A stretch of 64,000 nt of DNA from Pseudomonadota bacterium. Lineage in GTDB: Bacteria; Pseudomonadota; Alphaproteobacteria; Acetobacterales; Acetobacteraceae. The notes under the pieces are model-generated. The model made no database searches and was not told the DNA's origin. It worked only from the letters and a program-made list of their open reading frames with translations. How positions within the stretch are numbered: the stretch's first letter is position 1; each line of letters begins with the position of its first letter. The stretch is taken from contig JAKBAV010000001.1 in assembly GCA_021826225.1 (NCBI GenBank), positions 40,064 to 104,063 on the forward strand, written 5' to 3'. The position numbers and the translations under genes were made by a program. Of the stretch, positions 1 through 64,000 are shown piece by piece.

Positions 1-1
1 G

Positions 2-181
2 CTGGCCGGGGCTATCGGCGGCAAGATATTGGGGGCGGGCGGTGGCGGTTTCATGCTGTTCTTCGCCCGGCCGGAGGAGCACGGCCGGATCCGCGAGCGT
101 TTGAACGGGCTCGTTCATGTGCCATTTCAATTCGATGATACGGGCAGCCGCGTGGTCCTGTATCAGCCTAACGGATTATAG
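2..181 (+). CDS. GHMP kinase C-terminus (D-glycero-D-manno-heptose 7-phosphate kinase-like), truncated at window start
   Basis: Open frame from nt 2 to TAG at 179-181: LAGAIGGKILGAGGGGFMLFFARPEEHGRIRERL..., the glycine-rich GHMP C-terminal motif; next to gmhA/gmhB/hddC-like genes. Confidence 0.75.
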   Translation: MAGAIGGKILGAGGGGFMLFFARPEEHGRIRERLNGLVHVPFQFDDTGSRVVLYQPNGL

Positions 182-184
182 CCC

Positions 185-1153
185 GTGGATAACAACGCAC
201 GTATCTATGTCGCGGGTCATACCGGGCTCATCGGCTCGGCCCTCATCCGCGGGCTGCAAAAGCGCGGCATAACGCTGCTGGTACGCCGCCGGGCCGAGCT
301 GGATTTGCTGGATGGCGCGATGGTCGAACGGTTTTTTAGCGCTGAGCGGCCGGATTATGTGGTTCTGGCTGCCGGCAAGGTCGGCGGCATTGTCGAGAAC
401 CGCGATTATCCGGCAGATTTCCTGCGAGAAAACCTCGCCATTCAGCTGAATGTGTTGCAGGCCGCGCACCGGGCGGGCGTTCGGAAGCTCATATTTTTCG
501 GTTCGTCCTGCATGTATCCAAGCGAATGTCCGCAGCCCATGGCGGAAACCGCGCTGCTCACAGGCCTGCCGGAGCCCACCAGCCTGGCCTATGCCGTCTC
601 CAAGCTGGCCGGATTGCAGATGTGCCTGGCCTATAATCAGCAATTTGGGGAACAGCGTTTCATTCCCGTTATTCCTAACAGCGTCTTCGGGCCAAACGAT
701 AATTTTGACCCTGCGCGCGGCCATGTGCTGTCCTCGCTGATCCGGCGCCTCCACGAAGCAAAAATGACAGCGGCTAGGAGGATAACATTATGGGGATCGG
801 GCGAGCCACGGCGTGAATTCGTCTATGCTGATGACGTGGCCGACGCCTGTATCGCGCTGCTGGAACAGGACACGGCTGCGCTACATCTGCCGCTCAATAT
901 CGGTACGGGCGTGGATGTTTCTATTCGCGAACTGGCAGCAAGCATTGCCGGGATTATAGGCTATGACGGGCTGATCGAATGGGATACGAGCATGCCAGAC
1001 GGCGCGCCACGCAAGTTACTGGATAGCAGCCGCATACGCAGTTCTGGCTGGGAACCGAAAACAAGTCTGCAGGCCGGACTGCACGAGACATATCAATGGT
1101 ATCTGCGGAGTGCATATGTAAACGGCGCGGCGCGGCAGGAGTGCCCGGTATGA
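185..1153 (+). CDS. NAD-dependent epimerase/reductase, GDP-L-fucose synthase-like
   Basis: IYVAGHTGLIGSALIRGL Rossmann motif; SSCMYP and YAVSKLAG (Tyr-x3-Lys); FVYADDVADAC. Confidence 0.85.
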   Translation: MDNNARIYVAGHTGLIGSALIRGLQKRGITLLVRRRAELDLLDGAMVERFFSAERPDYVVLAAGKVGGIVENRDYPADFLRENLAIQLNVLQAAHRAGVRKLIFFGSSCMYPSECPQPMAETALLTGLPEPTSLAYAVSKLAGLQMCLAYNQQFGEQRFIPVIPNSVFGPNDNFDPARGHVLSSLIRRLHEAKMTAARRITLWGSGEPRREFVYADDVADACIALLEQDTAALHLPLNIGTGVDVSIRELAASIAGIIGYDGLIEWDTSMPDGAPRKLLDSSRIRSSGWEPKTSLQAGLHETYQWYLRSAYVNGAARQECPV

Positions 1154-1968
1154 ACCCCAGTGCCGAAATATTGCGGGCGAAGGCCGACTGGGTATGGCGC
1201 GAGACCCTGGCCATCCACCGGCGCGCACCGGAAACCAGGATTGCCTCATCGCTCTCGCCGATCGAGATTTTCGTGGCACTTTACTACGGCGGCGTGCTGC
1301 GCTTCGATCCCAGGGAGCCCCTGGCCGCGATGCGTGACCGGTGCATCATCAGCAAGGGGCACGGCTCCATCTGCATGTATCCCATCCTTGCCGATCTTGG
1401 GTTTTTTCCGAAGGAAGAATTGCTCCGTGTGTGCGAGAAGGGTAGCTTCCTGGGCGGCATACCGGACCCTGTCATCCCTGGCTATGAAACGCTGAACGGC
1501 TCGCTCGGACACGGTCTGGGGGTAGCGACCGGCATCGCGCTCGGTCTGAAGCGTCGTGGCAGCGCCCGCAGCGTATTCGTTATCACCGGCGATGGTGAGT
1601 TGCATGAGGGAGCGAATTGGGAAGCGATTATGTTCGCGGCGCATCATGGCCTGGATAACCTGCATGTGGTCGTCGATAACAACGAGATCAGCATGCTGGG
1701 GCATACTGCGGATATCGTTGCGCATGGCTCTTTGGTCCTGAAATTCGCCGCCTTCGGCTGGGACACAGAGGAGGTGGACGGGCACGATGTGGCGCTGGTG
1801 CAAAGCGCGCTGCTGGCGCAGAAGGAAGTGGCTGATGGGCGGCCGAAGCTGCTGGTGGCGCGTACCCTGAAAGGGCGCGGCGTGCCAGGCCTTGAGAACG
1901 CGCCGCTGGCGCATATCATGAACCCGAAACCCGCCTTGCTCGACATCCTGCTGGAGGCCCACACGTGA
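1150..1968 (+). CDS. Transketolase, N-terminal (TPP-binding) subunit
   Basis: ATG at 1150 overlaps the previous stop; SKGHGSICMYPILADLGF, GSLGHGLGVATGIALG, ITGDGELHEGANWEA..VVDNN. Confidence 0.9.
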   Translation: MNPSAEILRAKADWVWRETLAIHRRAPETRIASSLSPIEIFVALYYGGVLRFDPREPLAAMRDRCIISKGHGSICMYPILADLGFFPKEELLRVCEKGSFLGGIPDPVIPGYETLNGSLGHGLGVATGIALGLKRRGSARSVFVITGDGELHEGANWEAIMFAAHHGLDNLHVVVDNNEISMLGHTADIVAHGSLVLKFAAFGWDTEEVDGHDVALVQSALLAQKEVADGRPKLLVARTLKGRGVPGLENAPLAHIMNPKPALLDILLEAHT

Positions 1969-2963
1969 GCATGAAGCCCTTGGCCATGCGCGATGCGCTG
2001 CTTGAGCGCATCTGGCACGAAATGGCGACGAACCCGGACATTTTTTTCGCCAGCGCGGATTTCGGCTCTCCGGTATTGGATAAAATCCGGGCCGATTATC
2101 CCGCTCGTTTCGTGAATGTCGGTATTGCCGAACAAAATCTCATTAATATTTCAGCGGGTTTGTCGCTCGAAGGCTATACCGTATTCGCCTATGCCATCGC
2201 GCCATTCATCACTATGCGCTGCTATGAGCAGATCCGCGTCAATCTCGCTTTGCTGGCCGAGGCGCGGCAGCTCAATGTCAACCTTATTGGCGTGGGGGCG
2301 GGCTATAGCTATGTCGTCTCGGGGCCGACGCATCAATGCTATGAGGACATAACATTGATGCGCGTGCTGCCGAACATGCAGATTTTCTCGCCGGCCGACC
2401 ATGTCTGCGCGGCGGCGTTACTGGAGCGTTGTGTGGTTGAAACGGGGCCAAAATATATTCGGCTTGATGCCCAGCCTCTACCGGTGATCTATACTGGCGG
2501 CGCGCCGGACATGGAGCGCGGCTTTCATGTGCATCGCCACGGCGCCAGGGTGGTTTTCGTCGCTACAGGCTACATGCTGCATACGGGGATCGCAGTGGCC
2601 GAACAGCTGCGAGAGGCTGGCGAGGTTGTGGGTATTATAGACATGTTCGATCTCGCGCGCTTCAATGCGGATGCCTTGGCAGTCGCGCTATCCGGCTATG
2701 ACATAATTGTAACGATAGAAGAAGGTTTTTCTGGCCGGGGCGGGCTGGATGCGCTGCTCCGCACCTTCACGGTGCGGCACTGCCTCAAGGCCCGTATGCT
2801 GTGCATAGGCGTGGAGCCGGCCTACCGCTTCGACCTTGGCACAAGGCTTGACTTGCATGAGCTGGTCGGTATCGGGCCCGCTGCCGTGCTGCGGGCCGTA
2901 GTTGAGATGCTGGCGACGCTAGAGGCTTCGGCGGGGACCAAACGTGAAGTGGAGAGCCTATGA
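1965..2963 (+). CDS. Transketolase, C-terminal (Pyr/C) subunit
   Basis: ADFGSPVLDKIRADYPARFVNVGIAEQNLINISAGL; overlaps preceding gene by 4 nt. Confidence 0.9.
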   Translation: MSMKPLAMRDALLERIWHEMATNPDIFFASADFGSPVLDKIRADYPARFVNVGIAEQNLINISAGLSLEGYTVFAYAIAPFITMRCYEQIRVNLALLAEARQLNVNLIGVGAGYSYVVSGPTHQCYEDITLMRVLPNMQIFSPADHVCAAALLERCVVETGPKYIRLDAQPLPVIYTGGAPDMERGFHVHRHGARVVFVATGYMLHTGIAVAEQLREAGEVVGIIDMFDLARFNADALAVALSGYDIIVTIEEGFSGRGGLDALLRTFTVRHCLKARMLCIGVEPAYRFDLGTRLDLHELVGIGPAAVLRAVVEMLATLEASAGTKREVESL

Positions 2964-4132
2964 AATTCCCTCTCATGCGCAACAACATCCTACGTCAGGA
3001 TCTTGACGCGGTGATCATGCATCTGCGGCAGGATGACCCAATTCTAACCAATGGCCCGGAAATCCGTGCCTTCGAGGCCGAATGGTCGGCCTGGCTCGGC
3101 GTCAAATACAGCGTGTTCGTGAATTCCGGTGCTTCGGCCAATCTTCTGAGCATGGCGGCGCTGAAGCTGTGCCACCCGGAAGGTGGCGAGGTGATCGTAC
3201 CAGCATTGACCTGGATTTCCGACATCGCCTCGGTGCTGCAACACGGCTTCACGCCGGTTTTCGTCGATATTGACCCGCGCACGCTATCGATGGATACGAC
3301 GCAGATTCTCGCAAAAATCACGACCCGCACGAGGTCGGTATTCCTTACTCATGTGCAAGGTTTTGATGGGCTGACCGATGAGCTACTCGCCGAACTGGAA
3401 CGGCGTGGTGTGAAGTTGATCGAGGATGTGTGCGAATCTCACGGCGCGACGCATGCCGGGCGCCGGCTCGGCAGTTTCAGCTGGATTTCAAATTTCTCTT
3501 TCTATTACGCGCATCATATGAGCACGATCGAGGGCGGCATGATCTGCACGGATGATCCCGCATTGTATCAGCAATTGCGGATGCTGCGCTCACACGGCAT
3601 GGTACGCGAGGCCAGCGATCATACGATACGCGAATCCTATGCCGCGCAATACCCCGACCTCAATTCTGATTTCATCTTCGCCTACGCAGCCTATAATGTC
3701 CGCAATACCGAGATTGGAGGCATTCTCGGCCGGAACCAGCTTAAGCGGCTGGACGAGAATGTGCTGCGCCGGACGGCGAACCTCGAACGCTTTCTCGGCC
3801 AGCTCGACTCGGCGAAGTACCGCACGGATTTCAAACTTGAGGGATCGAGCAATTATGCCTTCAACCTAATCCTGCGCGAACCGGATGAGAAACTCTTTGC
3901 GCGGCTTACGGCGGCGATGCGCGCATCCGGCATCGAGTTCCGGCGTGGCAGTGCCGGCGGCGGTAACCAGTTGCGCCAGCCCTATCTGCGCGGACTGGTG
4001 CCCGATGGCCATTATCGGGAATTTCCCCAAACCGAGCATATCCATTTCTACGGTTGCTATATCGGTAATTTCCCGGACCTGCGGGATGAGGAGATTGATG
4101 AGATATGCGCGATCCTGAATGCAGTCTCCTAG
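2960..4132 (+). CDS. DegT/DnrJ/EryC1 family PLP-dependent aminotransferase
   Basis: FVNSGASANLLSMAAL, EVIVPALTWISDIASVLQHGFTPVFVDIDP, LIEDVCESHGA, SFYYAHHMSTIEGGMICTDD. Confidence 0.9.
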   Translation: MKFPLMRNNILRQDLDAVIMHLRQDDPILTNGPEIRAFEAEWSAWLGVKYSVFVNSGASANLLSMAALKLCHPEGGEVIVPALTWISDIASVLQHGFTPVFVDIDPRTLSMDTTQILAKITTRTRSVFLTHVQGFDGLTDELLAELERRGVKLIEDVCESHGATHAGRRLGSFSWISNFSFYYAHHMSTIEGGMICTDDPALYQQLRMLRSHGMVREASDHTIRESYAAQYPDLNSDFIFAYAAYNVRNTEIGGILGRNQLKRLDENVLRRTANLERFLGQLDSAKYRTDFKLEGSSNYAFNLILREPDEKLFARLTAAMRASGIEFRRGSAGGGNQLRQPYLRGLVPDGHYREFPQTEHIHFYGCYIGNFPDLRDEEIDEICAILNAVS

Positions 4133-4135
4133 GCC

Positions 4136-4834
4136 ATGACCTGCGCCATTATCCTCGCTGGCGGGCTTGGCACGCGTTTGCGCGCGGTTGTGCCCGACCG
4201 GCCAAAGCCCATGGCGCTGGTCAATGGGCGGCCATTTCTGGTGCATCTCATGGATTATTGGCTGGCGCAGGGGGTAAAGCGCTTCGTGCTCTCGGTCGGG
4301 TACCAGCATGACATGATCCAGCAATTTTTTGGCGCGCATTATCAGGGTGTGAAGCTCGATTACGCGATTGAGGAGACCCCGCTCGGCACGGGCGGCGGGT
4401 TGTTGCATGCGATGCATGGCGCGGGAGATGCGGCCTGCCTGGTACTCAATGGCGATAGTTTTTTTGCCGTGGAAGCGCGAAGCCTGCTCGATGCCCATGC
4501 CGGACGGCACGCAGCGTGGACCATGTCACTATTCCGCGCCGGGGAGGCCAGCCGCTATATGGGCGTGAAGCTTGGCACGGATGGGCGGATTGACAATCTA
4601 GCGACTGGGCGCGGTGAAATCGGCGATCATGCTAATGGTGGTGTCTATGTGGTCGATCCCGCGGCAATACGTGGCTGCGGCTTCCCCGCGGGCGAAAAAT
4701 TATCCCTGGAAGATGAGATGCTGCCTTTGATGCACAAGCAAGGCCAGCCGCTTTACGGGCGTGAATGCGCCGGCATTTTCATCGATATCGGCGTTCCAGC
4801 CGATTACCGGCGCGCGCAGGAGATCTTGCCATGA
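4136..4834 (+). CDS. hddC: Sugar-phosphate nucleotidyltransferase (D-glycero-D-manno-heptose 1-phosphate guanylyltransferase-like)
   Basis: MTCAIILAGGLGTRLRAVVPDRPKPMALVNGRPFL; next to gmhA/gmhB-like genes. Confidence 0.8.
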   Translation: MTCAIILAGGLGTRLRAVVPDRPKPMALVNGRPFLVHLMDYWLAQGVKRFVLSVGYQHDMIQQFFGAHYQGVKLDYAIEETPLGTGGGLLHAMHGAGDAACLVLNGDSFFAVEARSLLDAHAGRHAAWTMSLFRAGEASRYMGVKLGTDGRIDNLATGRGEIGDHANGGVYVVDPAAIRGCGFPAGEKLSLEDEMLPLMHKQGQPLYGRECAGIFIDIGVPADYRRAQEILP

Positions 4835-5478
4835 CGGCGCGTGCCTCTTCCCCCGCGGCTTCGGTGCTGCACGCGAATTTTGTACGGTCGGCCCAGGCGA
4901 TGCGGGCATTGAGCGTGGATCACGTTCAGCTTGCCAATTTCGAGGCAATGGCGGCTATGTTGATCGACTGCTTCCGCCGTGGCGGACGGGTTTATATTGC
5001 TGGTAATGGCGGGTCTGCCGCTGATGCGCAGCACATGGCGGGCGAGTTCGTTAGCCGCCTCGCCCGTGACCGGGCGCCGCTACCAGCCGAGGCGCTCAAT
5101 GTCGATGGCGCACTGCTGACAGCGATCGGAAATGATTATGGATTCGATCAGATTTTCGCGCGCCAGCTGCGTGGCAAGCTGACTGACCGGGACATGTTTC
5201 TCGGCTTCACCAGCTCGGGAAATTCGCCTAATATTCTCGAGGCGCTGCATGTCTGCCGCCAGCTCGGTGTACCGGGCCTGATGTTGGCCGGCCGCGGCGG
5301 TGGTGCGGCGGCCGGCCTGGCGAGCGTTTGCCTCACAGTCCCTGGCGAGACCACAAGTACGGTCCAGGAGTTGCATATGATCCTCGCGCATTCATTATGC
5401 GAGGTTGTGGAGCAAGCGCTCTTTCCGCGCCAGACGAGGCTGCTACCGCAGCAAGCAGTACCGGAATACGTGCGGTGA
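4831..5478 (+). CDS. gmhA: Phosphoheptose isomerase-like SIS-domain protein
   Basis: ATG at 4831; GNGGSAADAQHMAGEFVSRLARDRAPLPAEALNVDGALLTAIGNDYGFDQIFARQL; GETTSTVQELHMILAHSLCE. Confidence 0.88.
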   Translation: MTARASSPAASVLHANFVRSAQAMRALSVDHVQLANFEAMAAMLIDCFRRGGRVYIAGNGGSAADAQHMAGEFVSRLARDRAPLPAEALNVDGALLTAIGNDYGFDQIFARQLRGKLTDRDMFLGFTSSGNSPNILEALHVCRQLGVPGLMLAGRGGGAAAGLASVCLTVPGETTSTVQELHMILAHSLCEVVEQALFPRQTRLLPQQAVPEYVR

Positions 5479-5529
5479 TGCGCGCCGGAATGACGGGTTA
5501 TGAGATTTGGCTAGAGGAATGATAGGTTG

Positions 5530-6468
5530 ATGTCGTATAATATACTCGTGACCGGCGGTGCCGGATATCTCGGCTCCATCATGGTTCCCGATCTTCTCGC
5601 GGCGGGACACAAGGTAACCGTGCTCGATAATTTTCTATTCAAACAGACAAGCCTCAATCATGTCTGCTACCACCCTAAATTCTCGGTCGTTAAAGGCGAT
5701 ATCCGCTCCGCCGAGACGATGGCGCCGCTGCTCAAGGCGAATGATGTCATCATTCCTCTGGCCGCGCTGGTCGGCGCACCAATGTGCAATATAGACCCAA
5801 TCGGGGCCGCAACAATCAATCACGACGCGATAACCATGATGCTGAAAATGCTGTCGCCGGCGCAGCGTGTGCTTATGCCGACGACGAACAGCGCCTATGG
5901 CTCGGGTGCTGAAGGAAACTTATGTTCAGAAACATCCCCACTCAACCCAATTTCAAAATATGCGATCGACAAGGTCGCGGTCGAAAAGGAGCTGATGGAA
6001 CATCCTAATGCAATCAGCTTCCGTCTAGCGACCGTCTTTGGCATGTCGCCACGTATGCGCATCGACCTTCTAGTCAATGATTTCACCTATCGCGCCGTGT
6101 ACGACCGCGCGGTCGTACTGTTTGAGAGCCATTTCAAGCGCAATTATATTCATGTTCGCGACGTCTCGCGCGTGTTTCAGCACGGGCTGAATAATTTCGA
6201 TACTTTGAAAAGCCAAATCTATAATGTTGGATTGTCAGACGCAAATGTTTCTAAATGGGAGCTTTGCGATCGGATCAGAATACAGGTCAGGGATTTCACC
6301 TTTATCGAGGCGCAGACTGGCCGCGACCCTGACCAGCGTAACTATATCGTGTCCAACAAAAAAATCGAGGAGACCGGCTACAAACCGCAATTTTCACTGG
6401 ATGCCGGGATTGCTGAATTGATCAAGGGCTTCACGATGATACGAAATTCCGTCCACGGCAATGTCTAA
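5530..6468 (+). CDS. NAD-dependent sugar epimerase/dehydratase (SDR)
   Basis: ILVTGGAGYLGSIMVPDLLAAGHKVTVLDN; ISKYAIDKVAVEKELME; RNYIHVRDVSRVF. Confidence 0.85.
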   Translation: MSYNILVTGGAGYLGSIMVPDLLAAGHKVTVLDNFLFKQTSLNHVCYHPKFSVVKGDIRSAETMAPLLKANDVIIPLAALVGAPMCNIDPIGAATINHDAITMMLKMLSPAQRVLMPTTNSAYGSGAEGNLCSETSPLNPISKYAIDKVAVEKELMEHPNAISFRLATVFGMSPRMRIDLLVNDFTYRAVYDRAVVLFESHFKRNYIHVRDVSRVFQHGLNNFDTLKSQIYNVGLSDANVSKWELCDRIRIQVRDFTFIEAQTGRDPDQRNYIVSNKKIEETGYKPQFSLDAGIAELIKGFTMIRNSVHGNV

Positions 6469-7042
6469 CACAGCAGATCAGGAAGTGAACAATAAGAGAC
6501 CGGCATTATTTCTGGACCGCGATGGAACCTTGAATGTCGAAAAGAATCACCTGTATCGAAGCGCCGACTGGGAGTGGATCCCCGGCGCACCGGAGGCAAT
6601 CCGCCAGATCAACGCCATGGGTTGGCTGGCGATTGTCGTGACCAATCAGTCCGGCGTGGCGCGCGGCTATTACCGGGAGGCGGATGTCAACGCGCTGCAC
6701 CGCCATGTCGATGGTCTGCTGGCTGCGGCTAGCGCGAAAATTGACGCCTATTATATATGCCCGCATCATCCGGATGCTGGCGCCATGGGCGACTGCGATT
6801 GCCGCAAGCCGCAGCCGGGCATGCTGCTCCGCGCCGCGCGCGAGCACCAGATCGATCTCGCCAGTTCCTTCATGATCGGTGACAAGATGACCGACGTTGA
6901 AGCAGCAAGGCGTGCCGGTGTCAGGCCGGTTCTTGTGGCGACAGGATACGGCGCAGCTGAAGCTGAGGCTCTTTCACTCGGCATCGCGCGGGCTGAGAAT
7001 GTACTGGCGGCGGTTGATATGATCAGGAGGCAGTGGCATTGA
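6461..7042 (+). CDS. gmhB: HAD-IIIA phosphatase, D-glycero-D-manno-heptose bisphosphatase-like
   Basis: PALFLDRDGTLNVEKNHLYR; VVTNQSGVARGYY; CPHHPDAGAMGDCDCRKPQPGMLL; MIGDKMTDVEAARRAG. Confidence 0.88.
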   Translation: MSNTADQEVNNKRPALFLDRDGTLNVEKNHLYRSADWEWIPGAPEAIRQINAMGWLAIVVTNQSGVARGYYREADVNALHRHVDGLLAAASAKIDAYYICPHHPDAGAMGDCDCRKPQPGMLLRAAREHQIDLASSFMIGDKMTDVEAARRAGVRPVLVATGYGAAEAEALSLGIARAENVLAAVDMIRRQWH

Positions 7043-7965
7043 GTGGCCGGCGCCTGATCTCGCTACTGCTGCCGACGCGTAAACGTCCGGAATTGGCGCG
7101 CCGGTTTCTGCGCAGTGTTTTGACGACGGCGCAATATCCTGAATCCGTCGAGATCATACTCTATGCTGATGAGGACGATGCAGAAAGTCATGATCTAGAC
7201 TGCACCGGCCTCACTATCCTGCGGATCATCGGACCACGGCAGTCTATGGGTGGCTATAATACCGCCTGCCTGGCACAGGCCAGCGGAGATATCATAGCGC
7301 TGATGAATGACGACGTCGTGATTCGCACCACCGGTTGGGATGAAGCACTGCGGCAACTCGATGCCTTGGTTCCGGACAAAGTATATCTCATTTATGGCAA
7401 TGATATGTTCAAGGGGAAGACGCTTTGCACGTTTCCTATCCTATCTCGTCGGACATGCGAAATATTGCGTGAGCCTTATCATCACGCCTATCGTGGCGCG
7501 TTCATCGACTATCACCTTATGGATATTTTTAAGCGCCTCGAACATAGCGGTTATCGGCGCCTGTTCTATCTGCCGGACATCGCGTTTGAGCATCTGCATT
7601 ATCGCGCAGGCAAAGCGGATTTCGACGAGACATATGGGCAGCGTGGCCGGTTCGATGACGATATGATATTTGTCAGCCTGGCCCAGCTCCGCACCGCCTC
7701 TATGGCACTGCTTTCCAGCGCAATCGAGGGCACATATGACGAGAAAAATTCTGACGCATTGTCTGCATTGCCAGTCTTCACCCCCGTGCCACGGCCAACT
7801 TCACCCATCTACGCCCTATCGCTGTTCACGCGTGAATTTCTTCTCGACTGTGCACTGCCGGGGCGTTGGCGTTTTTTTTTATGGTGGTGGTTCAACGCAC
7901 GTTATCTGACAAATGGTTTGCAAAATGGCATACGTCTCAACTCAAAAACCATGGCGGGGGATTGA
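7033..7965 (+). CDS. Glycosyltransferase (GT2-like)
   Basis: GTG start at 7033; RLISLLLPTRKRPELARRFLRSVL; IIALMNDDVVIRTTGWDEAL. Confidence 0.7.
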   Translation: MALSGRRLISLLLPTRKRPELARRFLRSVLTTAQYPESVEIILYADEDDAESHDLDCTGLTILRIIGPRQSMGGYNTACLAQASGDIIALMNDDVVIRTTGWDEALRQLDALVPDKVYLIYGNDMFKGKTLCTFPILSRRTCEILREPYHHAYRGAFIDYHLMDIFKRLEHSGYRRLFYLPDIAFEHLHYRAGKADFDETYGQRGRFDDDMIFVSLAQLRTASMALLSSAIEGTYDEKNSDALSALPVFTPVPRPTSPIYALSLFTREFLLDCALPGRWRFFLWWWFNARYLTNGLQNGIRLNSKTMAGD

Positions 7966-7972
7966 AAAGCAT

Positions 7973-8779
7973 ATGGAAAAGCCCAGTATTCTCCGCTTTG
8001 TATCTGATGTTATGAAGCACCGCGAAATGATAATTGCGCTTTCCACGCGCGATCTGCAGAGCCGCTATGCCGGCACGCTCGGCGGTATGGTCTGGGCATT
8101 CGTCCACCCTATCGCAGCAGTTTGTATTTTCTATTTCGTTTTCGCGGTGGGCTTCCGTGCGCATGGCCCGAATAATATTCCATTTATTCTGTGGTTCGTA
8201 TGCGGTCTCGCGCCGTGGTATTTCTTCAACGATACGCTGCAGATCATCACCAACGCGATAACGGCGAATGCCTATCTCGTAACAAAAACAGTATTTCCCA
8301 CAGAAATACTGCCACTTGTCTACATCATATCAGGTCTTTTTCCGCATTTCGTATTTCTTGTTCTTCTGGGCATAATGATGAGTGTGTTCCATGTGCCGTT
8401 CTCCGCGGATCGCGTAATGGTGCTGTATTATCTGGGCTGTATGATCACGCTCCTGCTCGGCCTCGGGTGGCTGCTTTCGGCATTACAGGTATTCTACCGC
8501 GACATCGGCCAGGCACTAACCATCTTCCTCAACATGTGGTTCTGGATGACGCCGATCGTATGGGTACAGAATATCGTGCCGCCCGCCTATCAGGGCATTC
8601 TAGCTTCTAATCCCATCTACTACATCGTGCAGGGTTATCGCGGCATGATGATCTATAAATCACCCATATGGCCGACGCTCCACGAGACTGTGATGTTCTG
8701 GAGCCTGACCATCGGCATATTGCTCATGGGCGCTTTCGTATTCCAGCGGCTTCGGCCGGAGTTTGCCGATGTCATTTAA
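7973..8779 (+). CDS. wzm: Polysaccharide ABC exporter permease (Wzm/KpsM type)
   Basis: TRDLQSRYAGTLGGMVWAFVHPIAAVCIFYFVF; hydrophobic; followed by the Wzt-like ATPase. Confidence 0.85.
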   Translation: MEKPSILRFVSDVMKHREMIIALSTRDLQSRYAGTLGGMVWAFVHPIAAVCIFYFVFAVGFRAHGPNNIPFILWFVCGLAPWYFFNDTLQIITNAITANAYLVTKTVFPTEILPLVYIISGLFPHFVFLVLLGIMMSVFHVPFSADRVMVLYYLGCMITLLLGLGWLLSALQVFYRDIGQALTIFLNMWFWMTPIVWVQNIVPPAYQGILASNPIYYIVQGYRGMMIYKSPIWPTLHETVMFWSLTIGILLMGAFVFQRLRPEFADVI

Positions 8780-10169
8780 TCAGAACACAGATGCCGGTAT
8801 TGCCATTTCGGTTTCTGGCGTGTCTAAAAAGTTCAAACTATTTTCGTCAAACCAGGAGCGCGTCATTGAGGCGCTCCACCCGCTGCGCCGGCGTCTTCAT
8901 CGCGAATTCTGGGCGGTTAAAAACGTCTCAATCGACATTCATCGCGGCGAGATCGTAGGCATTCTGGGGAAAAACGGCTCCGGCAAATCCACGCTATTGC
9001 AGATGATCTGCGAGGTTATGAAGCCAACAGCTGGTACGATAAAATCTGCCGGCCGCATCTCCGCGCTGCTCGAACTCGGCGCAGGCTTCAACCCGGAATT
9101 TACCGGGCGAGAAAACGTCCTGCTCAATGGCGCCATAATGGGATTTTCCCGCCAGGAGATGGTACGCCGGCTACCGGCTATCGAGACCTTTGCCGATATT
9201 GGTGATTTTTTTTACCAGCCGGTCAAGACCTATTCATCAGGCATGTTCGTGCGTGTGGCTTTCGCCGCCGCCATCCATATAGACCCAGAGATATTGGTTG
9301 TCGACGAAGCACTGAGCGTCGGCGATACAAAGTTTCAGCACCGCTGCTTTCAGCGCATCCGGGAGTTTATGGAACAGGGAAAGACCATCCTCGTCGTCTC
9401 TCATAGTACCGATACGCTATTGCGTATCTGCAGCCGCGGTATCGTTATGAATAGCGGCGCGGTTGAATTTGCGGGCCCGATTGCAGAGGCCGTGAACTAC
9501 TACCAAAATCTTCTTTTCGGCGCGGTTGTTGAAAAAATCGACCAGTATGGGCCGCCTGCGGATAAGCCCGGCATAACCGATGCAGCGATTTCCGTAGAGA
9601 GTGGGGTATTGACGGGGGCATGGGATGGCCGAGATCATGTCCCGGATAAGCCGAATTATAACCCCCATGAGGTTCGTCTGGGCAACCGGGCCGCCTCTAT
9701 TGTGGGCTTCGATATAATTGCGAATGGGCAGGTCAATCCGGCAGAAATACCAATGCGCGCAGAGACTGATCTGGTCATCAACATCCGCTTTGATGTAGAT
9801 ATTCCCTGCGCGTCGATCGGCTTCGCGATCGTCACCGTCGATGGAACTTATATTTTCGGCACTAATCTGTTCATGCTACAGTTGCCACTGATAAACGCAA
9901 AGGCCGGGGAGTATTATGCCGTGCGCTTTCGCTTTGTCTCGACGGTCGCGGGTGGAGATTATTTTCTCAACATCGGATCGAATCAGATAATAAATGGAAC
10001 CGATCAATATCTGGATATCCGCCGGTCAGTAGCCCATATAAAATTTGCCTACACACCCGGAGTCACGGGATTCATCAACCTTGCACCTGAAACGCTTGTT
10101 ACCTGCATGTCGAGTGCGTCTGATGAGGCAGATCCGCTCATCTTTTCCGCTGAAATCCCGGTATACTGA
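8769..10169 (+). CDS. wzt: Polysaccharide ABC exporter ATP-binding protein with extended C-terminal Wzt-type domain
   Basis: GILGKNGSGKSTLLQMICEVMKPTAGTI, YSSGMFVRVAFAAAIHIDPEILVVDEALSVGD, about 200-aa C-terminal extension. Confidence 0.88.
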   Translation: MSFNQNTDAGIAISVSGVSKKFKLFSSNQERVIEALHPLRRRLHREFWAVKNVSIDIHRGEIVGILGKNGSGKSTLLQMICEVMKPTAGTIKSAGRISALLELGAGFNPEFTGRENVLLNGAIMGFSRQEMVRRLPAIETFADIGDFFYQPVKTYSSGMFVRVAFAAAIHIDPEILVVDEALSVGDTKFQHRCFQRIREFMEQGKTILVVSHSTDTLLRICSRGIVMNSGAVEFAGPIAEAVNYYQNLLFGAVVEKIDQYGPPADKPGITDAAISVESGVLTGAWDGRDHVPDKPNYNPHEVRLGNRAASIVGFDIIANGQVNPAEIPMRAETDLVINIRFDVDIPCASIGFAIVTVDGTYIFGTNLFMLQLPLINAKAGEYYAVRFRFVSTVAGGDYFLNIGSNQIINGTDQYLDIRRSVAHIKFAYTPGVTGFINLAPETLVTCMSSASDEADPLIFSAEIPVY

Positions 10170-12310
10170 TGCGCGAAATATTCTTTGAACTCGCCTCGTT
10201 GGAGGATTTTCTGAGGAGACTTAACCCATTATGGATAAATAATGAGTTTTCCCCGCAAATTTTAGGAGACAACGAACTGGCTCGGGAAATTTCCAGGGTG
10301 GCAACACAAAACAACATCGCACTGCACAGTGATGATCTCTTGGTTGCAAGTGGTAAAACGCCTCTTATAATTCTGACCGAGGAAAACGGTGCGGCACTAC
10401 ACCTTGAGCTGATGTCCTATCTGTCGATTTCTGACGTGGTCATAGTTGCCCCCGTTACCGATTGGCATTTCAGCAAGCGGCCACTTTTTCTTCTTTCAAT
10501 CCCAAAATCCGGGACGCATCTTCTCTACGAGCTGGCCGGTGCTTTAGGCTTTAATCCCGGAGTCGATCTGCCGGAATTTCCGCAGGGGAAAACCTGGTAC
10601 TGCGTGGAATATGAAAATTCTCACACTGAAGCATCTGATTTCTTTATTGATACGGTACGTCGTTCACCATTCGGAAATCGGCATCACAGCTTCATGCGGT
10701 CACCGGCGATCTTCATATACCGTCATCCGCTCGACATACTTGTGTCCGAGGCACATTATTATCACCTTGACGGGAAGACGGCATTCGCAGGATGGTTTGA
10801 TGGGCTTGATTTTTCGTCCCGGGTTGATCGGTTATTGAATGATGGCAGAATTTTGCTTCCATTCCGAGATCGTATAAGAAAATTTCTGCCATGGCTTGAG
10901 TTTCCGAATGTCATAAATTTGTCTTTTGAAGAACTGGTCGGTGCAGCGGGAGGAGGAAGCGACACAGAGCAGCGGGATCTTATATGGTCTCTTCTGTTAA
11001 AACTACAGGTGCCGGGAAATCCGGATGATGTTTGTGCGAAACTGTTCAATTGTAATGCTGCGACCTTTCGCGCAGGGCAGATTGGGAGCTATCGAAAAGA
11101 ACTTTCTTCGGAAAACATTGAAAGCTTCGCCCGGCAGAACCATGATATCCTTGTTGAGCTTGGTTTCAATGTAAATGGAGAGGCAATGTTGCCTTCGCAT
11201 AGGCAGCGGCATAGAGCACAGCGGCTCTCCTATTCAAATCACGACTATCACGATAATCCGATTAAGCTAGAATCTGGATTTCTTGGATGCAACTTGGTCC
11301 GATATGCTGGAAGAATTTATGCTTTGCCAATCAATGCCGGCGCATTGCATATGGCGCAACTTTCACCAGAGTTTTTGGCGGCATTGCCCTCCGCGGCTAC
11401 CCTTTGCGAATTGAAGACGCTTCTTTTAATAGGTCTTGAAGGTCTCGACCAGCGGCTGAATGCCCTGCATAAATTGGGCGATGCCCTGTCTGGCAGGGAA
11501 GCGCTGGAGGGTTTCATTCCCTTCTGGAATCATGCAAATGCTCCTTGCCTTGTAGAAGAATATAAAGGTAACAATATAGTATTCTTCAACAATAGATTTT
11601 ACGGAATACGCCAGTCTTTGGGGGAGGTCGATCTCACAAAGAATCTCGATACTACATTGTCGTCCTATTCTATGGACGATGTCATGGTTGGCTATCATAT
11701 CTTGGAGATAAGAGATCAGATTGACCGGATTTCTTCGCACTCCAGGCTAAAGCAGTGGATTCTACGGACGAACGGCCAAAAAGATGTCAAATATTGTCAG
11801 GACAAAGATAGCTCAGCCCAGGCGCTACAATGGCTTAGTTTCCAAAATTCCAGGGCGGTTGAGCAACTCGGAGCGCTGGAGAGCGAATTGCGCGAAGCAA
11901 GAACCGCATTTGAGAATCGGTCCGTTGCCGTAGACATTAAAGTAGTGGACATTGATCGACAGCTTTTAGAAAAAATCAGTCTGACTGATGATACGCTAAT
12001 ACAGCTAAGAGTGGAGTCTGAACGGAATTTTTTGAGGTTAAGTCATATTGTGGATGATTCTGTCGTTTCAAACTCAGCAAGGTTAGAGGAGGTTCTGGCC
12101 GATCAGGCGAATCGGCAGGAATGCTTTATGGTGGAGCTGAGAAAATCTATCGATTCGGCACATGAGGAAATGCAGATCACCCTCCTGTCGGTTCTAGCAC
12201 AACAACAATCGGAGTTGGATCGTCAGGCTAAACTGATTGCAGCCATGAAAAATACCTGGCTGCTTCGTCTGGTGCATCATGTGCGGCACTTTATGGAACG
12301 AAAGAGATGA
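10169..12310 (+). CDS. Multidomain sulfotransferase-domain protein with two 'GxNiVRy..fYaiPq' modules and C-terminal coiled-coil-like segment
   Basis: LLSIPKSGTHLLYELAGALGF (PAPS 5'-loop-like), FIYRHPLDILVSEAHYY (3'-phosphate-loop-like); module copies at about 11261 and 11540; charged C-terminal region. Confidence 0.7.
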   Translation: MREIFFELASLEDFLRRLNPLWINNEFSPQILGDNELAREISRVATQNNIALHSDDLLVASGKTPLIILTEENGAALHLELMSYLSISDVVIVAPVTDWHFSKRPLFLLSIPKSGTHLLYELAGALGFNPGVDLPEFPQGKTWYCVEYENSHTEASDFFIDTVRRSPFGNRHHSFMRSPAIFIYRHPLDILVSEAHYYHLDGKTAFAGWFDGLDFSSRVDRLLNDGRILLPFRDRIRKFLPWLEFPNVINLSFEELVGAAGGGSDTEQRDLIWSLLLKLQVPGNPDDVCAKLFNCNAATFRAGQIGSYRKELSSENIESFARQNHDILVELGFNVNGEAMLPSHRQRHRAQRLSYSNHDYHDNPIKLESGFLGCNLVRYAGRIYALPINAGALHMAQLSPEFLAALPSAATLCELKTLLLIGLEGLDQRLNALHKLGDALSGREALEGFIPFWNHANAPCLVEEYKGNNIVFFNNRFYGIRQSLGEVDLTKNLDTTLSSYSMDDVMVGYHILEIRDQIDRISSHSRLKQWILRTNGQKDVKYCQDKDSSAQALQWLSFQNSRAVEQLGALESELREARTAFENRSVAVDIKVVDIDRQLLEKISLTDDTLIQLRVESERNFLRLSHIVDDSVVSNSARLEEVLADQANRQECFMVELRKSIDSAHEEMQITLLSVLAQQQSELDRQAKLIAAMKNTWLLRLVHHVRHFMERKR

Positions 12311-14463
12311 CACAGAGACCCTTATCTGTTGCGGTTCCTTGGAGCTTAAGTCATTATATTCCCTTGAATGGTTTTCACCCACTCTATCAGTCATTATTCG
12401 ACCATCGGCCCGATAATATTACGATGAGCGCTTGGGATAACACCGAGTTGTCCAATGCATTGCGTGGTGATGGTCGTTTTCGTAAAGAATTGTTGGCACA
12501 TGTGATGCAGGAGCAAAATAGGTATAAATCTGAATTCGAGTCACTCCTGGCGCTAAAATATACGGATGCTTTTTTTGTACCAAACATCGCTCTGACATCT
12601 CTATTGCCTGGCGATATCGAATTTCATCATACCGCTCCGTTCCCGAGCATGATTCGTCCTTTTATATTTCATTGCGAATCATTTGCACCCATTTTTTTCC
12701 CCTTCATGCAGCAAGGTAGTGGAAATATCGATAATGTTGAGGCTTTGCGAGAACATTACGGAAAAATATTTTCAAATCCATTATGCCTGGGCATATTTTC
12801 ACACATACCACATACACTTGAGGAAATAAAAAAATTCTTCGGATCCCCCGACATCAATGCGAAGCTATATCCATCCCGCATCGGCCTCACCCCACGCGCA
12901 TCAAAACTGTCGGATGACGTAAAAGTAAGGCAGCTTCGAGCGCCGAGATTCTTGTTTATAAACTCGGCCAATCAAAACCCAGAAAATTTCATTCATCGCG
13001 GCGGTCATATAATTTTGCGGTTCTGGTTCAAATTCAATGCTCGATTTCCAGGTGCGAAGCTTTACCTGCGGTGTAGGCGTCCTACGGATGAAATTCTTTC
13101 CGAACTCGGCGTCGATCTCACTCATCTGCGCCGAGAAGAATCGCAGAGTATCATATGGATTCAGGATTTTATCGGAAGCAATGAGTTAGATCGCCTCATG
13201 TTCCATGTTCATTTCTTTCTCCTTCCCAGCGCGTCTCTGCATTCCGTATCAATAATGCAGGCGATGGCCAACGGCGCCGTACCAGTCGTTTCTGATACAG
13301 TCGGAACAAATCAGTATGTTACGCATGGGCACGATGGTATCGTATTGAATGGCGTTCACGCGAATAATTGGAAAGCTGATGCTGATACGAATATATTGAT
13401 AGATCGCTTTCACCGAAATCTGGATCTAGAAGATAGTCTAGTACAGCAAATTGAAGAAAATATAATTCGGCTGATTGATGTGCCGCAAGAATTCAACGCA
13501 ATCCGTTTGCGCGCAATGGTATCAGCCGGGACGAAATTTTCAGGTGAAGAATTCAGCCAAGACTTCTGGAACCAGGTGCGGTCTCTTTGGGATCGCTATG
13601 GATGTCAAAAATATCAATACGATAATGCCTATAAGTTGATCCCCCCTCTGGAGCATTGCCTGGTGGATACGGCGGACTGGCCGCGGATATTTGAGAGCGT
13701 ACCACAGCCAATGACCAGAATTTACACTGGGCGAGGGCGTGTCACGGAATTGGCCGGCGCCTTCGTGTACTCTGCGGGAAATGCAAAAGTCGGGCTGCAT
13801 GACTGGTGCGTTGCGGCTGAATACTATAAATCTGGTGCGCCCGCCCTCCGCTATGTCAATGACATAAGCGAACTGGGCGGAAAATACCTCACGGAGAGTC
13901 GGGTGCTGGCCTCCCACTCATTTGCCACGTATCTGTCTGTATTGCTGTTTCCGTACCCCCGCCTCCACCGTTTTGTAGCGCGGCTGCACAAGAAATTCCG
14001 AAAGTTTATGAACTCATATGGTATTCGGAATGAAGAAGGACATATAGACATTCAGCTTGTCGCGCAGAATATATCTGGAATGAATGTGGTCCGCGCTCAA
14101 GATCACTATTATGCGATCCCACAGGATGGCGGTGCATTTTCTGAGGAAAAAGCGAATAGCGGAGGATATCGCCTGTGTTTTAAAGCCAGTACGCTACGGC
14201 GTGTTCTAGGAAAAATCATGGAATACGAGGCGGCCCAGGGTCCTATCTCGCCACAATCCATTGTCGGAGAGGACGCGCCAATTCTGGTTGAGGAGGGGTT
14301 TTCAGGATTTAATATCATCAGATATGCGGATAAATTTTTTGCTGTTCCTCAAGGTGAAGGTACTTTCGAACATCAGCGGGCTCTTGCAGGTGGGTATAGC
14401 CATGTTCATGTCGGCATAACACTGGATGATACGAAACATGCAATTTCATCCTACGCAAGATGA
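12307..14463 (+). CDS. Glycosyltransferase (GT4/GT-B-like) with two C-terminal 'GxNiVRy..fYaiPq' modules
   Basis: LPSASLHSVSIMQAMANGAVPVVSDTVGTNQYVTHGHDGIVLN typical of GT-B donor site; modules at 14050 and 14275; overlaps upstream gene by 4 nt. Confidence 0.65.
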   Translation: MTQRPLSVAVPWSLSHYIPLNGFHPLYQSLFDHRPDNITMSAWDNTELSNALRGDGRFRKELLAHVMQEQNRYKSEFESLLALKYTDAFFVPNIALTSLLPGDIEFHHTAPFPSMIRPFIFHCESFAPIFFPFMQQGSGNIDNVEALREHYGKIFSNPLCLGIFSHIPHTLEEIKKFFGSPDINAKLYPSRIGLTPRASKLSDDVKVRQLRAPRFLFINSANQNPENFIHRGGHIILRFWFKFNARFPGAKLYLRCRRPTDEILSELGVDLTHLRREESQSIIWIQDFIGSNELDRLMFHVHFFLLPSASLHSVSIMQAMANGAVPVVSDTVGTNQYVTHGHDGIVLNGVHANNWKADADTNILIDRFHRNLDLEDSLVQQIEENIIRLIDVPQEFNAIRLRAMVSAGTKFSGEEFSQDFWNQVRSLWDRYGCQKYQYDNAYKLIPPLEHCLVDTADWPRIFESVPQPMTRIYTGRGRVTELAGAFVYSAGNAKVGLHDWCVAAEYYKSGAPALRYVNDISELGGKYLTESRVLASHSFATYLSVLLFPYPRLHRFVARLHKKFRKFMNSYGIRNEEGHIDIQLVAQNISGMNVVRAQDHYYAIPQDGGAFSEEKANSGGYRLCFKASTLRRVLGKIMEYEAAQGPISPQSIVGEDAPILVEEGFSGFNIIRYADKFFAVPQGEGTFEHQRALAGGYSHVHVGITLDDTKHAISSYAR

Positions 14464-15419
14464 CCGCTTACTTTCCCGCACGCCCGTCGGTTCATCTGTG
14501 GATTTACAATCATCCTCTGAGTGGAATCAGTGATCAGATCGATTTCTTTTGCGCCATCATGCAGCAATATGGTTACAAACCGTCAGTAGGGCGCAATCCG
14601 CGGCATGACGCTCTTAATGTTGTGATAGAGAATTTTTCAGATGCCACATCGGATATTTTGAGACAATATTGCCGCGAGAGTGGTAAGCGCGTATGTGTCA
14701 TAATGACCGAGCATATCGATTTTATTGACAATGAAATCTACATTCATGGTGACATGATGTGGAATCAGAATGACTATATGCATCCGGCAACACAGGTTTC
14801 CCGTATCCGGAGCCTGATGGATTGTGCACCCTATATCAGAGGTTTTTTTGTTCTGGGGGATCTTCCAGAACTTCTGAATATGGGTATGATGTTGCCCGGA
14901 ATTACTGTGAGAACGCTGCCATTCCCACAGCTACCCCCCCCGTCGGATCATGCGGAATGGGCGGAGCTACCAGCGGATCTTGTTTTTACCGGCGCTGTAA
15001 CACGCTTCCGCGTGGAAATTCTCGAAATCACGAGGACAAAGCTGACTGTACATAATCCGGACGGTTTTCTTTCGCGAAAGGCGCGAGATCGCTTCAGCCG
15101 CAGCGGCCGTCTGGTGTTAAATATTCCGCAGCGGACTGACTGGAAATGGCTCTCTTTGATGCGGGTGATGGCGGCGCTGCGATGTGGCCGGGCTACAGTC
15201 TCCCTGGGAACGAGGGACCGTTCCGAGATTGCGAAATGTTGCATACAGATAGATATAAAAAACCGTGATTTTCTGGCGGAATTGCAGGATATGGTGTCCC
15301 GGAGCGGGGAGTTGTTCAAAAAATCATTCGATAATTATCATGCCATGGCAGCTGATTTTCAGCTAACGCACATATTCCCTGATGATTTACTGGACTATTG
15401 GGCGATTACCGAATTGTGA
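14460..15419 (+). CDS. Hypothetical protein, possibly glycosyltransferase-like
   Basis: 319-aa ORF coupled (ATGA) to upstream gene; DLVFTGAVTRFRVEILE..WLSLMRVMAALRCGRATVSLGT; no confident family. Confidence 0.65.
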   Translation: MTAYFPARPSVHLWIYNHPLSGISDQIDFFCAIMQQYGYKPSVGRNPRHDALNVVIENFSDATSDILRQYCRESGKRVCVIMTEHIDFIDNEIYIHGDMMWNQNDYMHPATQVSRIRSLMDCAPYIRGFFVLGDLPELLNMGMMLPGITVRTLPFPQLPPPSDHAEWAELPADLVFTGAVTRFRVEILEITRTKLTVHNPDGFLSRKARDRFSRSGRLVLNIPQRTDWKWLSLMRVMAALRCGRATVSLGTRDRSEIAKCCIQIDIKNRDFLAELQDMVSRSGELFKKSFDNYHAMAADFQLTHIFPDDLLDYWAITEL

Positions 15420-15692
15420 GACAGCGGTTATCGGTAACAGACCCGTATATGACCAAGGTGGGCGCAAACTTGCGGTAGATGGCTCAAAGGGGTGGCAATG
15501 GTGGTCGGTCACCATAAGCGTGGATTGAAGCGTCTACACTCGGAGTTGGCGTGGCAATCCCAGCCTGAATATGCGTAATCTGGGAACAGCCCAAGAACAT
15601 CTGCACGGATTTGGCTCCGATGACCTGTATGTTTTTGGGCTGATCTGGTCTACGGCAGGCCGATTTGCAACAGAGGGCAGGAGGCTATAACG

Positions 15693-15714
15693 AAAAAATC
15701 CCAGGAAACCTGGG
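15693..15714 (-). terminator. Rho-independent terminator downstream of tRNA-Gly
   Basis: Minus strand CCCAGG-TTT-CCTGGG-A-TTTTTT; hairpin plus T-run directly after the tRNA 3' end. Confidence 0.8.
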
Positions 15715-15722
15715 CTTTCCAC

Positions 15723-15797
15723 TGGAGCGGGCGAAGGGATTCGAACCCTCGACCCCAACCTTGGCAAGGTTGTGCTCTACCCCTGAGCTACGCCCGC
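15723..15797 (-). tRNA. tRNA-Gly (anticodon GCC), CCA encoded
   Basis: Minus strand GCGGGCGTAGCTCAGGGGTAGAGCACAACCTTGCCAAGGTTGGGGTCGAGGGTTCGAATCCCTTCGCCCGCTCCA; cloverleaf and GGTTCGAATCC T-arm. Confidence 0.95.
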
Positions 15798-15927
15798 TCA
15801 CGGCGCGGTGGAGGCTCTTTATACAGCGGCGCCATTTATTGCAAGCGTGGACGCCGACAAAAAACCGGACTGTGAGAGCGGCGCGGCGTACTATATATGG
15901 TTTGAAAACACATACGGATTGTCACGC

Positions 15928-16863
15928 ATGAGCACGCTCTTCAATACCACCGCCGAGGCCGTCCCCGCCGCCGACCCGGTCATGGACGTCACCCAGGCCA
16001 GCTTCATGGCCGAGGTCGTGGATGCCTCGGCCAAATTCCCGGTCCTGGTCGATTTCTGGGCAAGCTGGTGCGGCCCCTGCAAGACTCTGACCCCGATTCT
16101 TGAGAAAGTGGTACGCGCCCAAGGCGGGCGAGTCCGGCTGGCCAAGGTCGATGTCGATAAAAACCAGGAACTGGTCGCCCAGCTCGCCCGCATGGGCCTG
16201 CCGATGAAATCCGTGCCCACGGTCGTCGCCTTCTGGCAGGGGCAGATCGCCGCCGAGCCGTTTTCCGGCGCCCTGCCGGAGAGCGAGGTCAAACGTTTTG
16301 TCGAGTCGCTACTCAAGCTGGCCGGTTCCGCCCCGCCGGCGGCTGATTATATCGCCCAAGGCAAGGCGCTGATGGAAGCTGGCGAGTTTGAGCAGGCAGC
16401 CCAGTATTTCGCCGCCGCCCTGCAGGAAGACCCGGATAAGGCTGAAGGCTGGGCCGGCTTCATCCGCGCCTTGCTGGCCCTGGGCGATGAGGAGCAGGCG
16501 CTGCAGGTGCTGGGCCAGGTGCCCGCCAAGCTCGCCGAGCATGGCGAAATCTCGGGCGCCCGCGCGGCTCTCGCCCTCGCCGCCGAGGGGCGCCAGGCCC
16601 AGGGCGCGCTGGCCGGGCTGGAAACCCGCCTGGCCGCCAACCCAGATGACTTCGAGGCACGCTACGAGCTGGCCACGGCGCTGAACGCCTCCGGTGCCCG
16701 CGCCGAGGCCGCCGCCGCATTGCTGGAAATCATCCGCCGCGACCGCGCCTGGAACGAAGGCGCCGCCCGGCTGCAACTGCTGAAATTCTTTGAGGCATGG
16801 GGCATGGATGACCCCGCCACCATGGCGGCCCGGCGCAAGCTCTCGGCTTTGCTGTTCAGTTAG
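15928..16863 (+). CDS. Thioredoxin-domain/TPR co-chaperone (CnoX/YbbN-like)
   Basis: PVLVDFWASWCGPCKTLTPILEKV; C-terminal TPR-like helices. Confidence 0.9.
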   Translation: MSTLFNTTAEAVPAADPVMDVTQASFMAEVVDASAKFPVLVDFWASWCGPCKTLTPILEKVVRAQGGRVRLAKVDVDKNQELVAQLARMGLPMKSVPTVVAFWQGQIAAEPFSGALPESEVKRFVESLLKLAGSAPPAADYIAQGKALMEAGEFEQAAQYFAAALQEDPDKAEGWAGFIRALLALGDEEQALQVLGQVPAKLAEHGEISGARAALALAAEGRQAQGALAGLETRLAANPDDFEARYELATALNASGARAEAAAALLEIIRRDRAWNEGAARLQLLKFFEAWGMDDPATMAARRKLSALLFS

Positions 16864-17523
16864 ATGAACGCCCCGCATTTCAAGCTCGACGATCTCCCGG
16901 AGCAATTTCCGGTCTTTCCCCTGGGCGGCGCCTTGCTGCTTCCCGGCGGCCATCTGCCGCTCAACATCTTCGAGCCGCGCTACCTCGCCATGGTCGATGA
17001 CGCGCTGGGGCAGGGGCGCTATTTCGGCATGGTGCAACCCGATAAGCGGCTGGCGCGCGGTGAGACCGGCCCCGGCCTGTACCGCATAGGCTGTCTCGGC
17101 CGCATCACCTCTTTCGCCGAGACCGATGACGGGCGCTATCTCATCACCCTCACTGGAATCATCCGCTTCACCATCGCCGAAGAGGTCGAGATGCAGCGCG
17201 GCTACCGTCGTGTCGCCGCCGGCCTGGCCGGTTTTGCCGCCGATCTGCGCTCCCCTGCCGGTATCCTGCCCTTCCCGCGCCAGATCCTGCTCGACAGCCT
17301 GCGCCGCTATTTCGCCACGGCCGGGGCGGAAGCCAATTGGGACGCCATTGCCGACATGGCGGATCCCGCTCTGGTCACCTCACTCTGCATGGCCTGCCCG
17401 TTCAGTACCGAGGAGAAACAGGCGCTGCTTGAAGCCCGCGATCTGACCGCCCGCGCTCAGGCGCTGCACGCGCTGCTGGAGATCGATTCGCTGGGTGATG
17501 ACTCGCCCGAGCCCCAGGCCTGA
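16864..17523 (+). CDS. LON peptidase substrate-binding domain protein
   Basis: [34 protein letters not shown]. Confidence 0.9.
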
Positions 17524-17527
17524 AACC

Positions 17528-17713
17528 ATGGATAATACCCAGAAACCCGACCCCCGCCTCCTGGAGATGCTGGTCTGCCCGCTCACCCGCGCGCCGCTGG
17601 TCTACGACCACGCCCGCAACGAGCTAATCTCCGTCAAGGCCGGGCTGGCCTATCCGATTCGCGACGGCATCCCCATTATGCTGGTGGACGAGGCGCGGCC
17701 GCTCGAAACGTGA
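17528..17713 (+). CDS. Trm112/UPF0434 family protein
   Basis: [34 protein letters not shown]. Confidence 0.9.
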
Positions 17714-18042
17714 GCGCCCCGCTCGGTATCCGCGTGCGGCGGCTGACCCACAGGCTGGAACTCACCTATGAAGATGGCCGCGTCATTTCCCTGCCGGCCG
17801 AGTTGCTGCGTGTGTTTCCACCGGCGTCACCCGGCCAGAGCGGATTAATCGGCGGCAAGCGGCTCGTCAGCCTGGTCGCTGCTGCGCCGGTCGGCACCTA
17901 CGCGCTGCGCCTGCAATTTTCCGACGGTTTCGATAGCGGGATTTATTCCTGGGACCTCCTGGCGGAGCTGGGTCGCGAGCAAAACATAAGGTGGCGACGC
18001 TACCTGCGCCTGCTGGAGGAAGCTGGGCTGGGGCGGGATTGA
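17710..18042 (+). CDS. DUF971 (gamma-butyrobetaine hydroxylase N-terminal-like) protein
   Basis: [45 protein letters not shown]. Confidence 0.85.
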
Positions 18043-18044
18043 GC

Positions 18045-19499
18045 ATGGCGGAGCATCAGACTGAAACCGCGCCTACCGAGGACACCGAGCCGGCATGGAG
18101 CAATGCGCGCATGCGGCTGACCGCCGTCATCGTCGCCTCGGCGCTGTTCATGCAGAGCCTCGACTCCACCATCATCGCCACCGCTCTGCCCGCCATGGCG
18201 CGCAGTTTTCATACCGTACCGCTGCATATGAGCGTGGCACTCACCTCCTATCTCATCGCGCTCGCCGTGTTCATCCCCGCCTCCGGCTGGGTGGCGGACC
18301 GCTTCGGCGCCCGCCAGGTGTTCCGTGCCGCCATCGTGGTGTTCACCATCGGCTCGGTATTATGCGGCATCGCCCCCAGCCTGCCCGTACTGGTGGGCTC
18401 GCGCGTGCTGCAGGGCATGGGCGGCGCCATGATGGTGCCGGTCGGCCGGCTGGTGCTCATGCGCTCCATCTCGCATTCCCAAATGGTCTCGGCCATGTCC
18501 TGGCTCACCGTGCCAGCGCTGCTCGGCCCTGTCATCGGGCCGCCGCTCGGCGGCTTCATCGTCTCCTTCGCGACCTGGCGCTGGGTGTTCGACATCAACG
18601 TACCCATCGGCATCATCGGCACTATCGCCGTCAGCCTGTACATCCAGGATGTACGCGAGGAAGGCCAGGGCGGCCGGCTGGATGCCTGGGGGCTGCTACT
18701 CTCGGGCTTCGCCATGGCCCTGCTGATGATGGCGTTCGAGACCACGGGGCGGGATCTGGTGCCTGTAAGCTGGACCGCCAGTGCCTACGCCGCCGGCTTC
18801 GCCGCCTGCGCGCTGTACTGGCGGCACGCGCGGCGCCACCCGCATCCGGTCATCGACCTCACCCTCTTCGCCATTACCAACTTCGCCATCCCGGCGTTGG
18901 CGGGCTCGCTGTTCCGCATCGCCGTGGGTGCGCTGCCGTTCCTGCTGCCGCTGATGCTACAGCTTGATTTCGGCTTCACCCCCCTGGCCAGCGGGCTCGT
19001 CACCTTCACCGCCGCGGCCGGGGCGATGTTGATGAAGCCGGCGGCCCCGCCGCTGCTCGCCCGCTTCGGCTTCCGCAACGTGCTGGTCTGGAACGGTGTT
19101 TTCGCCGCCTTGGCCATGAGCCTGTGTGCCGCCTTCGAAAAGACCTGGCCCTCGATTGTCATGAACCTCATCCTCTTCGCCGGCGGCTTCCTGCGCTCTT
19201 TGCAGTTCACCGCCTTTAACGTCATCGCCTATGGCGAAATTCCACGCGCCCGCATGTCGGCGGCCACCAGCCTGTACTCCACCATCCAGCAGCTCTCCCT
19301 CACCCTGGGCATCGTGGTCGGCGCCACCACGCTCGATATCGCTTCCCGGCTGCACCACCACACCCAGGCGACCAAGGCCGATTACGCCCTGGCCTTTATC
19401 GTGGTCAGCTTCATCGCCCTGCTGGCGAGCCCATTCTGCGCCCGGCTGGACCGCCATGCCGGCGAGAGCATGAGCGGCCATCACGCGGCGGAGCCATGA
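18045..19499 (+). CDS. MFS transporter, EmrB/QacA (DHA2) type
   Basis: LDSTIIATALPAMARSF; WVADRFGARQVF; PALLGPVIGPPLGGFI; hydrophobic. Confidence 0.9.
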   Translation: MAEHQTETAPTEDTEPAWSNARMRLTAVIVASALFMQSLDSTIIATALPAMARSFHTVPLHMSVALTSYLIALAVFIPASGWVADRFGARQVFRAAIVVFTIGSVLCGIAPSLPVLVGSRVLQGMGGAMMVPVGRLVLMRSISHSQMVSAMSWLTVPALLGPVIGPPLGGFIVSFATWRWVFDINVPIGIIGTIAVSLYIQDVREEGQGGRLDAWGLLLSGFAMALLMMAFETTGRDLVPVSWTASAYAAGFAACALYWRHARRHPHPVIDLTLFAITNFAIPALAGSLFRIAVGALPFLLPLMLQLDFGFTPLASGLVTFTAAAGAMLMKPAAPPLLARFGFRNVLVWNGVFAALAMSLCAAFEKTWPSIVMNLILFAGGFLRSLQFTAFNVIAYGEIPRARMSAATSLYSTIQQLSLTLGIVVGATTLDIASRLHHHTQATKADYALAFIVVSFIALLASPFCARLDRHAGESMSGHHAAEP

Positions 19500-19614
19500 C
19501 AAATTGGCGGGGCCGCCGCGTTAGGCGAGTAGGCCGTTAGCTCCTATAATAGGTTTGTGAACGGCGCTGGGTGAGCCAGAGGCTGGCGATGCCGCCGAGC
19601 GGAGCAGTATAAAC

Positions 19615-21027
19615 TTGGATAGCAACACCCCCGCCCCGGCGCCGCCGCGTCCGAAAACATCCCGCGCGGCGCGCCTCGTCGAAGGGCCGATCACCCGCAC
19701 GCTCATCCTATTCTCACTGCCCATACTGGCGAGCAGTGTGCTGCAATCGTTGAATGCCTCCATCAACGCCGCCTGGATCGGCCATCTGCTCGGCGCCAAC
19801 GCGCTCACCGCCAGCGCTAACGCCAACTCGCTGCTGTTCTTCCTGCTCAGCGTCAGCTTCGGGCTCAGCATGGCCGCAACCATCCTCATCGGTCAGAGCT
19901 TCGGCGCGCGCGACATGGTCATGGCCAAGCGTGTCATGGGCACCTCCTTCATGTTCTTCGGCGTTTCCTCCGTCATCATCGCGGCGGTGGGTTTCGCGGT
20001 GGCGCCGCATATCCTCAGCGCCATGGACACGCCGGCCTCCGCCGCGCCGCTCGCCGCCGCCTATCTGCGCATCATCTTCACCGCCATACCCGCGATCTTC
20101 ATCTTCACCTTCCTCATGATGGCTTTGCGCGGCGCGGGGGATTCCCGCACCCCCTTCGTCTTCATGGCCATTGCGGCGGTGCTCGATGTCACCCTCAATC
20201 CGCTATTCATCCGTGGCTTCGGCCCGCTGCCCGGGCTCGGCATAGCGGGTTCGGCGCTGGCCACCACCATTGCGCAGTGGCTGGCACTGATCGCCCTGAT
20301 GGGCTGGCTGTATTCGCGCAAGCACGTGCTCTGCATCATGCCCGGCGAGCAGCGCTACCTGCGGTTCGACGGCGCCATTCTGCGCAGCCTGCTCACCAAG
20401 GGCATACCCATGGGCCTGCAGGTCATCGTGGTATCATCCTCGATGATCATGATGATCAGCCTGGTCAACCGCTACGGCTCACTCACCGTCGCGGCCTATG
20501 GCGCCTGCTTCCAGCTCTGGAACTACATCCAGATGCCCGCGCTCTCGATCGGCAGCGCCGTATCCTCGATGACGGCGCAGAATATCGGGGCAGGGCGGTG
20601 GGACCGCGTCGCCCGCATCGCGACCGCGGGCGTTCTCTACAACATCGTGCTTACCCTGGCGCTTATCGCCGCCGTCACCTTCTCAGATAACGCCGCCTTC
20701 GCGCTGTTTCTGGGCCACAACCCCGCCGCCATTGCCATCGCCAAGCACATGCACGCCATCGTGTCCTGGTCTTACATATTATTCGGGATCGCCTTCGTGC
20801 TGGCGAGTGTCATGCGCGCGACCGGCGCCGTTATCGCCCCGCTCCTGATCCTGGTAATCGCCATCTGGGGCATCCGCATCCCCCTTGCCACCCTCCTGTC
20901 CCATACGGGAGTGGATGGCATTCTCTGGGGCTTCCCGGCCGGTTCCTTCGCCTCGATGGTGATGACCTTCGCCTATTACCGCTACGGCCCGTGGCGCCGG
21001 GCGCATATGCTGGCCGCTGGGGCCTGA
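19615..21027 (+). CDS. MATE family efflux transporter
   Basis: LILFSLPILASSVLQSLNASINAAWIGHLLGANALTA; GIPMGLQVI; start codon uncertain (TTG). Confidence 0.88.
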   Translation: MDSNTPAPAPPRPKTSRAARLVEGPITRTLILFSLPILASSVLQSLNASINAAWIGHLLGANALTASANANSLLFFLLSVSFGLSMAATILIGQSFGARDMVMAKRVMGTSFMFFGVSSVIIAAVGFAVAPHILSAMDTPASAAPLAAAYLRIIFTAIPAIFIFTFLMMALRGAGDSRTPFVFMAIAAVLDVTLNPLFIRGFGPLPGLGIAGSALATTIAQWLALIALMGWLYSRKHVLCIMPGEQRYLRFDGAILRSLLTKGIPMGLQVIVVSSSMIMMISLVNRYGSLTVAAYGACFQLWNYIQMPALSIGSAVSSMTAQNIGAGRWDRVARIATAGVLYNIVLTLALIAAVTFSDNAAFALFLGHNPAAIAIAKHMHAIVSWSYILFGIAFVLASVMRATGAVIAPLLILVIAIWGIRIPLATLLSHTGVDGILWGFPAGSFASMVMTFAYYRYGPWRRAHMLAAGA

Positions 21028-21028
21028 T

Positions 21029-23734
21029 CTATTCCAGGCGCTCCCCGGTGAGCTTGGCGGTGCCGAACATGCCCATCTTCACCTTGCCGCTGATGCTGTC
21101 GCCCTCCACCACCAGATCATATTTCAGCGTCAGTGACACCGGCTTGGTCACCTTCATCTCCCATTTCAGCCGGTTGCCCTCGATGCTTCCGGCGAAATCC
21201 TGGTTACCCTGATCACTGAGCAGCGTGCCGGTCAGCGTCGTACCCTCGGTCGCCAAACGCCCTTTCATCTCCTGCCCGCCCATCGGGCTTGCCATCACCA
21301 TCTTCCACAGCCCATCCACGCGCGCGGGTGCGGCAGGCGGCGCCGGTGCAGCGACCGGCGCCGGCGCCACCTCGGTCACGACAGGTGCCACCGGCGCCGG
21401 CGCATGCGCGACAGATGTCATCGAGCGCCCCTCGATTACCTCCAGCAGCCGGGTCGGTGTCAGCGGCAATGTCAGCGGCACCTCGCCAAACGGGCTCAAC
21501 GCATCGGCAATCGCGTTGAACAAGGTCGGCGGCCCGATGATTGCCCCGCCTTCACCCACGCCGCGAAACCCGCCTTCGGATTGCGACGGCGTGCTGGCAT
21601 GGACATATTCGAAATCCGGCACATCCGAGATGGCCGGCAGCAGGTAATCCTTGAACGTCACGGCAATCGGATTGCCGCGCGCATCGTAGCCAGCCTCCTC
21701 CAGCAGCACCATGCCGATGGCCTGCGCCAACCCGCCCGCGATCTGCCCCTCGACCACCGCCGGGTTGATTACATTGCCGCAATCCTCGCTGGAAATCCAA
21801 CGCAGAATCTTCACGAACCCGGTCTCGATATCGACCTCGACGATGCAGCCATGCGCCGCGCTGGTAAAGGTCATCGGCGGCGGGGTGTAGCGATACTGCG
21901 CCTCCAGCCCGGCTTCAAAGCCTGGTGGCAGCCGCGCCGGCTCGCCATAGGCGATCTCGGCAATCTGCCGCAAGGAGCGCGTCATCTCCGGCGAACCAGC
22001 GACATGGATCACGCCGCCCTCCAGGCTGACATCCTCGACATTGGCATTCAGCAGATGTGCTGCCAGGGTTTTGACCTTTTGCTGCAGCAGCCCCGCCGCT
22101 TTCAGCGAGGCGCCGCCGCCGATCACCCCCTGGCGGCTACCGGCGGCACCAGGGCCGAAACCGCCATGCGCGCTGTCGCCCTCGAACACCGTCACATCCT
22201 CGTAAGGCACGCCCAGCCGGTCGGCGATGACCTGCGCCATCGTCGTCTGCGTGCCATGGCCCTGGCTATGCGTGCTCATCGTCGCCGTCACCTTGCCGGT
22301 CGGCTCCACGCGCAACTGTGCCAGCTCGCCGGTCATCACCGGCATGGAGCCGGCCGAGCCGGTGGGCTCGATATAGGTGGCGATGCCCAAGCCCAGATGC
22401 CGGCCCTCCTGCCGCGCCGCCGCCTGCTCCCGGCGGAAGGCATCGATATCCAGTACCGTCAGCAGCTTTTCCAGACATTCGGCGGGGGTGATGTCCTCCA
22501 GCGGAATGCCCATCGTCGTCGCGGTCGGCTGGTCCGCCAGCGTAACCAGGTTGCGCCGCCGGATCTCGACCGGATCGATACCGAGCTGCCGCGCCGCGAT
22601 ATCCAGCATCGCCTCGCGGATCAGCGATTCCAGCGCCCACGGGCCGCGATACGCCGCCAGCCCAACCGTGTTGGAATACCAGCCCTGGGTATAAAAACTG
22701 TAATAAGGAATTTTATAGGCCGCCCACATGAACATGTGCACCGCGACATTAGCGTCAGCCCCTTGCGGATAGGCGCCGTTATTGCTGCTGTATTCCCCCC
22801 GCGCGGCAAGCAGTTTGCCCTGTCCGTCAAAACCCACGCGCATGGTCATTTCCTGCTCGCGCGCCTGATTGGCGGAGATCAGGTTCTCCAGCCGGTCCTC
22901 GATCCATTTCAGCGGCCGCCCCAGCAGCAGCGCCGCCGCTATCACCGCCAACTCCTCTCGCCATGGCGTGTTCTTGAGCCCGAACGAGCCGCCGACATCC
23001 TTGGCCAGCACGCGGATGCTGTATTCGGGCATGCCCAGCGCTATGGTCAGGTAGCGCGCGATCATATGCGGGCTCTGGCAGGTGATATGCACCAGCAACT
23101 CCCCGGCACCCTGCTTGCTCACCACGATGCCGCGCGTCTCCATCGGCGATTGCGAGATGCGCTGGTGAATGACGGTTCGGTTGATCAGGTGCGCCGCTCC
23201 CGCCAGCAGCGCCTCGCCATCCTCATCCTCATCGAGCCCCATGGCGGCGGACACGTTGGATTCAGTGCCGGGATGCACGAGCGCGCCATTCCGCGCATCG
23301 GCCAGGCTGACGACCGGGTCTTCCTCCTCATAATCCACAGTCACCACGCTGGCGGCATCCTCGGCGAGATAACGGTCATCGGCGACGATCAGCACCACCG
23401 GATCGCCGGCATAGGCGACGTGATCGGTCGCCAGCAGCGGAACCTCGACCTCGCTCGGGGTGAGGAAGAAGCTCAGCGGCGTGACCTTGATCTTCGCCAG
23501 ATCGGCGGCGGTATAAACCGCATGCACCCCCGGCATGCCGCGCGCCACAGAGAGGTCGATGCCAGTAATTTTCCCGCGCGCGATGGGAGAGCGCACGAAG
23601 GCCACATGCAGCATGCCGGGGAACGAAATATCATCGACAAACGTGCCCCGCCCGGTCAGCAAACGCGGGTCTTCCTTGCGCGGCATACGCTGGCCGATGA
23701 AGCGTCCGGCGGCAATTGGCGTGGTCTCGTTCAT
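21029..23734 (-). CDS. Molybdenum hydroxylase large subunit (CoxL/xanthine dehydrogenase family) with Pro/Ala linker and extra C-terminal domain
   Basis: RFIGQRMPRKEDPRLLTGRGTFVDDI; DVGGSFGLKN; AAYRGPWALES; C-terminal PAPVAPVV..VDGLWKMVMASPMGGQEMKG... Confidence 0.9.
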   Translation of the reverse strand: MNETTPIAAGRFIGQRMPRKEDPRLLTGRGTFVDDISFPGMLHVAFVRSPIARGKITGIDLSVARGMPGVHAVYTAADLAKIKVTPLSFFLTPSEVEVPLLATDHVAYAGDPVVLIVADDRYLAEDAASVVTVDYEEEDPVVSLADARNGALVHPGTESNVSAAMGLDEDEDGEALLAGAAHLINRTVIHQRISQSPMETRGIVVSKQGAGELLVHITCQSPHMIARYLTIALGMPEYSIRVLAKDVGGSFGLKNTPWREELAVIAAALLLGRPLKWIEDRLENLISANQAREQEMTMRVGFDGQGKLLAARGEYSSNNGAYPQGADANVAVHMFMWAAYKIPYYSFYTQGWYSNTVGLAAYRGPWALESLIREAMLDIAARQLGIDPVEIRRRNLVTLADQPTATTMGIPLEDITPAECLEKLLTVLDIDAFRREQAAARQEGRHLGLGIATYIEPTGSAGSMPVMTGELAQLRVEPTGKVTATMSTHSQGHGTQTTMAQVIADRLGVPYEDVTVFEGDSAHGGFGPGAAGSRQGVIGGGASLKAAGLLQQKVKTLAAHLLNANVEDVSLEGGVIHVAGSPEMTRSLRQIAEIAYGEPARLPPGFEAGLEAQYRYTPPPMTFTSAAHGCIVEVDIETGFVKILRWISSEDCGNVINPAVVEGQIAGGLAQAIGMVLLEEAGYDARGNPIAVTFKDYLLPAISDVPDFEYVHASTPSQSEGGFRGVGEGGAIIGPPTLFNAIADALSPFGEVPLTLPLTPTRLLEVIEGRSMTSVAHAPAPVAPVVTEVAPAPVAAPAPPAAPARVDGLWKMVMASPMGGQEMKGRLATEGTTLTGTLLSDQGNQDFAGSIEGNRLKWEMKVTKPVSLTLKYDLVVEGDSISGKVKMGMFGTAKLTGERLE

Positions 23735-24216
23735 GCGCGCTCTCCCGTTGCTTCACCAGCCAGGCGACGGATCGCGCGGCGAATACCCTGATAGCCGGTG
23801 CAGCGGCAGATATGGCCGGACATGGCGGCCAGCAGCGCTGCCTCGCTGGGTTTCTCCGGCACATCGGTCAGCGTCGCCAACGTGATGACCACCCCCGGCG
23901 TGCAAAAGCCGCATTGTAGTGCGAACTCATCCTGCATGGCCTGCTGCACGGGGTGCAGCGTGCCATCGGCCGCCGCCAGACCCTCAACCGTCGTCACCGT
24001 GCAGCCGTCGGCCTGCACCGCCAGCATCAGGCAGGAACGCACCGCCTGGCCATCCACCCGTACGGTACAGGCGCCGCATACGCCATGCTCGCAGCCCACA
24101 TGCACGCCGGTGCAGCCGGCATCCTGGCGTAAATAGTCGCATAACGTCCGCCGCCCTTCCGCGGCCCCGCGATGGCTATGGCCGTTGAGAACCATTTCGA
24201 TTTTATGCTCGCTCAT
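23731..24216 (-). CDS. Molybdenum hydroxylase small [2Fe-2S] subunit (CoxS-like)
   Basis: GCTGVHVGCEHGVCGACTVRVDG; CGFCTPGVVI; GHICRCTGYQGI. Confidence 0.93.
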   Translation of the reverse strand: MSEHKIEMVLNGHSHRGAAEGRRTLCDYLRQDAGCTGVHVGCEHGVCGACTVRVDGQAVRSCLMLAVQADGCTVTTVEGLAAADGTLHPVQQAMQDEFALQCGFCTPGVVITLATLTDVPEKPSEAALLAAMSGHICRCTGYQGIRRAIRRLAGEATGERA

Positions 24217-25082
24217 CCTGCCTGCCTCACGTTCAGGGCCTCGGTCAGGGTCCGGGCAAAAATGCGCCGCCCCACCGTCCGCCGGTATTCCGCACTCGCA
24301 TGGTGATCATCAAAGGGCGCCGTGTCCGCCACCGCCAGTTCGGCGAGGCCCCGGCCATCCAGCCGCGCGATATCCTGCCCGAGCAAAGCCGCCTCGGCCT
24401 GGCGTGCCCTGATAGGCGTCGGCCCCATGCCGAACCAGGCGAGTCCGGCGCGCGCTATGCGGCCATTTTCCACCACCACGGTGCCCACCAGCCCAACCAG
24501 GGCGAAATCCCCCGGCCGCTGCGCTATTTCCCGAAAGATCGTGATGCTGTCCACGGGCCAGGCGGGATAGGATATTTCCGTGAGCAGTTCATCGGGTTCC
24601 AGCACGGTGGCATAGGGGCCGAGATACATATCCTCGGCCTTGATGGTCCTGCTGCCGCGGACGGAACGCAGCGTCACCGACGCGCCCAACGCCACGGCCG
24701 CCGCCGGCATTTCGGCCGCCGGCTCACCGAGCGCGATAGAGCCGCCGATCGTGCCGCGATTGCGTGTCTGATGATGCCCGACATGGCGCGCGGCGGTTAC
24801 CAGCATGGGCAGCGCGCGGGCCAGCGCCGCATCGGCGATCACCTCATTCTGCCGCGTCATGGGGCCGATCCGCGTTCCCTCCGGACCCGTCACGATGCCT
24901 TTCAGCACGGCGATGCGGTTGATATCGACCATGATGAAAGGCTGACTCATGCGCAACGCCAGGAGCGGCATCAGCGTCTGCCCACCGGCCAGCACCTGCG
25001 CCCCGCCACCGGCTTCCGCCAGCACGGCGCAGGCCTCTTCGATGGTGTCCGGCCGCACGTAATCGAAAGGTGCCGGCTTCAT
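24213..25082 (-). CDS. Molybdenum hydroxylase FAD-binding medium subunit (CoxM-like)
   Basis: MKPAPFDYVRPDTIEEACAVLAEAGGGAQVLAGGQTLMPLLALR; GTIGGSIALGEPAAEMPA. Confidence 0.92.
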   Translation of the reverse strand: MKPAPFDYVRPDTIEEACAVLAEAGGGAQVLAGGQTLMPLLALRMSQPFIMVDINRIAVLKGIVTGPEGTRIGPMTRQNEVIADAALARALPMLVTAARHVGHHQTRNRGTIGGSIALGEPAAEMPAAAVALGASVTLRSVRGSRTIKAEDMYLGPYATVLEPDELLTEISYPAWPVDSITIFREIAQRPGDFALVGLVGTVVVENGRIARAGLAWFGMGPTPIRARQAEAALLGQDIARLDGRGLAELAVADTAPFDDHHASAEYRRTVGRRIFARTLTEALNVRQAG

Positions 25083-25819
25083 TGCCCGGCTCCGGCCAGC
25101 AGCCGCGCCAGCAGCGCCGGGTCCAGCATCACCACGGGTGTGGCCGCGCGGCGGCCGAGTTCCAGCCCGGCATACCCCGTCACCAGCACCAGCAGGCCGA
25201 TGGCCAGCCCCATCCCGTCCGAACCAACCCCGCCAAACCCGCGCCCGGCCAAAAACCCGACAAAACCCGCCACCACCAGGGCCAGAATCCACGCTATCGG
25301 CACACCACTCGCGGGCGCCCGCGCAGGTGCCGCAGCCGTCGGCGGGCCTGCCGCCGCCTGTACCGGCGCGGCTACGGCCGCCCCGCTCACCACGCCGCCG
25401 AATTTGGTAAAAAACAGTCCAGCGAGCCGCTTCGCCGTGCTGTCGATGATCGGGCCGCCCAGCTGCGCCAGCCGCCCGCCGACCTGCGCCTCAACCTCAT
25501 AGCTCAGCCGCGTGCCGCCATTATCATCGGCCAGCCGCACCTTCGCCCCGCCTTTCGCGTGTCCTACCGTGCCGCCCTGGCCCTCGCCGGTAATGGTATA
25601 GCCATTCGGCGCATCGACATCGGAAAAGCTGACCACGCCGTTGAAGCGCGCCCCGATCGGCCCGATCTTCACCTCGACCGTGGCGCGCAGCCTTCCATCC
25701 GGCTCGCGCTCCAGCGCCTGGCATCCCGGAATACATTGCCGCAGCACGGCGGGGTCGTTGAGCGCCTGCCAGACTTTTGCCCGCGGCGCGGCAATCCGTT
25801 CTTCTCCGGTCATCTGCAT
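25079..25819 (-). CDS. CoxG-like SRPBCC protein with C-terminal TM segment
   Basis: MQMTGEERIAAPRAKVWQALNDPAVLRQCIPGCQALE; C-terminal hydrophobic helix. Confidence 0.9.
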   Translation of the reverse strand: MQMTGEERIAAPRAKVWQALNDPAVLRQCIPGCQALEREPDGRLRATVEVKIGPIGARFNGVVSFSDVDAPNGYTITGEGQGGTVGHAKGGAKVRLADDNGGTRLSYEVEAQVGGRLAQLGGPIIDSTAKRLAGLFFTKFGGVVSGAAVAAPVQAAAGPPTAAAPARAPASGVPIAWILALVVAGFVGFLAGRGFGGVGSDGMGLAIGLLVLVTGYAGLELGRRAATPVVMLDPALLARLLAGAGQ

Positions 25820-25883
25820 GTGGCACGTCCCCTTACGTTATCTCTCTGGAGTTTTGCGCCACGGTATACCATAACCGCAACCG

Positions 25884-26231
25884 ATGGCGAATAATTCATC
25901 CCCCTCGCGATACGCTGCCCCACCGGATGCGCTCAGCCTCGCGGTGGAATGGCATGAGGCCGGGGAGGTGGTCGCCATCGCTACCGTTACCAGCACCTGG
26001 GGCAGCTCGCCATGCCCGCCCGGCAGCCGCATGGTGGTAACGAAATCCGGCCGCATCGCGGGCTCGGTCAGCGGCGGCTGCATTGAGGGCGCGGTGATCC
26101 ACGCCGCCCAGGAGGTCATCGCGTCGGGCCAGCCCGTGCTGCTGGCTTTCGGCGTCACCGATGAGATGGCCTGGGAGGTCGGCCTCGCCTGCGGCGGCAA
26201 GGTGCAAATCTTCGTCGAGCCGGTTTCATGA
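25884..26231 (+). CDS. XdhC/CoxI-type maturation protein, N-terminal half
   Basis: VVAIATVTSTWGSSPCPPGSRMVVTKSGRIAGSVSGGCIEGAVI. Confidence 0.85.
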   Translation: MANNSSPSRYAAPPDALSLAVEWHEAGEVVAIATVTSTWGSSPCPPGSRMVVTKSGRIAGSVSGGCIEGAVIHAAQEVIASGQPVLLAFGVTDEMAWEVGLACGGKVQIFVEPVS

Positions 26232-26920
26232 GAATTTCCACCATCGCGGCCCTGGCCGAGGCAAAGCGGCAGCGCCACCCCGTCGCGTTGGCCAAAAACC
26301 TCATGGATGGCACGGAATTTCTGCTCCCCGCCCCGGCCGCGCCGCTGGCACTGCATGAAGCCGCCGCCGAGGCGCTGCGCCGCGACCACACCGTCACCCA
26401 TGAAATTGATGGCGTGCTCTGGTTCATCGAAGCCCATAACCCGGCACCGCGCCTCATCCTGGTCGGCGCCGTGCATATCGCCCAGCATCTCACCCCGTTC
26501 GCCATCGCCGCCGGCTATGAGGTCACCATCATCGACCCGCGCGGCGCCTTCGCCACGGCGGCGCGCTTCCCCGGTATCGCTATTCTGGCCGAGTGGCCCG
26601 GCCCGGCGCTGGCGGCGCTGCGGCCCGATGCGGCGACCGCCATCGTCACCCTCACCCACGACCCCAAGCTCGACGACCCGGCGCTGGATGCCGCCTTGCA
26701 CTCGGCGGCGTTCTATATCGGCGCCCTCGGCTCGCGCAAAACCCATGCCGCCCGGTTGCAGCGCCTGGCTGAACGCGGCCACGGCGCGGCGGCGCTGCAC
26801 CGCATCCACGCCCCTGTCGGCCTCGCCATAGGTGCCTCGGGCCAGGCCGAAATAGCGCTTTCCATCATCGCCGAAATCATCGCCACCCGGCGCGGCAGCC
26901 CGCTCGCCACCCGCTCATGA
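26228..26920 (+). CDS. XdhC/CoxI-type maturation protein, Rossmann half
   Basis: RLILVGAVHIAQHLTPFAIAAGYEVTIIDPRGAFATAARFP; YIGALGSRKTHAARLQRL. Confidence 0.87.
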   Translation: MRISTIAALAEAKRQRHPVALAKNLMDGTEFLLPAPAAPLALHEAAAEALRRDHTVTHEIDGVLWFIEAHNPAPRLILVGAVHIAQHLTPFAIAAGYEVTIIDPRGAFATAARFPGIAILAEWPGPALAALRPDAATAIVTLTHDPKLDDPALDAALHSAAFYIGALGSRKTHAARLQRLAERGHGAAALHRIHAPVGLAIGASGQAEIALSIIAEIIATRRGSPLATRS

Positions 26921-28533
26921 AATTCGGCCGCCTGCCGCTGGCCCAGGCCCTGGGCGGCATCCTCGCCCACAGCCTCAGATCCGGCGGCAAAATGCTGCGC
27001 AAGGGCGCCCTCATCGACGCCGCCGCGACCCGGCTCATCGCCGCCGCCGGCCATGGCGAAATCACGGTCGCCCAGCTCGAACCGGGCGATGTGCCTGAGG
27101 GGGAAGCCGCCATCCGGCTCGGCGCCCTGTTGCTCGGCCCGCATCTGCGCCGTTCCGCCGCTATCAATGGCCGCGTGAATATATTCAGCCAGGTCGGTGG
27201 TCTGTTGCGTCTCGCCCCTGGCGTCATTGAGCGCCTCAATCGGGCAAATGAATCGGTCACCCTGGCGACCCTGCCGGATCGTGCCATGGTAGCCGAGGGC
27301 GACATGGTGGCAACGCTGAAAATCATCCCCTTCGCGGTCAGCGCCGCCGCCATGGATACCGCGCAACGCATTCTGCGTGCGCCGGCCTTCCGCCTCGAAC
27401 CCTTCCAGGCCCTTACGGTGGGACTCGTGCTGACCGAATTGCCGCATGTGAAGGAGGCCACGCTGCAGGGCACCATCGCCGCCACGCAATCCCGCATCGC
27501 GGCGCGCGGCGGCACCATGCTTCCGGCCCTGCGCACGCCGCATCAGGAGGCACCGCTGACCGCGGCTATACGCCAGCTTCTGGCAGACGGTGCCGGGCTC
27601 ATCCTTATCGCCGGCGCCTCGGCGGTGACCGACCGCCAGGATGTCGCGCCCCGCGCCGTCGTGGCTTCCGGCGGCACGATCACTCGTTTCGGTATGCCGG
27701 TCGACCCGGGCAATCTCATCTGTTTCGGCGAAATCGCCGGCCTGCCCGCCATCATCCTGCCCGGCTGTGCCCGCAGCCCAGCCGCCAACGGCATAGACTG
27801 GGTGCTCGACCGTATTTTTGTGGGCGAAACCATCACATCGGCTGACATCGCCGCGATGGGCGTGGGCGGCCTGCTCAAAGAAACCGATAGCCGTCCAATG
27901 CCGCGGGCCAGGGCCCGGATCACGGGCATCGGCGCGGCGCCGAGAACCCGCCCGCAAATCGCCGCCCTCGTCATGGCCGCCGGCCTGTCGCGCCGTATGG
28001 CGCCGGCCAACAAACTCCTGCTCCCCATGCCGGACGGCCGCCTGATGATCGCCCAGACCGTGGACCACGCGCTGGCCTCCGGTGCCAATCCGGTCATCGT
28101 CGTCACCGGCCATCAGGATGCCGAAATCAAAGCCGCTCTCGCCGGCAGACAGGTGCAGTTCACCCATGCCGCGGACTACGCCGCGGGCATGTCGGCATCG
28201 TTGCGCGCCGGCATCGCCGCGTTACCCGCGACAGCGAGCGCCGTCCTTGTCTGCCTGGGCGACATGCCTCTGGTGGCGCCCGAAACGCTGAACCGCATCA
28301 TCACCGCCTTCGACCCCGCGGAGGGCCGCGAAATCATCATCCCTGTCCATGCTGGCAAACGCGGCAACCCTGTTCTCTGGGCCCGCCGCTTCTTTCCGGA
28401 TCTGCAACAGCTCACAGGTGATTCTGGCGCCCGCCAGATCATGCATGGGCACACGAAACAAATCGCCGAATTCCCGGCCCCAGCCACCATCCTGTACGAC
28501 TTCGACACTCCGGCCGGTCAGGTCCGCTCCTGA
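26917..28533 (+). CDS. Molybdopterin-binding (MoeA-like)/MobA-like cytidylyltransferase fusion
   Basis: N-terminal LILIAGASAVTDRQDVAP; C-terminal ALVMAAGLSRRMAPANKLLLPMPDGRLMIAQTV; next to coxI-like genes. Confidence 0.88.
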   Translation: MKFGRLPLAQALGGILAHSLRSGGKMLRKGALIDAAATRLIAAAGHGEITVAQLEPGDVPEGEAAIRLGALLLGPHLRRSAAINGRVNIFSQVGGLLRLAPGVIERLNRANESVTLATLPDRAMVAEGDMVATLKIIPFAVSAAAMDTAQRILRAPAFRLEPFQALTVGLVLTELPHVKEATLQGTIAATQSRIAARGGTMLPALRTPHQEAPLTAAIRQLLADGAGLILIAGASAVTDRQDVAPRAVVASGGTITRFGMPVDPGNLICFGEIAGLPAIILPGCARSPAANGIDWVLDRIFVGETITSADIAAMGVGGLLKETDSRPMPRARARITGIGAAPRTRPQIAALVMAAGLSRRMAPANKLLLPMPDGRLMIAQTVDHALASGANPVIVVTGHQDAEIKAALAGRQVQFTHAADYAAGMSASLRAGIAALPATASAVLVCLGDMPLVAPETLNRIITAFDPAEGREIIIPVHAGKRGNPVLWARRFFPDLQQLTGDSGARQIMHGHTKQIAEFPAPATILYDFDTPAGQVRS

Positions 28534-28537
28534 ACCA

Positions 28538-28650
28538 AGAGACTGTTTCATAAGTCTGCTCCGGAGGCCGTCAAGCGGCGATTTTGTGCGCTCCGGTGCT
28601 CGAAAATCACCACTTGACGACTCACCAGAGCGACTTCTGAAACAGTCTCT
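28538..28650. repeat. 113-bp foldback/MITE-like element
   Basis: 13-bp perfect termini AGAGACTGTTTCA / TGAAACAGTCTCT; imperfect complementarity across 48-nt arms (28538-28585, 28603-28650) around a 17-nt centre. Confidence 0.65.
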
Positions 28651-29497
28651 AAGCGCCGGCTTTCTTGCCGCCGCTCATGGCCGAGGAGTTTATGGCACCG
28701 GTGAACAGACCGCTGACAAAACCCTGGTCGGTATAAAGCAGGGCGCCGGTGACGACAGCGTTCAGCGGGCTGTTGAGCAAAATCAGTGGCCAGGCCTGTT
28801 CCTCGGCGGTGGCCATGCGGTGCAGCACCGGATAGGGAAAATTATCAAGGAAGTCCTGGCCAAGCACGTCCACGGAGGCTTCCATGAAGGCGGTCTTGGT
28901 CGGGCAGGGGGCGGTGGCGTTGAGGCGGATACGCCGTTTCATGCCAAGCTCGATGGAGAATTTCTGCACCCACACCGCAAGCATTTCCTTGGATGTGGTA
29001 TAGCCATCGCGCAGCTTGTCCGGGTTGGCCTCGCACCATTTACGGGCCTCACGCGGGTCGCCTATGGCCAGGAGTTCGAGGTTCTGGGCGAGGTTCTTCT
29101 GCCATGAGAGACATGCATCTGACGAGATCAGCGCGATGCCGCCGCCATCCTTCACGGCCGGCAGAACCTCCTCGATGAATTGCCGTGCGCCGACATAATT
29201 GATGAGCATGCATTTTAGCGCGCCGACGGCATGCGGCGGCACGCCCGCGCAGGGAAACAGGAAGTCGATCGGGCCGATGCCGCGTAGCGCTTGGGCCGTG
29301 GCGCTTACCTGGTCCGGGTCGGACAGATCGGCTTTATGGAAGCCGGCACAGGGGATTTTCGGATCGACGATATCAACGATATGCACGCTGGCGCCCAGCT
29401 CGCCGAGAATCCGCGCCACGGCCTCGCCCATGCCGGACGATCCGCCAGTGACGATGGCGGTCGTGCCGCGGTAGCCGAGCCCATCAAGATTGCCCAT
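28649..29497 (-). CDS. SDR-family oxidoreductase
   Basis: TAIVTGGSSGMGEAVARILGELGASVHIVD; start MGNLDGL at 29497 (in-frame Met also at 29512). Confidence 0.85.
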   Translation of the reverse strand: MGNLDGLGYRGTTAIVTGGSSGMGEAVARILGELGASVHIVDIVDPKIPCAGFHKADLSDPDQVSATAQALRGIGPIDFLFPCAGVPPHAVGALKCMLINYVGARQFIEEVLPAVKDGGGIALISSDACLSWQKNLAQNLELLAIGDPREARKWCEANPDKLRDGYTTSKEMLAVWVQKFSIELGMKRRIRLNATAPCPTKTAFMEASVDVLGQDFLDNFPYPVLHRMATAEEQAWPLILLNSPLNAVVTGALLYTDQGFVSGLFTGAINSSAMSGGKKAGA

Positions 29498-29567
29498 TTT
29501 TGCCTCCTTCACCCCAAGGATAGCGTGGACTATCTTTGGCGATGTTTCAACCCGTCCGTCCTTCGGG

Positions 29568-30308
29568 CTACACGTCGAAGGAGAGATCCTGCGGCCAGTT
29601 CTTCTCGGTCATGGCGCGCGGCATATGGATGCCGCATTCGGTCTTCTCCTGGCCGGCCCAGCGCCCCGAGCGCTTATCCTGCCCCGGTAGCGGCTTGGCC
29701 GTGCAGGTGGCGCAGCCGATCGAGGTATAGCCCTGCGCCTGGAGCGGATGGCGCGGCAGATCATGGGCGAGGAAATACGCGTCGATCTGTTCATCATCCC
29801 AATAAGCCAGCGGGTTGACGGTGATGCGGCCATCAGCCCCGGTTTCCACCGGCCGCAAATCCGCCCGTGTGCCGGACTGGCTGCGCTTGCGCCCCGTTAT
29901 CCAAGCCTCGAAGCCGGTCAGCGCCTCATCCAGCGGGTTGGTCTTGCGGATGGCGCAGCACAGGTCGGTATCCTTCTCCCATAGCCGGCCATTCGGGTCG
30001 TAAGCGGCAAGCTGCGCTCCGGAAGGGCGGATGGAGCGGATATCGGTGAGCCTCAGCCGGGCGGCGAGTGCATCGCGATAGATCAGCGTCTCCGGGAACA
30101 GCTTGCCGGTTTCGAGGAAGATCACCGGCAGGCCGGGGTCGATCTGCGCCACCATATGGAGCAAAATCACGGATTCGGTGCCGAATGACGAAACCAGCGC
30201 GATCCGTCCGGCGAAATTGCGGCTTATGGCATCGGTCAGAATGGTCTGGGCATCGGGCGGGGTGACATTATCGAGCATTGGCTTGTCCTGAGGCGAATTT
30301 TTATCCAT
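29568..30308 (-). CDS. cysH: Phosphoadenylyl/adenylyl-sulfate reductase
   Basis: ALVSSFGTESVILLHMVAQIDPGLPVIFLETGKLFPETL; CCAIRKTNPL; RKRSQSGTRADL; GYTSIGCATCT (Cys pairs) and ECGIH. Confidence 0.92.
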   Translation of the reverse strand: MDKNSPQDKPMLDNVTPPDAQTILTDAISRNFAGRIALVSSFGTESVILLHMVAQIDPGLPVIFLETGKLFPETLIYRDALAARLRLTDIRSIRPSGAQLAAYDPNGRLWEKDTDLCCAIRKTNPLDEALTGFEAWITGRKRSQSGTRADLRPVETGADGRITVNPLAYWDDEQIDAYFLAHDLPRHPLQAQGYTSIGCATCTAKPLPGQDKRSGRWAGQEKTECGIHMPRAMTEKNWPQDLSFDV

Positions 30309-30313
30309 GGCGG

Positions 30314-30874
30314 CTAGTCGGCTTTCGGCGCTGGCAGCCAACAGCGCGCAACGGCATGATCGGCAATGCGCCGCGCCGCCTCGGCCATGGGAATCCGCTC
30401 CGCGCGCCACCCCTCCCGCAGCGCCGCGACCTCGGCCACCCGCTCCGCCCAGACCGGGGGAAACAGGTTTTCCAGCGCCCGGCGTATTACGCCAGCCAGC
30501 CCAGGTGCTGCCCCACCGGTGGAAACGGTGAGCAGCAGATCCCCCCGCCGGATTTCCGCGACGGCGTGAAAATCGCAAAATTCCGGCACATCCTCGACAT
30601 TCACCAACACGCCCGCCGCCCGTGCCGCCTGTACCAAAGGCACATGCTGCGCCGCCTCCAGCCCGGCAACATAGAGCATGTGCAGGGCCGCCAGCGCCGT
30701 TTCATCCGGCGGAAAGCTCTGCGCCCCGGCCTGCGCGCCCAGTGCCGCATCCGCCGCAAAGAGCACGGGCGCGACTCCGGCCGCGCGCAGGGCGTTCAGC
30801 CGCCGCAAAGCAGGCGCACCGGCACCGGCCAGGCCGATTCGCACGGCAGAGGGGTTGAGAGCAATGGGAAGCAT
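30314..30874 (-). CDS. Siroheme synthase N-terminal-like (precorrin-2 dehydrogenase/ferrochelatase)
   Basis: VRIGLAGAGAPALRRLNALRAAGVAPVLFA; DVPEFCDFHAVAEIRRGDLLLTVSTGGAAPGLAGVIRR; next to cysH. Confidence 0.82.
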   Translation of the reverse strand: MLPIALNPSAVRIGLAGAGAPALRRLNALRAAGVAPVLFAADAALGAQAGAQSFPPDETALAALHMLYVAGLEAAQHVPLVQAARAAGVLVNVEDVPEFCDFHAVAEIRRGDLLLTVSTGGAAPGLAGVIRRALENLFPPVWAERVAEVAALREGWRAERIPMAEAARRIADHAVARCWLPAPKAD

Positions 30875-31057
30875 GATCCTCCAAGAAAGGATTTTTTCCA
30901 CGGATGCAATGCAGAGGAAGAAATAAAGATTTTCTGCTTTGTTTGCCATAAGCCGCGCAATTATTTTGCGGCGTCGGGCGTTTCCCCGCCAAACCTGCCC
31001 CCTCTTATCCCTATTAAAATACTGTGGTTATTGCCCCGAACCGGCGTGACGCCGCCT

Positions 31058-32479
31058 TCATGTGTCGGAGACGGCAAGATCCATGCAGAACACCGTGCCG
31101 CGCGGCCCGGTAGTCTCCAGAAGCAGATCCCCGCCATGGGCGCGGATGAGATCGCGCGCGATGGCGAGGCCCAGCCCCGTGCCGCCATAGCGCCCGGAGC
31201 TGGTGAAGGGCTTGAACAGATTATCCTGCACCCGCAGCGGCAGGCCCGGCCCGTCATCGCTCACACGCAACTGCGTGAGCACACCCTCGCGCTCGGTCGC
31301 CAGCCGGATGGTTTTCGCCCCGGCCTCGGCGGCGTTCTTCATCAGGTTCACCAGCACGCGGTAAATCTGCGCCCGGTCCAGCGCCAGGACCAGATCCGTG
31401 GGCACCTCGTTGATGAAGCGTACATCCGGCGAGAGCGGCCGCACCATCGAGATCGCCTCATCGGCCAGCTCGTTCAGCTCCACCGCGCTACGGGTGATCG
31501 GTGGCGGCCCCTCGCGGGCGAAATCCACCGTGCGGGTCACGAGCTGGGAGGCGCGCTCCACGGCGGGGATCAAGGTACGGGTGGCGCGCTGCACGGTCGG
31601 GTCGTCCACGCTTTGCAGCCGGTCGGCGACGAGCAGCGCGGTTGCGAGAATGTTGCGCAGGTCATGGCTGATCTTGGCCACGGAGGTGCCCACGGCGGCG
31701 AGGCGCGCATTACGCCACAAGGCGGCGCGCATCTCATCCTGCATGATCTTGAGTTCGCGCGCGGCGGTGGAAATATCGTCATCCGGCCGCGCCGCCAACC
31801 AGGCGAGGTCCGAGGCCTCGTCCTGTTCCGGGTCTTCGCGGAAATTGATGATGCTGGTGGTGATGACGCGCATCGGCCGCACCAGGAGCCGGTCGAGCAT
31901 GGCAAATACCAGCAGCCCGGTGATCAGCGCCACGATCACCGTGACCATGAAGACATGCGCGGCATCGTTGCGTAGTTCCAGGGTCAGCGGGCCGGCATCG
32001 GCGATCACCTCCACCATGGCGCCGGGCTCCAGGGGTGAGGGCGCCTGGATATCCAGAATTGGACGGCCGAACCCGGCAACCCGCAGCACGGCATGCCAGG
32101 TGCCGTAGCCGACATTCTGCGTGGCCATCTCGGCGCGGATGCGCGGTGGCAGTCGTTGCATATCCGCGCTTTGCAACACCACGGGGGCGCGGCCTGGCAA
32201 CTCCAGGCTAATGCTCATCGCGCCGGCATAATCGAGCATGTTATGCTGAATATCCGGCGTTACCGGCATGCCGCTCTGCGCCACCGCATAGAGCACGAGT
32301 TGGGCGTGGTTGACGCGCTCCCATATCCAGTTGTTACGCAACTGGCCAAGGCCGGGCAGCAATACGATCAGCTCGATGCCGAGAATAACCGCCACGGTAA
32401 GCCAGAGGACACGCCCGGAGAGCGAATCGCCGAACAGCTCGAAACGCTGACGGCCAGGGCGGCGGCCAACCGGGCTCAT
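31058..32479 (-). CDS. Membrane sensor histidine kinase
   Basis: N-terminal TM segments; TSVAKISHDLRNILATALL (H-box); NLMKNAAEAG (N-box); RVSDDGPGLP; GGTGLGLAIARDL. Confidence 0.9.
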   Translation of the reverse strand: MSPVGRRPGRQRFELFGDSLSGRVLWLTVAVILGIELIVLLPGLGQLRNNWIWERVNHAQLVLYAVAQSGMPVTPDIQHNMLDYAGAMSISLELPGRAPVVLQSADMQRLPPRIRAEMATQNVGYGTWHAVLRVAGFGRPILDIQAPSPLEPGAMVEVIADAGPLTLELRNDAAHVFMVTVIVALITGLLVFAMLDRLLVRPMRVITTSIINFREDPEQDEASDLAWLAARPDDDISTAARELKIMQDEMRAALWRNARLAAVGTSVAKISHDLRNILATALLVADRLQSVDDPTVQRATRTLIPAVERASQLVTRTVDFAREGPPPITRSAVELNELADEAISMVRPLSPDVRFINEVPTDLVLALDRAQIYRVLVNLMKNAAEAGAKTIRLATEREGVLTQLRVSDDGPGLPLRVQDNLFKPFTSSGRYGGTGLGLAIARDLIRAHGGDLLLETTGPRGTVFCMDLAVSDT

Positions 32480-33447
32480 GTCTCGCGTAAGGCAGTATCC
32501 GCCGCGGCCCGCCCGGCGGCGAACAGATCGTCGAGAAAGCCCTTCTCGGTGTTCATCTTGGAGGTGAGGGGGTGGTGCGCGAGGGCCGCATCGGCGGGGA
32601 TATCCAGCAGGCTGGTATGCGGCGGCAGGAGCGAGAGCTCGGCCTCCAGCGGGGCCTGGAAGGCGATTTCATGCAGGCGGTGCACGATATCGGCGGTGGA
32701 GCTTGGCACGCCGGGCCGGCGGCGCGGCTGGGCGCGGATGAGGATGAGCCGGTCCGGAAGGGGGCTCAGCACCGGGGTGAGCGGCGGGTTGCAGCTATAG
32801 CCGCCATCCCAGTAATGCCGCCCGGCGATTTCCACGGCGGGAAACATCATCGGAATACAGGCCGAGGCGAGCAGATGCCGCACCCCGACCTCCTTGTTCG
32901 TGAACACTTTGGTCTCGCCGCTCTCTACATCGGTGGCCCCGACAAAGAGCTTGATAGCGTTGGGGTCGTTCAGCGCCGCCGGGTCGAGCAGCCCGCGCAG
33001 CACCGGCTCCAGCGGGTTGATGTCCATCGGGTTGAGCTGGCTCGGGCTGAACATGCGCAAGGCATTGGTAAAGCCGGTCATGGCCAGCTCATTGCCGAAT
33101 TCCATGCCCTTGCCCCACATCCAGTCGAGCGGCGAGGCCGGCATGCCGTTGCTGAAGATATGCGCTGAGGCGACGCGCTCCCACAGCAGCGCGACAGCCG
33201 CGCGCGCCCCCGCATTGCCGCCACGCACATGGCCCTGCACCGCCATGGCGGCGATCATCGCGCCTGACGAGACGCCGGTGATGGCGGAAAATTCGAGTCC
33301 CGATTCGAGCAGCCGGTCCAGCGCCCCCCAGGTGAAGGCGCCATGCGCGCCGCCGCCCTGCAGGGCCAGGACGATCCGTGGAGGGGTTGATTTACGGGAA
33401 ACCACTTTGGCCGGGGATGTTTTGGGAGAAGTTACGCGTAAAACCAT
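32476..33447 (-). CDS. Patatin-like phospholipase
   Basis: LALQGGGAHGAFTWGALDRLLE; GVSSGAMIA (GxSxG); DGGYSCNPPL (DGG); overlaps the kinase gene by 4 nt. Confidence 0.9.
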   Translation of the reverse strand: MVLRVTSPKTSPAKVVSRKSTPPRIVLALQGGGAHGAFTWGALDRLLESGLEFSAITGVSSGAMIAAMAVQGHVRGGNAGARAAVALLWERVASAHIFSNGMPASPLDWMWGKGMEFGNELAMTGFTNALRMFSPSQLNPMDINPLEPVLRGLLDPAALNDPNAIKLFVGATDVESGETKVFTNKEVGVRHLLASACIPMMFPAVEIAGRHYWDGGYSCNPPLTPVLSPLPDRLILIRAQPRRRPGVPSSTADIVHRLHEIAFQAPLEAELSLLPPHTSLLDIPADAALAHHPLTSKMNTEKGFLDDLFAAGRAAADTALRET

Positions 33448-33487
33448 AATCCCACGCTGCGCCTTGTTGCGCTGCGGGGCAAGCTTG

Positions 33488-33925
33488 TCAGGCCCGTGGC
33501 GGAAAATGTAGCGCCGCCGCAATACGGTTCCAGGCATTGATGGCGGCGATGGCAATGGTGAGCTGTTCGATCTCGGAGGCGGAAAATTCCGCGCCGGCCA
33601 CCAGGCGGTCGGCCGTACCGAGATGCGCCCCGCCCAGCAAGGTCAGGCGTTCGCCATAGTTCAGGGCCGCCCGTTCGCGCGCATCGAACGCCTCCGCGTC
33701 GCGCCATGCCGCCAGCAGATCCAGCTTGCGCTCCGCCACGTGCAGTTGCCGGGCCAGGCCCAGGTGAAATTGCAGGCAGAAGGCGCAGCCATTGAGCTGG
33801 CTGATGCGGATTTTAACCAGTTCCACGAGCCCATGCTCTAGCCCATGCGCCGTCGCGGCGCCGCTCAACTGACGCAACGCTGCCACGGCATCTGGCTGGT
33901 GGTTGGCAAAATCATCGAACGACAT
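33488..33925 (-). CDS. Carboxymuconolactone decarboxylase/AhpD-family protein
   Basis: [56 protein letters not shown] (CxxC..H). Confidence 0.88.
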
Positions 33926-34125
33926 TGTTTGACTCCGGCATTGTGGTCGCGCCATCTCACCATGGCACGGGCGTGTGGCCAAGCCTTCCAGGGCGGTCAT
34001 CCTGGGTGTTTCATGCATTGACGCCGTGGCCATCCCCCGCCTATACCGCGCCAGCGTGCCCGGCCGGCGACGGCCCGGGCCAAAGTCTTTTGTCGTGTTA
34101 TTCGTTTATTTGTGGAGTGACTGCC

Positions 34126-34260
34126 GTGAAACGGACCTATCAACCTTCCAAACTCGTCCGCAAGCGCCGGCATGGTTTTCGCGCCCGCATGGCAACTGTT
34201 GGCGGCCGCAAGGTGCTCGCCAACCGCCGCGCCAAGGGCCGCGCCAAACTCTCCGCCTAA
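34126..34260 (+). CDS. rpmH: 50S ribosomal protein L34
   Basis: GTG start; [44 protein letters not shown]. Confidence 0.98.
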
Positions 34261-34289
34261 TTTTACACGCCCAAAGCGGGGGGCGCGCC

Positions 34290-34655
34290 ATGCCAAGGCA
34301 GACTCTGCCCAAGCGATTCAAGCGGCGGGCCGACTTTCTCCGCCTCGCGGCGCAGGGGCGCAAGCTCGTTAAACCGGGTTTTGTCCTCCAGGCGCTGCGC
34401 CAGATGGCGGAAGCTGAAGCGCCATCCATTGCGCCCGCCCCTGTTCTGGGGTTCACCGCGACCAAAAAAATTGGCAACGCGGTCATCCGCAACCGCGCCA
34501 AGCGCCGCCTGCGTGAGGCATCGCGCCTGGTTCTGGCCGGGCGCAATGCCGCCGGCCTCGAACTCGTGTTGGTGGCGCGGCGCGAAACCGGAACCATGCC
34601 GTTCGCCACATTATGCCGCAATCTGGCGCAGGCCGTGGATGAGTTCACCGCATGA
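34290..34655 (+). CDS. rnpA: Ribonuclease P protein component
   Basis: [39 protein letters not shown]. Confidence 0.95.
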
Positions 34656-34906
34656 GCCCCGCCGCCTACATGCTGTCCGGTGCGGTGCGGGTGTACCAGC
34701 TCACCTTGCGGCCGCTCATCGGCGCCAATTGCCGGTTCGAACCCTCCTGCAGCGCCTATGCGCGCGAAGCGCTCCACACCCATGGCGCCACGCGCGGCAG
34801 CCTGCTGGCCGCCCGGCGCATCCTGCGCTGCCATCCTTTCAACCCGGGCGGCTACGACCCGGTTCCCGCTCACTCAGCCCCCGCTCACTCAGCTAAGGAT
34901 TCCTGA
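34652..34906 (+). CDS. yidD: Membrane protein insertion efficiency factor YidD
   Basis: [47 protein letters not shown]. Confidence 0.95.
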
Positions 34907-34911
34907 ATTTC

Positions 34912-36666
34912 ATGGACCAGAAGCGCCTGCTCCTCGCCCTCCTCTTTTCCTTCGCTGTTCTGGGGGCGTTCGATTATATCGACACGCATTTCCTGCCGCA
35001 CCAGCCCGCCGTGACCAGTACGGCGGCGAGCGGCCCGGCGGGTAAAACGGCGCAGGAGGAGGCCACCACCCAGCCTCTCGCCCCGACAGGCATAACGGCC
35101 GGCACGAGCCCCGCCGCCGCGAGCCCCGGCCCGCGTCTCGCCATCGCAGCCCCGTTGATGCAGGGCAGCATCGGCCTCACCGGCGCGGTGTTCGACGATA
35201 TCACCTTACCCGCCTATCATGAGACCATCGACCCGAATTCCCCGCTGGTGCAGATCATGGGCCGCCGCGGCGGCCCCACCCCGACCTATGCTCAATTCGG
35301 CTGGAGCGGCCCGGCGGGTGTGAAGGTGCCCACCGACAGCACATTGTGGACCGCCTCGGGCGCCACGCTGACCCCGGCATCACCTGTCACTTTGTCCTGG
35401 GATAACGGCCAGGGCCTGACCTTCCAGCTTCTGCTCTCGGTCGATGACAAATACATGTTCACCGTCAACCAGAACGTGATCAACCACGGTACGGCGCCGG
35501 TTTCGCTGTTCCCCTGGTCCCGGGTGGTGCGCGACTACAAGCCTGTGGAGCAGACAAGCTGGGTGCTGTTCGATGGCCCGCTCGGCGTATTCGACGGCAC
35601 GCTGCAGCAGGAATCCTACAAGGCACTCAAGAACGACAAAGTCTGGCCGTCAGACGGCACCACCGCGACCAAGGGGCAAGGTGGCTGGGCCGGGATCACC
35701 ACTAAATACTGGCTGGCCGCCGTGGCGCCCGATTCCGGTGCCGCCATGAATGCCAGCATGAGCTACGGCACGGTTAAGGATGGCGATGGCGGTGCCTATC
35801 AGACCAGTTTCATCACCAGCAATGCCATCATCGCGCCGCCCGGCGGCCAGGCCGGCTTCACCAGCCATCTGTTCACCGGCGCCAAGGTGGTGCGCATTCT
35901 GGATGCTTACCAGTCCGAATACCACATCACCAACCTCTACAAGGCAGTGGATTTCGGCCATCTCTATATCCTCACCAAGCCGATCTTCTTCGCGCTCGAC
36001 TACCTGAACGGGCTGACCGGCAATTTCGGCCTGGCCATCCTTATCTTCACGGTCGGCGTCAAACTGCTGTTCTTCCCGCTGGCCAGCTATTCCTACCGTT
36101 CGATGGCGCGTATGAAGAACGTGCAGCCGAAGATCAAGGCGCTGAAGGACCAGTACAAGGACGACCAGACCGGACTGCAGCAGGCCACCATGGCGCTGTA
36201 CAAAGCGGAAAAGATCAATCCCGCCTCCGGCTGCCTGCCGATGCTGGTGCAGATTCCTGTGTTTTTCTCGCTCTACAAGGTCATCTTCATCACCATCGAG
36301 ATGCGCCAGGCGCCGTTCTATGGCTGGATCCATGATCTTTCCGCGCCGGACCCGACCAATTTGTTCACTTTGTTCGGCCTTGTGCCCTGGGACCCGGCCA
36401 CCATCAACCCGCTCCTGCATGTCGGGCTGTTGCCGATCATCATGGGCGCCACCATGTTCCTGCAGCAGCGCCTCAACCCGCCGGCGGCCGATCCGGCCCA
36501 GGCGCGCATGTTCCAGTTCATGCCGCTGCTCTTCACCTTCATGCTGGCGCGCTCGCCTGCCGGGCTGGTATTGTACTGGGCCTGGAACAACCTTTTATCC
36601 GTGGGGCAACAATGGCTGATCATGCGCCGGGCGATGCCGAAGAAGACGCTTCCGGCCAAGGCCTGA
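34912..36666 (+). CDS. yidC: Membrane protein insertase YidC
   Basis: MDQKRLLLALLFSFAVL; NFGLAILIFTVGVKLLFFPLASYSYRSMARMKNVQPKIKALK; gene context. Confidence 0.96.
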   Translation: MDQKRLLLALLFSFAVLGAFDYIDTHFLPHQPAVTSTAASGPAGKTAQEEATTQPLAPTGITAGTSPAAASPGPRLAIAAPLMQGSIGLTGAVFDDITLPAYHETIDPNSPLVQIMGRRGGPTPTYAQFGWSGPAGVKVPTDSTLWTASGATLTPASPVTLSWDNGQGLTFQLLLSVDDKYMFTVNQNVINHGTAPVSLFPWSRVVRDYKPVEQTSWVLFDGPLGVFDGTLQQESYKALKNDKVWPSDGTTATKGQGGWAGITTKYWLAAVAPDSGAAMNASMSYGTVKDGDGGAYQTSFITSNAIIAPPGGQAGFTSHLFTGAKVVRILDAYQSEYHITNLYKAVDFGHLYILTKPIFFALDYLNGLTGNFGLAILIFTVGVKLLFFPLASYSYRSMARMKNVQPKIKALKDQYKDDQTGLQQATMALYKAEKINPASGCLPMLVQIPVFFSLYKVIFITIEMRQAPFYGWIHDLSAPDPTNLFTLFGLVPWDPATINPLLHVGLLPIIMGATMFLQQRLNPPAADPAQARMFQFMPLLFTFMLARSPAGLVLYWAWNNLLSVGQQWLIMRRAMPKKTLPAKA

Positions 36667-37307
36667 ATTTCCGGCCCGAAGGTCCAACGCCGGAGGCGCT
36701 GGAGGCGGGACGGAAACTCTTCGCCGGCGCTTGCGAATTTTTCTACGCCGCGCAGACCCTGGAAGGCCTCCCGGAGCCGCGCGGCGCCGAGATCGCCTTT
36801 GCCGGGCGTTCCAATGTCGGCAAATCCTCGCTGTTGAACGCGCTTACCGGGCGCCGCGCGCTGGCGCGCGTCTCGCACCAGCCTGGCCGCACGCGGCAAC
36901 TCAACTTCTTCCAATGTGAGGCGGCCCCTCTGGTGTTGGTGGACATGCCCGGCTACGGCTATGCCGAGGCGCCGCAATCCATCAAGCGCGACTGGCAGGG
37001 GCTGATGCTGGATTATCTGCGCGGCCGGCCGAATCTGCGCCGCGTATTCCTGCTGCTCGATGCCAGGGTGGAGATTAAAACCTCCGACGAGACGGTGATG
37101 GAGCTGCTCGACCAGTCCGCTGTCACTTACCAGCTCGTCCTTACCAAGGCCGATGACGTGAAGCCCGCCGCCTTGCAGCGCAAATACGAGAGCGTTCTGG
37201 CTTTGACCGCCAAACACCCGGCGGCATTTCCCGAGGTGATCACGACCTCCAGCCAGAAGGGGACTGGCGTTGAGATGCTGCGCGCGACGATTTCCGGATT
37301 GATCTAG
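36612..37307 (+). CDS. engB: Ribosome biogenesis GTP-binding protein
   Basis: EIAFAGRSNVGKSSLLNALTGRRALARVSHQPGRTRQLNFF; VDMPGYGYA; LTKADDVK; overlaps yidC. Confidence 0.95.
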   Translation: MADHAPGDAEEDASGQGLNFRPEGPTPEALEAGRKLFAGACEFFYAAQTLEGLPEPRGAEIAFAGRSNVGKSSLLNALTGRRALARVSHQPGRTRQLNFFQCEAAPLVLVDMPGYGYAEAPQSIKRDWQGLMLDYLRGRPNLRRVFLLLDARVEIKTSDETVMELLDQSAVTYQLVLTKADDVKPAALQRKYESVLALTAKHPAAFPEVITTSSQKGTGVEMLRATISGLI

Positions 37308-37365
37308 GGCTGCCCCCGTGCCGGGGACGGTTCACTTCCCGGCACTTTCATGGCAATGACCGGCC

Positions 37366-38259
37366 ATGAGCACCGATACCCATAAATCCGCCGCGCATGA
37401 GGCGCATATCGTCGCCAAGGCGCTTCCGTTTCTGCGCCGCTATGCCGGGGCCACCATCGTGGTCAAATATGGCGGGCACGCCATGGGTGGTGCCCTGGCC
37501 AACGAGTTCGGCCGCGACATCGCCCTGCTGAAACAGGTCGGTATCAACCCCGTCATCGTGCATGGCGGTGGCCCGCAGATTAACGCTATGCTGAAACGGC
37601 TTGATATTAAAAGCAAATTTGTCGATGGCCTGCGCGTGACCGATGATGCCATGGTCGAGGTCGTGGAAATGGTCCTGGCCGGGTCTGTCAACAAGCAGGT
37701 GGCCGGGTTGATCAACAAGGCTGGCGCCTTAGCCGTTGGTATTTCAGGAAAAGATGGCGGGCTGATCCGCGCCCGCAAGCTCCGCCGCCTGGTGAAGGAC
37801 CCGGGTTCCAATATCGAGCATGTACTCGATCTTGGCCATGTCGGTGAGCCCGCCTTTATCGACACGCGGGTCATCCACGCCCTCACTGGCGCCGGGCTGA
37901 TCCCGGTTATCGCCCCGGTCGGGACTGGCGAGGAGGGTGAGACCTATAATATAAATGCCGATACTGCGGCCGGTGCCATAGCCGGCGCACTCAACGCCCA
38001 GCGCCTGCTGATGCTGACCGACGTGCCGGGCGTGCTGAATAAAAACAAGCAGCTCCTCCCGGATCTTTCCATGGCCCAGGTGCACGAGTTGATCGCCGAT
38101 GGCACCATATCTGGCGGCATGATCCCCAAAGTGGAAACCTGCATGGAGGCCGTGACGCTCGGCGTGCGTGGCGCCACCATTCTCGATGGCACCGTACCGC
38201 ATGCTTTGTTGCTGGAGCTGTTCACCGAAGGCGGCATCGGCACCATGATTCACAAGTAA
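37366..38259 (+). CDS. argB: Acetylglutamate kinase
   Basis: [54 protein letters not shown]. Confidence 0.96.
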
Positions 38260-38285
38260 CTGACTATCCAGCAATTGCGAGAACG

Positions 38286-38633
38286 ATGCCGATGGCCGAA
38301 GTGATAATCTATTTCAACCCCAAATGCGGCACGGCACGCAACACGCTGGCTCTCATCCGGGATGCCGGTATCGAGCCGCAAATCATTGATTATATGAAAA
38401 ACCCGCTGAGTCGTGGGCAGCTTGCGGCACTTGCCAAAAGAGCCGGCGGGGCGGCCGCGCTGCTGCGCGAGAAGGAGCCGCTGGCCGCCGAGATGGGATT
38501 GAAAGGTGCTGCCGAGGAGGTCATTCTCGATGCCATCGCGACGCATCCCATCCTGTTCAACCGCCCCGTGGTGGTGACGCCCAAGGGCGTCAAAGCCTGC
38601 CGTCCGGCGGAGCTGGTCAAAGAGCTGCTGTAG
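38286..38633 (+). CDS. arsC: Arsenate reductase (ArsC family)
   Basis: EVIIYFNPKCGTARNTLALIRDAGIEPQIIDYMKNPLSRGQL; HPILFNRPVVVTPKG. Confidence 0.9.
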   Translation: MPMAEVIIYFNPKCGTARNTLALIRDAGIEPQIIDYMKNPLSRGQLAALAKRAGGAAALLREKEPLAAEMGLKGAAEEVILDAIATHPILFNRPVVVTPKGVKACRPAELVKELL

Positions 38634-38648
38634 TCTTTCCGGCGCGGA

Positions 38649-38855
38649 TCACGCAGCCATGGCGCGGTGCAGCGCGGCGCTGGTCCAGGCAACCGGCACG
38701 GCGCGGGCGGGTTGAGGCATGTCCCATGCCTGCCCGATGGCGCCGGTTTGGCGAGCAGTGGTGAACAAGACCGCCACCTGCGCCGCGCAGACGAAAAACA
38801 AGCACAGGCAGCCGAACATCGAAGCCAGGCCGGTTATAAGCGTGATATCAGACAT
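38649..38855 (-). CDS. Small hypothetical membrane protein
   Basis: 68-aa ORF with one strong hydrophobic segment; no family recognised. Confidence 0.35.
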   Translation of the reverse strand: MSDITLITGLASMFGCLCLFFVCAAQVAVLFTTARQTGAIGQAWDMPQPARAVPVAWTSAALHRAMAA

Positions 38856-38889
38856 GTTTTGCTCCTTTCGGGGGCGTTTTCTGTGTGGA

Positions 38890-40005
38890 CTAGAACAGAC
38901 TCATCTGCACCGTGGCGGCCTGGGTGCGGGGGATGGTGAACTGGCTGAAATCGAGCATGCCGGCACCGCCCGTGAGGCCGAATTGCTTCACCGCGCGGTC
39001 GAAGCGCTTCTGCAGCATGTCCGCATAGGGGCCGGCGCCGCTCATGCGGCCGTGAAAATCCGGATCGTTGAGGCGCCCGCCGCGGCTTTGCCGGATCAGG
39101 CTGAGCACGTGGGAGGCACGCTCGGGCATATGCTTCTGCAGCCAGTCGGAAAACAGTGCGCCCAGCTCATGCGGCAGGCGGAGCAGCACGGTATGCGCGC
39201 TTTGCGCTCCGGCCTGGGCGGCTGATTCCAGGATGTTTTCCAGTTCGGCATCGTTCACGCCGGGGATCATCGGGGAGGCCATAACCCCAACCGGGATGCC
39301 GGCCTCTCGCAGTTCACGCATCGCAGCTAGGCGGCGGGCAGGGGAAGCAGCGCGGGGTTCCATGGCGCGCGCGAGAACGGGGTCGAGCGTGGTGATGGAA
39401 ATATGCACTTTCGCCAGGTTCTTAGCCGCCATACGGTGCAGGATATCGGCATCGCGCAGCACACCGGCGGATTTGGTGATGATGCCGACCGGGTTGCCGA
39501 AGCGCTCCAGCACCTCGAGCACGGCGCGGGTGATGGACAGGGTACGCTCGACCGGCTGATACGGGTCTGTATTGCTGCCGAGCACGATCACGTCGGGCTT
39601 GTAGCTGGATTTCGACAGCTCTTTTTCCAGTAGTTTCGCGGCTTCCGGCTTGAAGATGAGCTTGGTTTCGAAATCGAGCCCGGCGGAAAAGCCCAGATAG
39701 GCATGGCTGGGACGGGCGAAGCAATAGATGCAGCCATGCTCGCATCCCCGGTAAGGGTTCACGCTTTGTGCAAAAGAGATGTCCGGGCTATCATTACGGG
39801 TAATAATCGTGCGAGTCGCATCGCGGATCAGCGTGGTCTGCGGGGGGCGCGCCTTATCCTCGGGAAAATCCCAGCCATCATCAAAGGCTTCCAACCTTTC
39901 CGCCGCGAAGCGATGGGGTGGATTGGCGGCCGTGCCGCGCCCTTTAATGGCACCGGGGGGGACACCACTCTTGACTTTCAGCCGTGTTGAGATGTTCATG
40001 TTCAT
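38890..40005 (-). CDS. PA0069/Rv2578c-like radical SAM protein (SplB-related)
   Basis: SVNPYRGCEHGCIYCFARPSHAYLGFSAGLDFETKLIFKPEAA (CxxxCxxC); GSNTDPYQPVERTL. Confidence 0.92.
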   Translation of the reverse strand: MNMNISTRLKVKSGVPPGAIKGRGTAANPPHRFAAERLEAFDDGWDFPEDKARPPQTTLIRDATRTIITRNDSPDISFAQSVNPYRGCEHGCIYCFARPSHAYLGFSAGLDFETKLIFKPEAAKLLEKELSKSSYKPDVIVLGSNTDPYQPVERTLSITRAVLEVLERFGNPVGIITKSAGVLRDADILHRMAAKNLAKVHISITTLDPVLARAMEPRAASPARRLAAMRELREAGIPVGVMASPMIPGVNDAELENILESAAQAGAQSAHTVLLRLPHELGALFSDWLQKHMPERASHVLSLIRQSRGGRLNDPDFHGRMSGAGPYADMLQKRFDRAVKQFGLTGGAGMLDFSQFTIPRTQAATVQMSLF

Positions 40006-40051
40006 GTTCCGTTCTGACCTTGATTAAGGTCATTCCGGGTTCTTATGTCAA

Positions 40052-40066
40052 GAACAAAATAAGAAC
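40052..40066 (-). promoter_or_regulatory. Candidate LexA/SOS box (GTTC-N7-GTTC on minus strand)
   Basis: Plus strand GAAC-AAAATAA-GAAC, 47 bp upstream of the radical SAM start codon. Confidence 0.6.
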
Positions 40067-40121
40067 AAATAAAACTTTCTGGTGGCTTTTGGCGGCCGCA
40101 CGGTTTTTATTTTGCGTGGCT

Positions 40122-40667
40122 TTATTTAAGGTGTTCGTTCAACCGCGGCATCAGCTCGACGAGGTTGCACGGCTTATGCCGCGAATCGAGCTGGAATTTG
40201 AGAATTTCGTCCCAGCCATCTTTCACTGCACCAGTCGAGCCCGGCAGCGCGAACAGGTACGTGCCGCCGGCCACGCCGCCCAGCGCGCGGGACTGCATGG
40301 TTGAGGTGCCGATCTTGTTGTAGGAGATAGCGCGGAACAGCTCCCCGAACCCCTCGATTTCCTTATCGATCACGCGCTTGAAGGCTTCCGGGGTGACATC
40401 CCGGCCGGTGACGCCGGTGCCGCCGGTGGTGATGATCACGTCGATATCATGAGCCGAAATCCAGGCATCCAGATGCGCCACGATGTCGCTGACCTCATCG
40501 AGCAGGACGGCGCGGGCGACCAGAACATGCCCCGCTTCGGTAACGCGGGCGGCCAGCGTGTCGCCTGATATGTCATCGGCAAGCTGGCGGGTGTCGGAGA
40601 TTGTGGCGATGGCAATGCGGACAGGGATGAAGCGGACGGATTCGTCGATCTGATCGGTGCTGGACAT
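40122..40667 (-). CDS. moaB: Molybdenum cofactor biosynthesis protein B
   Basis: VDVIITTGGTGVTGRDVTPEAFKRVIDKEIEGFGELFRAISYNKIGTSTMQSRALGG. Confidence 0.95.
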   Translation of the reverse strand: MSSTDQIDESVRFIPVRIAIATISDTRQLADDISGDTLAARVTEAGHVLVARAVLLDEVSDIVAHLDAWISAHDIDVIITTGGTGVTGRDVTPEAFKRVIDKEIEGFGELFRAISYNKIGTSTMQSRALGGVAGGTYLFALPGSTGAVKDGWDEILKFQLDSRHKPCNLVELMPRLNEHLK

Positions 40668-40676
40668 CCGCCCTAC

Positions 40677-42347
40677 TTAATTCGCGCTGGCGACAGTATC
40701 AATGGTGCCCAGCGTGGGGAAATTGCCTTGCGCCAACTGGTCGAGGCTGGCGGGCTGCATGCCGATCTCCTCAGAATAGAGCCAGCTATCGGCCATCACC
40801 TGGCGGACGAACCGGCGCGTTTCGGCATTGGGAATGGTCTCAATGAAGAGCAGGGGGTCGGAACTGTCCTGTAGCTGCGCGATCCAGCCGGCAGCGGCGT
40901 TGGGGCCGGCATTATAACTGGCGAGCACGGCGAGCAGATTGTTGTCGATGCCCGGTTGCCGGGCGAGGTAGGTGAGATAGGCCTGACCGTAAGCGAGATT
41001 GGCCGAAGGGTCGGAAAGCGGGCCCGAGATGCCGGCATGGCGGTGCATCACCTCTGCCGTGCTCGGCATCAGCTGCATCAGCCCGCGCGCGCCGCAGCGC
41101 GACACCGCATTGGCGTTGAAACCCGATTCGGTGCGGGCCAGCGCATAGATGAGGGCGGGATCGACGGTGAAGCCGCCGGTGGGGTGCATGGCGGGCAAAG
41201 GCAGCCGCGCCCCGGCAATCTCGTCGACCGGCGAGGGCAGGGTGTTGGCCAGAGCGATGGCGACATCGGCGAGGCCCGCCTGGGCGGCGACGGCCAGCAC
41301 GGCATGAGCAAGGTCGGGGCTGGCCTGCATCTGCGGCCACAGGGCGCGCAGATTATCGGCGGCATCGCCGGTCAGGCCGATCTGCATCTGCTCGAAGGCG
41401 AGATGGCCCTGCGGCGTGGCGTCGACGGCGGTGATATCGGCTTCCGTCAGCGGCCCGGCGAGGCCGCTATCGCCAAAGCCCTGGCCGAGCAGGCGCCCAG
41501 CCAGCATGCCGTAGAACGTCTCCGGCTGGGCAGCGGCCTGTTGCAGCCATTGCAGATATTGCGTGGGCTGCTGCGAGCGCAGGGCGGCGCGGGCAGTCCA
41601 GAACTGGCTGGCGGCGCGGTCATCAGCGGAAATACCGGCAAGCTTGGTGGAAAAGGCGAAATCCTGGCCGGCCGTGACGATATCGCCTTGCTCCCAGGCG
41701 GCGAGGCCGGCTGCGAACTGACGGTGCCAGGCGGCGCCGTCAGGCGCGGAGACGGGATGGGCGGCGGCGCTGGGCACCAGGGTCTGTTCAGGCAGCAATG
41801 CCACATGCGGGGCGGGCGGAAGCTCATCGCGGGCCAGCTTGTGCTGCATCAGCTGATAGATCGCCGGGGCTTCGGGCTCGGCGGCATAATGCGCCCACCA
41901 GGCGGTCAGCTCGGCTGGCTTCGTGATGTAACTGGGGCTCAGATAAAGCCTCGCCAGGATAGCACCCATGGCGGAAGGGTCGCTCAAACGCGTGGCCATG
42001 CTGGCGGCCTGGGTATACGCGCCCTGAGCCTGCAGTTCCATTATGCGCTGGTAGATGGCGACATCAGACGGCGAGAGCGGCTGCGGCAGCATGATTTCGA
42101 CATTGCCGGCCGGTGCGTTGCGCGGCACGGCATAGGCCACACTATCCCCGTTCAAGGCGCTAAGCGGCGCTGTTGGGGGGGTAGCCGTTCCCTGCCCTTG
42201 TCCCAGATCCGGGGACTTCGCGAATGCGCTGGTGGGAACCACCAGGGCGCAAGCGAAAATGGACATCGTGGCGATCATGGTGGTGATCATTGCCGTACGA
42301 TTCACATTCAGGCGGGAGAGCGTTTGAGAGGCTCCTCGCATGGGCAA
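40677..42347 (-). CDS. Soluble lytic transglycosylase
   Basis: IYALARTESGFNANAVSRCGARGLMQLMPSTAEVM..NLAYGQAYLTYLAR..NLLAVLASYNAGP; signal-like N-terminus. Confidence 0.92.
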   Translation of the reverse strand: MPMRGASQTLSRLNVNRTAMITTMIATMSIFACALVVPTSAFAKSPDLGQGQGTATPPTAPLSALNGDSVAYAVPRNAPAGNVEIMLPQPLSPSDVAIYQRIMELQAQGAYTQAASMATRLSDPSAMGAILARLYLSPSYITKPAELTAWWAHYAAEPEAPAIYQLMQHKLARDELPPAPHVALLPEQTLVPSAAAHPVSAPDGAAWHRQFAAGLAAWEQGDIVTAGQDFAFSTKLAGISADDRAASQFWTARAALRSQQPTQYLQWLQQAAAQPETFYGMLAGRLLGQGFGDSGLAGPLTEADITAVDATPQGHLAFEQMQIGLTGDAADNLRALWPQMQASPDLAHAVLAVAAQAGLADVAIALANTLPSPVDEIAGARLPLPAMHPTGGFTVDPALIYALARTESGFNANAVSRCGARGLMQLMPSTAEVMHRHAGISGPLSDPSANLAYGQAYLTYLARQPGIDNNLLAVLASYNAGPNAAAGWIAQLQDSSDPLLFIETIPNAETRRFVRQVMADSWLYSEEIGMQPASLDQLAQGNFPTLGTIDTVASAN

Positions 42348-42448
42348 ACCCGTACAACAGCATCTGGGTGAGATGCAAGAGCTGTGGGTGAGATGATTCT
42401 CTCTTATTGAGACGATTTGAGCCTATTCAGGGTGTTAAGGCCCGGTTC

Positions 42449-43246
42449 TCATATCACGTTTTCGTGATAATCGCCGGACTCAAGCCATTCCCGCAGCAGC
42501 AGAAGGTCCTGCCAAGACTCTGGCTTTGCTGTGGGGGTGCGCAATAAATACGCGGGGTGGTAGCTCGGCAGGCAGAATAATGGCGAGTCGAGATCCTGGA
42601 TCGTGGCCGGGCGCCAGGCGCCGCGCAGCCGCCTTATGCCCTGGTTTCCAGCCTCCGGGAGCAGCGCCCTGGTGGCGATGGCGCCAAGCGTGACCAGCCG
42701 TTGTGGGCGGATGAGAGCGATATGGCGGTGCAGGAAGGGCAGGCAGAGGGCGATTTCTGACTCGGACGGGGCGCGGTTGCCCGGCGGACGCCAGGGTACG
42801 GTATTGATGATGCGAACCCGGCGCCGGTCCAGCCCGATACTGCCCAGCATGCGGTCGAGCAACTGCCCGGCGGCGCCGATAAAGGGCCGGCCGGCGCGGT
42901 CCTCCTCCGCCCCCGGAGCCTCGCCGATAATGACGAGCCGGGCATCCTCGGGACCTTCGGCGAAGACGAGCTGTGTCGCGGTGTCGCGCAGGGCGCAGCC
43001 GGTAAAGCCGTCCAGCGCGGCTTTCAGTTCGTCCAGGCTGTGGCAGGCGGCGGCGGCGCGCGCGGCTTCTGCTGGGCCGCCGGGGAGTGCGGCTGGTCTC
43101 GGCGACGGGCGGGCAGGTGGCGTTGCGGGGGAGAGGGTTGCCGGGGGAATGGCGGGTGTGGCGCCACGACGGTCCTGTGGCGCGTCGAGCAGCGCCTCGT
43201 CGGCCCCCCATTCATATTGTAGGCGCAAAGCCGCCAAAACATCCAT
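42449..43246 (-). CDS. Uracil-DNA glycosylase, family 4/5-like
   Basis: VIIGEAPGAEEDRAGRPFIGAAGQLLDRML; INTVPWRPPGNRAPSESEI; LPSYHPAYLLR; start MDVLAAL at 43246. Confidence 0.9.
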   Translation of the reverse strand: MDVLAALRLQYEWGADEALLDAPQDRRGATPAIPPATLSPATPPARPSPRPAALPGGPAEAARAAAACHSLDELKAALDGFTGCALRDTATQLVFAEGPEDARLVIIGEAPGAEEDRAGRPFIGAAGQLLDRMLGSIGLDRRRVRIINTVPWRPPGNRAPSESEIALCLPFLHRHIALIRPQRLVTLGAIATRALLPEAGNQGIRRLRGAWRPATIQDLDSPLFCLPSYHPAYLLRTPTAKPESWQDLLLLREWLESGDYHENVI

Positions 43247-43418
43247 GCCGTCTCTATAACGCCTCCTCTGGCCGGACCAAAATCGGCCAATGCCGGAGGC
43301 CGTTGAGACTTCCGCGAAAGGCAACGCAGCGGCGCGGCGCCGCGCCCAGTACCGGCTGGTATTCCCCCCAGGCAAGATATTGAATAAAGCAGGGTGGCAA
43401 TTCAGAAGGGAGCCTTGA

Positions 43419-45068
43419 ATGTCAGAGGAACTGTCGCCGCGCGAGACGCCGCGCGAAGCCATGGAATTCGATGTGCTGGTGATCGGCGCCGGGCCTGCCG
43501 GGCTGTCGGCCGCCATCAAGCTCAAACAGGTCAACCCGGACCTTTCTGTCTGCGTCGTGGAAAAAGGCTCCGAGGTCGGCGCCCACACGCTGTCGGGCGC
43601 GGTGATCGAGACGCGGGCGCTGAAAGAGCTGTTCCCCGAGATCGATGTCGGGATGATCCCGCTCGCCACGCCGGTGACCGAGGACAAATTCATGTTCCTC
43701 ACGGAAACCAGGGCCTTCACCTCGCCGATCTGCCCGCCGACGATGAATAATCACGGCAACTACATCGTCTCGCTTGGCAATGTAGTGCGCTGGCTCGGCC
43801 AGCAGGCCGAGGAGCTGGGGGTGGAAATCTATCCCGGATTCGCCGCCGCGGAACTACTGATCGAGGAGGGGCGCGTGGTCGGCGTTGCCACCGGCGATAT
43901 GGGTATCGGCAAGGATGGCGAGCCCACGGATAATTACCAGCGCGGCATGGAATTGCGTGCCACTTATACAGTGTTCGCGGAAGGCTGCCGCGGCTCGCTC
44001 TCGAAACAACTCGAAAAACAGTATGACTTGCGCAAGGACGTCGATCCGCAAACCTACGCCATCGGCATTAAGGAATTATGGGAGGTCAGGCCAGAACAGT
44101 TCAAAAAGGGGTTGGCGGTGCATAGCATCGGGTGGCCGCTGAAGAGCGACACCTATGGGGGCGCGGCGATCTATCATTTCGGTGAGAATCTGGTCGCCTT
44201 TATATTCGCAGTCGGGCTTGATTACACCAATCCCTATCTGTCTCCTTTCCAGGAGATGCAGCGCTACAAGACGCATCCGGCCATCGCGCCGATGTTCGAG
44301 GGGGGGAAGCGGATATCCTACGGCGCCCGCGCACTGAACGAGGGGGGCTACCAATCCCTGCCGAAACTGACCTTCCCGGGCGGCGTGCTTATCGGTTGCG
44401 CGGCCGGAACGCTCAACGTGGCGAAAATTAAAGGTACGCATACCGCGATGAAATCCGCCATGGTCGCGGCCGAGGCCATTGCCGAGGCGTTGGCCGGCGA
44501 GAAGCCCGCCGAGGTGACCGCCTATTCCGAAAAGCTTAAAGCCAGCTGGGTCTATCCGGAGCTGCATGAAGTCCGCAACGTCCGTCCGGGCTTCGCCAAA
44601 TGGGGTTTCTGGGGTGGGTCAATAAATGCCGGTATCGAAATGATACTGCGCGGCAAGACGCCCTGGACGCTACACAACCACCATGCCGATAATGCCATGC
44701 TCAAGAAGGCCAAGGACTCTACCGCCATCACTTATCCCAAGCCCGATGGCAAACTCACCTTCGATCGCCTTTCCTCGGTCTTCCTCTCCAACACCAACCA
44801 TGAGGACAACCAGCCGCCGCACCTCACGCTCCTCAACCCGGCCGTGGCGATCAACGTGAACTATAACGAATATGCCAGCCCCGAGACGCGCTATTGTCCG
44901 GCCGGAGTGTACGAAATTGTCGGCGAGGAGGCCGGTACGCCGCGCCTGCAGATCAACGCGCAGAACTGCGTCCATTGCAAAACCTGCGACATCAAGGACC
45001 CTACCCAGAACATCAACTGGGTGGTGCCGGAAGGCGCGGGCGGCCCGAACTATCCGGGTGGCATGTGA
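43419..45068 (+). CDS. Electron transfer flavoprotein-ubiquinone oxidoreductase
   Basis: [21 protein letters not shown]-terminal [38 protein letters not shown]. Confidence 0.96.
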
Positions 45069-45829
45069 CCATACGCATCGGCATAGCCGGGATTACCGGC
45101 CGTATGGGGATTTACCTGGCCGAGGAGGCCGCCGCCGCGGCCACCCTGGCCGGGGGTACCAGCCGGTCGCGCCCTGCAATGGCGGGCCACGCGCCGCATT
45201 TCGCCGATATCACGGCCCTGGCTCGCGAATCGGATGTGGTGATCGACTTTACCCATGCCAGCACTGTTACCGCCCATGCCGAGGCCCTGGCGGCGACGGA
45301 AACCCCATGGGTGCTAGGCACCACCGGCTATGGCGCCGAGGAAGAGGCCGCCATCGCGGCGGCGGCGAAAATCATCCCCATCATTTCCTCGCCGAATTTC
45401 TGCACCGGGATCAACCTGCTGCTGCTGCTGGCGGAAAAGCTCGGCGCGGCGCTGGATGGTACGCAATACGATGCCGAGATATTGGAAATGCACCATCGCC
45501 AGAAACTTGATGCTCCCTCGGGCACGGCTTTGGCGTTGGGCCGCGCCGTGGCCGCCGGGCGGGGGGTCGCACTTGCGGATGTGATCGTCTCGGGCCGTGA
45601 TGGCCATACCGAACCGCGCCGCGACGGCGATATCGGTTTCGCCGCCTTGCGCGGCGGGCAGATCGTCGGTGAGCATGAGGTGCGCTTCACGGCGGGGGAC
45701 GAGCAGATCATCATCGCGCACCGCGCCTTTGACCGCCGGGTGTTCGCCTCCGGTGCCGTGCGCGCGGCACTCTGGCTGCATCCGCAGCCCGCCGGGCTTT
45801 ATACCATGCGGGATTTTCTTCACCTGTAA
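45065..45829 (+). CDS. dapB: 4-hydroxy-tetrahydrodipicolinate reductase
   Basis: GTG start at 45065; [47 protein letters not shown]. Confidence 0.94.
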
Positions 45830-45919
45830 TTTCACCTTTAATTCCCTGGGTTTTTCCAGGCTATTGACCGGCGCCCAAGGATACGCCATCCGGGCCGCCG
45901 GAACTTTTGGGGTTTTGCC

Positions 45920-47107
45920 ATGCGCGATCGCGGAGAATTTCTGTTCACGTCGGAATCGGTCTCGGAGGGACATCCGGACAAGGTGGCCGACCGTATCTCG
46001 GATACGGTCGTCGATGCCTATCTGGCCGCCGACCCGTATGCGCGCGTCGCCTGTGAAACCCTGGTGACGACCAACCGCATCATCCTGGCCGGTGAGGTCC
46101 GTGGTCCGGAGACCATAACGGCCGAATATCTCGCGCATCTCGCGCGCCTGGCGGTGCATGATATCGGCTACGACCAGGAGGGTTTCTCCTGGCGCAATGC
46201 CGAGGTTTCGGTGCATCTGCACGCGCAATCGGCGCATATCGCGGTGGGCGTGGATGCAGCCGGCAACAAGGACGAAGGTGCCGGCGACCAGGGCATCATG
46301 TTCGGCTATGCCTGTACCGAGACCGAGGCGCTGATGCCGGCGCCGATTTATTACGCGCACCTGATCCTGCGCCGCATTTCCGAACTGCGGCGCGCCGGCA
46401 ATGAAATGGTGAAGGGCCTGCTGCCGGATGCCAAAAGCCAGGTGACGCTGAAATATGTCGACGGCAAGCCGGTAGGGGCGACCTCCGTGGTCGTGTCCAT
46501 CCAGCACATGGCCGGAATGACACCGATGATGGTGAAGACGCTGCTGCGCCCGATCGTCAAAGCTGCTCTGCCGGAGGGCTGGATGCCGCCGGATGATGAA
46601 TTCTACGTCAATCCGACCGGAATTTTTGAAATCGGCGGGCCGGATGGCGATTGCGGGCTTACCGGCCGCAAGATCATCGTGGACACCTACGGCGGCGCCG
46701 CCCCGCATGGCGGCGGCGCCTTCTCCGGCAAAGATCCGACCAAGGTGGATCGCTCAGCCGCTTATGTGTGCCGCTACCTCGCCAAGAACGTGGTCGCCGC
46801 CGGACTGGCCGAGCGCTGCACCTTGCAGCTCTCTTATGCCATCGGCGTGTCGCAGCCGCTCTCGCTCTATGTAGATCTGCACGGGACCGGCCGGGATGTC
46901 GAGGAAGGCAAGCTGGAGCGTACCCTGCGCGAGCTGGTCAATCTCACGCCGCGCGGGATTCGTGAGCATCTTCAGCTCAACCGGCCTATTTATGTGCCAA
47001 CCTCGGCCTTCGGCCATTTCGGGCGGACACCGGATGCCGAGCATGGCACGTTCACCTGGGAAAAAACCGATCTGGTGCCGTCGCTGAAGAGCGCGTTCAG
47101 CAGGTAG
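45920..47107 (+). CDS. metK: S-adenosylmethionine synthetase
   Basis: [51 protein letters not shown]. Confidence 0.98.
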
Positions 47108-47189
47108 AAAAAGCGGTTTAGTCTTGTTGTAACCGGGGCATGGGGTGCGGCTGGGCTGCTGCCCATGCCCTTTAAGTTTGAGGCCTTGC

Positions 47190-47858
47190 ATGAGTGTCAA
47201 GCCGCCGCCGGACCGGCTTTATGGCCGCCAGAAGGGCAAAGCCCTGCGGCCGCGGCAGGAATTTCTGCTCGCGGAATTTCTGCCGCTTGTGTCATGGCCG
47301 GCGCAGAAATTCGGCATCACGCCGCGTGAAATCTGGCTCGAGGTTGGCTTCGGCGGCGGCGAACATGCGTATCAATTGGCGGCGGAGAACCCGGATGTGG
47401 GCTATATCGCCGCGGAAGTATTCGAGACGGGCATATGCTCGCTGCTCTCGCGCATCGCCCCGGACCATTTTGAAACCCCCGAGCCGCCAGCTAATCTGCG
47501 GCTGTTCACCGATGATGCGCGGCCCTTGCTGCGCGCGATGGGCGATGCGACGCTCTCGAAGCTCTTCCTGATGTTCCCCGATCCCTGGCCCAAGGCACGC
47601 CACGCCAAGCGCCGCTTCGTGCACCCGGAACTGGTGGCCGAGGTGGCGCGGGCGCTACGGCCCGGCGGGGAGTGGCGCATTGCCTCGGATGATCCAACTT
47701 ATCAGGCCTGGACCGATGAGGTACTGGCGGGACAGCGGGTTTTTGCCGTAACGCGCGTAACGGAGCGGCCCGCAGGATGGCCACCCACGCGCTATGAGGC
47801 CAAGGCTATCCTGGCCGGGCGGCAACCGGTATACTGGTCACTCATCCGCAAAGCTTGA
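47190..47858 (+). CDS. trmB: tRNA (guanine-N7-)-methyltransferase
   Basis: IWLEVGFGGGEHAYQLAAENPDVGYIAAEVF; MFPDPWPKARHAKRRFVHPELV. Confidence 0.95.
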   Translation: MSVKPPPDRLYGRQKGKALRPRQEFLLAEFLPLVSWPAQKFGITPREIWLEVGFGGGEHAYQLAAENPDVGYIAAEVFETGICSLLSRIAPDHFETPEPPANLRLFTDDARPLLRAMGDATLSKLFLMFPDPWPKARHAKRRFVHPELVAEVARALRPGGEWRIASDDPTYQAWTDEVLAGQRVFAVTRVTERPAGWPPTRYEAKAILAGRQPVYWSLIRKA

Positions 47859-47959
47859 CTGTGTATATGATTGTAGTTACATCAAAACGACTTCGCGTGC
47901 TGATGGAATGGCTCAAGGTTAATCGGCTATTTACGGAAAAAAAGAACAAAATCTCAGTC

Positions 47960-48368
47960 ATGTCCTATGTCTATTCCGCCGTTGATTCGCTGCTCACGAC
48001 GCCCTCCCAGGAAAAATTTAGGCACAGGTGAATGTGTTGCTCTGATAGAGGCCTATACCAATGTGCCTCGTCCTGCCGGCGCATACTGGAAACAAGGTGG
48101 ATCGGTGCGGGGCAATATGACGCTGCCAAAAGATGCGGCGATCGCCACATTCGTGGACGGAAAATATCCAAGTCACCCGAGTGGCAATCACGCAGCCTTT
48201 TATATCAGCCAAGATGCTGGTGGTATCTGGGTGGCTGATCAATATATGACTCCGAGCGGCCAGCCAAGCGGCATCACAAAACGTTATTTGAAATTTAAAG
48301 GCAAGCTGCATTCGGGAAAATATATAGATCCTAGCAATAACGGTGACGCATTTTCGGTGATCGAATGA
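47960..48368 (+). pseudogene. BPSL0067-family-like cysteine amidase/NlpC-type protein, interrupted by an apparent 1-nt frameshift near 48012-48019
   Basis: Frame 47960: MSYVYSAVDSLLTTPSQEK; frame 47967: LGTGECVALIEAYTNVPRP..SGNHAAFYISQDAGGIWVADQY..KYIDPSNNGDAFSVIE; removing one nt of AAAAATTT joins them as EKLGTGECV. Confidence 0.6.
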
Positions 48369-48772
48369 TGCGCCGCGCTGCCGCTCTTGTCCTTGTCCTT
48401 GTCCTGCTGGGGCAGGCAGCACAGGCGACGGTCTATCCTTGTCCTCCAACAGTCACCGCACCATACATTATTCATCCACCCGCGGGCTTTATGGCCTACG
48501 AAGACGGTAATCCTTCCACGAAGACAAATAAATTCATCACGACGCTGAAACTGAGTGGTGCCAAATTTTCAGAAGGTTCTCCTGAACAAATGACCTGGCT
48601 GATGCCTGATGCTGGCGGCGCGGGAACCGGCATCTGGAATTTCAGCGAGATGCACGACGAAAATATCTGGGTTTCCTGCCAGTATCAGGGAAGCTGGCTG
48701 CTTTTATCCAAAGCTTTACCGCGAGGCGTGACGCAATGCCGCGAGACCGGCCATGCTGTGAGGTGCCAATAG
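48365..48772 (+). CDS. STY0301-family-like secreted/periplasmic protein (putative partner or immunity protein)
   Basis: MMRRAAALVLVLVLLGQAAQA signal peptide; several Cys; ATGA overlap with upstream amidase-like gene. Confidence 0.65.
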   Translation: MMRRAAALVLVLVLLGQAAQATVYPCPPTVTAPYIIHPPAGFMAYEDGNPSTKTNKFITTLKLSGAKFSEGSPEQMTWLMPDAGGAGTGIWNFSEMHDENIWVSCQYQGSWLLLSKALPRGVTQCRETGHAVRCQ

Positions 48773-48773
48773 C

Positions 48774-50090
48774 CTACCCCTCTTCTTCCTCGTCCTCTTC
48801 CTCCAGCCCAAACTGCTGGGCTTCTTCGTCATATTCGAAGATTTCGGCATAGCGGCCCCAGGAGATTACGGCGCGCAGCGTCTCGGTAGCGTATTCGGGG
48901 GACATATGGTCCTCCAGCTCATCGAGAAACCGCAAGGACGAGGCACGATGGTTGCCGCGTTGGTCGATGACGGCGCGGATGGCATTGATGAGCGGCACAT
49001 GCGCGCGCAGCGCATCGCCGAAAATTTTCTTGCGGTCCTCGGTCTCGGCATCGGCGAATTTGCGGCCCATATCGGTGAGGATGAGGTCGCCTTCCTCGAG
49101 CAGGGCAAAGCCGAGGAGCTGCAGGGTTTCACCCAGGGGCAGGAGCTCGTCGACCTCGAATTGCAGGGCGGCGGCCAGCGCTGGCAGGTCGGCGCGGCCA
49201 TCATAAGGTGGGGCGGAGAGGGTCTCCAGCAGGCCGGACATCAGGTTGGTGCTGACCGGGTGCAGCGGTGTGGCGAAGCCGGTGGGCGGCGTCGCGGCGG
49301 GAGCCTGCACCGCAGCGGCGGCGCGGCGGGTCATGATGCCGTATATGTCGTCGACCTTTTTGCGGAAGGCGGGATCGAAGCGGTTGCGCGGGTGCGGGAA
49401 GGGGATTTTCAGCTCATGCGCGACGCGGCCGGGATTGGAGGAGAATACCAGGATGCGGTCGGCCAGCAGCACCGCTTCCTCGATGTTATGAGTAACGATG
49501 AGGATGGATTTGACCGGCAGCTTGCCCTCCATCCACAAATCGATGAGGTCGGTGCGCAGGGTCTCGGCCGTCAGCACGTCGAGCGCGGAAAACGGCTCGT
49601 CCATCAGCAGCAGGTCGGGGTGCACGACGAGCGCGCGCGCCAGGCCGACGCGCTGGCGCATGCCGCCGGAAAGCTCCTTGGGGTAGGCGGTATCGTAGCC
49701 GCCTAGGCCGATGAGGTCGATGGCCTCCTCCGAGCGCTCCTCGCGGTCATCGCGGCCCACCCCCAGCGCCTCCAGCCCGATCTGCACGTTTTCCTGCACG
49801 GTCAGCCAGGGGAACAGGGCAAAGCTCTGGAACACCATGGCGACACCCTCAGCCGGACCTTTAAGGTCCTTGCCGCGCCATTTCACCTCGCCCGATGTGG
49901 GTTTGAGCAGCCCCGCGACGATGCGCAGCAATGTGGACTTGCCCGAGCCGGAGCGGCCGAGCAGCGCAACGATCTCGCCTTCATTGAGGGTCAGATCGAC
50001 ATCGTCGAGCACCACGAGATCGGCGCTGGCCTCCTTATGGTAGGCCTGGCGGCAGTTGCGGATGGTAACGAGCGGCTGGGAGCTGTCCAT
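48774..50090 (-). CDS. ABC transporter ATP-binding protein (nitrate/sulfonate/bicarbonate type) with AAA-associated C-terminal domain
   Basis: GRSGSGKSTLLRIVAGLL; LSGGMRQRVGLARALVVHPDLLLMDEPFSALD; about 180-aa C-terminal extension. Confidence 0.92.
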   Translation of the reverse strand: MDSSQPLVTIRNCRQAYHKEASADLVVLDDVDLTLNEGEIVALLGRSGSGKSTLLRIVAGLLKPTSGEVKWRGKDLKGPAEGVAMVFQSFALFPWLTVQENVQIGLEALGVGRDDREERSEEAIDLIGLGGYDTAYPKELSGGMRQRVGLARALVVHPDLLLMDEPFSALDVLTAETLRTDLIDLWMEGKLPVKSILIVTHNIEEAVLLADRILVFSSNPGRVAHELKIPFPHPRNRFDPAFRKKVDDIYGIMTRRAAAAVQAPAATPPTGFATPLHPVSTNLMSGLLETLSAPPYDGRADLPALAAALQFEVDELLPLGETLQLLGFALLEEGDLILTDMGRKFADAETEDRKKIFGDALRAHVPLINAIRAVIDQRGNHRASSLRFLDELEDHMSPEYATETLRAVISWGRYAEIFEYDEEAQQFGLEEEDEEEEG

Positions 50091-50096
50091 GATGCG

Positions 50097-51824
50097 TTAC
50101 CCTAACGTGGTGCGGCGCGTGGCGTAGGCGAAGAGCGGGCGCCATAATACGCGGTTGATGATGATGACGTAGCCGGACATAACCACCACCCCGAGCACCA
50201 CGCGCGGCGTGCTGCCAGCGGCGGTGGCCTCAGCGATATAGGCGCCGAGCCCGTGCGCGGTGAGTTGATGTGTCCCCCAGCTTGCCACCTCGGCGACGAT
50301 GGAGGCGTTCCACGCGCCACCCGAGGCGGTGAGCGCGCCGGTGATGAAATAGGGCAATATGCCGGGGATCATCACCTTGCGCCACCAGAGCAGGCCGCGA
50401 ATGTGAAAATTCGCCACCGCCTCCTTCATGTCACCGGGGAAGGCTGCTGCGCCGGCGATGACGTTGAACATCACATACCATTGTGTGCCGATCAGCATCA
50501 GCGGGGTCAGCCAGATATCCGGGTTGAGATTGAAATGCACGATCAACAGCACGACCGGGGGAAACAGCAGATTGGCCGGGAAGGCGGCGAGGAATTGGGC
50601 GATGGGCTGGGCAATGCGCGTTGCTTTGGGGTGCAGGCCGATCCATACGCCGACCGGCACCCAGATGGCGGCGGCGATGAACATGAGTATGATGACGCGC
50701 AGCAGCGTGTAGGCGCCCATAAGCAGGGCGGTGCCGAGATCGCTCCAATGCAGGCTGGCGGAAATGAAGCCGAGGATCTTCCAGCCGGCAAAGGCTGAGG
50801 TAAGCGCGATGAGGGTATACCAGATGCCGTCCACCAGTTTCGACGGCGCCGCGTTCTCGTCCACCTGATGCCGCGCCGGTAAGGCGAGGCGCAGGCGGGT
50901 CAGGCTGCGGGTCCATTCGCTCAGGACATCGCCGATATCCTGGAAGAGAGCGGTGCGGCGCAGCAGTTTCAGCATCCAGGGCTCGGGGGGAGAAATGGCG
51001 GCCGTGGTCTCGAAGCGAAATTTGCCGGACCAGGCGACGAGCGGGCGGAAAAGGAGCTGGTCATAGAGCAGAATGACCACGAGCATGGCGATGATGGCAT
51101 AGACGATCGCGCGCAGATCCTCGCGCTGCAGAGCCACGGCCACGTAGGAGCCGATGCCGGGGAGGGTGAAGTTGGTATTGCCGACGGTCACGGCTTCCGA
51201 GGCCACGACGAAGAACCACCCGCCGGACATCGAGAGCATGGTGTTCCACACCAGCCCGGGCATGGCGAAGGGCACGTCGAGCCGCCAGAATTTCTGCCAC
51301 GGGCTGAGCCGGAAGCTGCGCGAGGCTTCCTGCAGGTCTTCAGGCAGGGTGGTGAGCGATTGGTAAAAGCTGAAGGCCATGTTCCAGGCCTGGCTGGTGA
51401 AGATCACGAAGACCGAGGCAAGCTCGGCACCCATCACGCGGCCGGGGAACAGCCCGAGGAAGAACACCGTGGTGAAGGTGAGAAAGCCCAGAATGGGCAC
51501 GGATTGCAGTATGTCGAGTATGGGGATGAGCACCATGCCGGCGCGGCGGGATTTGGCGGCGAGCGTGGCGTATGTGAAGGTGAAGAGCAGCGAGAAGGCA
51601 AGGGCCGCGAACATGCGCGCGGTGGAGCGTAGTGCGTAATACGGGAGCCAGGCGGGGCTGAGATGGATGGTAGTGTTCTGGATGCTGGCGATGGGGGTGG
51701 CGATGGTGCCGCGCCCGACATCGACGAGCGCCACCAGCAGGCCCATGACCAGCAGCAAGGCAGCGCCATCCCAGCGGTTCGGCAAGCGGCGCCCGGCCAG
51801 GGCGGTGGGGGTATAATTGTTCAT
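50097..51824 (-). CDS. ABC transporter permease with two fused permease domains
   Basis: Two hydrophobic halves, the second with GTQWYVMFNVIAGAAAFPGDMKEAVANF; next to ATPase. Confidence 0.9.
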   Translation of the reverse strand: MNNYTPTALAGRRLPNRWDGAALLLVMGLLVALVDVGRGTIATPIASIQNTTIHLSPAWLPYYALRSTARMFAALAFSLLFTFTYATLAAKSRRAGMVLIPILDILQSVPILGFLTFTTVFFLGLFPGRVMGAELASVFVIFTSQAWNMAFSFYQSLTTLPEDLQEASRSFRLSPWQKFWRLDVPFAMPGLVWNTMLSMSGGWFFVVASEAVTVGNTNFTLPGIGSYVAVALQREDLRAIVYAIIAMLVVILLYDQLLFRPLVAWSGKFRFETTAAISPPEPWMLKLLRRTALFQDIGDVLSEWTRSLTRLRLALPARHQVDENAAPSKLVDGIWYTLIALTSAFAGWKILGFISASLHWSDLGTALLMGAYTLLRVIILMFIAAAIWVPVGVWIGLHPKATRIAQPIAQFLAAFPANLLFPPVVLLIVHFNLNPDIWLTPLMLIGTQWYVMFNVIAGAAAFPGDMKEAVANFHIRGLLWWRKVMIPGILPYFITGALTASGGAWNASIVAEVASWGTHQLTAHGLGAYIAEATAAGSTPRVVLGVVVMSGYVIIINRVLWRPLFAYATRRTTLG

Positions 51825-51908
51825 CGCACCGCCTGGCTGTCGGATTTCTGCCTCTCCGCTCCTTAGCCATGGTGGGGTGGTTTGTCACCCCATTGGCGGA
51901 TTGCGGTT

Positions 51909-52691
51909 TCATGACAGGGCGGCGGGGTCACCTTCCGGGATCGGATGCCAGTCGAGCGCGATGACCGGGCGGAGCGTGAGCGCGTTGCCCACTAAAATGG
52001 CCTCGGCATGCCGTAACTGGATGGGCGCCAGCGGGGCTTCCCGCACCCGGCTGGCTTCCAACAACTTGGCGCGGCGGATGCCCGGCAGGGCGCCATCCTC
52101 CACCGGTGGGGTGAACCATAGCCCGCCGAGCCGCACGAAGATGTTGGCACCGCTGGTCTCTGCCACGAAGCCCTGGCGGTTGAGCAGCAGCGCGTCATCG
52201 GCGCCCTGCTCGGCGGCCTCGATGCGCGCGAGGATGCCGGGCAGGTAGTTCAGGGTTTTCACGGCGCTCAAGGGCGAGGTTTCGTCGCGCCGGATTCTGG
52301 CGGTGATGAGCCGCAGCTTGCCGCCCGGCGGCAGCGGTGCGGTGGTGATGAGCAACGTGTTGTTCGCTTGCGCTGGCGGCAGCAGGCCGCGCGGAGCTGG
52401 ACCGCGGGTAAGGGTGAGGCGCAACGCGGCGTTGGGCGTGGCGTTAGCGGCAAGCAGATCGCGGCAGGCGGCCTCCAGCGCGTCCAGGGTGAGCGGCACG
52501 TGCAGGCGCAGCAGCACGGCACCGGCGGTAAGGCGGGCGAAATGCCGGGCCAGCTCGGGCACCGTGCCGTTTTGCGCCGCCATGGTCTCGAACAGCCCGT
52601 CCCCCAGCGTGAAGCCACGGTCGGCGGGGTCGATACGGGCGGTATGTGCCGGAAGCAGCGCGCCGTTGAGCCAGAGCAGCGGTTCAGACAT
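51909..52691 (-). CDS. Aminotransferase class IV (aminodeoxychorismate lyase/BCAT-like)
   Basis: LWLNGALLPAHTARIDPADRGFTLGDGLFETM; LNRQGFVAETSGANIFV; next to pabB. Confidence 0.88.
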   Translation of the reverse strand: MSEPLLWLNGALLPAHTARIDPADRGFTLGDGLFETMAAQNGTVPELARHFARLTAGAVLLRLHVPLTLDALEAACRDLLAANATPNAALRLTLTRGPAPRGLLPPAQANNTLLITTAPLPPGGKLRLITARIRRDETSPLSAVKTLNYLPGILARIEAAEQGADDALLLNRQGFVAETSGANIFVRLGGLWFTPPVEDGALPGIRRAKLLEASRVREAPLAPIQLRHAEAILVGNALTLRPVIALDWHPIPEGDPAALS

Positions 52692-52698
52692 GAGCGGT

Positions 52699-53994
52699 TC
52701 AGACCTGGCCAAGAGCCAGAAGCGGGGCGATCTTCAACATGGCTTCCTCATATTCGTCGGGCGCGGAACTGTCCCAGGTGATGCCGCCGCCGGCCTGGGC
52801 ATAAAGCCTGTCCGGCGTGGCGGTGATGGTGCGGATGATGATGGAGCTGTCCATGGCGCCATCAAAGCCGATCCAGGCGATAATGCCGCAATAGGCGCCA
52901 CGCGGGCCGAGCTCAAGCTCATCGATGATCTGCATGGCGCGGTATTTTGGCGCGCCGGTGATGGAGCCGCCGGGCATGGTCGCTGCCAGCAGGTCGAACA
53001 CGTCCAGCCCGGGGCGCAGCCTGCCGGTGACGGCGGAGACCAGATGATGCGCCTGGGCGTAGCTCTCCACGGCGCATAATTCAGGCACGGCAATGGAGCC
53101 GGTGGCACAGACCTGACCGAGATCGTGCCGGAGCAGATCGGTGATCATGAGGTTTTCGGCGCGCTCCTTGGGGTTGATGGCAAGGGCACACGCCGCCGCT
53201 TGATCGTGCTCGGGGTCCGCAGCGCGGGCCGCCGTGCCTTTGATGGGCCGGGTCTCCACGCGGCCGTCGCCATCCAGGCGGATGAAGCGCTCCGGCGAGG
53301 CGCTGATCAGGCCGCAGCCTCCGGCATCGATGCAGGCAGCGAATGGGGCCGGGCTGGCGGCGCGCAAGGCTAAGTGCAGCGCTGGCAGCGTGGCGCCGGG
53401 CGGGCGGGCAGCGGTGTGGCGGAGCGTGAAATTGGCCTGATAGACATCGCCCGCCGCGATATAGCGGCGCAGGCGCTCGTGCCGGCCGAGATGATCTGGC
53501 GCCGTCATCTCCGCGGTCCAGGATAAAGGTGGCAACGGGAGGGGCGCGCGCGGCCGGCCGAGCCGCGTGGCGATATCCGCCAGACGAGGTTGTGGCCCCA
53601 GATAAAACAGCCGCCGTGCCGCGAGGTCGAAGCCGAGCAAGGTGGTGTACAGTCCGAACCAGGCGCCTGGCAGGCCGGGCAGCGGCGCGAAACGGCTTTT
53701 TATGCCGGCGGCCTGACGCGCGATGTCGTAGCCAAGCCAGCCGACGGCGCCGCCTTTGAAGGCGAACGGCCATGCAGGAGGGATTCGCGCCTGGGGATGC
53801 GCCGCCATCCACTTGCGCAAAGCGGTATAAGGCGCGTCATTCAGCGCAAGAACCTCTTCCGGGGCGAGGCAGATATAGCTGACCGCGCCACGGGCATCCC
53901 GCGCCGCGCTGTCGAGAAACGCGGTACCCGGCCCGGCGAGCGCGCGGAATGCCGCGTCCGGAGCGGTCCAGGGCAGTTCGGCCGAGATGCTCAT
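52699..53994 (-). CDS. pabB: Aminodeoxychorismate synthase component I
   Basis: ENLMITDLLRHDLGQVC; MPGGSITGAPKYRAMQIIDELE; start MSISAELPW at 53994. Confidence 0.92.
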   Translation of the reverse strand: MSISAELPWTAPDAAFRALAGPGTAFLDSAARDARGAVSYICLAPEEVLALNDAPYTALRKWMAAHPQARIPPAWPFAFKGGAVGWLGYDIARQAAGIKSRFAPLPGLPGAWFGLYTTLLGFDLAARRLFYLGPQPRLADIATRLGRPRAPLPLPPLSWTAEMTAPDHLGRHERLRRYIAAGDVYQANFTLRHTAARPPGATLPALHLALRAASPAPFAACIDAGGCGLISASPERFIRLDGDGRVETRPIKGTAARAADPEHDQAAACALAINPKERAENLMITDLLRHDLGQVCATGSIAVPELCAVESYAQAHHLVSAVTGRLRPGLDVFDLLAATMPGGSITGAPKYRAMQIIDELELGPRGAYCGIIAWIGFDGAMDSSIIIRTITATPDRLYAQAGGGITWDSSAPDEYEEAMLKIAPLLALGQV

Positions 53995-54043
53995 ATGGGT
54001 TGAACAGCCGGCGGAATGGGCGCGCGGAAGCAGCCGGGGCGGC

Positions 54044-54490
54044 TCAGTGGCCGGTGCTGCCGAAGCCGCCTTCGCCGCGTCCGGTGGTGTCGAGCTCATC
54101 CACCTCCTGCCATACGGCGCGCACCACCGGCGCCAGCACGGCTTGGGCGATGCGCATGCCGCGTGTGATGTAAACATTCTCCTCCGAGGCGTTGAGGATG
54201 ATAATGCCGACCTCGCCGCGATAATCCTCGTCGATGGTGCCGGGCGCATTCGGCACGACGATGCCGTACTTTAAAGCGAGGCCGGAGCGCGGGCGGATTT
54301 GCAGCTCGTAGCCGGGCGGTAGCGCCACGGAGAACCCGGTAGGGATGAGCGCGCGGCGGCCGGGAGCCAGGGTGATGGGCTTTTCCACGGCGGCCAGCAC
54401 ATCCATGCCCGCGGCGCCTGGCGTGGTGTAGGCAGGCAGTTCGAGCCCCGCGCCATTGGCCAGGCGTTTGATCTTCACGGGCACATTCAT
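54044..54490 (-). CDS. dut: dUTP diphosphatase
   Basis: [60 protein letters not shown]. Confidence 0.96.
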
Positions 54491-55668
54491 GCGAAAAATT
54501 CCTTAATTTTATCTGCCAGTTTTTGCGCGAGCCGGGTTTTGCCCATGCGCGGCCAGCTTTCAGTGCCGGCGCCGGTGATGAGCAGGACCTCGTTCTCGTC
54601 GCCGCCCATGATGCCGGTGCCGCTGACATCATTGGCCACGATCCAGTCGCAATGCTTGCGCGCACGCTTATCCGTGGCATGCGCCGCGAGATTTTCCGTC
54701 TCCGCCGCGAAGCCGATGACCAGAGCCGGGCGCCGCGTGCCGGGTTTAGAAATTTCCGCGAGAATATCAGGATTTTCCGAGAGGGCGAGGGTGGGGGGCG
54801 TGGCGCTGCCATGCTTTTTGAGTTTCTGTGCGGCGGGGGCCACATGCCAATCCGCCACGGCGGCGGCGCAGACGGCGATATCGGCGGGCAGGGCATTGCG
54901 CACTGCCGCGTGCATCTCCCGCGCGGTCTCGACCTTGACCACCACCATGCCGAACGGGTCAGGCAGGCTCACCGGGCCGCTGATGAGGGTGACGCGCGCA
55001 CCCAGAGCCGCCAGCGCCGCCGCGATGGCATGGCCCTGCTTGCCGGAGGAGCGGTTGGCAAGGTAGCGCACCGGGTCGATGGGCTCATGCGTGGGTCCGC
55101 TGGTGACGATAGCGTGCTTGCCTTTCAGCGGGCCATCATTGAGTGCCGCCTCGATGGCGGCGAGGATGGCCGGCGGCTCAGCCAGCCGGCCGGGGCCGAA
55201 TTCGCCGCAGGCCATGGCGCCTTCATCGGGCGGAACCACGAGCACGCCGCGCTGCTGCAAAACCGCCATGTTGGCCCGCGTAGCGGCATGCTCCCACATG
55301 CGGACATTCATGGCGGGTGCCACCAGCACGGGCTTGTCGGTGGCCAGAGCCAGGGTGCTGGCAAGGTCATCCGCCAGCCCCGCCACAAGCTTAGCTAATA
55401 TGTTGGCCGTAGCCGGGGCGATGACCACGAGATCGGCGGCGCGGGACAGCTCGATATGGCCCATTTCGCTCTCATCGGTAAGGGAGAACAGGTCCTGGTA
55501 CACTTTCCCTCCGGTCAGTGCCTGGAGCGAGAGCGGGGTGACGAACTTCTCTCCCGCCGCCGTGAGCACGGCGGTAACGCCGATGCCGGCTTTGGTGGCC
55601 AGACGCACCAGCTCCAGCGCCTTATAGGCGGCGATGCCGCCCGAGACGATGAGCAGGATACGCTTCAC
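54487..55668 (-). CDS. coaBC: Phosphopantothenoylcysteine decarboxylase/ligase
   Basis: [65 protein letters not shown]. Confidence 0.96.
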
Positions 55669-56441
55669 AGGCGCCAGCCGGCATGGATGGCGGCGATGCC
55701 GCCCGAGAGGTTGCGATAGGTGACGCGCTCGAACCCCGCCTCCTCGAACATGGTTTTCAGCGTCTCCTGGTTGGGGAACATGCGGATGCTCTCGGCCAGA
55801 TACTGGTAGCTCTGTGCATCCTTGGCGATGAGCTGACCGAGCCGGGGCAGGGCCTTGAACGACCAGGCATCGTAGAGTTTTTCCAGCGCCGCGATCTGCA
55901 ACTGGGAGAATTCCAGCACGAAAAACCGGCCGCCGGGTTTGAGCAGCCGGTAGGCCTGCGCGATCACGCGGTCCTTGCTGGTACAGTTCCGCAGGCCGAA
56001 GGCCATGGAAATGCGATCGAAACTCTGCGCGGGTAGTGGCAGGTTCTCGGCGTCCGCCACGAGGAATTCGATATCGGCAAGACGGGCTTTGGCGGTGGCG
56101 CGTTCCTCGCCGACGCCCAGCATCGTGGCGTTGATATCAGACATCACCACGGGTCCGCCGCCGCGCTTCAGCCAGGCGAAGGTGATGTCCCCGGTGCCGG
56201 CCGCGAGATCGAGCAGCCGGTAATGCGGCCTTGGGTCCATGGCGGACAGAAGTTCGTGCTTCCAGAAGCGGTGGATGCCGAGCGACATCAGATCGTTCAT
56301 GATGTCGTATTTTGGCGCGACGCTGTCGAACACCTCGCGCACCAGACTGGCCTTTACCTCGCGCGGGACGGCGCGGAAGCCGAAATCAGCGGTCTGATCA
56401 GCGCTCTGATCGGTGGACGGGGTGGAATTGTTTTGCTCCAT
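55665..56441 (-). CDS. ubiE: Demethylmenaquinone/ubiquinone methyltransferase
   Basis: VFDSVAPKYDIMNDLMSLGIHRFWKHELL; LLDLAAGTGDI; MAFGLRNCTSKD. Confidence 0.95.
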   Translation of the reverse strand: MEQNNSTPSTDQSADQTADFGFRAVPREVKASLVREVFDSVAPKYDIMNDLMSLGIHRFWKHELLSAMDPRPHYRLLDLAAGTGDITFAWLKRGGGPVVMSDINATMLGVGEERATAKARLADIEFLVADAENLPLPAQSFDRISMAFGLRNCTSKDRVIAQAYRLLKPGGRFFVLEFSQLQIAALEKLYDAWSFKALPRLGQLIAKDAQSYQYLAESIRMFPNQETLKTMFEEAGFERVTYRNLSGGIAAIHAGWRL

Positions 56442-56467
56442 GGACCCTATTATAGCCTTGTTTTGCA

Positions 56468-57295
56468 ATGCCGGAACTCCCCGAGGTCGAAACTGTGATG
56501 CGCGGGCTGGACGGCCATCTGACCGGCCGGCGGATTGTGTCCGCGCGGCTGAACCGCCCCGATATCCGGTTCGTGGTGCCGCCTGAGCTGCCGGCGGTGC
56601 TGACCGGGGCGAAGGTGCTGGGGTTCCGCCGGCGCGGCAAGTTCATGCTGATGCGGGTGGATAACGGGTTTTCCGTGCTGATCCATCTCGGCATGTCCGG
56701 GCGCATGCTGCTTGATGGCATGCCGGCGCTGCATGAGCATTTCGTGCTGGAGACGGATGATGGCGGCCGGGTCGGCTTTGTCGACCCGCGCCGCTTCGGC
56801 GTGCTGGACCTGCTGCGCACCGCCGATGAGGATCGCCACAAGCTGCTCGCCGCCATGGGGCCGGAGCCGCTGGGCAATGCGTTTTCAGCACCAGTTCTGG
56901 CGGCGGCGCTGAAAGGCAAGGCCACACCGATAAAGGCGGCCCTGCTCGACCAGCGCGTGGTGGCCGGCATCGGCAATATTTACGCCTCCGAGGCGCTGTT
57001 CCGCGCGGGCATCGACCCGCGCCGCCTGGCCGGCAAAATCTCGCGGCCGCGCATCGAGCTGCTGGTGCGTGAAATCCGCGCCACCCTGCTGGAGGCTATC
57101 GCGGCGGGCGGATCATCGCTGCGGGATTACGTGCAGCCGAGCGGCGAGCTGGGGTATTTTCAGCACGCCTGGAAGGTGTATGGCCGGGCGGGAGAGGCAT
57201 GCGAGCGTTGTCCGGGGCTGCCGGGCTGTGCCGGGATAAAATCCATCACCCAAGCGGGGCGCAGTACATTTTACTGTGCGCGAACCCAGCGCTGA
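56468..57295 (+). CDS. mutM: Formamidopyrimidine-DNA glycosylase
   Basis: [41 protein letters not shown]-terminal zinc-finger Cys pairs. Confidence 0.97.
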
Positions 57296-57310
57296 AGCGC
57301 TGGCCACGCT

Positions 57311-58417
57311 TTAATCGGCTTTTTCCGGCGCCGCCGCAGCCCTGGTAAACGCGATGGTGACGCGCATGCCCTTTCCCGGTTCGGACACCACATCCAGCTT
57401 CGCCTGGGCATTCGAGCGCAATGACTCGACGATAAGCGCGCTGAGCTTACCGCGTTTGGGCCAGATACTGTCCGGCGACAGGCCCACGCCATCATCCGCG
57501 ACGATAATCCGGCAGCCCGCGCCATCGGAGAGGCTGTGCACCATGATCGTGCCGCCCGGACGGCCCACGAAAGCGTGCTTCAGCGCATTGGTGAGCAGCT
57601 CGTTTATGACCAGCCCGGTCGGCATGGCGACATTCACGGAGACCGGATAGCTATCCACCTTGAGGTCGAGTCTGATCCCTTCGCTGGCATGCGCGCGCAG
57701 CACGGAAGTGGTGATTTCACTGATATAAAGACCGAGATCAACCTCTCCGGCCGGGCCGTGTTCAATCAAGGTTGAGTAAAGCAATTGTATGGCTTCGATG
57801 CGCCCCGCCAGCCGGCTGAACGGCGCCTGGTCTATCCGGCCGTGCGCATTCCTAGCCTCGATACGGATGAGCGCGGTGATCATCTGCAGGTTGTTTTTGA
57901 CGCGATGCTGAATCTCGAGCAGCGAGGTTTCCTTCTCGCGGAGTTTTTTATCCAGCTCCTCCTTCTCGGTTTCATGAGCGGTCACATCCACCATGGCGAC
58001 CAGCCGGTAGCAGGGCTTGGCGCTGTCATCCTCGATGATGTTTGAATAGACATCGACCAGGGAGGGCTCGGATTTTTCCCGGCCAACCTTGAACGTGCCG
58101 ATAAAGTCGCTCATCTGGACGATGGCTTCACCCATGCCCTGGGCAGTGTCGGCGCGCTCCGCCTGGCCATCTAGCTTGTTCCACGGCATCCCTTCGATCA
58201 TGGCGGATTCAAATCCGGCGATCCGTTCGAATTCAGGATTTGCATAAATTATATATTCGGGGCCGCCGATCTCGGATACCGCGATGGCAATGGGAACCTG
58301 ATCCAGAAACCGGCGGAATTGCGGGCTTTCCAGGGCGTCGGCCAAATCCGGAGTCGACAGGATTGCCTCGACCGGTGCTGCCTGCTCCTGGCTCTTGGGG
58401 GTTTCGTCATTCGTCAT
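57311..58417 (-). CDS. PAS-domain sensor histidine kinase, HisKA_2/HWE-like
   Basis: PAS-like IIYANPEFERIAGFESAMIEG; LLEIQHRVKNNLQMITALIRIEARNA; VINELLTNALKHAF. Confidence 0.9.
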   Translation of the reverse strand: MTNDETPKSQEQAAPVEAILSTPDLADALESPQFRRFLDQVPIAIAVSEIGGPEYIIYANPEFERIAGFESAMIEGMPWNKLDGQAERADTAQGMGEAIVQMSDFIGTFKVGREKSEPSLVDVYSNIIEDDSAKPCYRLVAMVDVTAHETEKEELDKKLREKETSLLEIQHRVKNNLQMITALIRIEARNAHGRIDQAPFSRLAGRIEAIQLLYSTLIEHGPAGEVDLGLYISEITTSVLRAHASEGIRLDLKVDSYPVSVNVAMPTGLVINELLTNALKHAFVGRPGGTIMVHSLSDGAGCRIIVADDGVGLSPDSIWPKRGKLSALIVESLRSNAQAKLDVVSEPGKGMRVTIAFTRAAAAPEKAD

Positions 58418-58698
58418 TAAGATGATCCTTGAAGGGCATAGGCAAGTGCGGTGTCGGCTGGATTTGTCAGTGCCGGGGAGATGCGGCACAGGAACATATC
58501 GCGATTTTCGCATATCCCCCGCGTCAGGTCCATTGCGGGCGGGATGGCGAGGCGCGCCACATTGTGGCCCTCCAGCTTGTGACGCTCCATGCCGCAGCGC
58601 CATTCAAGATTACGAGAGCTTAACTTGTGCCGGCTCCGCCGTCGACCCAACTCTGAGTGACGCGCCCGTATGATCGCGGACCAGATAGGAATTTCGGA

Positions 58699-59085
58699 AT
58701 GGCTACTGCTGAATTTCCAATTGAAAAATGCGTTCTCGTTGTAGAGGATGAACCGCTTATCCGTATGCTGGCCAAGGAGATTGTCGAGGATGCCGGCTAT
58801 GTCGCGATAGAGGCGGCAAACGCGGATGAGGCGGTGAGCATCCTCGAAAACCGTGACGATATCTGGGTGGTATTCGCCGATATCGACATGCCAGGCACGT
58901 TGGACGGTATGGGGCTGGCAAACTCCATCCGCAATCGTTGGCCGCCGATTGAGATTATTGTCACATCGGGACAAATGCGATTTCAGATCGCGGAATTACC
59001 CGCCCGGACGGTTTTTATACCCAAGCCTTATCAGTTTTCAAAAGTCGCCCAGACCTTGAAGGATTTTTCAAGGCCTCCTCACTGA
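58699..59085 (+). CDS. Single-domain response regulator (CheY-like)
   Basis: KCVLVVEDEPLIRMLAKEIVEDAGY; VVFADIDMPGTLDG; IIVTSGQ; FIPKPYQ; divergent from the kinase. Confidence 0.9.
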   Translation: MATAEFPIEKCVLVVEDEPLIRMLAKEIVEDAGYVAIEAANADEAVSILENRDDIWVVFADIDMPGTLDGMGLANSIRNRWPPIEIIVTSGQMRFQIAELPARTVFIPKPYQFSKVAQTLKDFSRPPH

Positions 59086-59290
59086 TGTCATTCGGCTCTC
59101 TGCCCTCGTCGCAACCAGATTCAACCCGGACTTCAAAACCAAATATCAGGTCATGATTGCCGCCGGAAAACCACCCAAAGACGCCATCATCGCGATCATC
59201 CGAAAGCTCGTTATCCTCGCCATAGCCCGCTCAAAGCGGAACGAAACAGATGGCCTAAACTCACTTGACTACAACGGATATTCTAGGGTG
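59084..59290 (+). mobile_element. Relic of an IS110-family transposase C-terminus
   Basis: Frame 59084: DVIRLSALVATRFNPDFKTKYQVMIAAGKPPKDAIIAIIRKLVILA..., resembling the Transposase_20 tail; no start codon, no rest of gene. Confidence 0.6.
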
Positions 59291-60401
59291 TCGCCGAGCC
59301 GGCGGGTGAGGTGTCATTGAGCTTGCCGACGACCACCTTGTTTCGCCCGGCGGCTTTGGCGCGGTACAGTCCGTTATCGGCGGCCTGGACCAGGGCGCGA
59401 GCGCCGGCCTCGACATCCAGCCGCGCGATGCCGATCGAGATGGTGAATTTGCGGTGCGGGAATTCGGAACCCGCGACCAGTGTGCGTACGCGCTCGGCCA
59501 CCACGATGGCATCGGTAAGGTCGGTGGAGGGCAGGATGATGACGAATTCCTCGCCGCCATAGCGTGCCAGGAAGTCGTATGGCCGCAGGCTCGACATCAG
59601 CACCCGCGCCACGGATTGCAGCGCGGTATCGCCGGCGGGGTGTCCGAAATTATCGTTATATTCCTTGAAATTATCGATATCGATAAGCAGCATGGACAGC
59701 GGCGCGCCGGTGCGCTTGGCGCGAGAATATTCCTCGGTCAATTTCTGGTCATAGGCGCGGCGGTTGGGCACGCCGGTCAGCGCATCGGTGATGTTCTGCT
59801 GACCGAGCCGGGCATTGGCGTCCGACAGGCCGATCAGCGTGCGCCGCATTTCCAGTAATTCCTGGATCTGGCGGGAGAGTGTTTCCAGCGCCAGGCAGTG
59901 CTCGGGGGCCAGGGCCCGGGCCCGGCGGTCCGCCACGGTCAGCGCGCCGAGAATTTCGCCGGAAGGGGAGTAGATCGGCATGGCCGCGTAGAAGCGCAGC
60001 TTGGCGCCACCATGGAGCAGGAGCGCGCCGGCAAAACCCTCATCCTGCGTTAAATCGGTGATCTGCAGCACCTTGCCCGGTTGCTGCGCCATGCGATCGC
60101 TCAGCATGGCGCCAGGAGGCAGATGCAGCGGCTTATCCGCGAAATTTCCGGTCGCGAAATGCGATTTCACCCATTGCTGCTCGCGGCCGAAAAATGTGAT
60201 CAGTGCCACTGGTGTGGCGCACACATAGGCTGTGAGCCGGGCAATATCATCGTAGGATTTCTCTGGCGCGCTATCGACGATTTCATAGCTGTCCAGGGTC
60301 AGCAGCCGGATGGCCTCCTCCTCTTCCCGGATGATCTGGTTGGCGAGTTTGGCGGCCGGTCCGCCGTGCCGGACTTCAAGAATCTCGTTCACGTCAATCA
60401 C
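59283..60401 (-). CDS. GAF-GGDEF diguanylate cyclase
   Basis: ALITFFGREQQWVKSHF (GAF); DALTGVPNRRAYDQKL; LARYGGEEFVIILPSTDL. Confidence 0.93.
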   Translation of the reverse strand: MIDVNEILEVRHGGPAAKLANQIIREEEEAIRLLTLDSYEIVDSAPEKSYDDIARLTAYVCATPVALITFFGREQQWVKSHFATGNFADKPLHLPPGAMLSDRMAQQPGKVLQITDLTQDEGFAGALLLHGGAKLRFYAAMPIYSPSGEILGALTVADRRARALAPEHCLALETLSRQIQELLEMRRTLIGLSDANARLGQQNITDALTGVPNRRAYDQKLTEEYSRAKRTGAPLSMLLIDIDNFKEYNDNFGHPAGDTALQSVARVLMSSLRPYDFLARYGGEEFVIILPSTDLTDAIVVAERVRTLVAGSEFPHRKFTISIGIARLDVEAGARALVQAADNGLYRAKAAGRNKVVVGKLNDTSPAGSATP

Positions 60402-60419
60402 CTTTCCTAATGCTGCTTC

Positions 60420-60454
60420 ATTTTACGCATGGAAAGGTTAATTATGCGTAAAAT
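60420..60454. promoter_or_regulatory. Perfect 11-bp inverted repeat, candidate operator upstream of the diguanylate cyclase gene
   Basis: ATTTTACGCAT-N13-ATGCGTAAAAT, 19-53 bp upstream of the start codon at 60401. Confidence 0.5.
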
Positions 60455-60567
60455 ACAGTGCGCCATCGCACCGATTACAAAAAAAAGACAACCAGCAAGG
60501 CGTCCGCGTTAATGATTGGTGGCGGCAGAGCATGCTGTTGCGCGTGTCCCGCCATGCAGTTGCGCGG

Positions 60568-61032
60568 TCATAGGGCCTGAATTGCCTGCAGAACCTCCTC
60601 GGCGTGGCCGGTAACCTTCACTTTCGGCCAGAGCTTCGCGATTTTGCCCTGGGAGTCGACCAGCACTGTGGAGCGTTCGATGCCCATATACTGCCGGCCG
60701 TACAGGCTCTTTTCCTGCCATGCGCCATAGGCTTCGATGACCTTTGCATCGGGGTCCGAAGCGAGCGGGAAGGCCAGGCTGTATTTTTCGGCGAATTTTT
60801 CCAGCGCTTTCATGCTGTCCTTGGAAACACCGATGATAGTGGCATCCAGCTTGGCGAAATCCGGCAGGCCGGTCTGGAACGCGCAGGCTTCCTTGGTACA
60901 GCCTGGCGTGTCGGCGCGCGGATAAAAATACAGCACGAAGGGTTTGCCCTTCAGCGAGTCGCGGGACACGGTGCGGCCGCCCGTGGCGGACAGCGAAAAA
61001 TCGGGCGCGGGGGCCCCAATGGTCAGGCTCAT
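60568..61032 (-). CDS. bcp: Thioredoxin-dependent peroxiredoxin (Bcp/PrxQ)
   Basis: GAPAPDFSLSATGGRTVSRDSLKGKPFVLYFYPRADTPGCTKEACAFQ. Confidence 0.95.
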   Translation of the reverse strand: MSLTIGAPAPDFSLSATGGRTVSRDSLKGKPFVLYFYPRADTPGCTKEACAFQTGLPDFAKLDATIIGVSKDSMKALEKFAEKYSLAFPLASDPDAKVIEAYGAWQEKSLYGRQYMGIERSTVLVDSQGKIAKLWPKVKVTGHAEEVLQAIQAL

Positions 61033-63884
61033 GATTCTGTTCCTCCTCCTTCTCGGATAATGCGGTTGAAAATTTCCTGCACGCCTTGCGCGGTTTCATC
61101 CATGGCGGCGCGCAGATGGGAAAAATCGATGTTGTCCGTAGCGCGCAGCAAAGGGGCCAGCATGGCGGGCGGCGGCTCTCCGGCGTGGTCGGGCAGGCCG
61201 GTGATGCGGTTGATACCCTGGATGCTTCGCCAGAACATGTCGGCGCTGGTGAGCAAGGCGGCATCGTCGGTGCGCAGCAAGCCGGCCTCGCCCAGCGCCT
61301 GCAAGGCGGCCTTGGTGTTGGGCTGGAACAATGCCGGCCGCGCCGGGCCGTGAATGAGTTGTAGGGCCTGGGCGATGAAACTCACCTCCATCATGCCACC
61401 AGACAGGGCTTTTACATCCCATATGCCGCGCGGCGGCAGTTCCGCGCCAAGCCGGTCGCGCATGGCGGCGGTGTCGGCGAGGATCTTGCGCGCCGGATCG
61501 GGGCGGCACAGCGCCTCGCCAATGGCCGCGCGCACCACCGGGGCAAAGCCTGGTGTCGCCGCCAGCACGCGGGCGCGGGTAAGGGCGAGGCGCTCCCAGG
61601 TCCAGGCTTCATGCGCCTGGTAACGCCGGAAGGCGGCCAGGGATACGGCGACAGGGCCCTGATTGCCGGAGGGGCGCAGCCGCATGTCGACATGGTAGAG
61701 CTGGCCCTCCTTGCCACGCGTTGTCAGCGCTCCGGTGAAGGCATGCGAGAGCCGCACGAACCAGGGGGTCGGGGCGATGGCGGCGGGGGCGTGGTCATAC
61801 AGCATCATCAGGTCGAGGTCGGAGCCCGCCAGCATCTCCCCGGCGCCCGCCTTGCCCATGGCGACCACGGCGAACCGCGCCCCGCGTATTGTGCCGTGGC
61901 GCTGTCTATGCGCCGCCAGCACAAGCGGCAGCAGCAGCGAGAGCGCCGACTCCGCGAGCGCGCTGCGCAGTTTTCCCGCCGCATCGGCATCCATGCGGCC
62001 TTCAAGCGTGGCGACAGAGAGGTGAAACTCCTCGCGCCGGACGAAGAGCCGGGTGATGGCGGTGGCCTGTTCCAGATCCCGCGCCTCGGCCAGTTGGCGG
62101 CGCAATACCGGCCTGGGGGCGGCGAAGCGCGCGGTCGGGCTGAGCAGGGCTTCCAGCGCCTGGGCATCCTGCGCCAGATGCTCGGCCAAAGCCGGCGCGG
62201 CGCCGAGCACGGCGGCCAGGCGGCGCAACAATGCCGGGTTGCGCCGGAACAGCGAGAGCAACTGTACCCCGGCGCGCTGCTGGCCGAGCAGTGTGTCGAA
62301 ATGCGAGAAGGCCTTGTCCGGGTCAGGCTGCGCCGCCAGCGCATCAAGCAGATGCGGCACCAGCCCGTCGAGGATTTCACGCGCCAGCGGTGTGCGCAAC
62401 GCCGGCATCCTGCCGCTGGCCCAGTCGCGCAGCCGCTCGGCGATGTGCCGGTCATCGCGGAAGCCGAGGCGATGCAGATGCGCGGTGAATGCCGCGGGCG
62501 GTGGACCCTCCGTACCCGGATCGATCACTGGTTGCAGTTCTTCGCCGGGGGCGAAAAAAGCATGGAAATGCCGGTGGACACGGCCAAGCAGGGCCGGAAA
62601 TGTCGTGCGGAAATGCGGCGCGTGCAGAAACACCGCGAAGGCGTCGAGCCCGGCCTCGGTTGCCGGCAGTGCGTGGGTCTGGCGGTCAGCGACCATTTGC
62701 AGCCGGTGCTCCACCCGGCGCAGCTCGCGGTAATCCGCCGCCAGCGCGCGGGCCACCTTATCGTTTATATGCCTGGCGCGGACCAGGGCGGCGAGGCCGG
62801 TCAGCGTTGCCGGAATACGCAGAGCAGGCTCCTGGCCGCCCCAGACGAGCTCCAGCGTCTGCACGATGAACTCGATCTCGCGTATTCCGCCAGCGCCGCG
62901 CTTCACATCCGCGCCGAGCAGCCCCCGGCCGCCATTTTGCGCGTCGATCTGCCGCTTCATGTCGTGAATATCGTGAATCGCCGCGAAATCGAGATATTTG
63001 CGCCAGATAAAGGGGCGTATGGTGGCGAGAAAATGCCTGCCGAGTGCGATATCCCCCGCCACCGGCCGCGCCTTGGAAAATGCCGCGCGTTCCCAGGTGC
63101 GGCCCTGGCTTTCATAATAGGTCAACGCCGTTGGCAGGGCGACTACCGGCGGTGTGGCCGAGGGGTCGGGGCGCAGGCGCAGGTCGACGCGGAACACGTA
63201 GCCATCCTCGTCCCGCGCCGAGAGCAGGGTGGTGAGATCGCGGGCGAGCCGGGCCATCTGGCCCGAGGCCTCCGGGCCATAAACGGGGTTATCGGGGTCG
63301 TAGAGCAGGACGAGGTCGATATCCGAGGAATAATTCAGCTCGAACGCACCGAGCTTGCCAAGGCCCAGCGCGACGAAACCGCTGCCGCGTTCCGGGTCCC
63401 GTGGGTCTGGTAAAACGATCTGGCCGGCCTCGTGCAGTTGCAGCAGCAAATGCCGCACCACGGCGCGGAGCGCCAGTTCCGCCAGGGCCGAGAGCGCGCC
63501 GGTGATGCGCTCCAGCGGCCACAGCCCACCTATGTCGGCAATGGCGAGGGCCAGGGCGACCTGCCTTTTGGCTTGGCGCAAAGCGGCGGCCAAAGTGGCG
63601 CGCGGCGTGGTGGCGGGCAGTCTGCCCAGACCATCCAGCAAGGAGGCGATATGCACCTCCGGGCCGCTTGCCATGCAGGTCAGCAGCGCTCCCGAGTCGC
63701 GCAGAGCGAGATCGCTCAGATAGGGCGCGTTGCCGCCCAGGGCGGCGAGCAGCGCGCGACCCGCTACCGAACCCGCGAATTGCCGTTCCGCATCGCCGAT
63801 GCTGGAAAAATCGGAAATGAGCCGCGCCGCCGCCGCGGTATCGGCGGGTTGGGGGTAGTCCGGCTTGTCGGTAGGGCTCTGCAT
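61029..63884 (-). CDS. glnE: Bifunctional glutamine synthetase adenylyltransferase/adenylyl-removing enzyme
   Basis: GSGFVALGLGKLGAFELNYSSDIDLVLLYD; AVVAMGKAGAGEMLAGSDLDLMMLYD; two nucleotidyltransferase halves. Confidence 0.96.
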   Translation of the reverse strand: MQSPTDKPDYPQPADTAAAARLISDFSSIGDAERQFAGSVAGRALLAALGGNAPYLSDLALRDSGALLTCMASGPEVHIASLLDGLGRLPATTPRATLAAALRQAKRQVALALAIADIGGLWPLERITGALSALAELALRAVVRHLLLQLHEAGQIVLPDPRDPERGSGFVALGLGKLGAFELNYSSDIDLVLLYDPDNPVYGPEASGQMARLARDLTTLLSARDEDGYVFRVDLRLRPDPSATPPVVALPTALTYYESQGRTWERAAFSKARPVAGDIALGRHFLATIRPFIWRKYLDFAAIHDIHDMKRQIDAQNGGRGLLGADVKRGAGGIREIEFIVQTLELVWGGQEPALRIPATLTGLAALVRARHINDKVARALAADYRELRRVEHRLQMVADRQTHALPATEAGLDAFAVFLHAPHFRTTFPALLGRVHRHFHAFFAPGEELQPVIDPGTEGPPPAAFTAHLHRLGFRDDRHIAERLRDWASGRMPALRTPLAREILDGLVPHLLDALAAQPDPDKAFSHFDTLLGQQRAGVQLLSLFRRNPALLRRLAAVLGAAPALAEHLAQDAQALEALLSPTARFAAPRPVLRRQLAEARDLEQATAITRLFVRREEFHLSVATLEGRMDADAAGKLRSALAESALSLLLPLVLAAHRQRHGTIRGARFAVVAMGKAGAGEMLAGSDLDLMMLYDHAPAAIAPTPWFVRLSHAFTGALTTRGKEGQLYHVDMRLRPSGNQGPVAVSLAAFRRYQAHEAWTWERLALTRARVLAATPGFAPVVRAAIGEALCRPDPARKILADTAAMRDRLGAELPPRGIWDVKALSGGMMEVSFIAQALQLIHGPARPALFQPNTKAALQALGEAGLLRTDDAALLTSADMFWRSIQGINRITGLPDHAGEPPPAMLAPLLRATDNIDFSHLRAAMDETAQGVQEIFNRIIREGGGTES

Positions 63885-63901
63885 CTGGCAAGCAGCACAG
63901 G

Positions 63902-64000
63902 ATGAAGCTGCGCAAGGGTCAAGCCCACCGGATTATTTTTGAGGCTGTGCTCCAGCTCGGGCGCATCGTGCTGTGGCTTTGCCTGCTGGCTCTGGCGCTG
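63902..64000 (+). CDS. 5' end of a membrane protein, truncated by window end
   Basis: ATG at 63902: MKLRKGQAHRIIFEAVLQLGRIVLWLCLLALAL, open to window end, divergent from glnE. Confidence 0.4.
   Translation, partial: MKLRKGQAHRIIFEAVLQLGRIVLWLCLLALAL

Follow-up and report, generated by a model that had tools for sequence, protein, structure and literature searches.

A conserved gene module combining GDP-heptose synthesis with split transketolase-like and B12-binding radical SAM enzymes: a candidate route to C4-branched, possibly carbocyclic, surface sugars

The window analysed here, a 64,000-nt stretch of an Acetobacteraceae contig, opens with nine genes that all lie on the + strand and whose family assignments agree with those of an earlier sequence-only reading. 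The contiguous set with a split transketolase (TK) which that reading described was confirmed, with the GHMP kinase only partial in the window: the HddA-like 3' end at 2..181 is the last 180 nt of a gene encoding 331 aa that starts upstream at contig position 39249. It is followed by SDR1 (185..1153), which is GDP-L-fucose synthase-like (C5 epimerase and/or reductase), and by the two subunits of a split TK-like enzyme, one carrying the ThDP PP domain (1150..1968; PF00456, 1e-30; reading frame open from 1096) and the other the Pyr and C-terminal domains (1965..2963). Next come a ColD-type PLP/PMP-dependent sugar 3-dehydratase (2960..4132; ColD 2gms, E 9e-49) with a catalytic His185 at the PLP-lysine site, an HddC-like sugar-1-phosphate nucleotidyltransferase (4136..4834), a GmhA-like phosphoheptose isomerase (4831..5478; 2xbl, E 5.5e-45), the Cj1427-like SDR2 (5527..6468), and a GmhB-like heptose 1,7-bisphosphate 7-phosphatase (6461..7042). 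The likely start codons of the TK PP subunit (ATG at 1150) and of GmhA (ATG at 4831) both overlap the preceding stop as ATGA.

The unit reaches further in both directions. Directly upstream of the HddA-like gene, outside the window at contig 37700-39232, lies a gene for a B12-binding radical SAM enzyme of 510 aa, giving the order radical SAM, HddA, SDR1, split TK, PLP enzyme, HddC, GmhA, SDR2, GmhB. Downstream on the + strand, the unit continues through a glycosyltransferase-like gene (7033..7965), which Bradyrhizobium, Rhizobium and Cohaesibacter also keep next to the module, a Wzm-like polysaccharide ABC transporter permease (7913..8779; PF01061), which adjoins the module in many relatives, and a Wzt-like ATPase with a Wzt C-terminal domain (8763..10169; PF00005, PF14524). 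Three further genes follow (713, 718 and 319 aa; 10169..15419), of which the second shows weak similarity to GT4 enzymes; they probably have a role in assembly of the exported polysaccharide. The GC content is 47-60% in the gene-cluster stretch vs 58-69% elsewhere in the window.

The module recurs at 93 loci, which span eight phyla or more; Nitrospira, methanotrophs, Bradyrhizobium and Verrucomicrobia are among its carriers. Linkage was counted in the 63 full-length loci chosen by the radical SAM gene, and these hold a ThDP enzyme (62/63), HddA (60/63), the ColD-like gene (56/63) and SDR2 (54/63). In the reverse test, nine of 399 genomes carry the ColD-like gene at E <= 1e-100; eight of these have the module, while the ninth match sits on a 2.2-kb contig. 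The linkage of these genes is far beyond chance. An RmlC-like epimerase occurs in three loci that have no ColD-like gene, and the wider family must therefore make more than one product. The module is widespread yet apparently undescribed; a literature search returned no paper that brings together transketolase, radical SAM, GDP-fucose synthase and polysaccharide, and none on carbocyclic sugars with radical SAM. Bradyrhizose, which Bradyrhizobium makes, is also carbocyclic and has ten carbons; as only 3 of 149 Bradyrhizobium genomes carry the radical SAM gene, no link to it was found.

A GDP-heptose route to a modified heptose, as had been proposed from the sequence, is borne out by the presence of relatives of GmhA, HddA, GmhB and HddC. 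In comparisons with curated families, the best match was the expected one for each core protein, although GmhB alone passed its NCBIfam cut-off (PRK08942, 181 bits vs 178); HddA (4e-39, 135 bits, cut-off 600), HddC (1.7e-43, 149 bits, cut-off 300) and GmhA have their top matches in the right families but lie below the equivalog cut-offs. GmhA has its catalytic Glu65 and His180 and its phosphate-binding residues intact, and this ordinary site counts against the earlier proposal that the isomerase is fed an unusual C7 or C8 ketose phosphate by the TK. Outside the module, the host genome encodes a separate full-length TK, and its one transaldolase match lies on another contig.

The enzymes expected to act on the GDP-sugar resemble known ones closely. 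SDR2 shares 51% identity over about 306 residues with the GDP-heptose 4-dehydrogenase Cj1427 (6vo6, E 6e-101), and the catalytic Tyr145 and Lys149 are present in 70/70 sequences. Cj1427 forms the 4-keto sugar, with alpha-ketoglutarate taking up the electrons to become L-2-hydroxyglutarate (PMC10680097). A gene for L-2-hydroxyglutarate oxidase (359 bits, cut-off 299) is found in 15 related loci, often adjoining SDR2; none was seen in the window's own cluster. The DegT-fold protein has His at the PLP-lysine site in all 81 aligned sequences, and this residue aligns with His188 of ColD (2gms), the same site being Asn in 3b8x and Lys in 2r0t. With the PLP-binding Lys replaced by a ColD-type His, a DegT sugar aminotransferase and an amino-heptose product are both ruled out, and the amination of the GDP-sugar that had been suggested falls away. 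Together, Cj1427 and the C. jejuni C3-dehydratase yield GDP-D-glycero-3-deoxy-4-keto-heptose in vitro; this is an artificial mix, the substrate of the C3-dehydratase being the 6-deoxy-4-keto-heptose from a 4,6-dehydratase (PMC10680097). The pairing of a Cj1427-like SDR2 with a ColD-type dehydratase thus predicts, by close homology, a pathway leading as far as GDP-3-deoxy-4-keto-heptose, which has so far been reported as the in vitro product of mixed Campylobacter enzymes. SDR1 retains Ser107, Cys109, Tyr136, Lys140 and His180 in 48/48 aligned sequences; its gene is present in 53 of the 93 loci and absent from 40, some loci being truncated.

The closest solved structure to the PP subunit is the split TK 6yak, and the ThDP residues, Glu411 and His473 are kept in 35/35 close module TKs, as are Arg358 and His261 in module TKs. 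The same 35 sequences all show Ser385 to Pro, His461 to Gly and Arg520 to Ala at the phosphate site and His26 to Arg and His100 to Ile at the donor-binding site; four much diverged module TKs also carry Arg and Ile at the latter two positions. Generic split TKs keep His26 (28/28), His100 (27/28) and Lys/Arg520. In the window, the Pyr subunit has Glu411 and His473, has lost Ser385, Asp469 and Arg520, and does not keep His461. With these phosphate- and donor-site residues gone, the protein is classed as TK-like rather than as a transketolase in function. In a transketolase, changes at the equivalent positions H102 (G, L, T) and H474 allow aliphatic keto acids to be used (PMC7696235), yet His473, kept in module TKs, is also altered in the pyruvate-using engineered double variant. 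Across the 93 loci, split TKs fill the slot in 41, small E1-like PP+Pyr pairs in 40 and full E1 alpha/beta enzymes in 5, never two together; along the ColD tree, the slot changes type nine times or more. The split TK is a real part of the pathway, as the sequence-only reading held. Its supposed feeding of GmhA fits poorly with E1-like enzymes in the slot at about half of related loci, several with GmhA, with the lost phosphate-site residues and with the separate TK and transaldolase of the genome. Given these replacements, and ThDP catalysis retained with the phosphate and donor residues lost, the most likely role is addition of a C2 unit at C4 of the GDP-sugar.

The radical SAM gene, although outside the window, is the most unusual part of the unit. 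Its product matches PF04055 (radical SAM) and PF02310 (B12-binding), both above cut-off, and the three Cys of the CxxxCxxC cluster motif are present in 94/94 sequences. The top NCBIfam match is HpnJ (TIGR03471; 4e-30), with BchE second; at 105 bits, far under the cut-off of 577.6, the protein is a distant relative and not an HpnJ. Among the B12-binding radical SAM enzymes described to date, methyltransferases are in the majority. By both sequence and fold, the nearest solved structures are the diol dehydratase AprD4, the methyltransferase TsrM, MgmA and OxsB.

Taken together, these observations suggest, with a probability of roughly 0.68, that the module makes a GDP-activated, C4-branched 3-deoxy-heptose destined for an ABC-exported surface polysaccharide, a reading that leaves the donor and any ring closure open. 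In the proposed pathway, SDR2 would oxidise C4 with transfer of electrons to alpha-ketoglutarate, the ColD-like enzyme would remove the C3 hydroxyl to give GDP-3-deoxy-4-keto-heptose, and SDR1 may invert C5. The split TK would then act as a ThDP carboligase, placing a C2 unit onto the C4 ketone to give a tertiary alcohol; this branching is most likely on comparison of the loci, and the altered donor site suggests pyruvate, and so an acetyl branch, over a ketose phosphate. Lastly, the B12-binding radical SAM enzyme would act on the branched sugar. Caryose, the 4,8-cyclo-3,9-dideoxy-nonose of caryan from Pseudomonas (now Trinickia) caryophylli, equals a heptose with a 3-deoxy position, a 4-C-acetyl group and a C7-C8 bond, the match extending to the carbon count, the C9 methyl, the quaternary C4 and the C2 and C6 configurations. 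The most economical outcome would therefore be a C7-C8 bond closing a cyclopentane, giving GDP-caryose or an isomer. Matching of structures makes closure by the radical SAM enzyme conceivable at somewhat less than even odds, and the full sequence of C4 acetylation by the split-TK or E1-type enzyme followed by closure to a carbocyclic nonose by a radical SAM isomerase is put forward equally tentatively.

Several points weigh against this best explanation. For every organism found to carry the module, the product is a prediction; three of the four core heptose proteins lie under their equivalog cut-offs; SDR1 is missing from many loci, and the three loci with an RmlC-like epimerase do without the ColD-like gene. 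His473 is retained, unlike in the engineered pyruvate-using variant, and no TK has been shown to transfer a C2 unit to a ketone, a step proposed only in the cases of miharamycin and amipurimycin (PMC12247030). That same proposal is a precedent for a sub-variant of C4 branching that differs in the donor, whereby hydroxyacetyl from a ketose phosphate or hydroxypyruvate would give a 4-C-(hydroxyacetyl or dihydroxyethyl)-3-deoxy-heptose after reduction of the branch ketone by SDR1. The split TK fold with its true split TK relative, the retained His261 and His473 and the intact Ser/Tyr/Lys of SDR1 are consistent with it, while the uniform replacement of His26 and His100 in module TKs, the diverged ones included, and the presence of E1-type enzymes in the same slot make it unlikely. 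Another sub-variant differs in the last step, with the radical SAM enzyme C-methylating or dehydrating the sugar (an AprD4-like diol dehydration) without ring closure. Its structural neighbours, which also count against the caryose-type reading, and the prevalence of methyltransferases among such enzymes keep this a serious contender, if short of an even chance; the best curated match is nevertheless HpnJ, an enzyme that converts a glucosamine into the cyclitol of bacteriohopanetetrol cyclitol ether (PMC12583986), and caryose needs exactly one further step, a C-C closure with no added methyl.

Readings without C4 branching fare worse. SDR2, the ColD-like enzyme and an Fcl-like reductase would suffice for GDP-3-deoxy-heptoses of the Campylobacter kind (PMC10680097), with SDR1 reducing C4 and the TK only supplying sedoheptulose 7-phosphate locally. 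Such a cluster is very unlikely here given a ThDP enzyme in nearly every full-length locus, sometimes of an E1 type from which sedoheptulose 7-phosphate would not be expected, the patchy occurrence of SDR1, and a radical SAM gene left without a role. The octose route first considered, in which the TK makes a C7 or C8 ketose phosphate that GmhA isomerises, in the manner of lincosamide octose biosynthesis, before amination, draws on the joint presence of GmhA, HddA, GmhB and HddC with a transketolase. In the lincosamide pathway, however, the transaldolase LmbR lies in the cluster and feeds the isomerase, whereas here the only one found is on another contig. This, the lost phosphate site, a TK replaceable by E1-like enzymes in several loci still holding GmhA, the ordinary GmhA residues and the ColD-type His make that route very improbable, and it was rejected as the main reading.

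The C4-branching pathway has parallels in several known systems. In yersiniose A biosynthesis, a 3-deoxy-4-keto nucleotide sugar gains a C2 unit at C4 through the ThDP enzyme YerE, downstream of an RfbH-type dehydratase, and the C2 addition proposed here would likewise follow PLP-dependent 3-dehydration. The yersiniose substrate is a CDP-3,6-dideoxy-hexose and its ThDP enzyme is of the decarboxylase type (PMC12247030), whereas the module is built around a GDP-heptose, with a split TK, an E1 pair or a minimal PP+Pyr pair as its ThDP enzyme. The capsular heptose pathways of C. jejuni (Cj1427; the HS:5 C3-dehydratase) share the GDP-heptose start, Cj1427-type C4 oxidation, PLP 3-dehydration and an Fcl-like SDR; in contrast, SDR2 and a ColD-like enzyme co-occur here, together with ThDP and radical SAM enzymes not described in C. 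jejuni clusters. A split TK is also proposed to attach a C2 unit to a keto-sugar in miharamycin and amipurimycin, but those are Streptomyces antibiotics for which the step is not shown in vitro (PMC12247030), and the present clusters are for Gram-negative surface polysaccharides. HpnJ, the best curated match, likewise belongs to the B12-binding radical SAM enzymes and works on a sugar, although the score stays far from its cut-off.

To our knowledge, GDP-heptose tailoring, ThDP sugar branching and a B12-binding radical SAM enzyme have not been described together before, and we know of no genes for caryose. If the caryose-type reading is true, the module would explain how bacteria make this rare ring-sugar and, as far as we know, would give a carbocyclic monosaccharide of surface polysaccharides its first genetic route, one spread across several phyla; as an answer to how sugars like caryose arise, it can be tested directly. 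The loci also offer a large candidate set of tertiary-alcohol-forming transketolases outside Streptomyces, and the different ThDP enzyme classes in one slot constitute a natural experiment.

The gene set that the sequence-only reading had described at positions 2-7042 of the window was borne out, with small corrections only. Of the GHMP kinase gene (HddA-like, 331 aa), just 180 nt are inside the window, which spans positions 40064-104063 of its contig. The contig extends upstream, where the rest of the kinase gene, immediately preceded by a gene for a radical SAM protein (510 aa) that also has a B12-binding domain, completes the unit. On the 3' side of the module come a glycosyltransferase-like gene, Wzm/Wzt and another three genes. 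The GC content of the whole polysaccharide stretch lies below that of the remaining window, as would be expected of an exchanged surface-polysaccharide island; the source is an alphaproteobacterial draft genome (~87% complete), placed in that class because it shares it with the Bradyrhizobium-like genome G363. Two large proteins almost without Pfam matches (window:10169-12310 and 12307-14463) both feature repeats like G-x-N-I-x-x-[YF]-x-x-[RK]-[FI]-[YF]-A-[IV]-P-Q, and the former has a sulfotransferase-like stretch, SIPKSGTHLL.

The supposed DegT aminotransferase did not hold up: ColD is its closest solved structure, and a ColD-type catalytic His replaces the PLP lysine in all 81 aligned ColD-like sequences, including that of the window. 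In Campylobacter HS:5, a C3-dehydratase of this kind acts on a GDP-keto-heptose (PMC10440746), and mixing it with Cj1427 yields GDP-D-glycero-3-deoxy-4-keto-heptose (PMC10680097); the window encodes such a pair in one operon-like run. HddA, HddC and GmhA all score under their equivalog cut-offs, and their seven-carbon specificity is thus presumed. SDR1 resembles GDP-fucose synthase and retains the epimerase Cys and His. The putative use of alpha-ketoglutarate by SDR2, the Cj1427-like dehydrogenase, gains independent but indirect support from an L-2-hydroxyglutarate oxidase gene in 15/93 loci, often adjoining SDR2 (a representative is above its NCBIfam cut-off; the cluster in the window shows no such gene); these oxidases probably recycle the L-2-hydroxyglutarate expected from the dehydrogenase. 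Such neighbors occur at L054:18824, L059:9750, L108:3348, L149:1310 and in 11 more loci.

A radical SAM profile scan of named genomes gave 80 loci, and 93 were tabulated with others; counts of the radical SAM gene, by which loci were picked, are biased. The order radical SAM, HddA, SDR1, ThDP enzyme, ColD-like, HddC, GmhA, SDR2 recurs, complete in some loci and rearranged or with gaps in others, in Methylobacter, Methylomonas, Chlorobiaceae, Nitrospira, Gallionellaceae and Bradyrhizobium, as well as Rhizobium, Pseudomonas, Vibrio, Verrucomicrobia, Planctomycetes and Solidesulfovibrio magneticus (on plasmid pDMC1). A small reverse test found the ColD-like gene (E <= 1e-100) in 9/399 genomes, adjoined by radical SAM and ThDP genes in eight; the ninth match lies on a contig of 2.2 kb that also encodes a protein like L-2-hydroxyglutarate oxidase.

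The ThDP enzyme, present in 62/63 full-length loci, is a split transketolase (TK) in 41 loci, a small E1-like pair in 40 (mainly Nitrospira, Piscinibacter relatives and Verrucomicrobia) and a full E1 alpha/beta in five, with no two types together in any of the 93 tabulated loci. The small pair consists of an E1alpha-like PP subunit (~200 aa) and a Pyr subunit (~180 aa) without the C-terminal domain (examples at L090:3831-4998, L123:7590-8750 and L108:7543-8806). Mapped onto a ColD-like protein tree (80 sequences), the enzyme type switches at least nine times; the tree was built by a quick method and has many weakly supported branches. That these types are interchangeable despite differing donor chemistry points most simply to a shared job, which would be carboligation onto a common GDP-sugar. 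The sequence-only reading suggested that the TK may supply an unusual ketose phosphate to GmhA, a role not expected of E1-like enzymes. The Bradyrhizobium-like genome encodes split TK N halves at G363:C1:6023681-6024400, 6301216-6302004 and 6690175-6690900, two of them outside the module, and probably holds other split-TK pathways.

In the TK active site (E. coli TktA numbering), all 35 close module TKs retain His66, Asp155, Asn185, His261, Glu411 and His473, and all carry His26Arg, His100Ile, Ser385Pro, His461Gly, Asp469Ser and Arg520Ala, as opposed to 28 generic split TKs with His26 in 28, His100 in 27 and Lys/Arg520 in 28; His461 and Asp469 are missing from many of the generic enzymes too. 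Four divergent module TKs (~44-53% identity) likewise have Arg26, Ile100, Pro385 and Ser469, and two further module TKs have Tyr at position 100; the alignment of the smaller set is uncertain near 461 and 358. With the individual TktA residues assigned their usual roles in the family, we infer that the acceptor would be unphosphorylated and the donor probably pyruvate-like. E. coli PDH E1 has Tyr at the position corresponding to TK 100, and engineering of H102 (equivalent to H100) and H474 allowed a transketolase to accept aliphatic keto acids (PMC7696235).

From structure matching, caryose, a 4,8-cyclo-3,9-dideoxy-nonose, is a possible product type of the module. Its C2 and C6 configuration is that of D-glycero-D-manno-heptose, whereas C5 is inverted, a change that SDR1 could perform. 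Ring closure would be redox-neutral, with a C7 radical attacking the C8 ketone. The top curated match of the radical SAM protein is HpnJ (105 bits vs a cut-off of 577), followed by BchE; formation of the cyclitol in bacteriohopanetetrol cyclitol ether depends on HpnJ (PMC12583986). A model predicted from a Methylobacter relative (mean pLDDT 78) is nearest to AprD4, TsrM, MgmA and OxsB, and the fold thus does not settle the reaction.

Product variants are expected, since SDR1 was not found in 40/93 tabulated loci and the ColD-like gene was not found in three with an RmlC-like epimerase. An RmlC-like gene replaces the dehydratase at L049:7337-7888 and L115:12981 and adjoins it at L168:10515, pointing to variants that retain the C3 hydroxyl. 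Two kinds of NUDIX hydrolase also recur beside the module, in 14 and 12 loci (L153:10494-10973 and L059:10924-11556).
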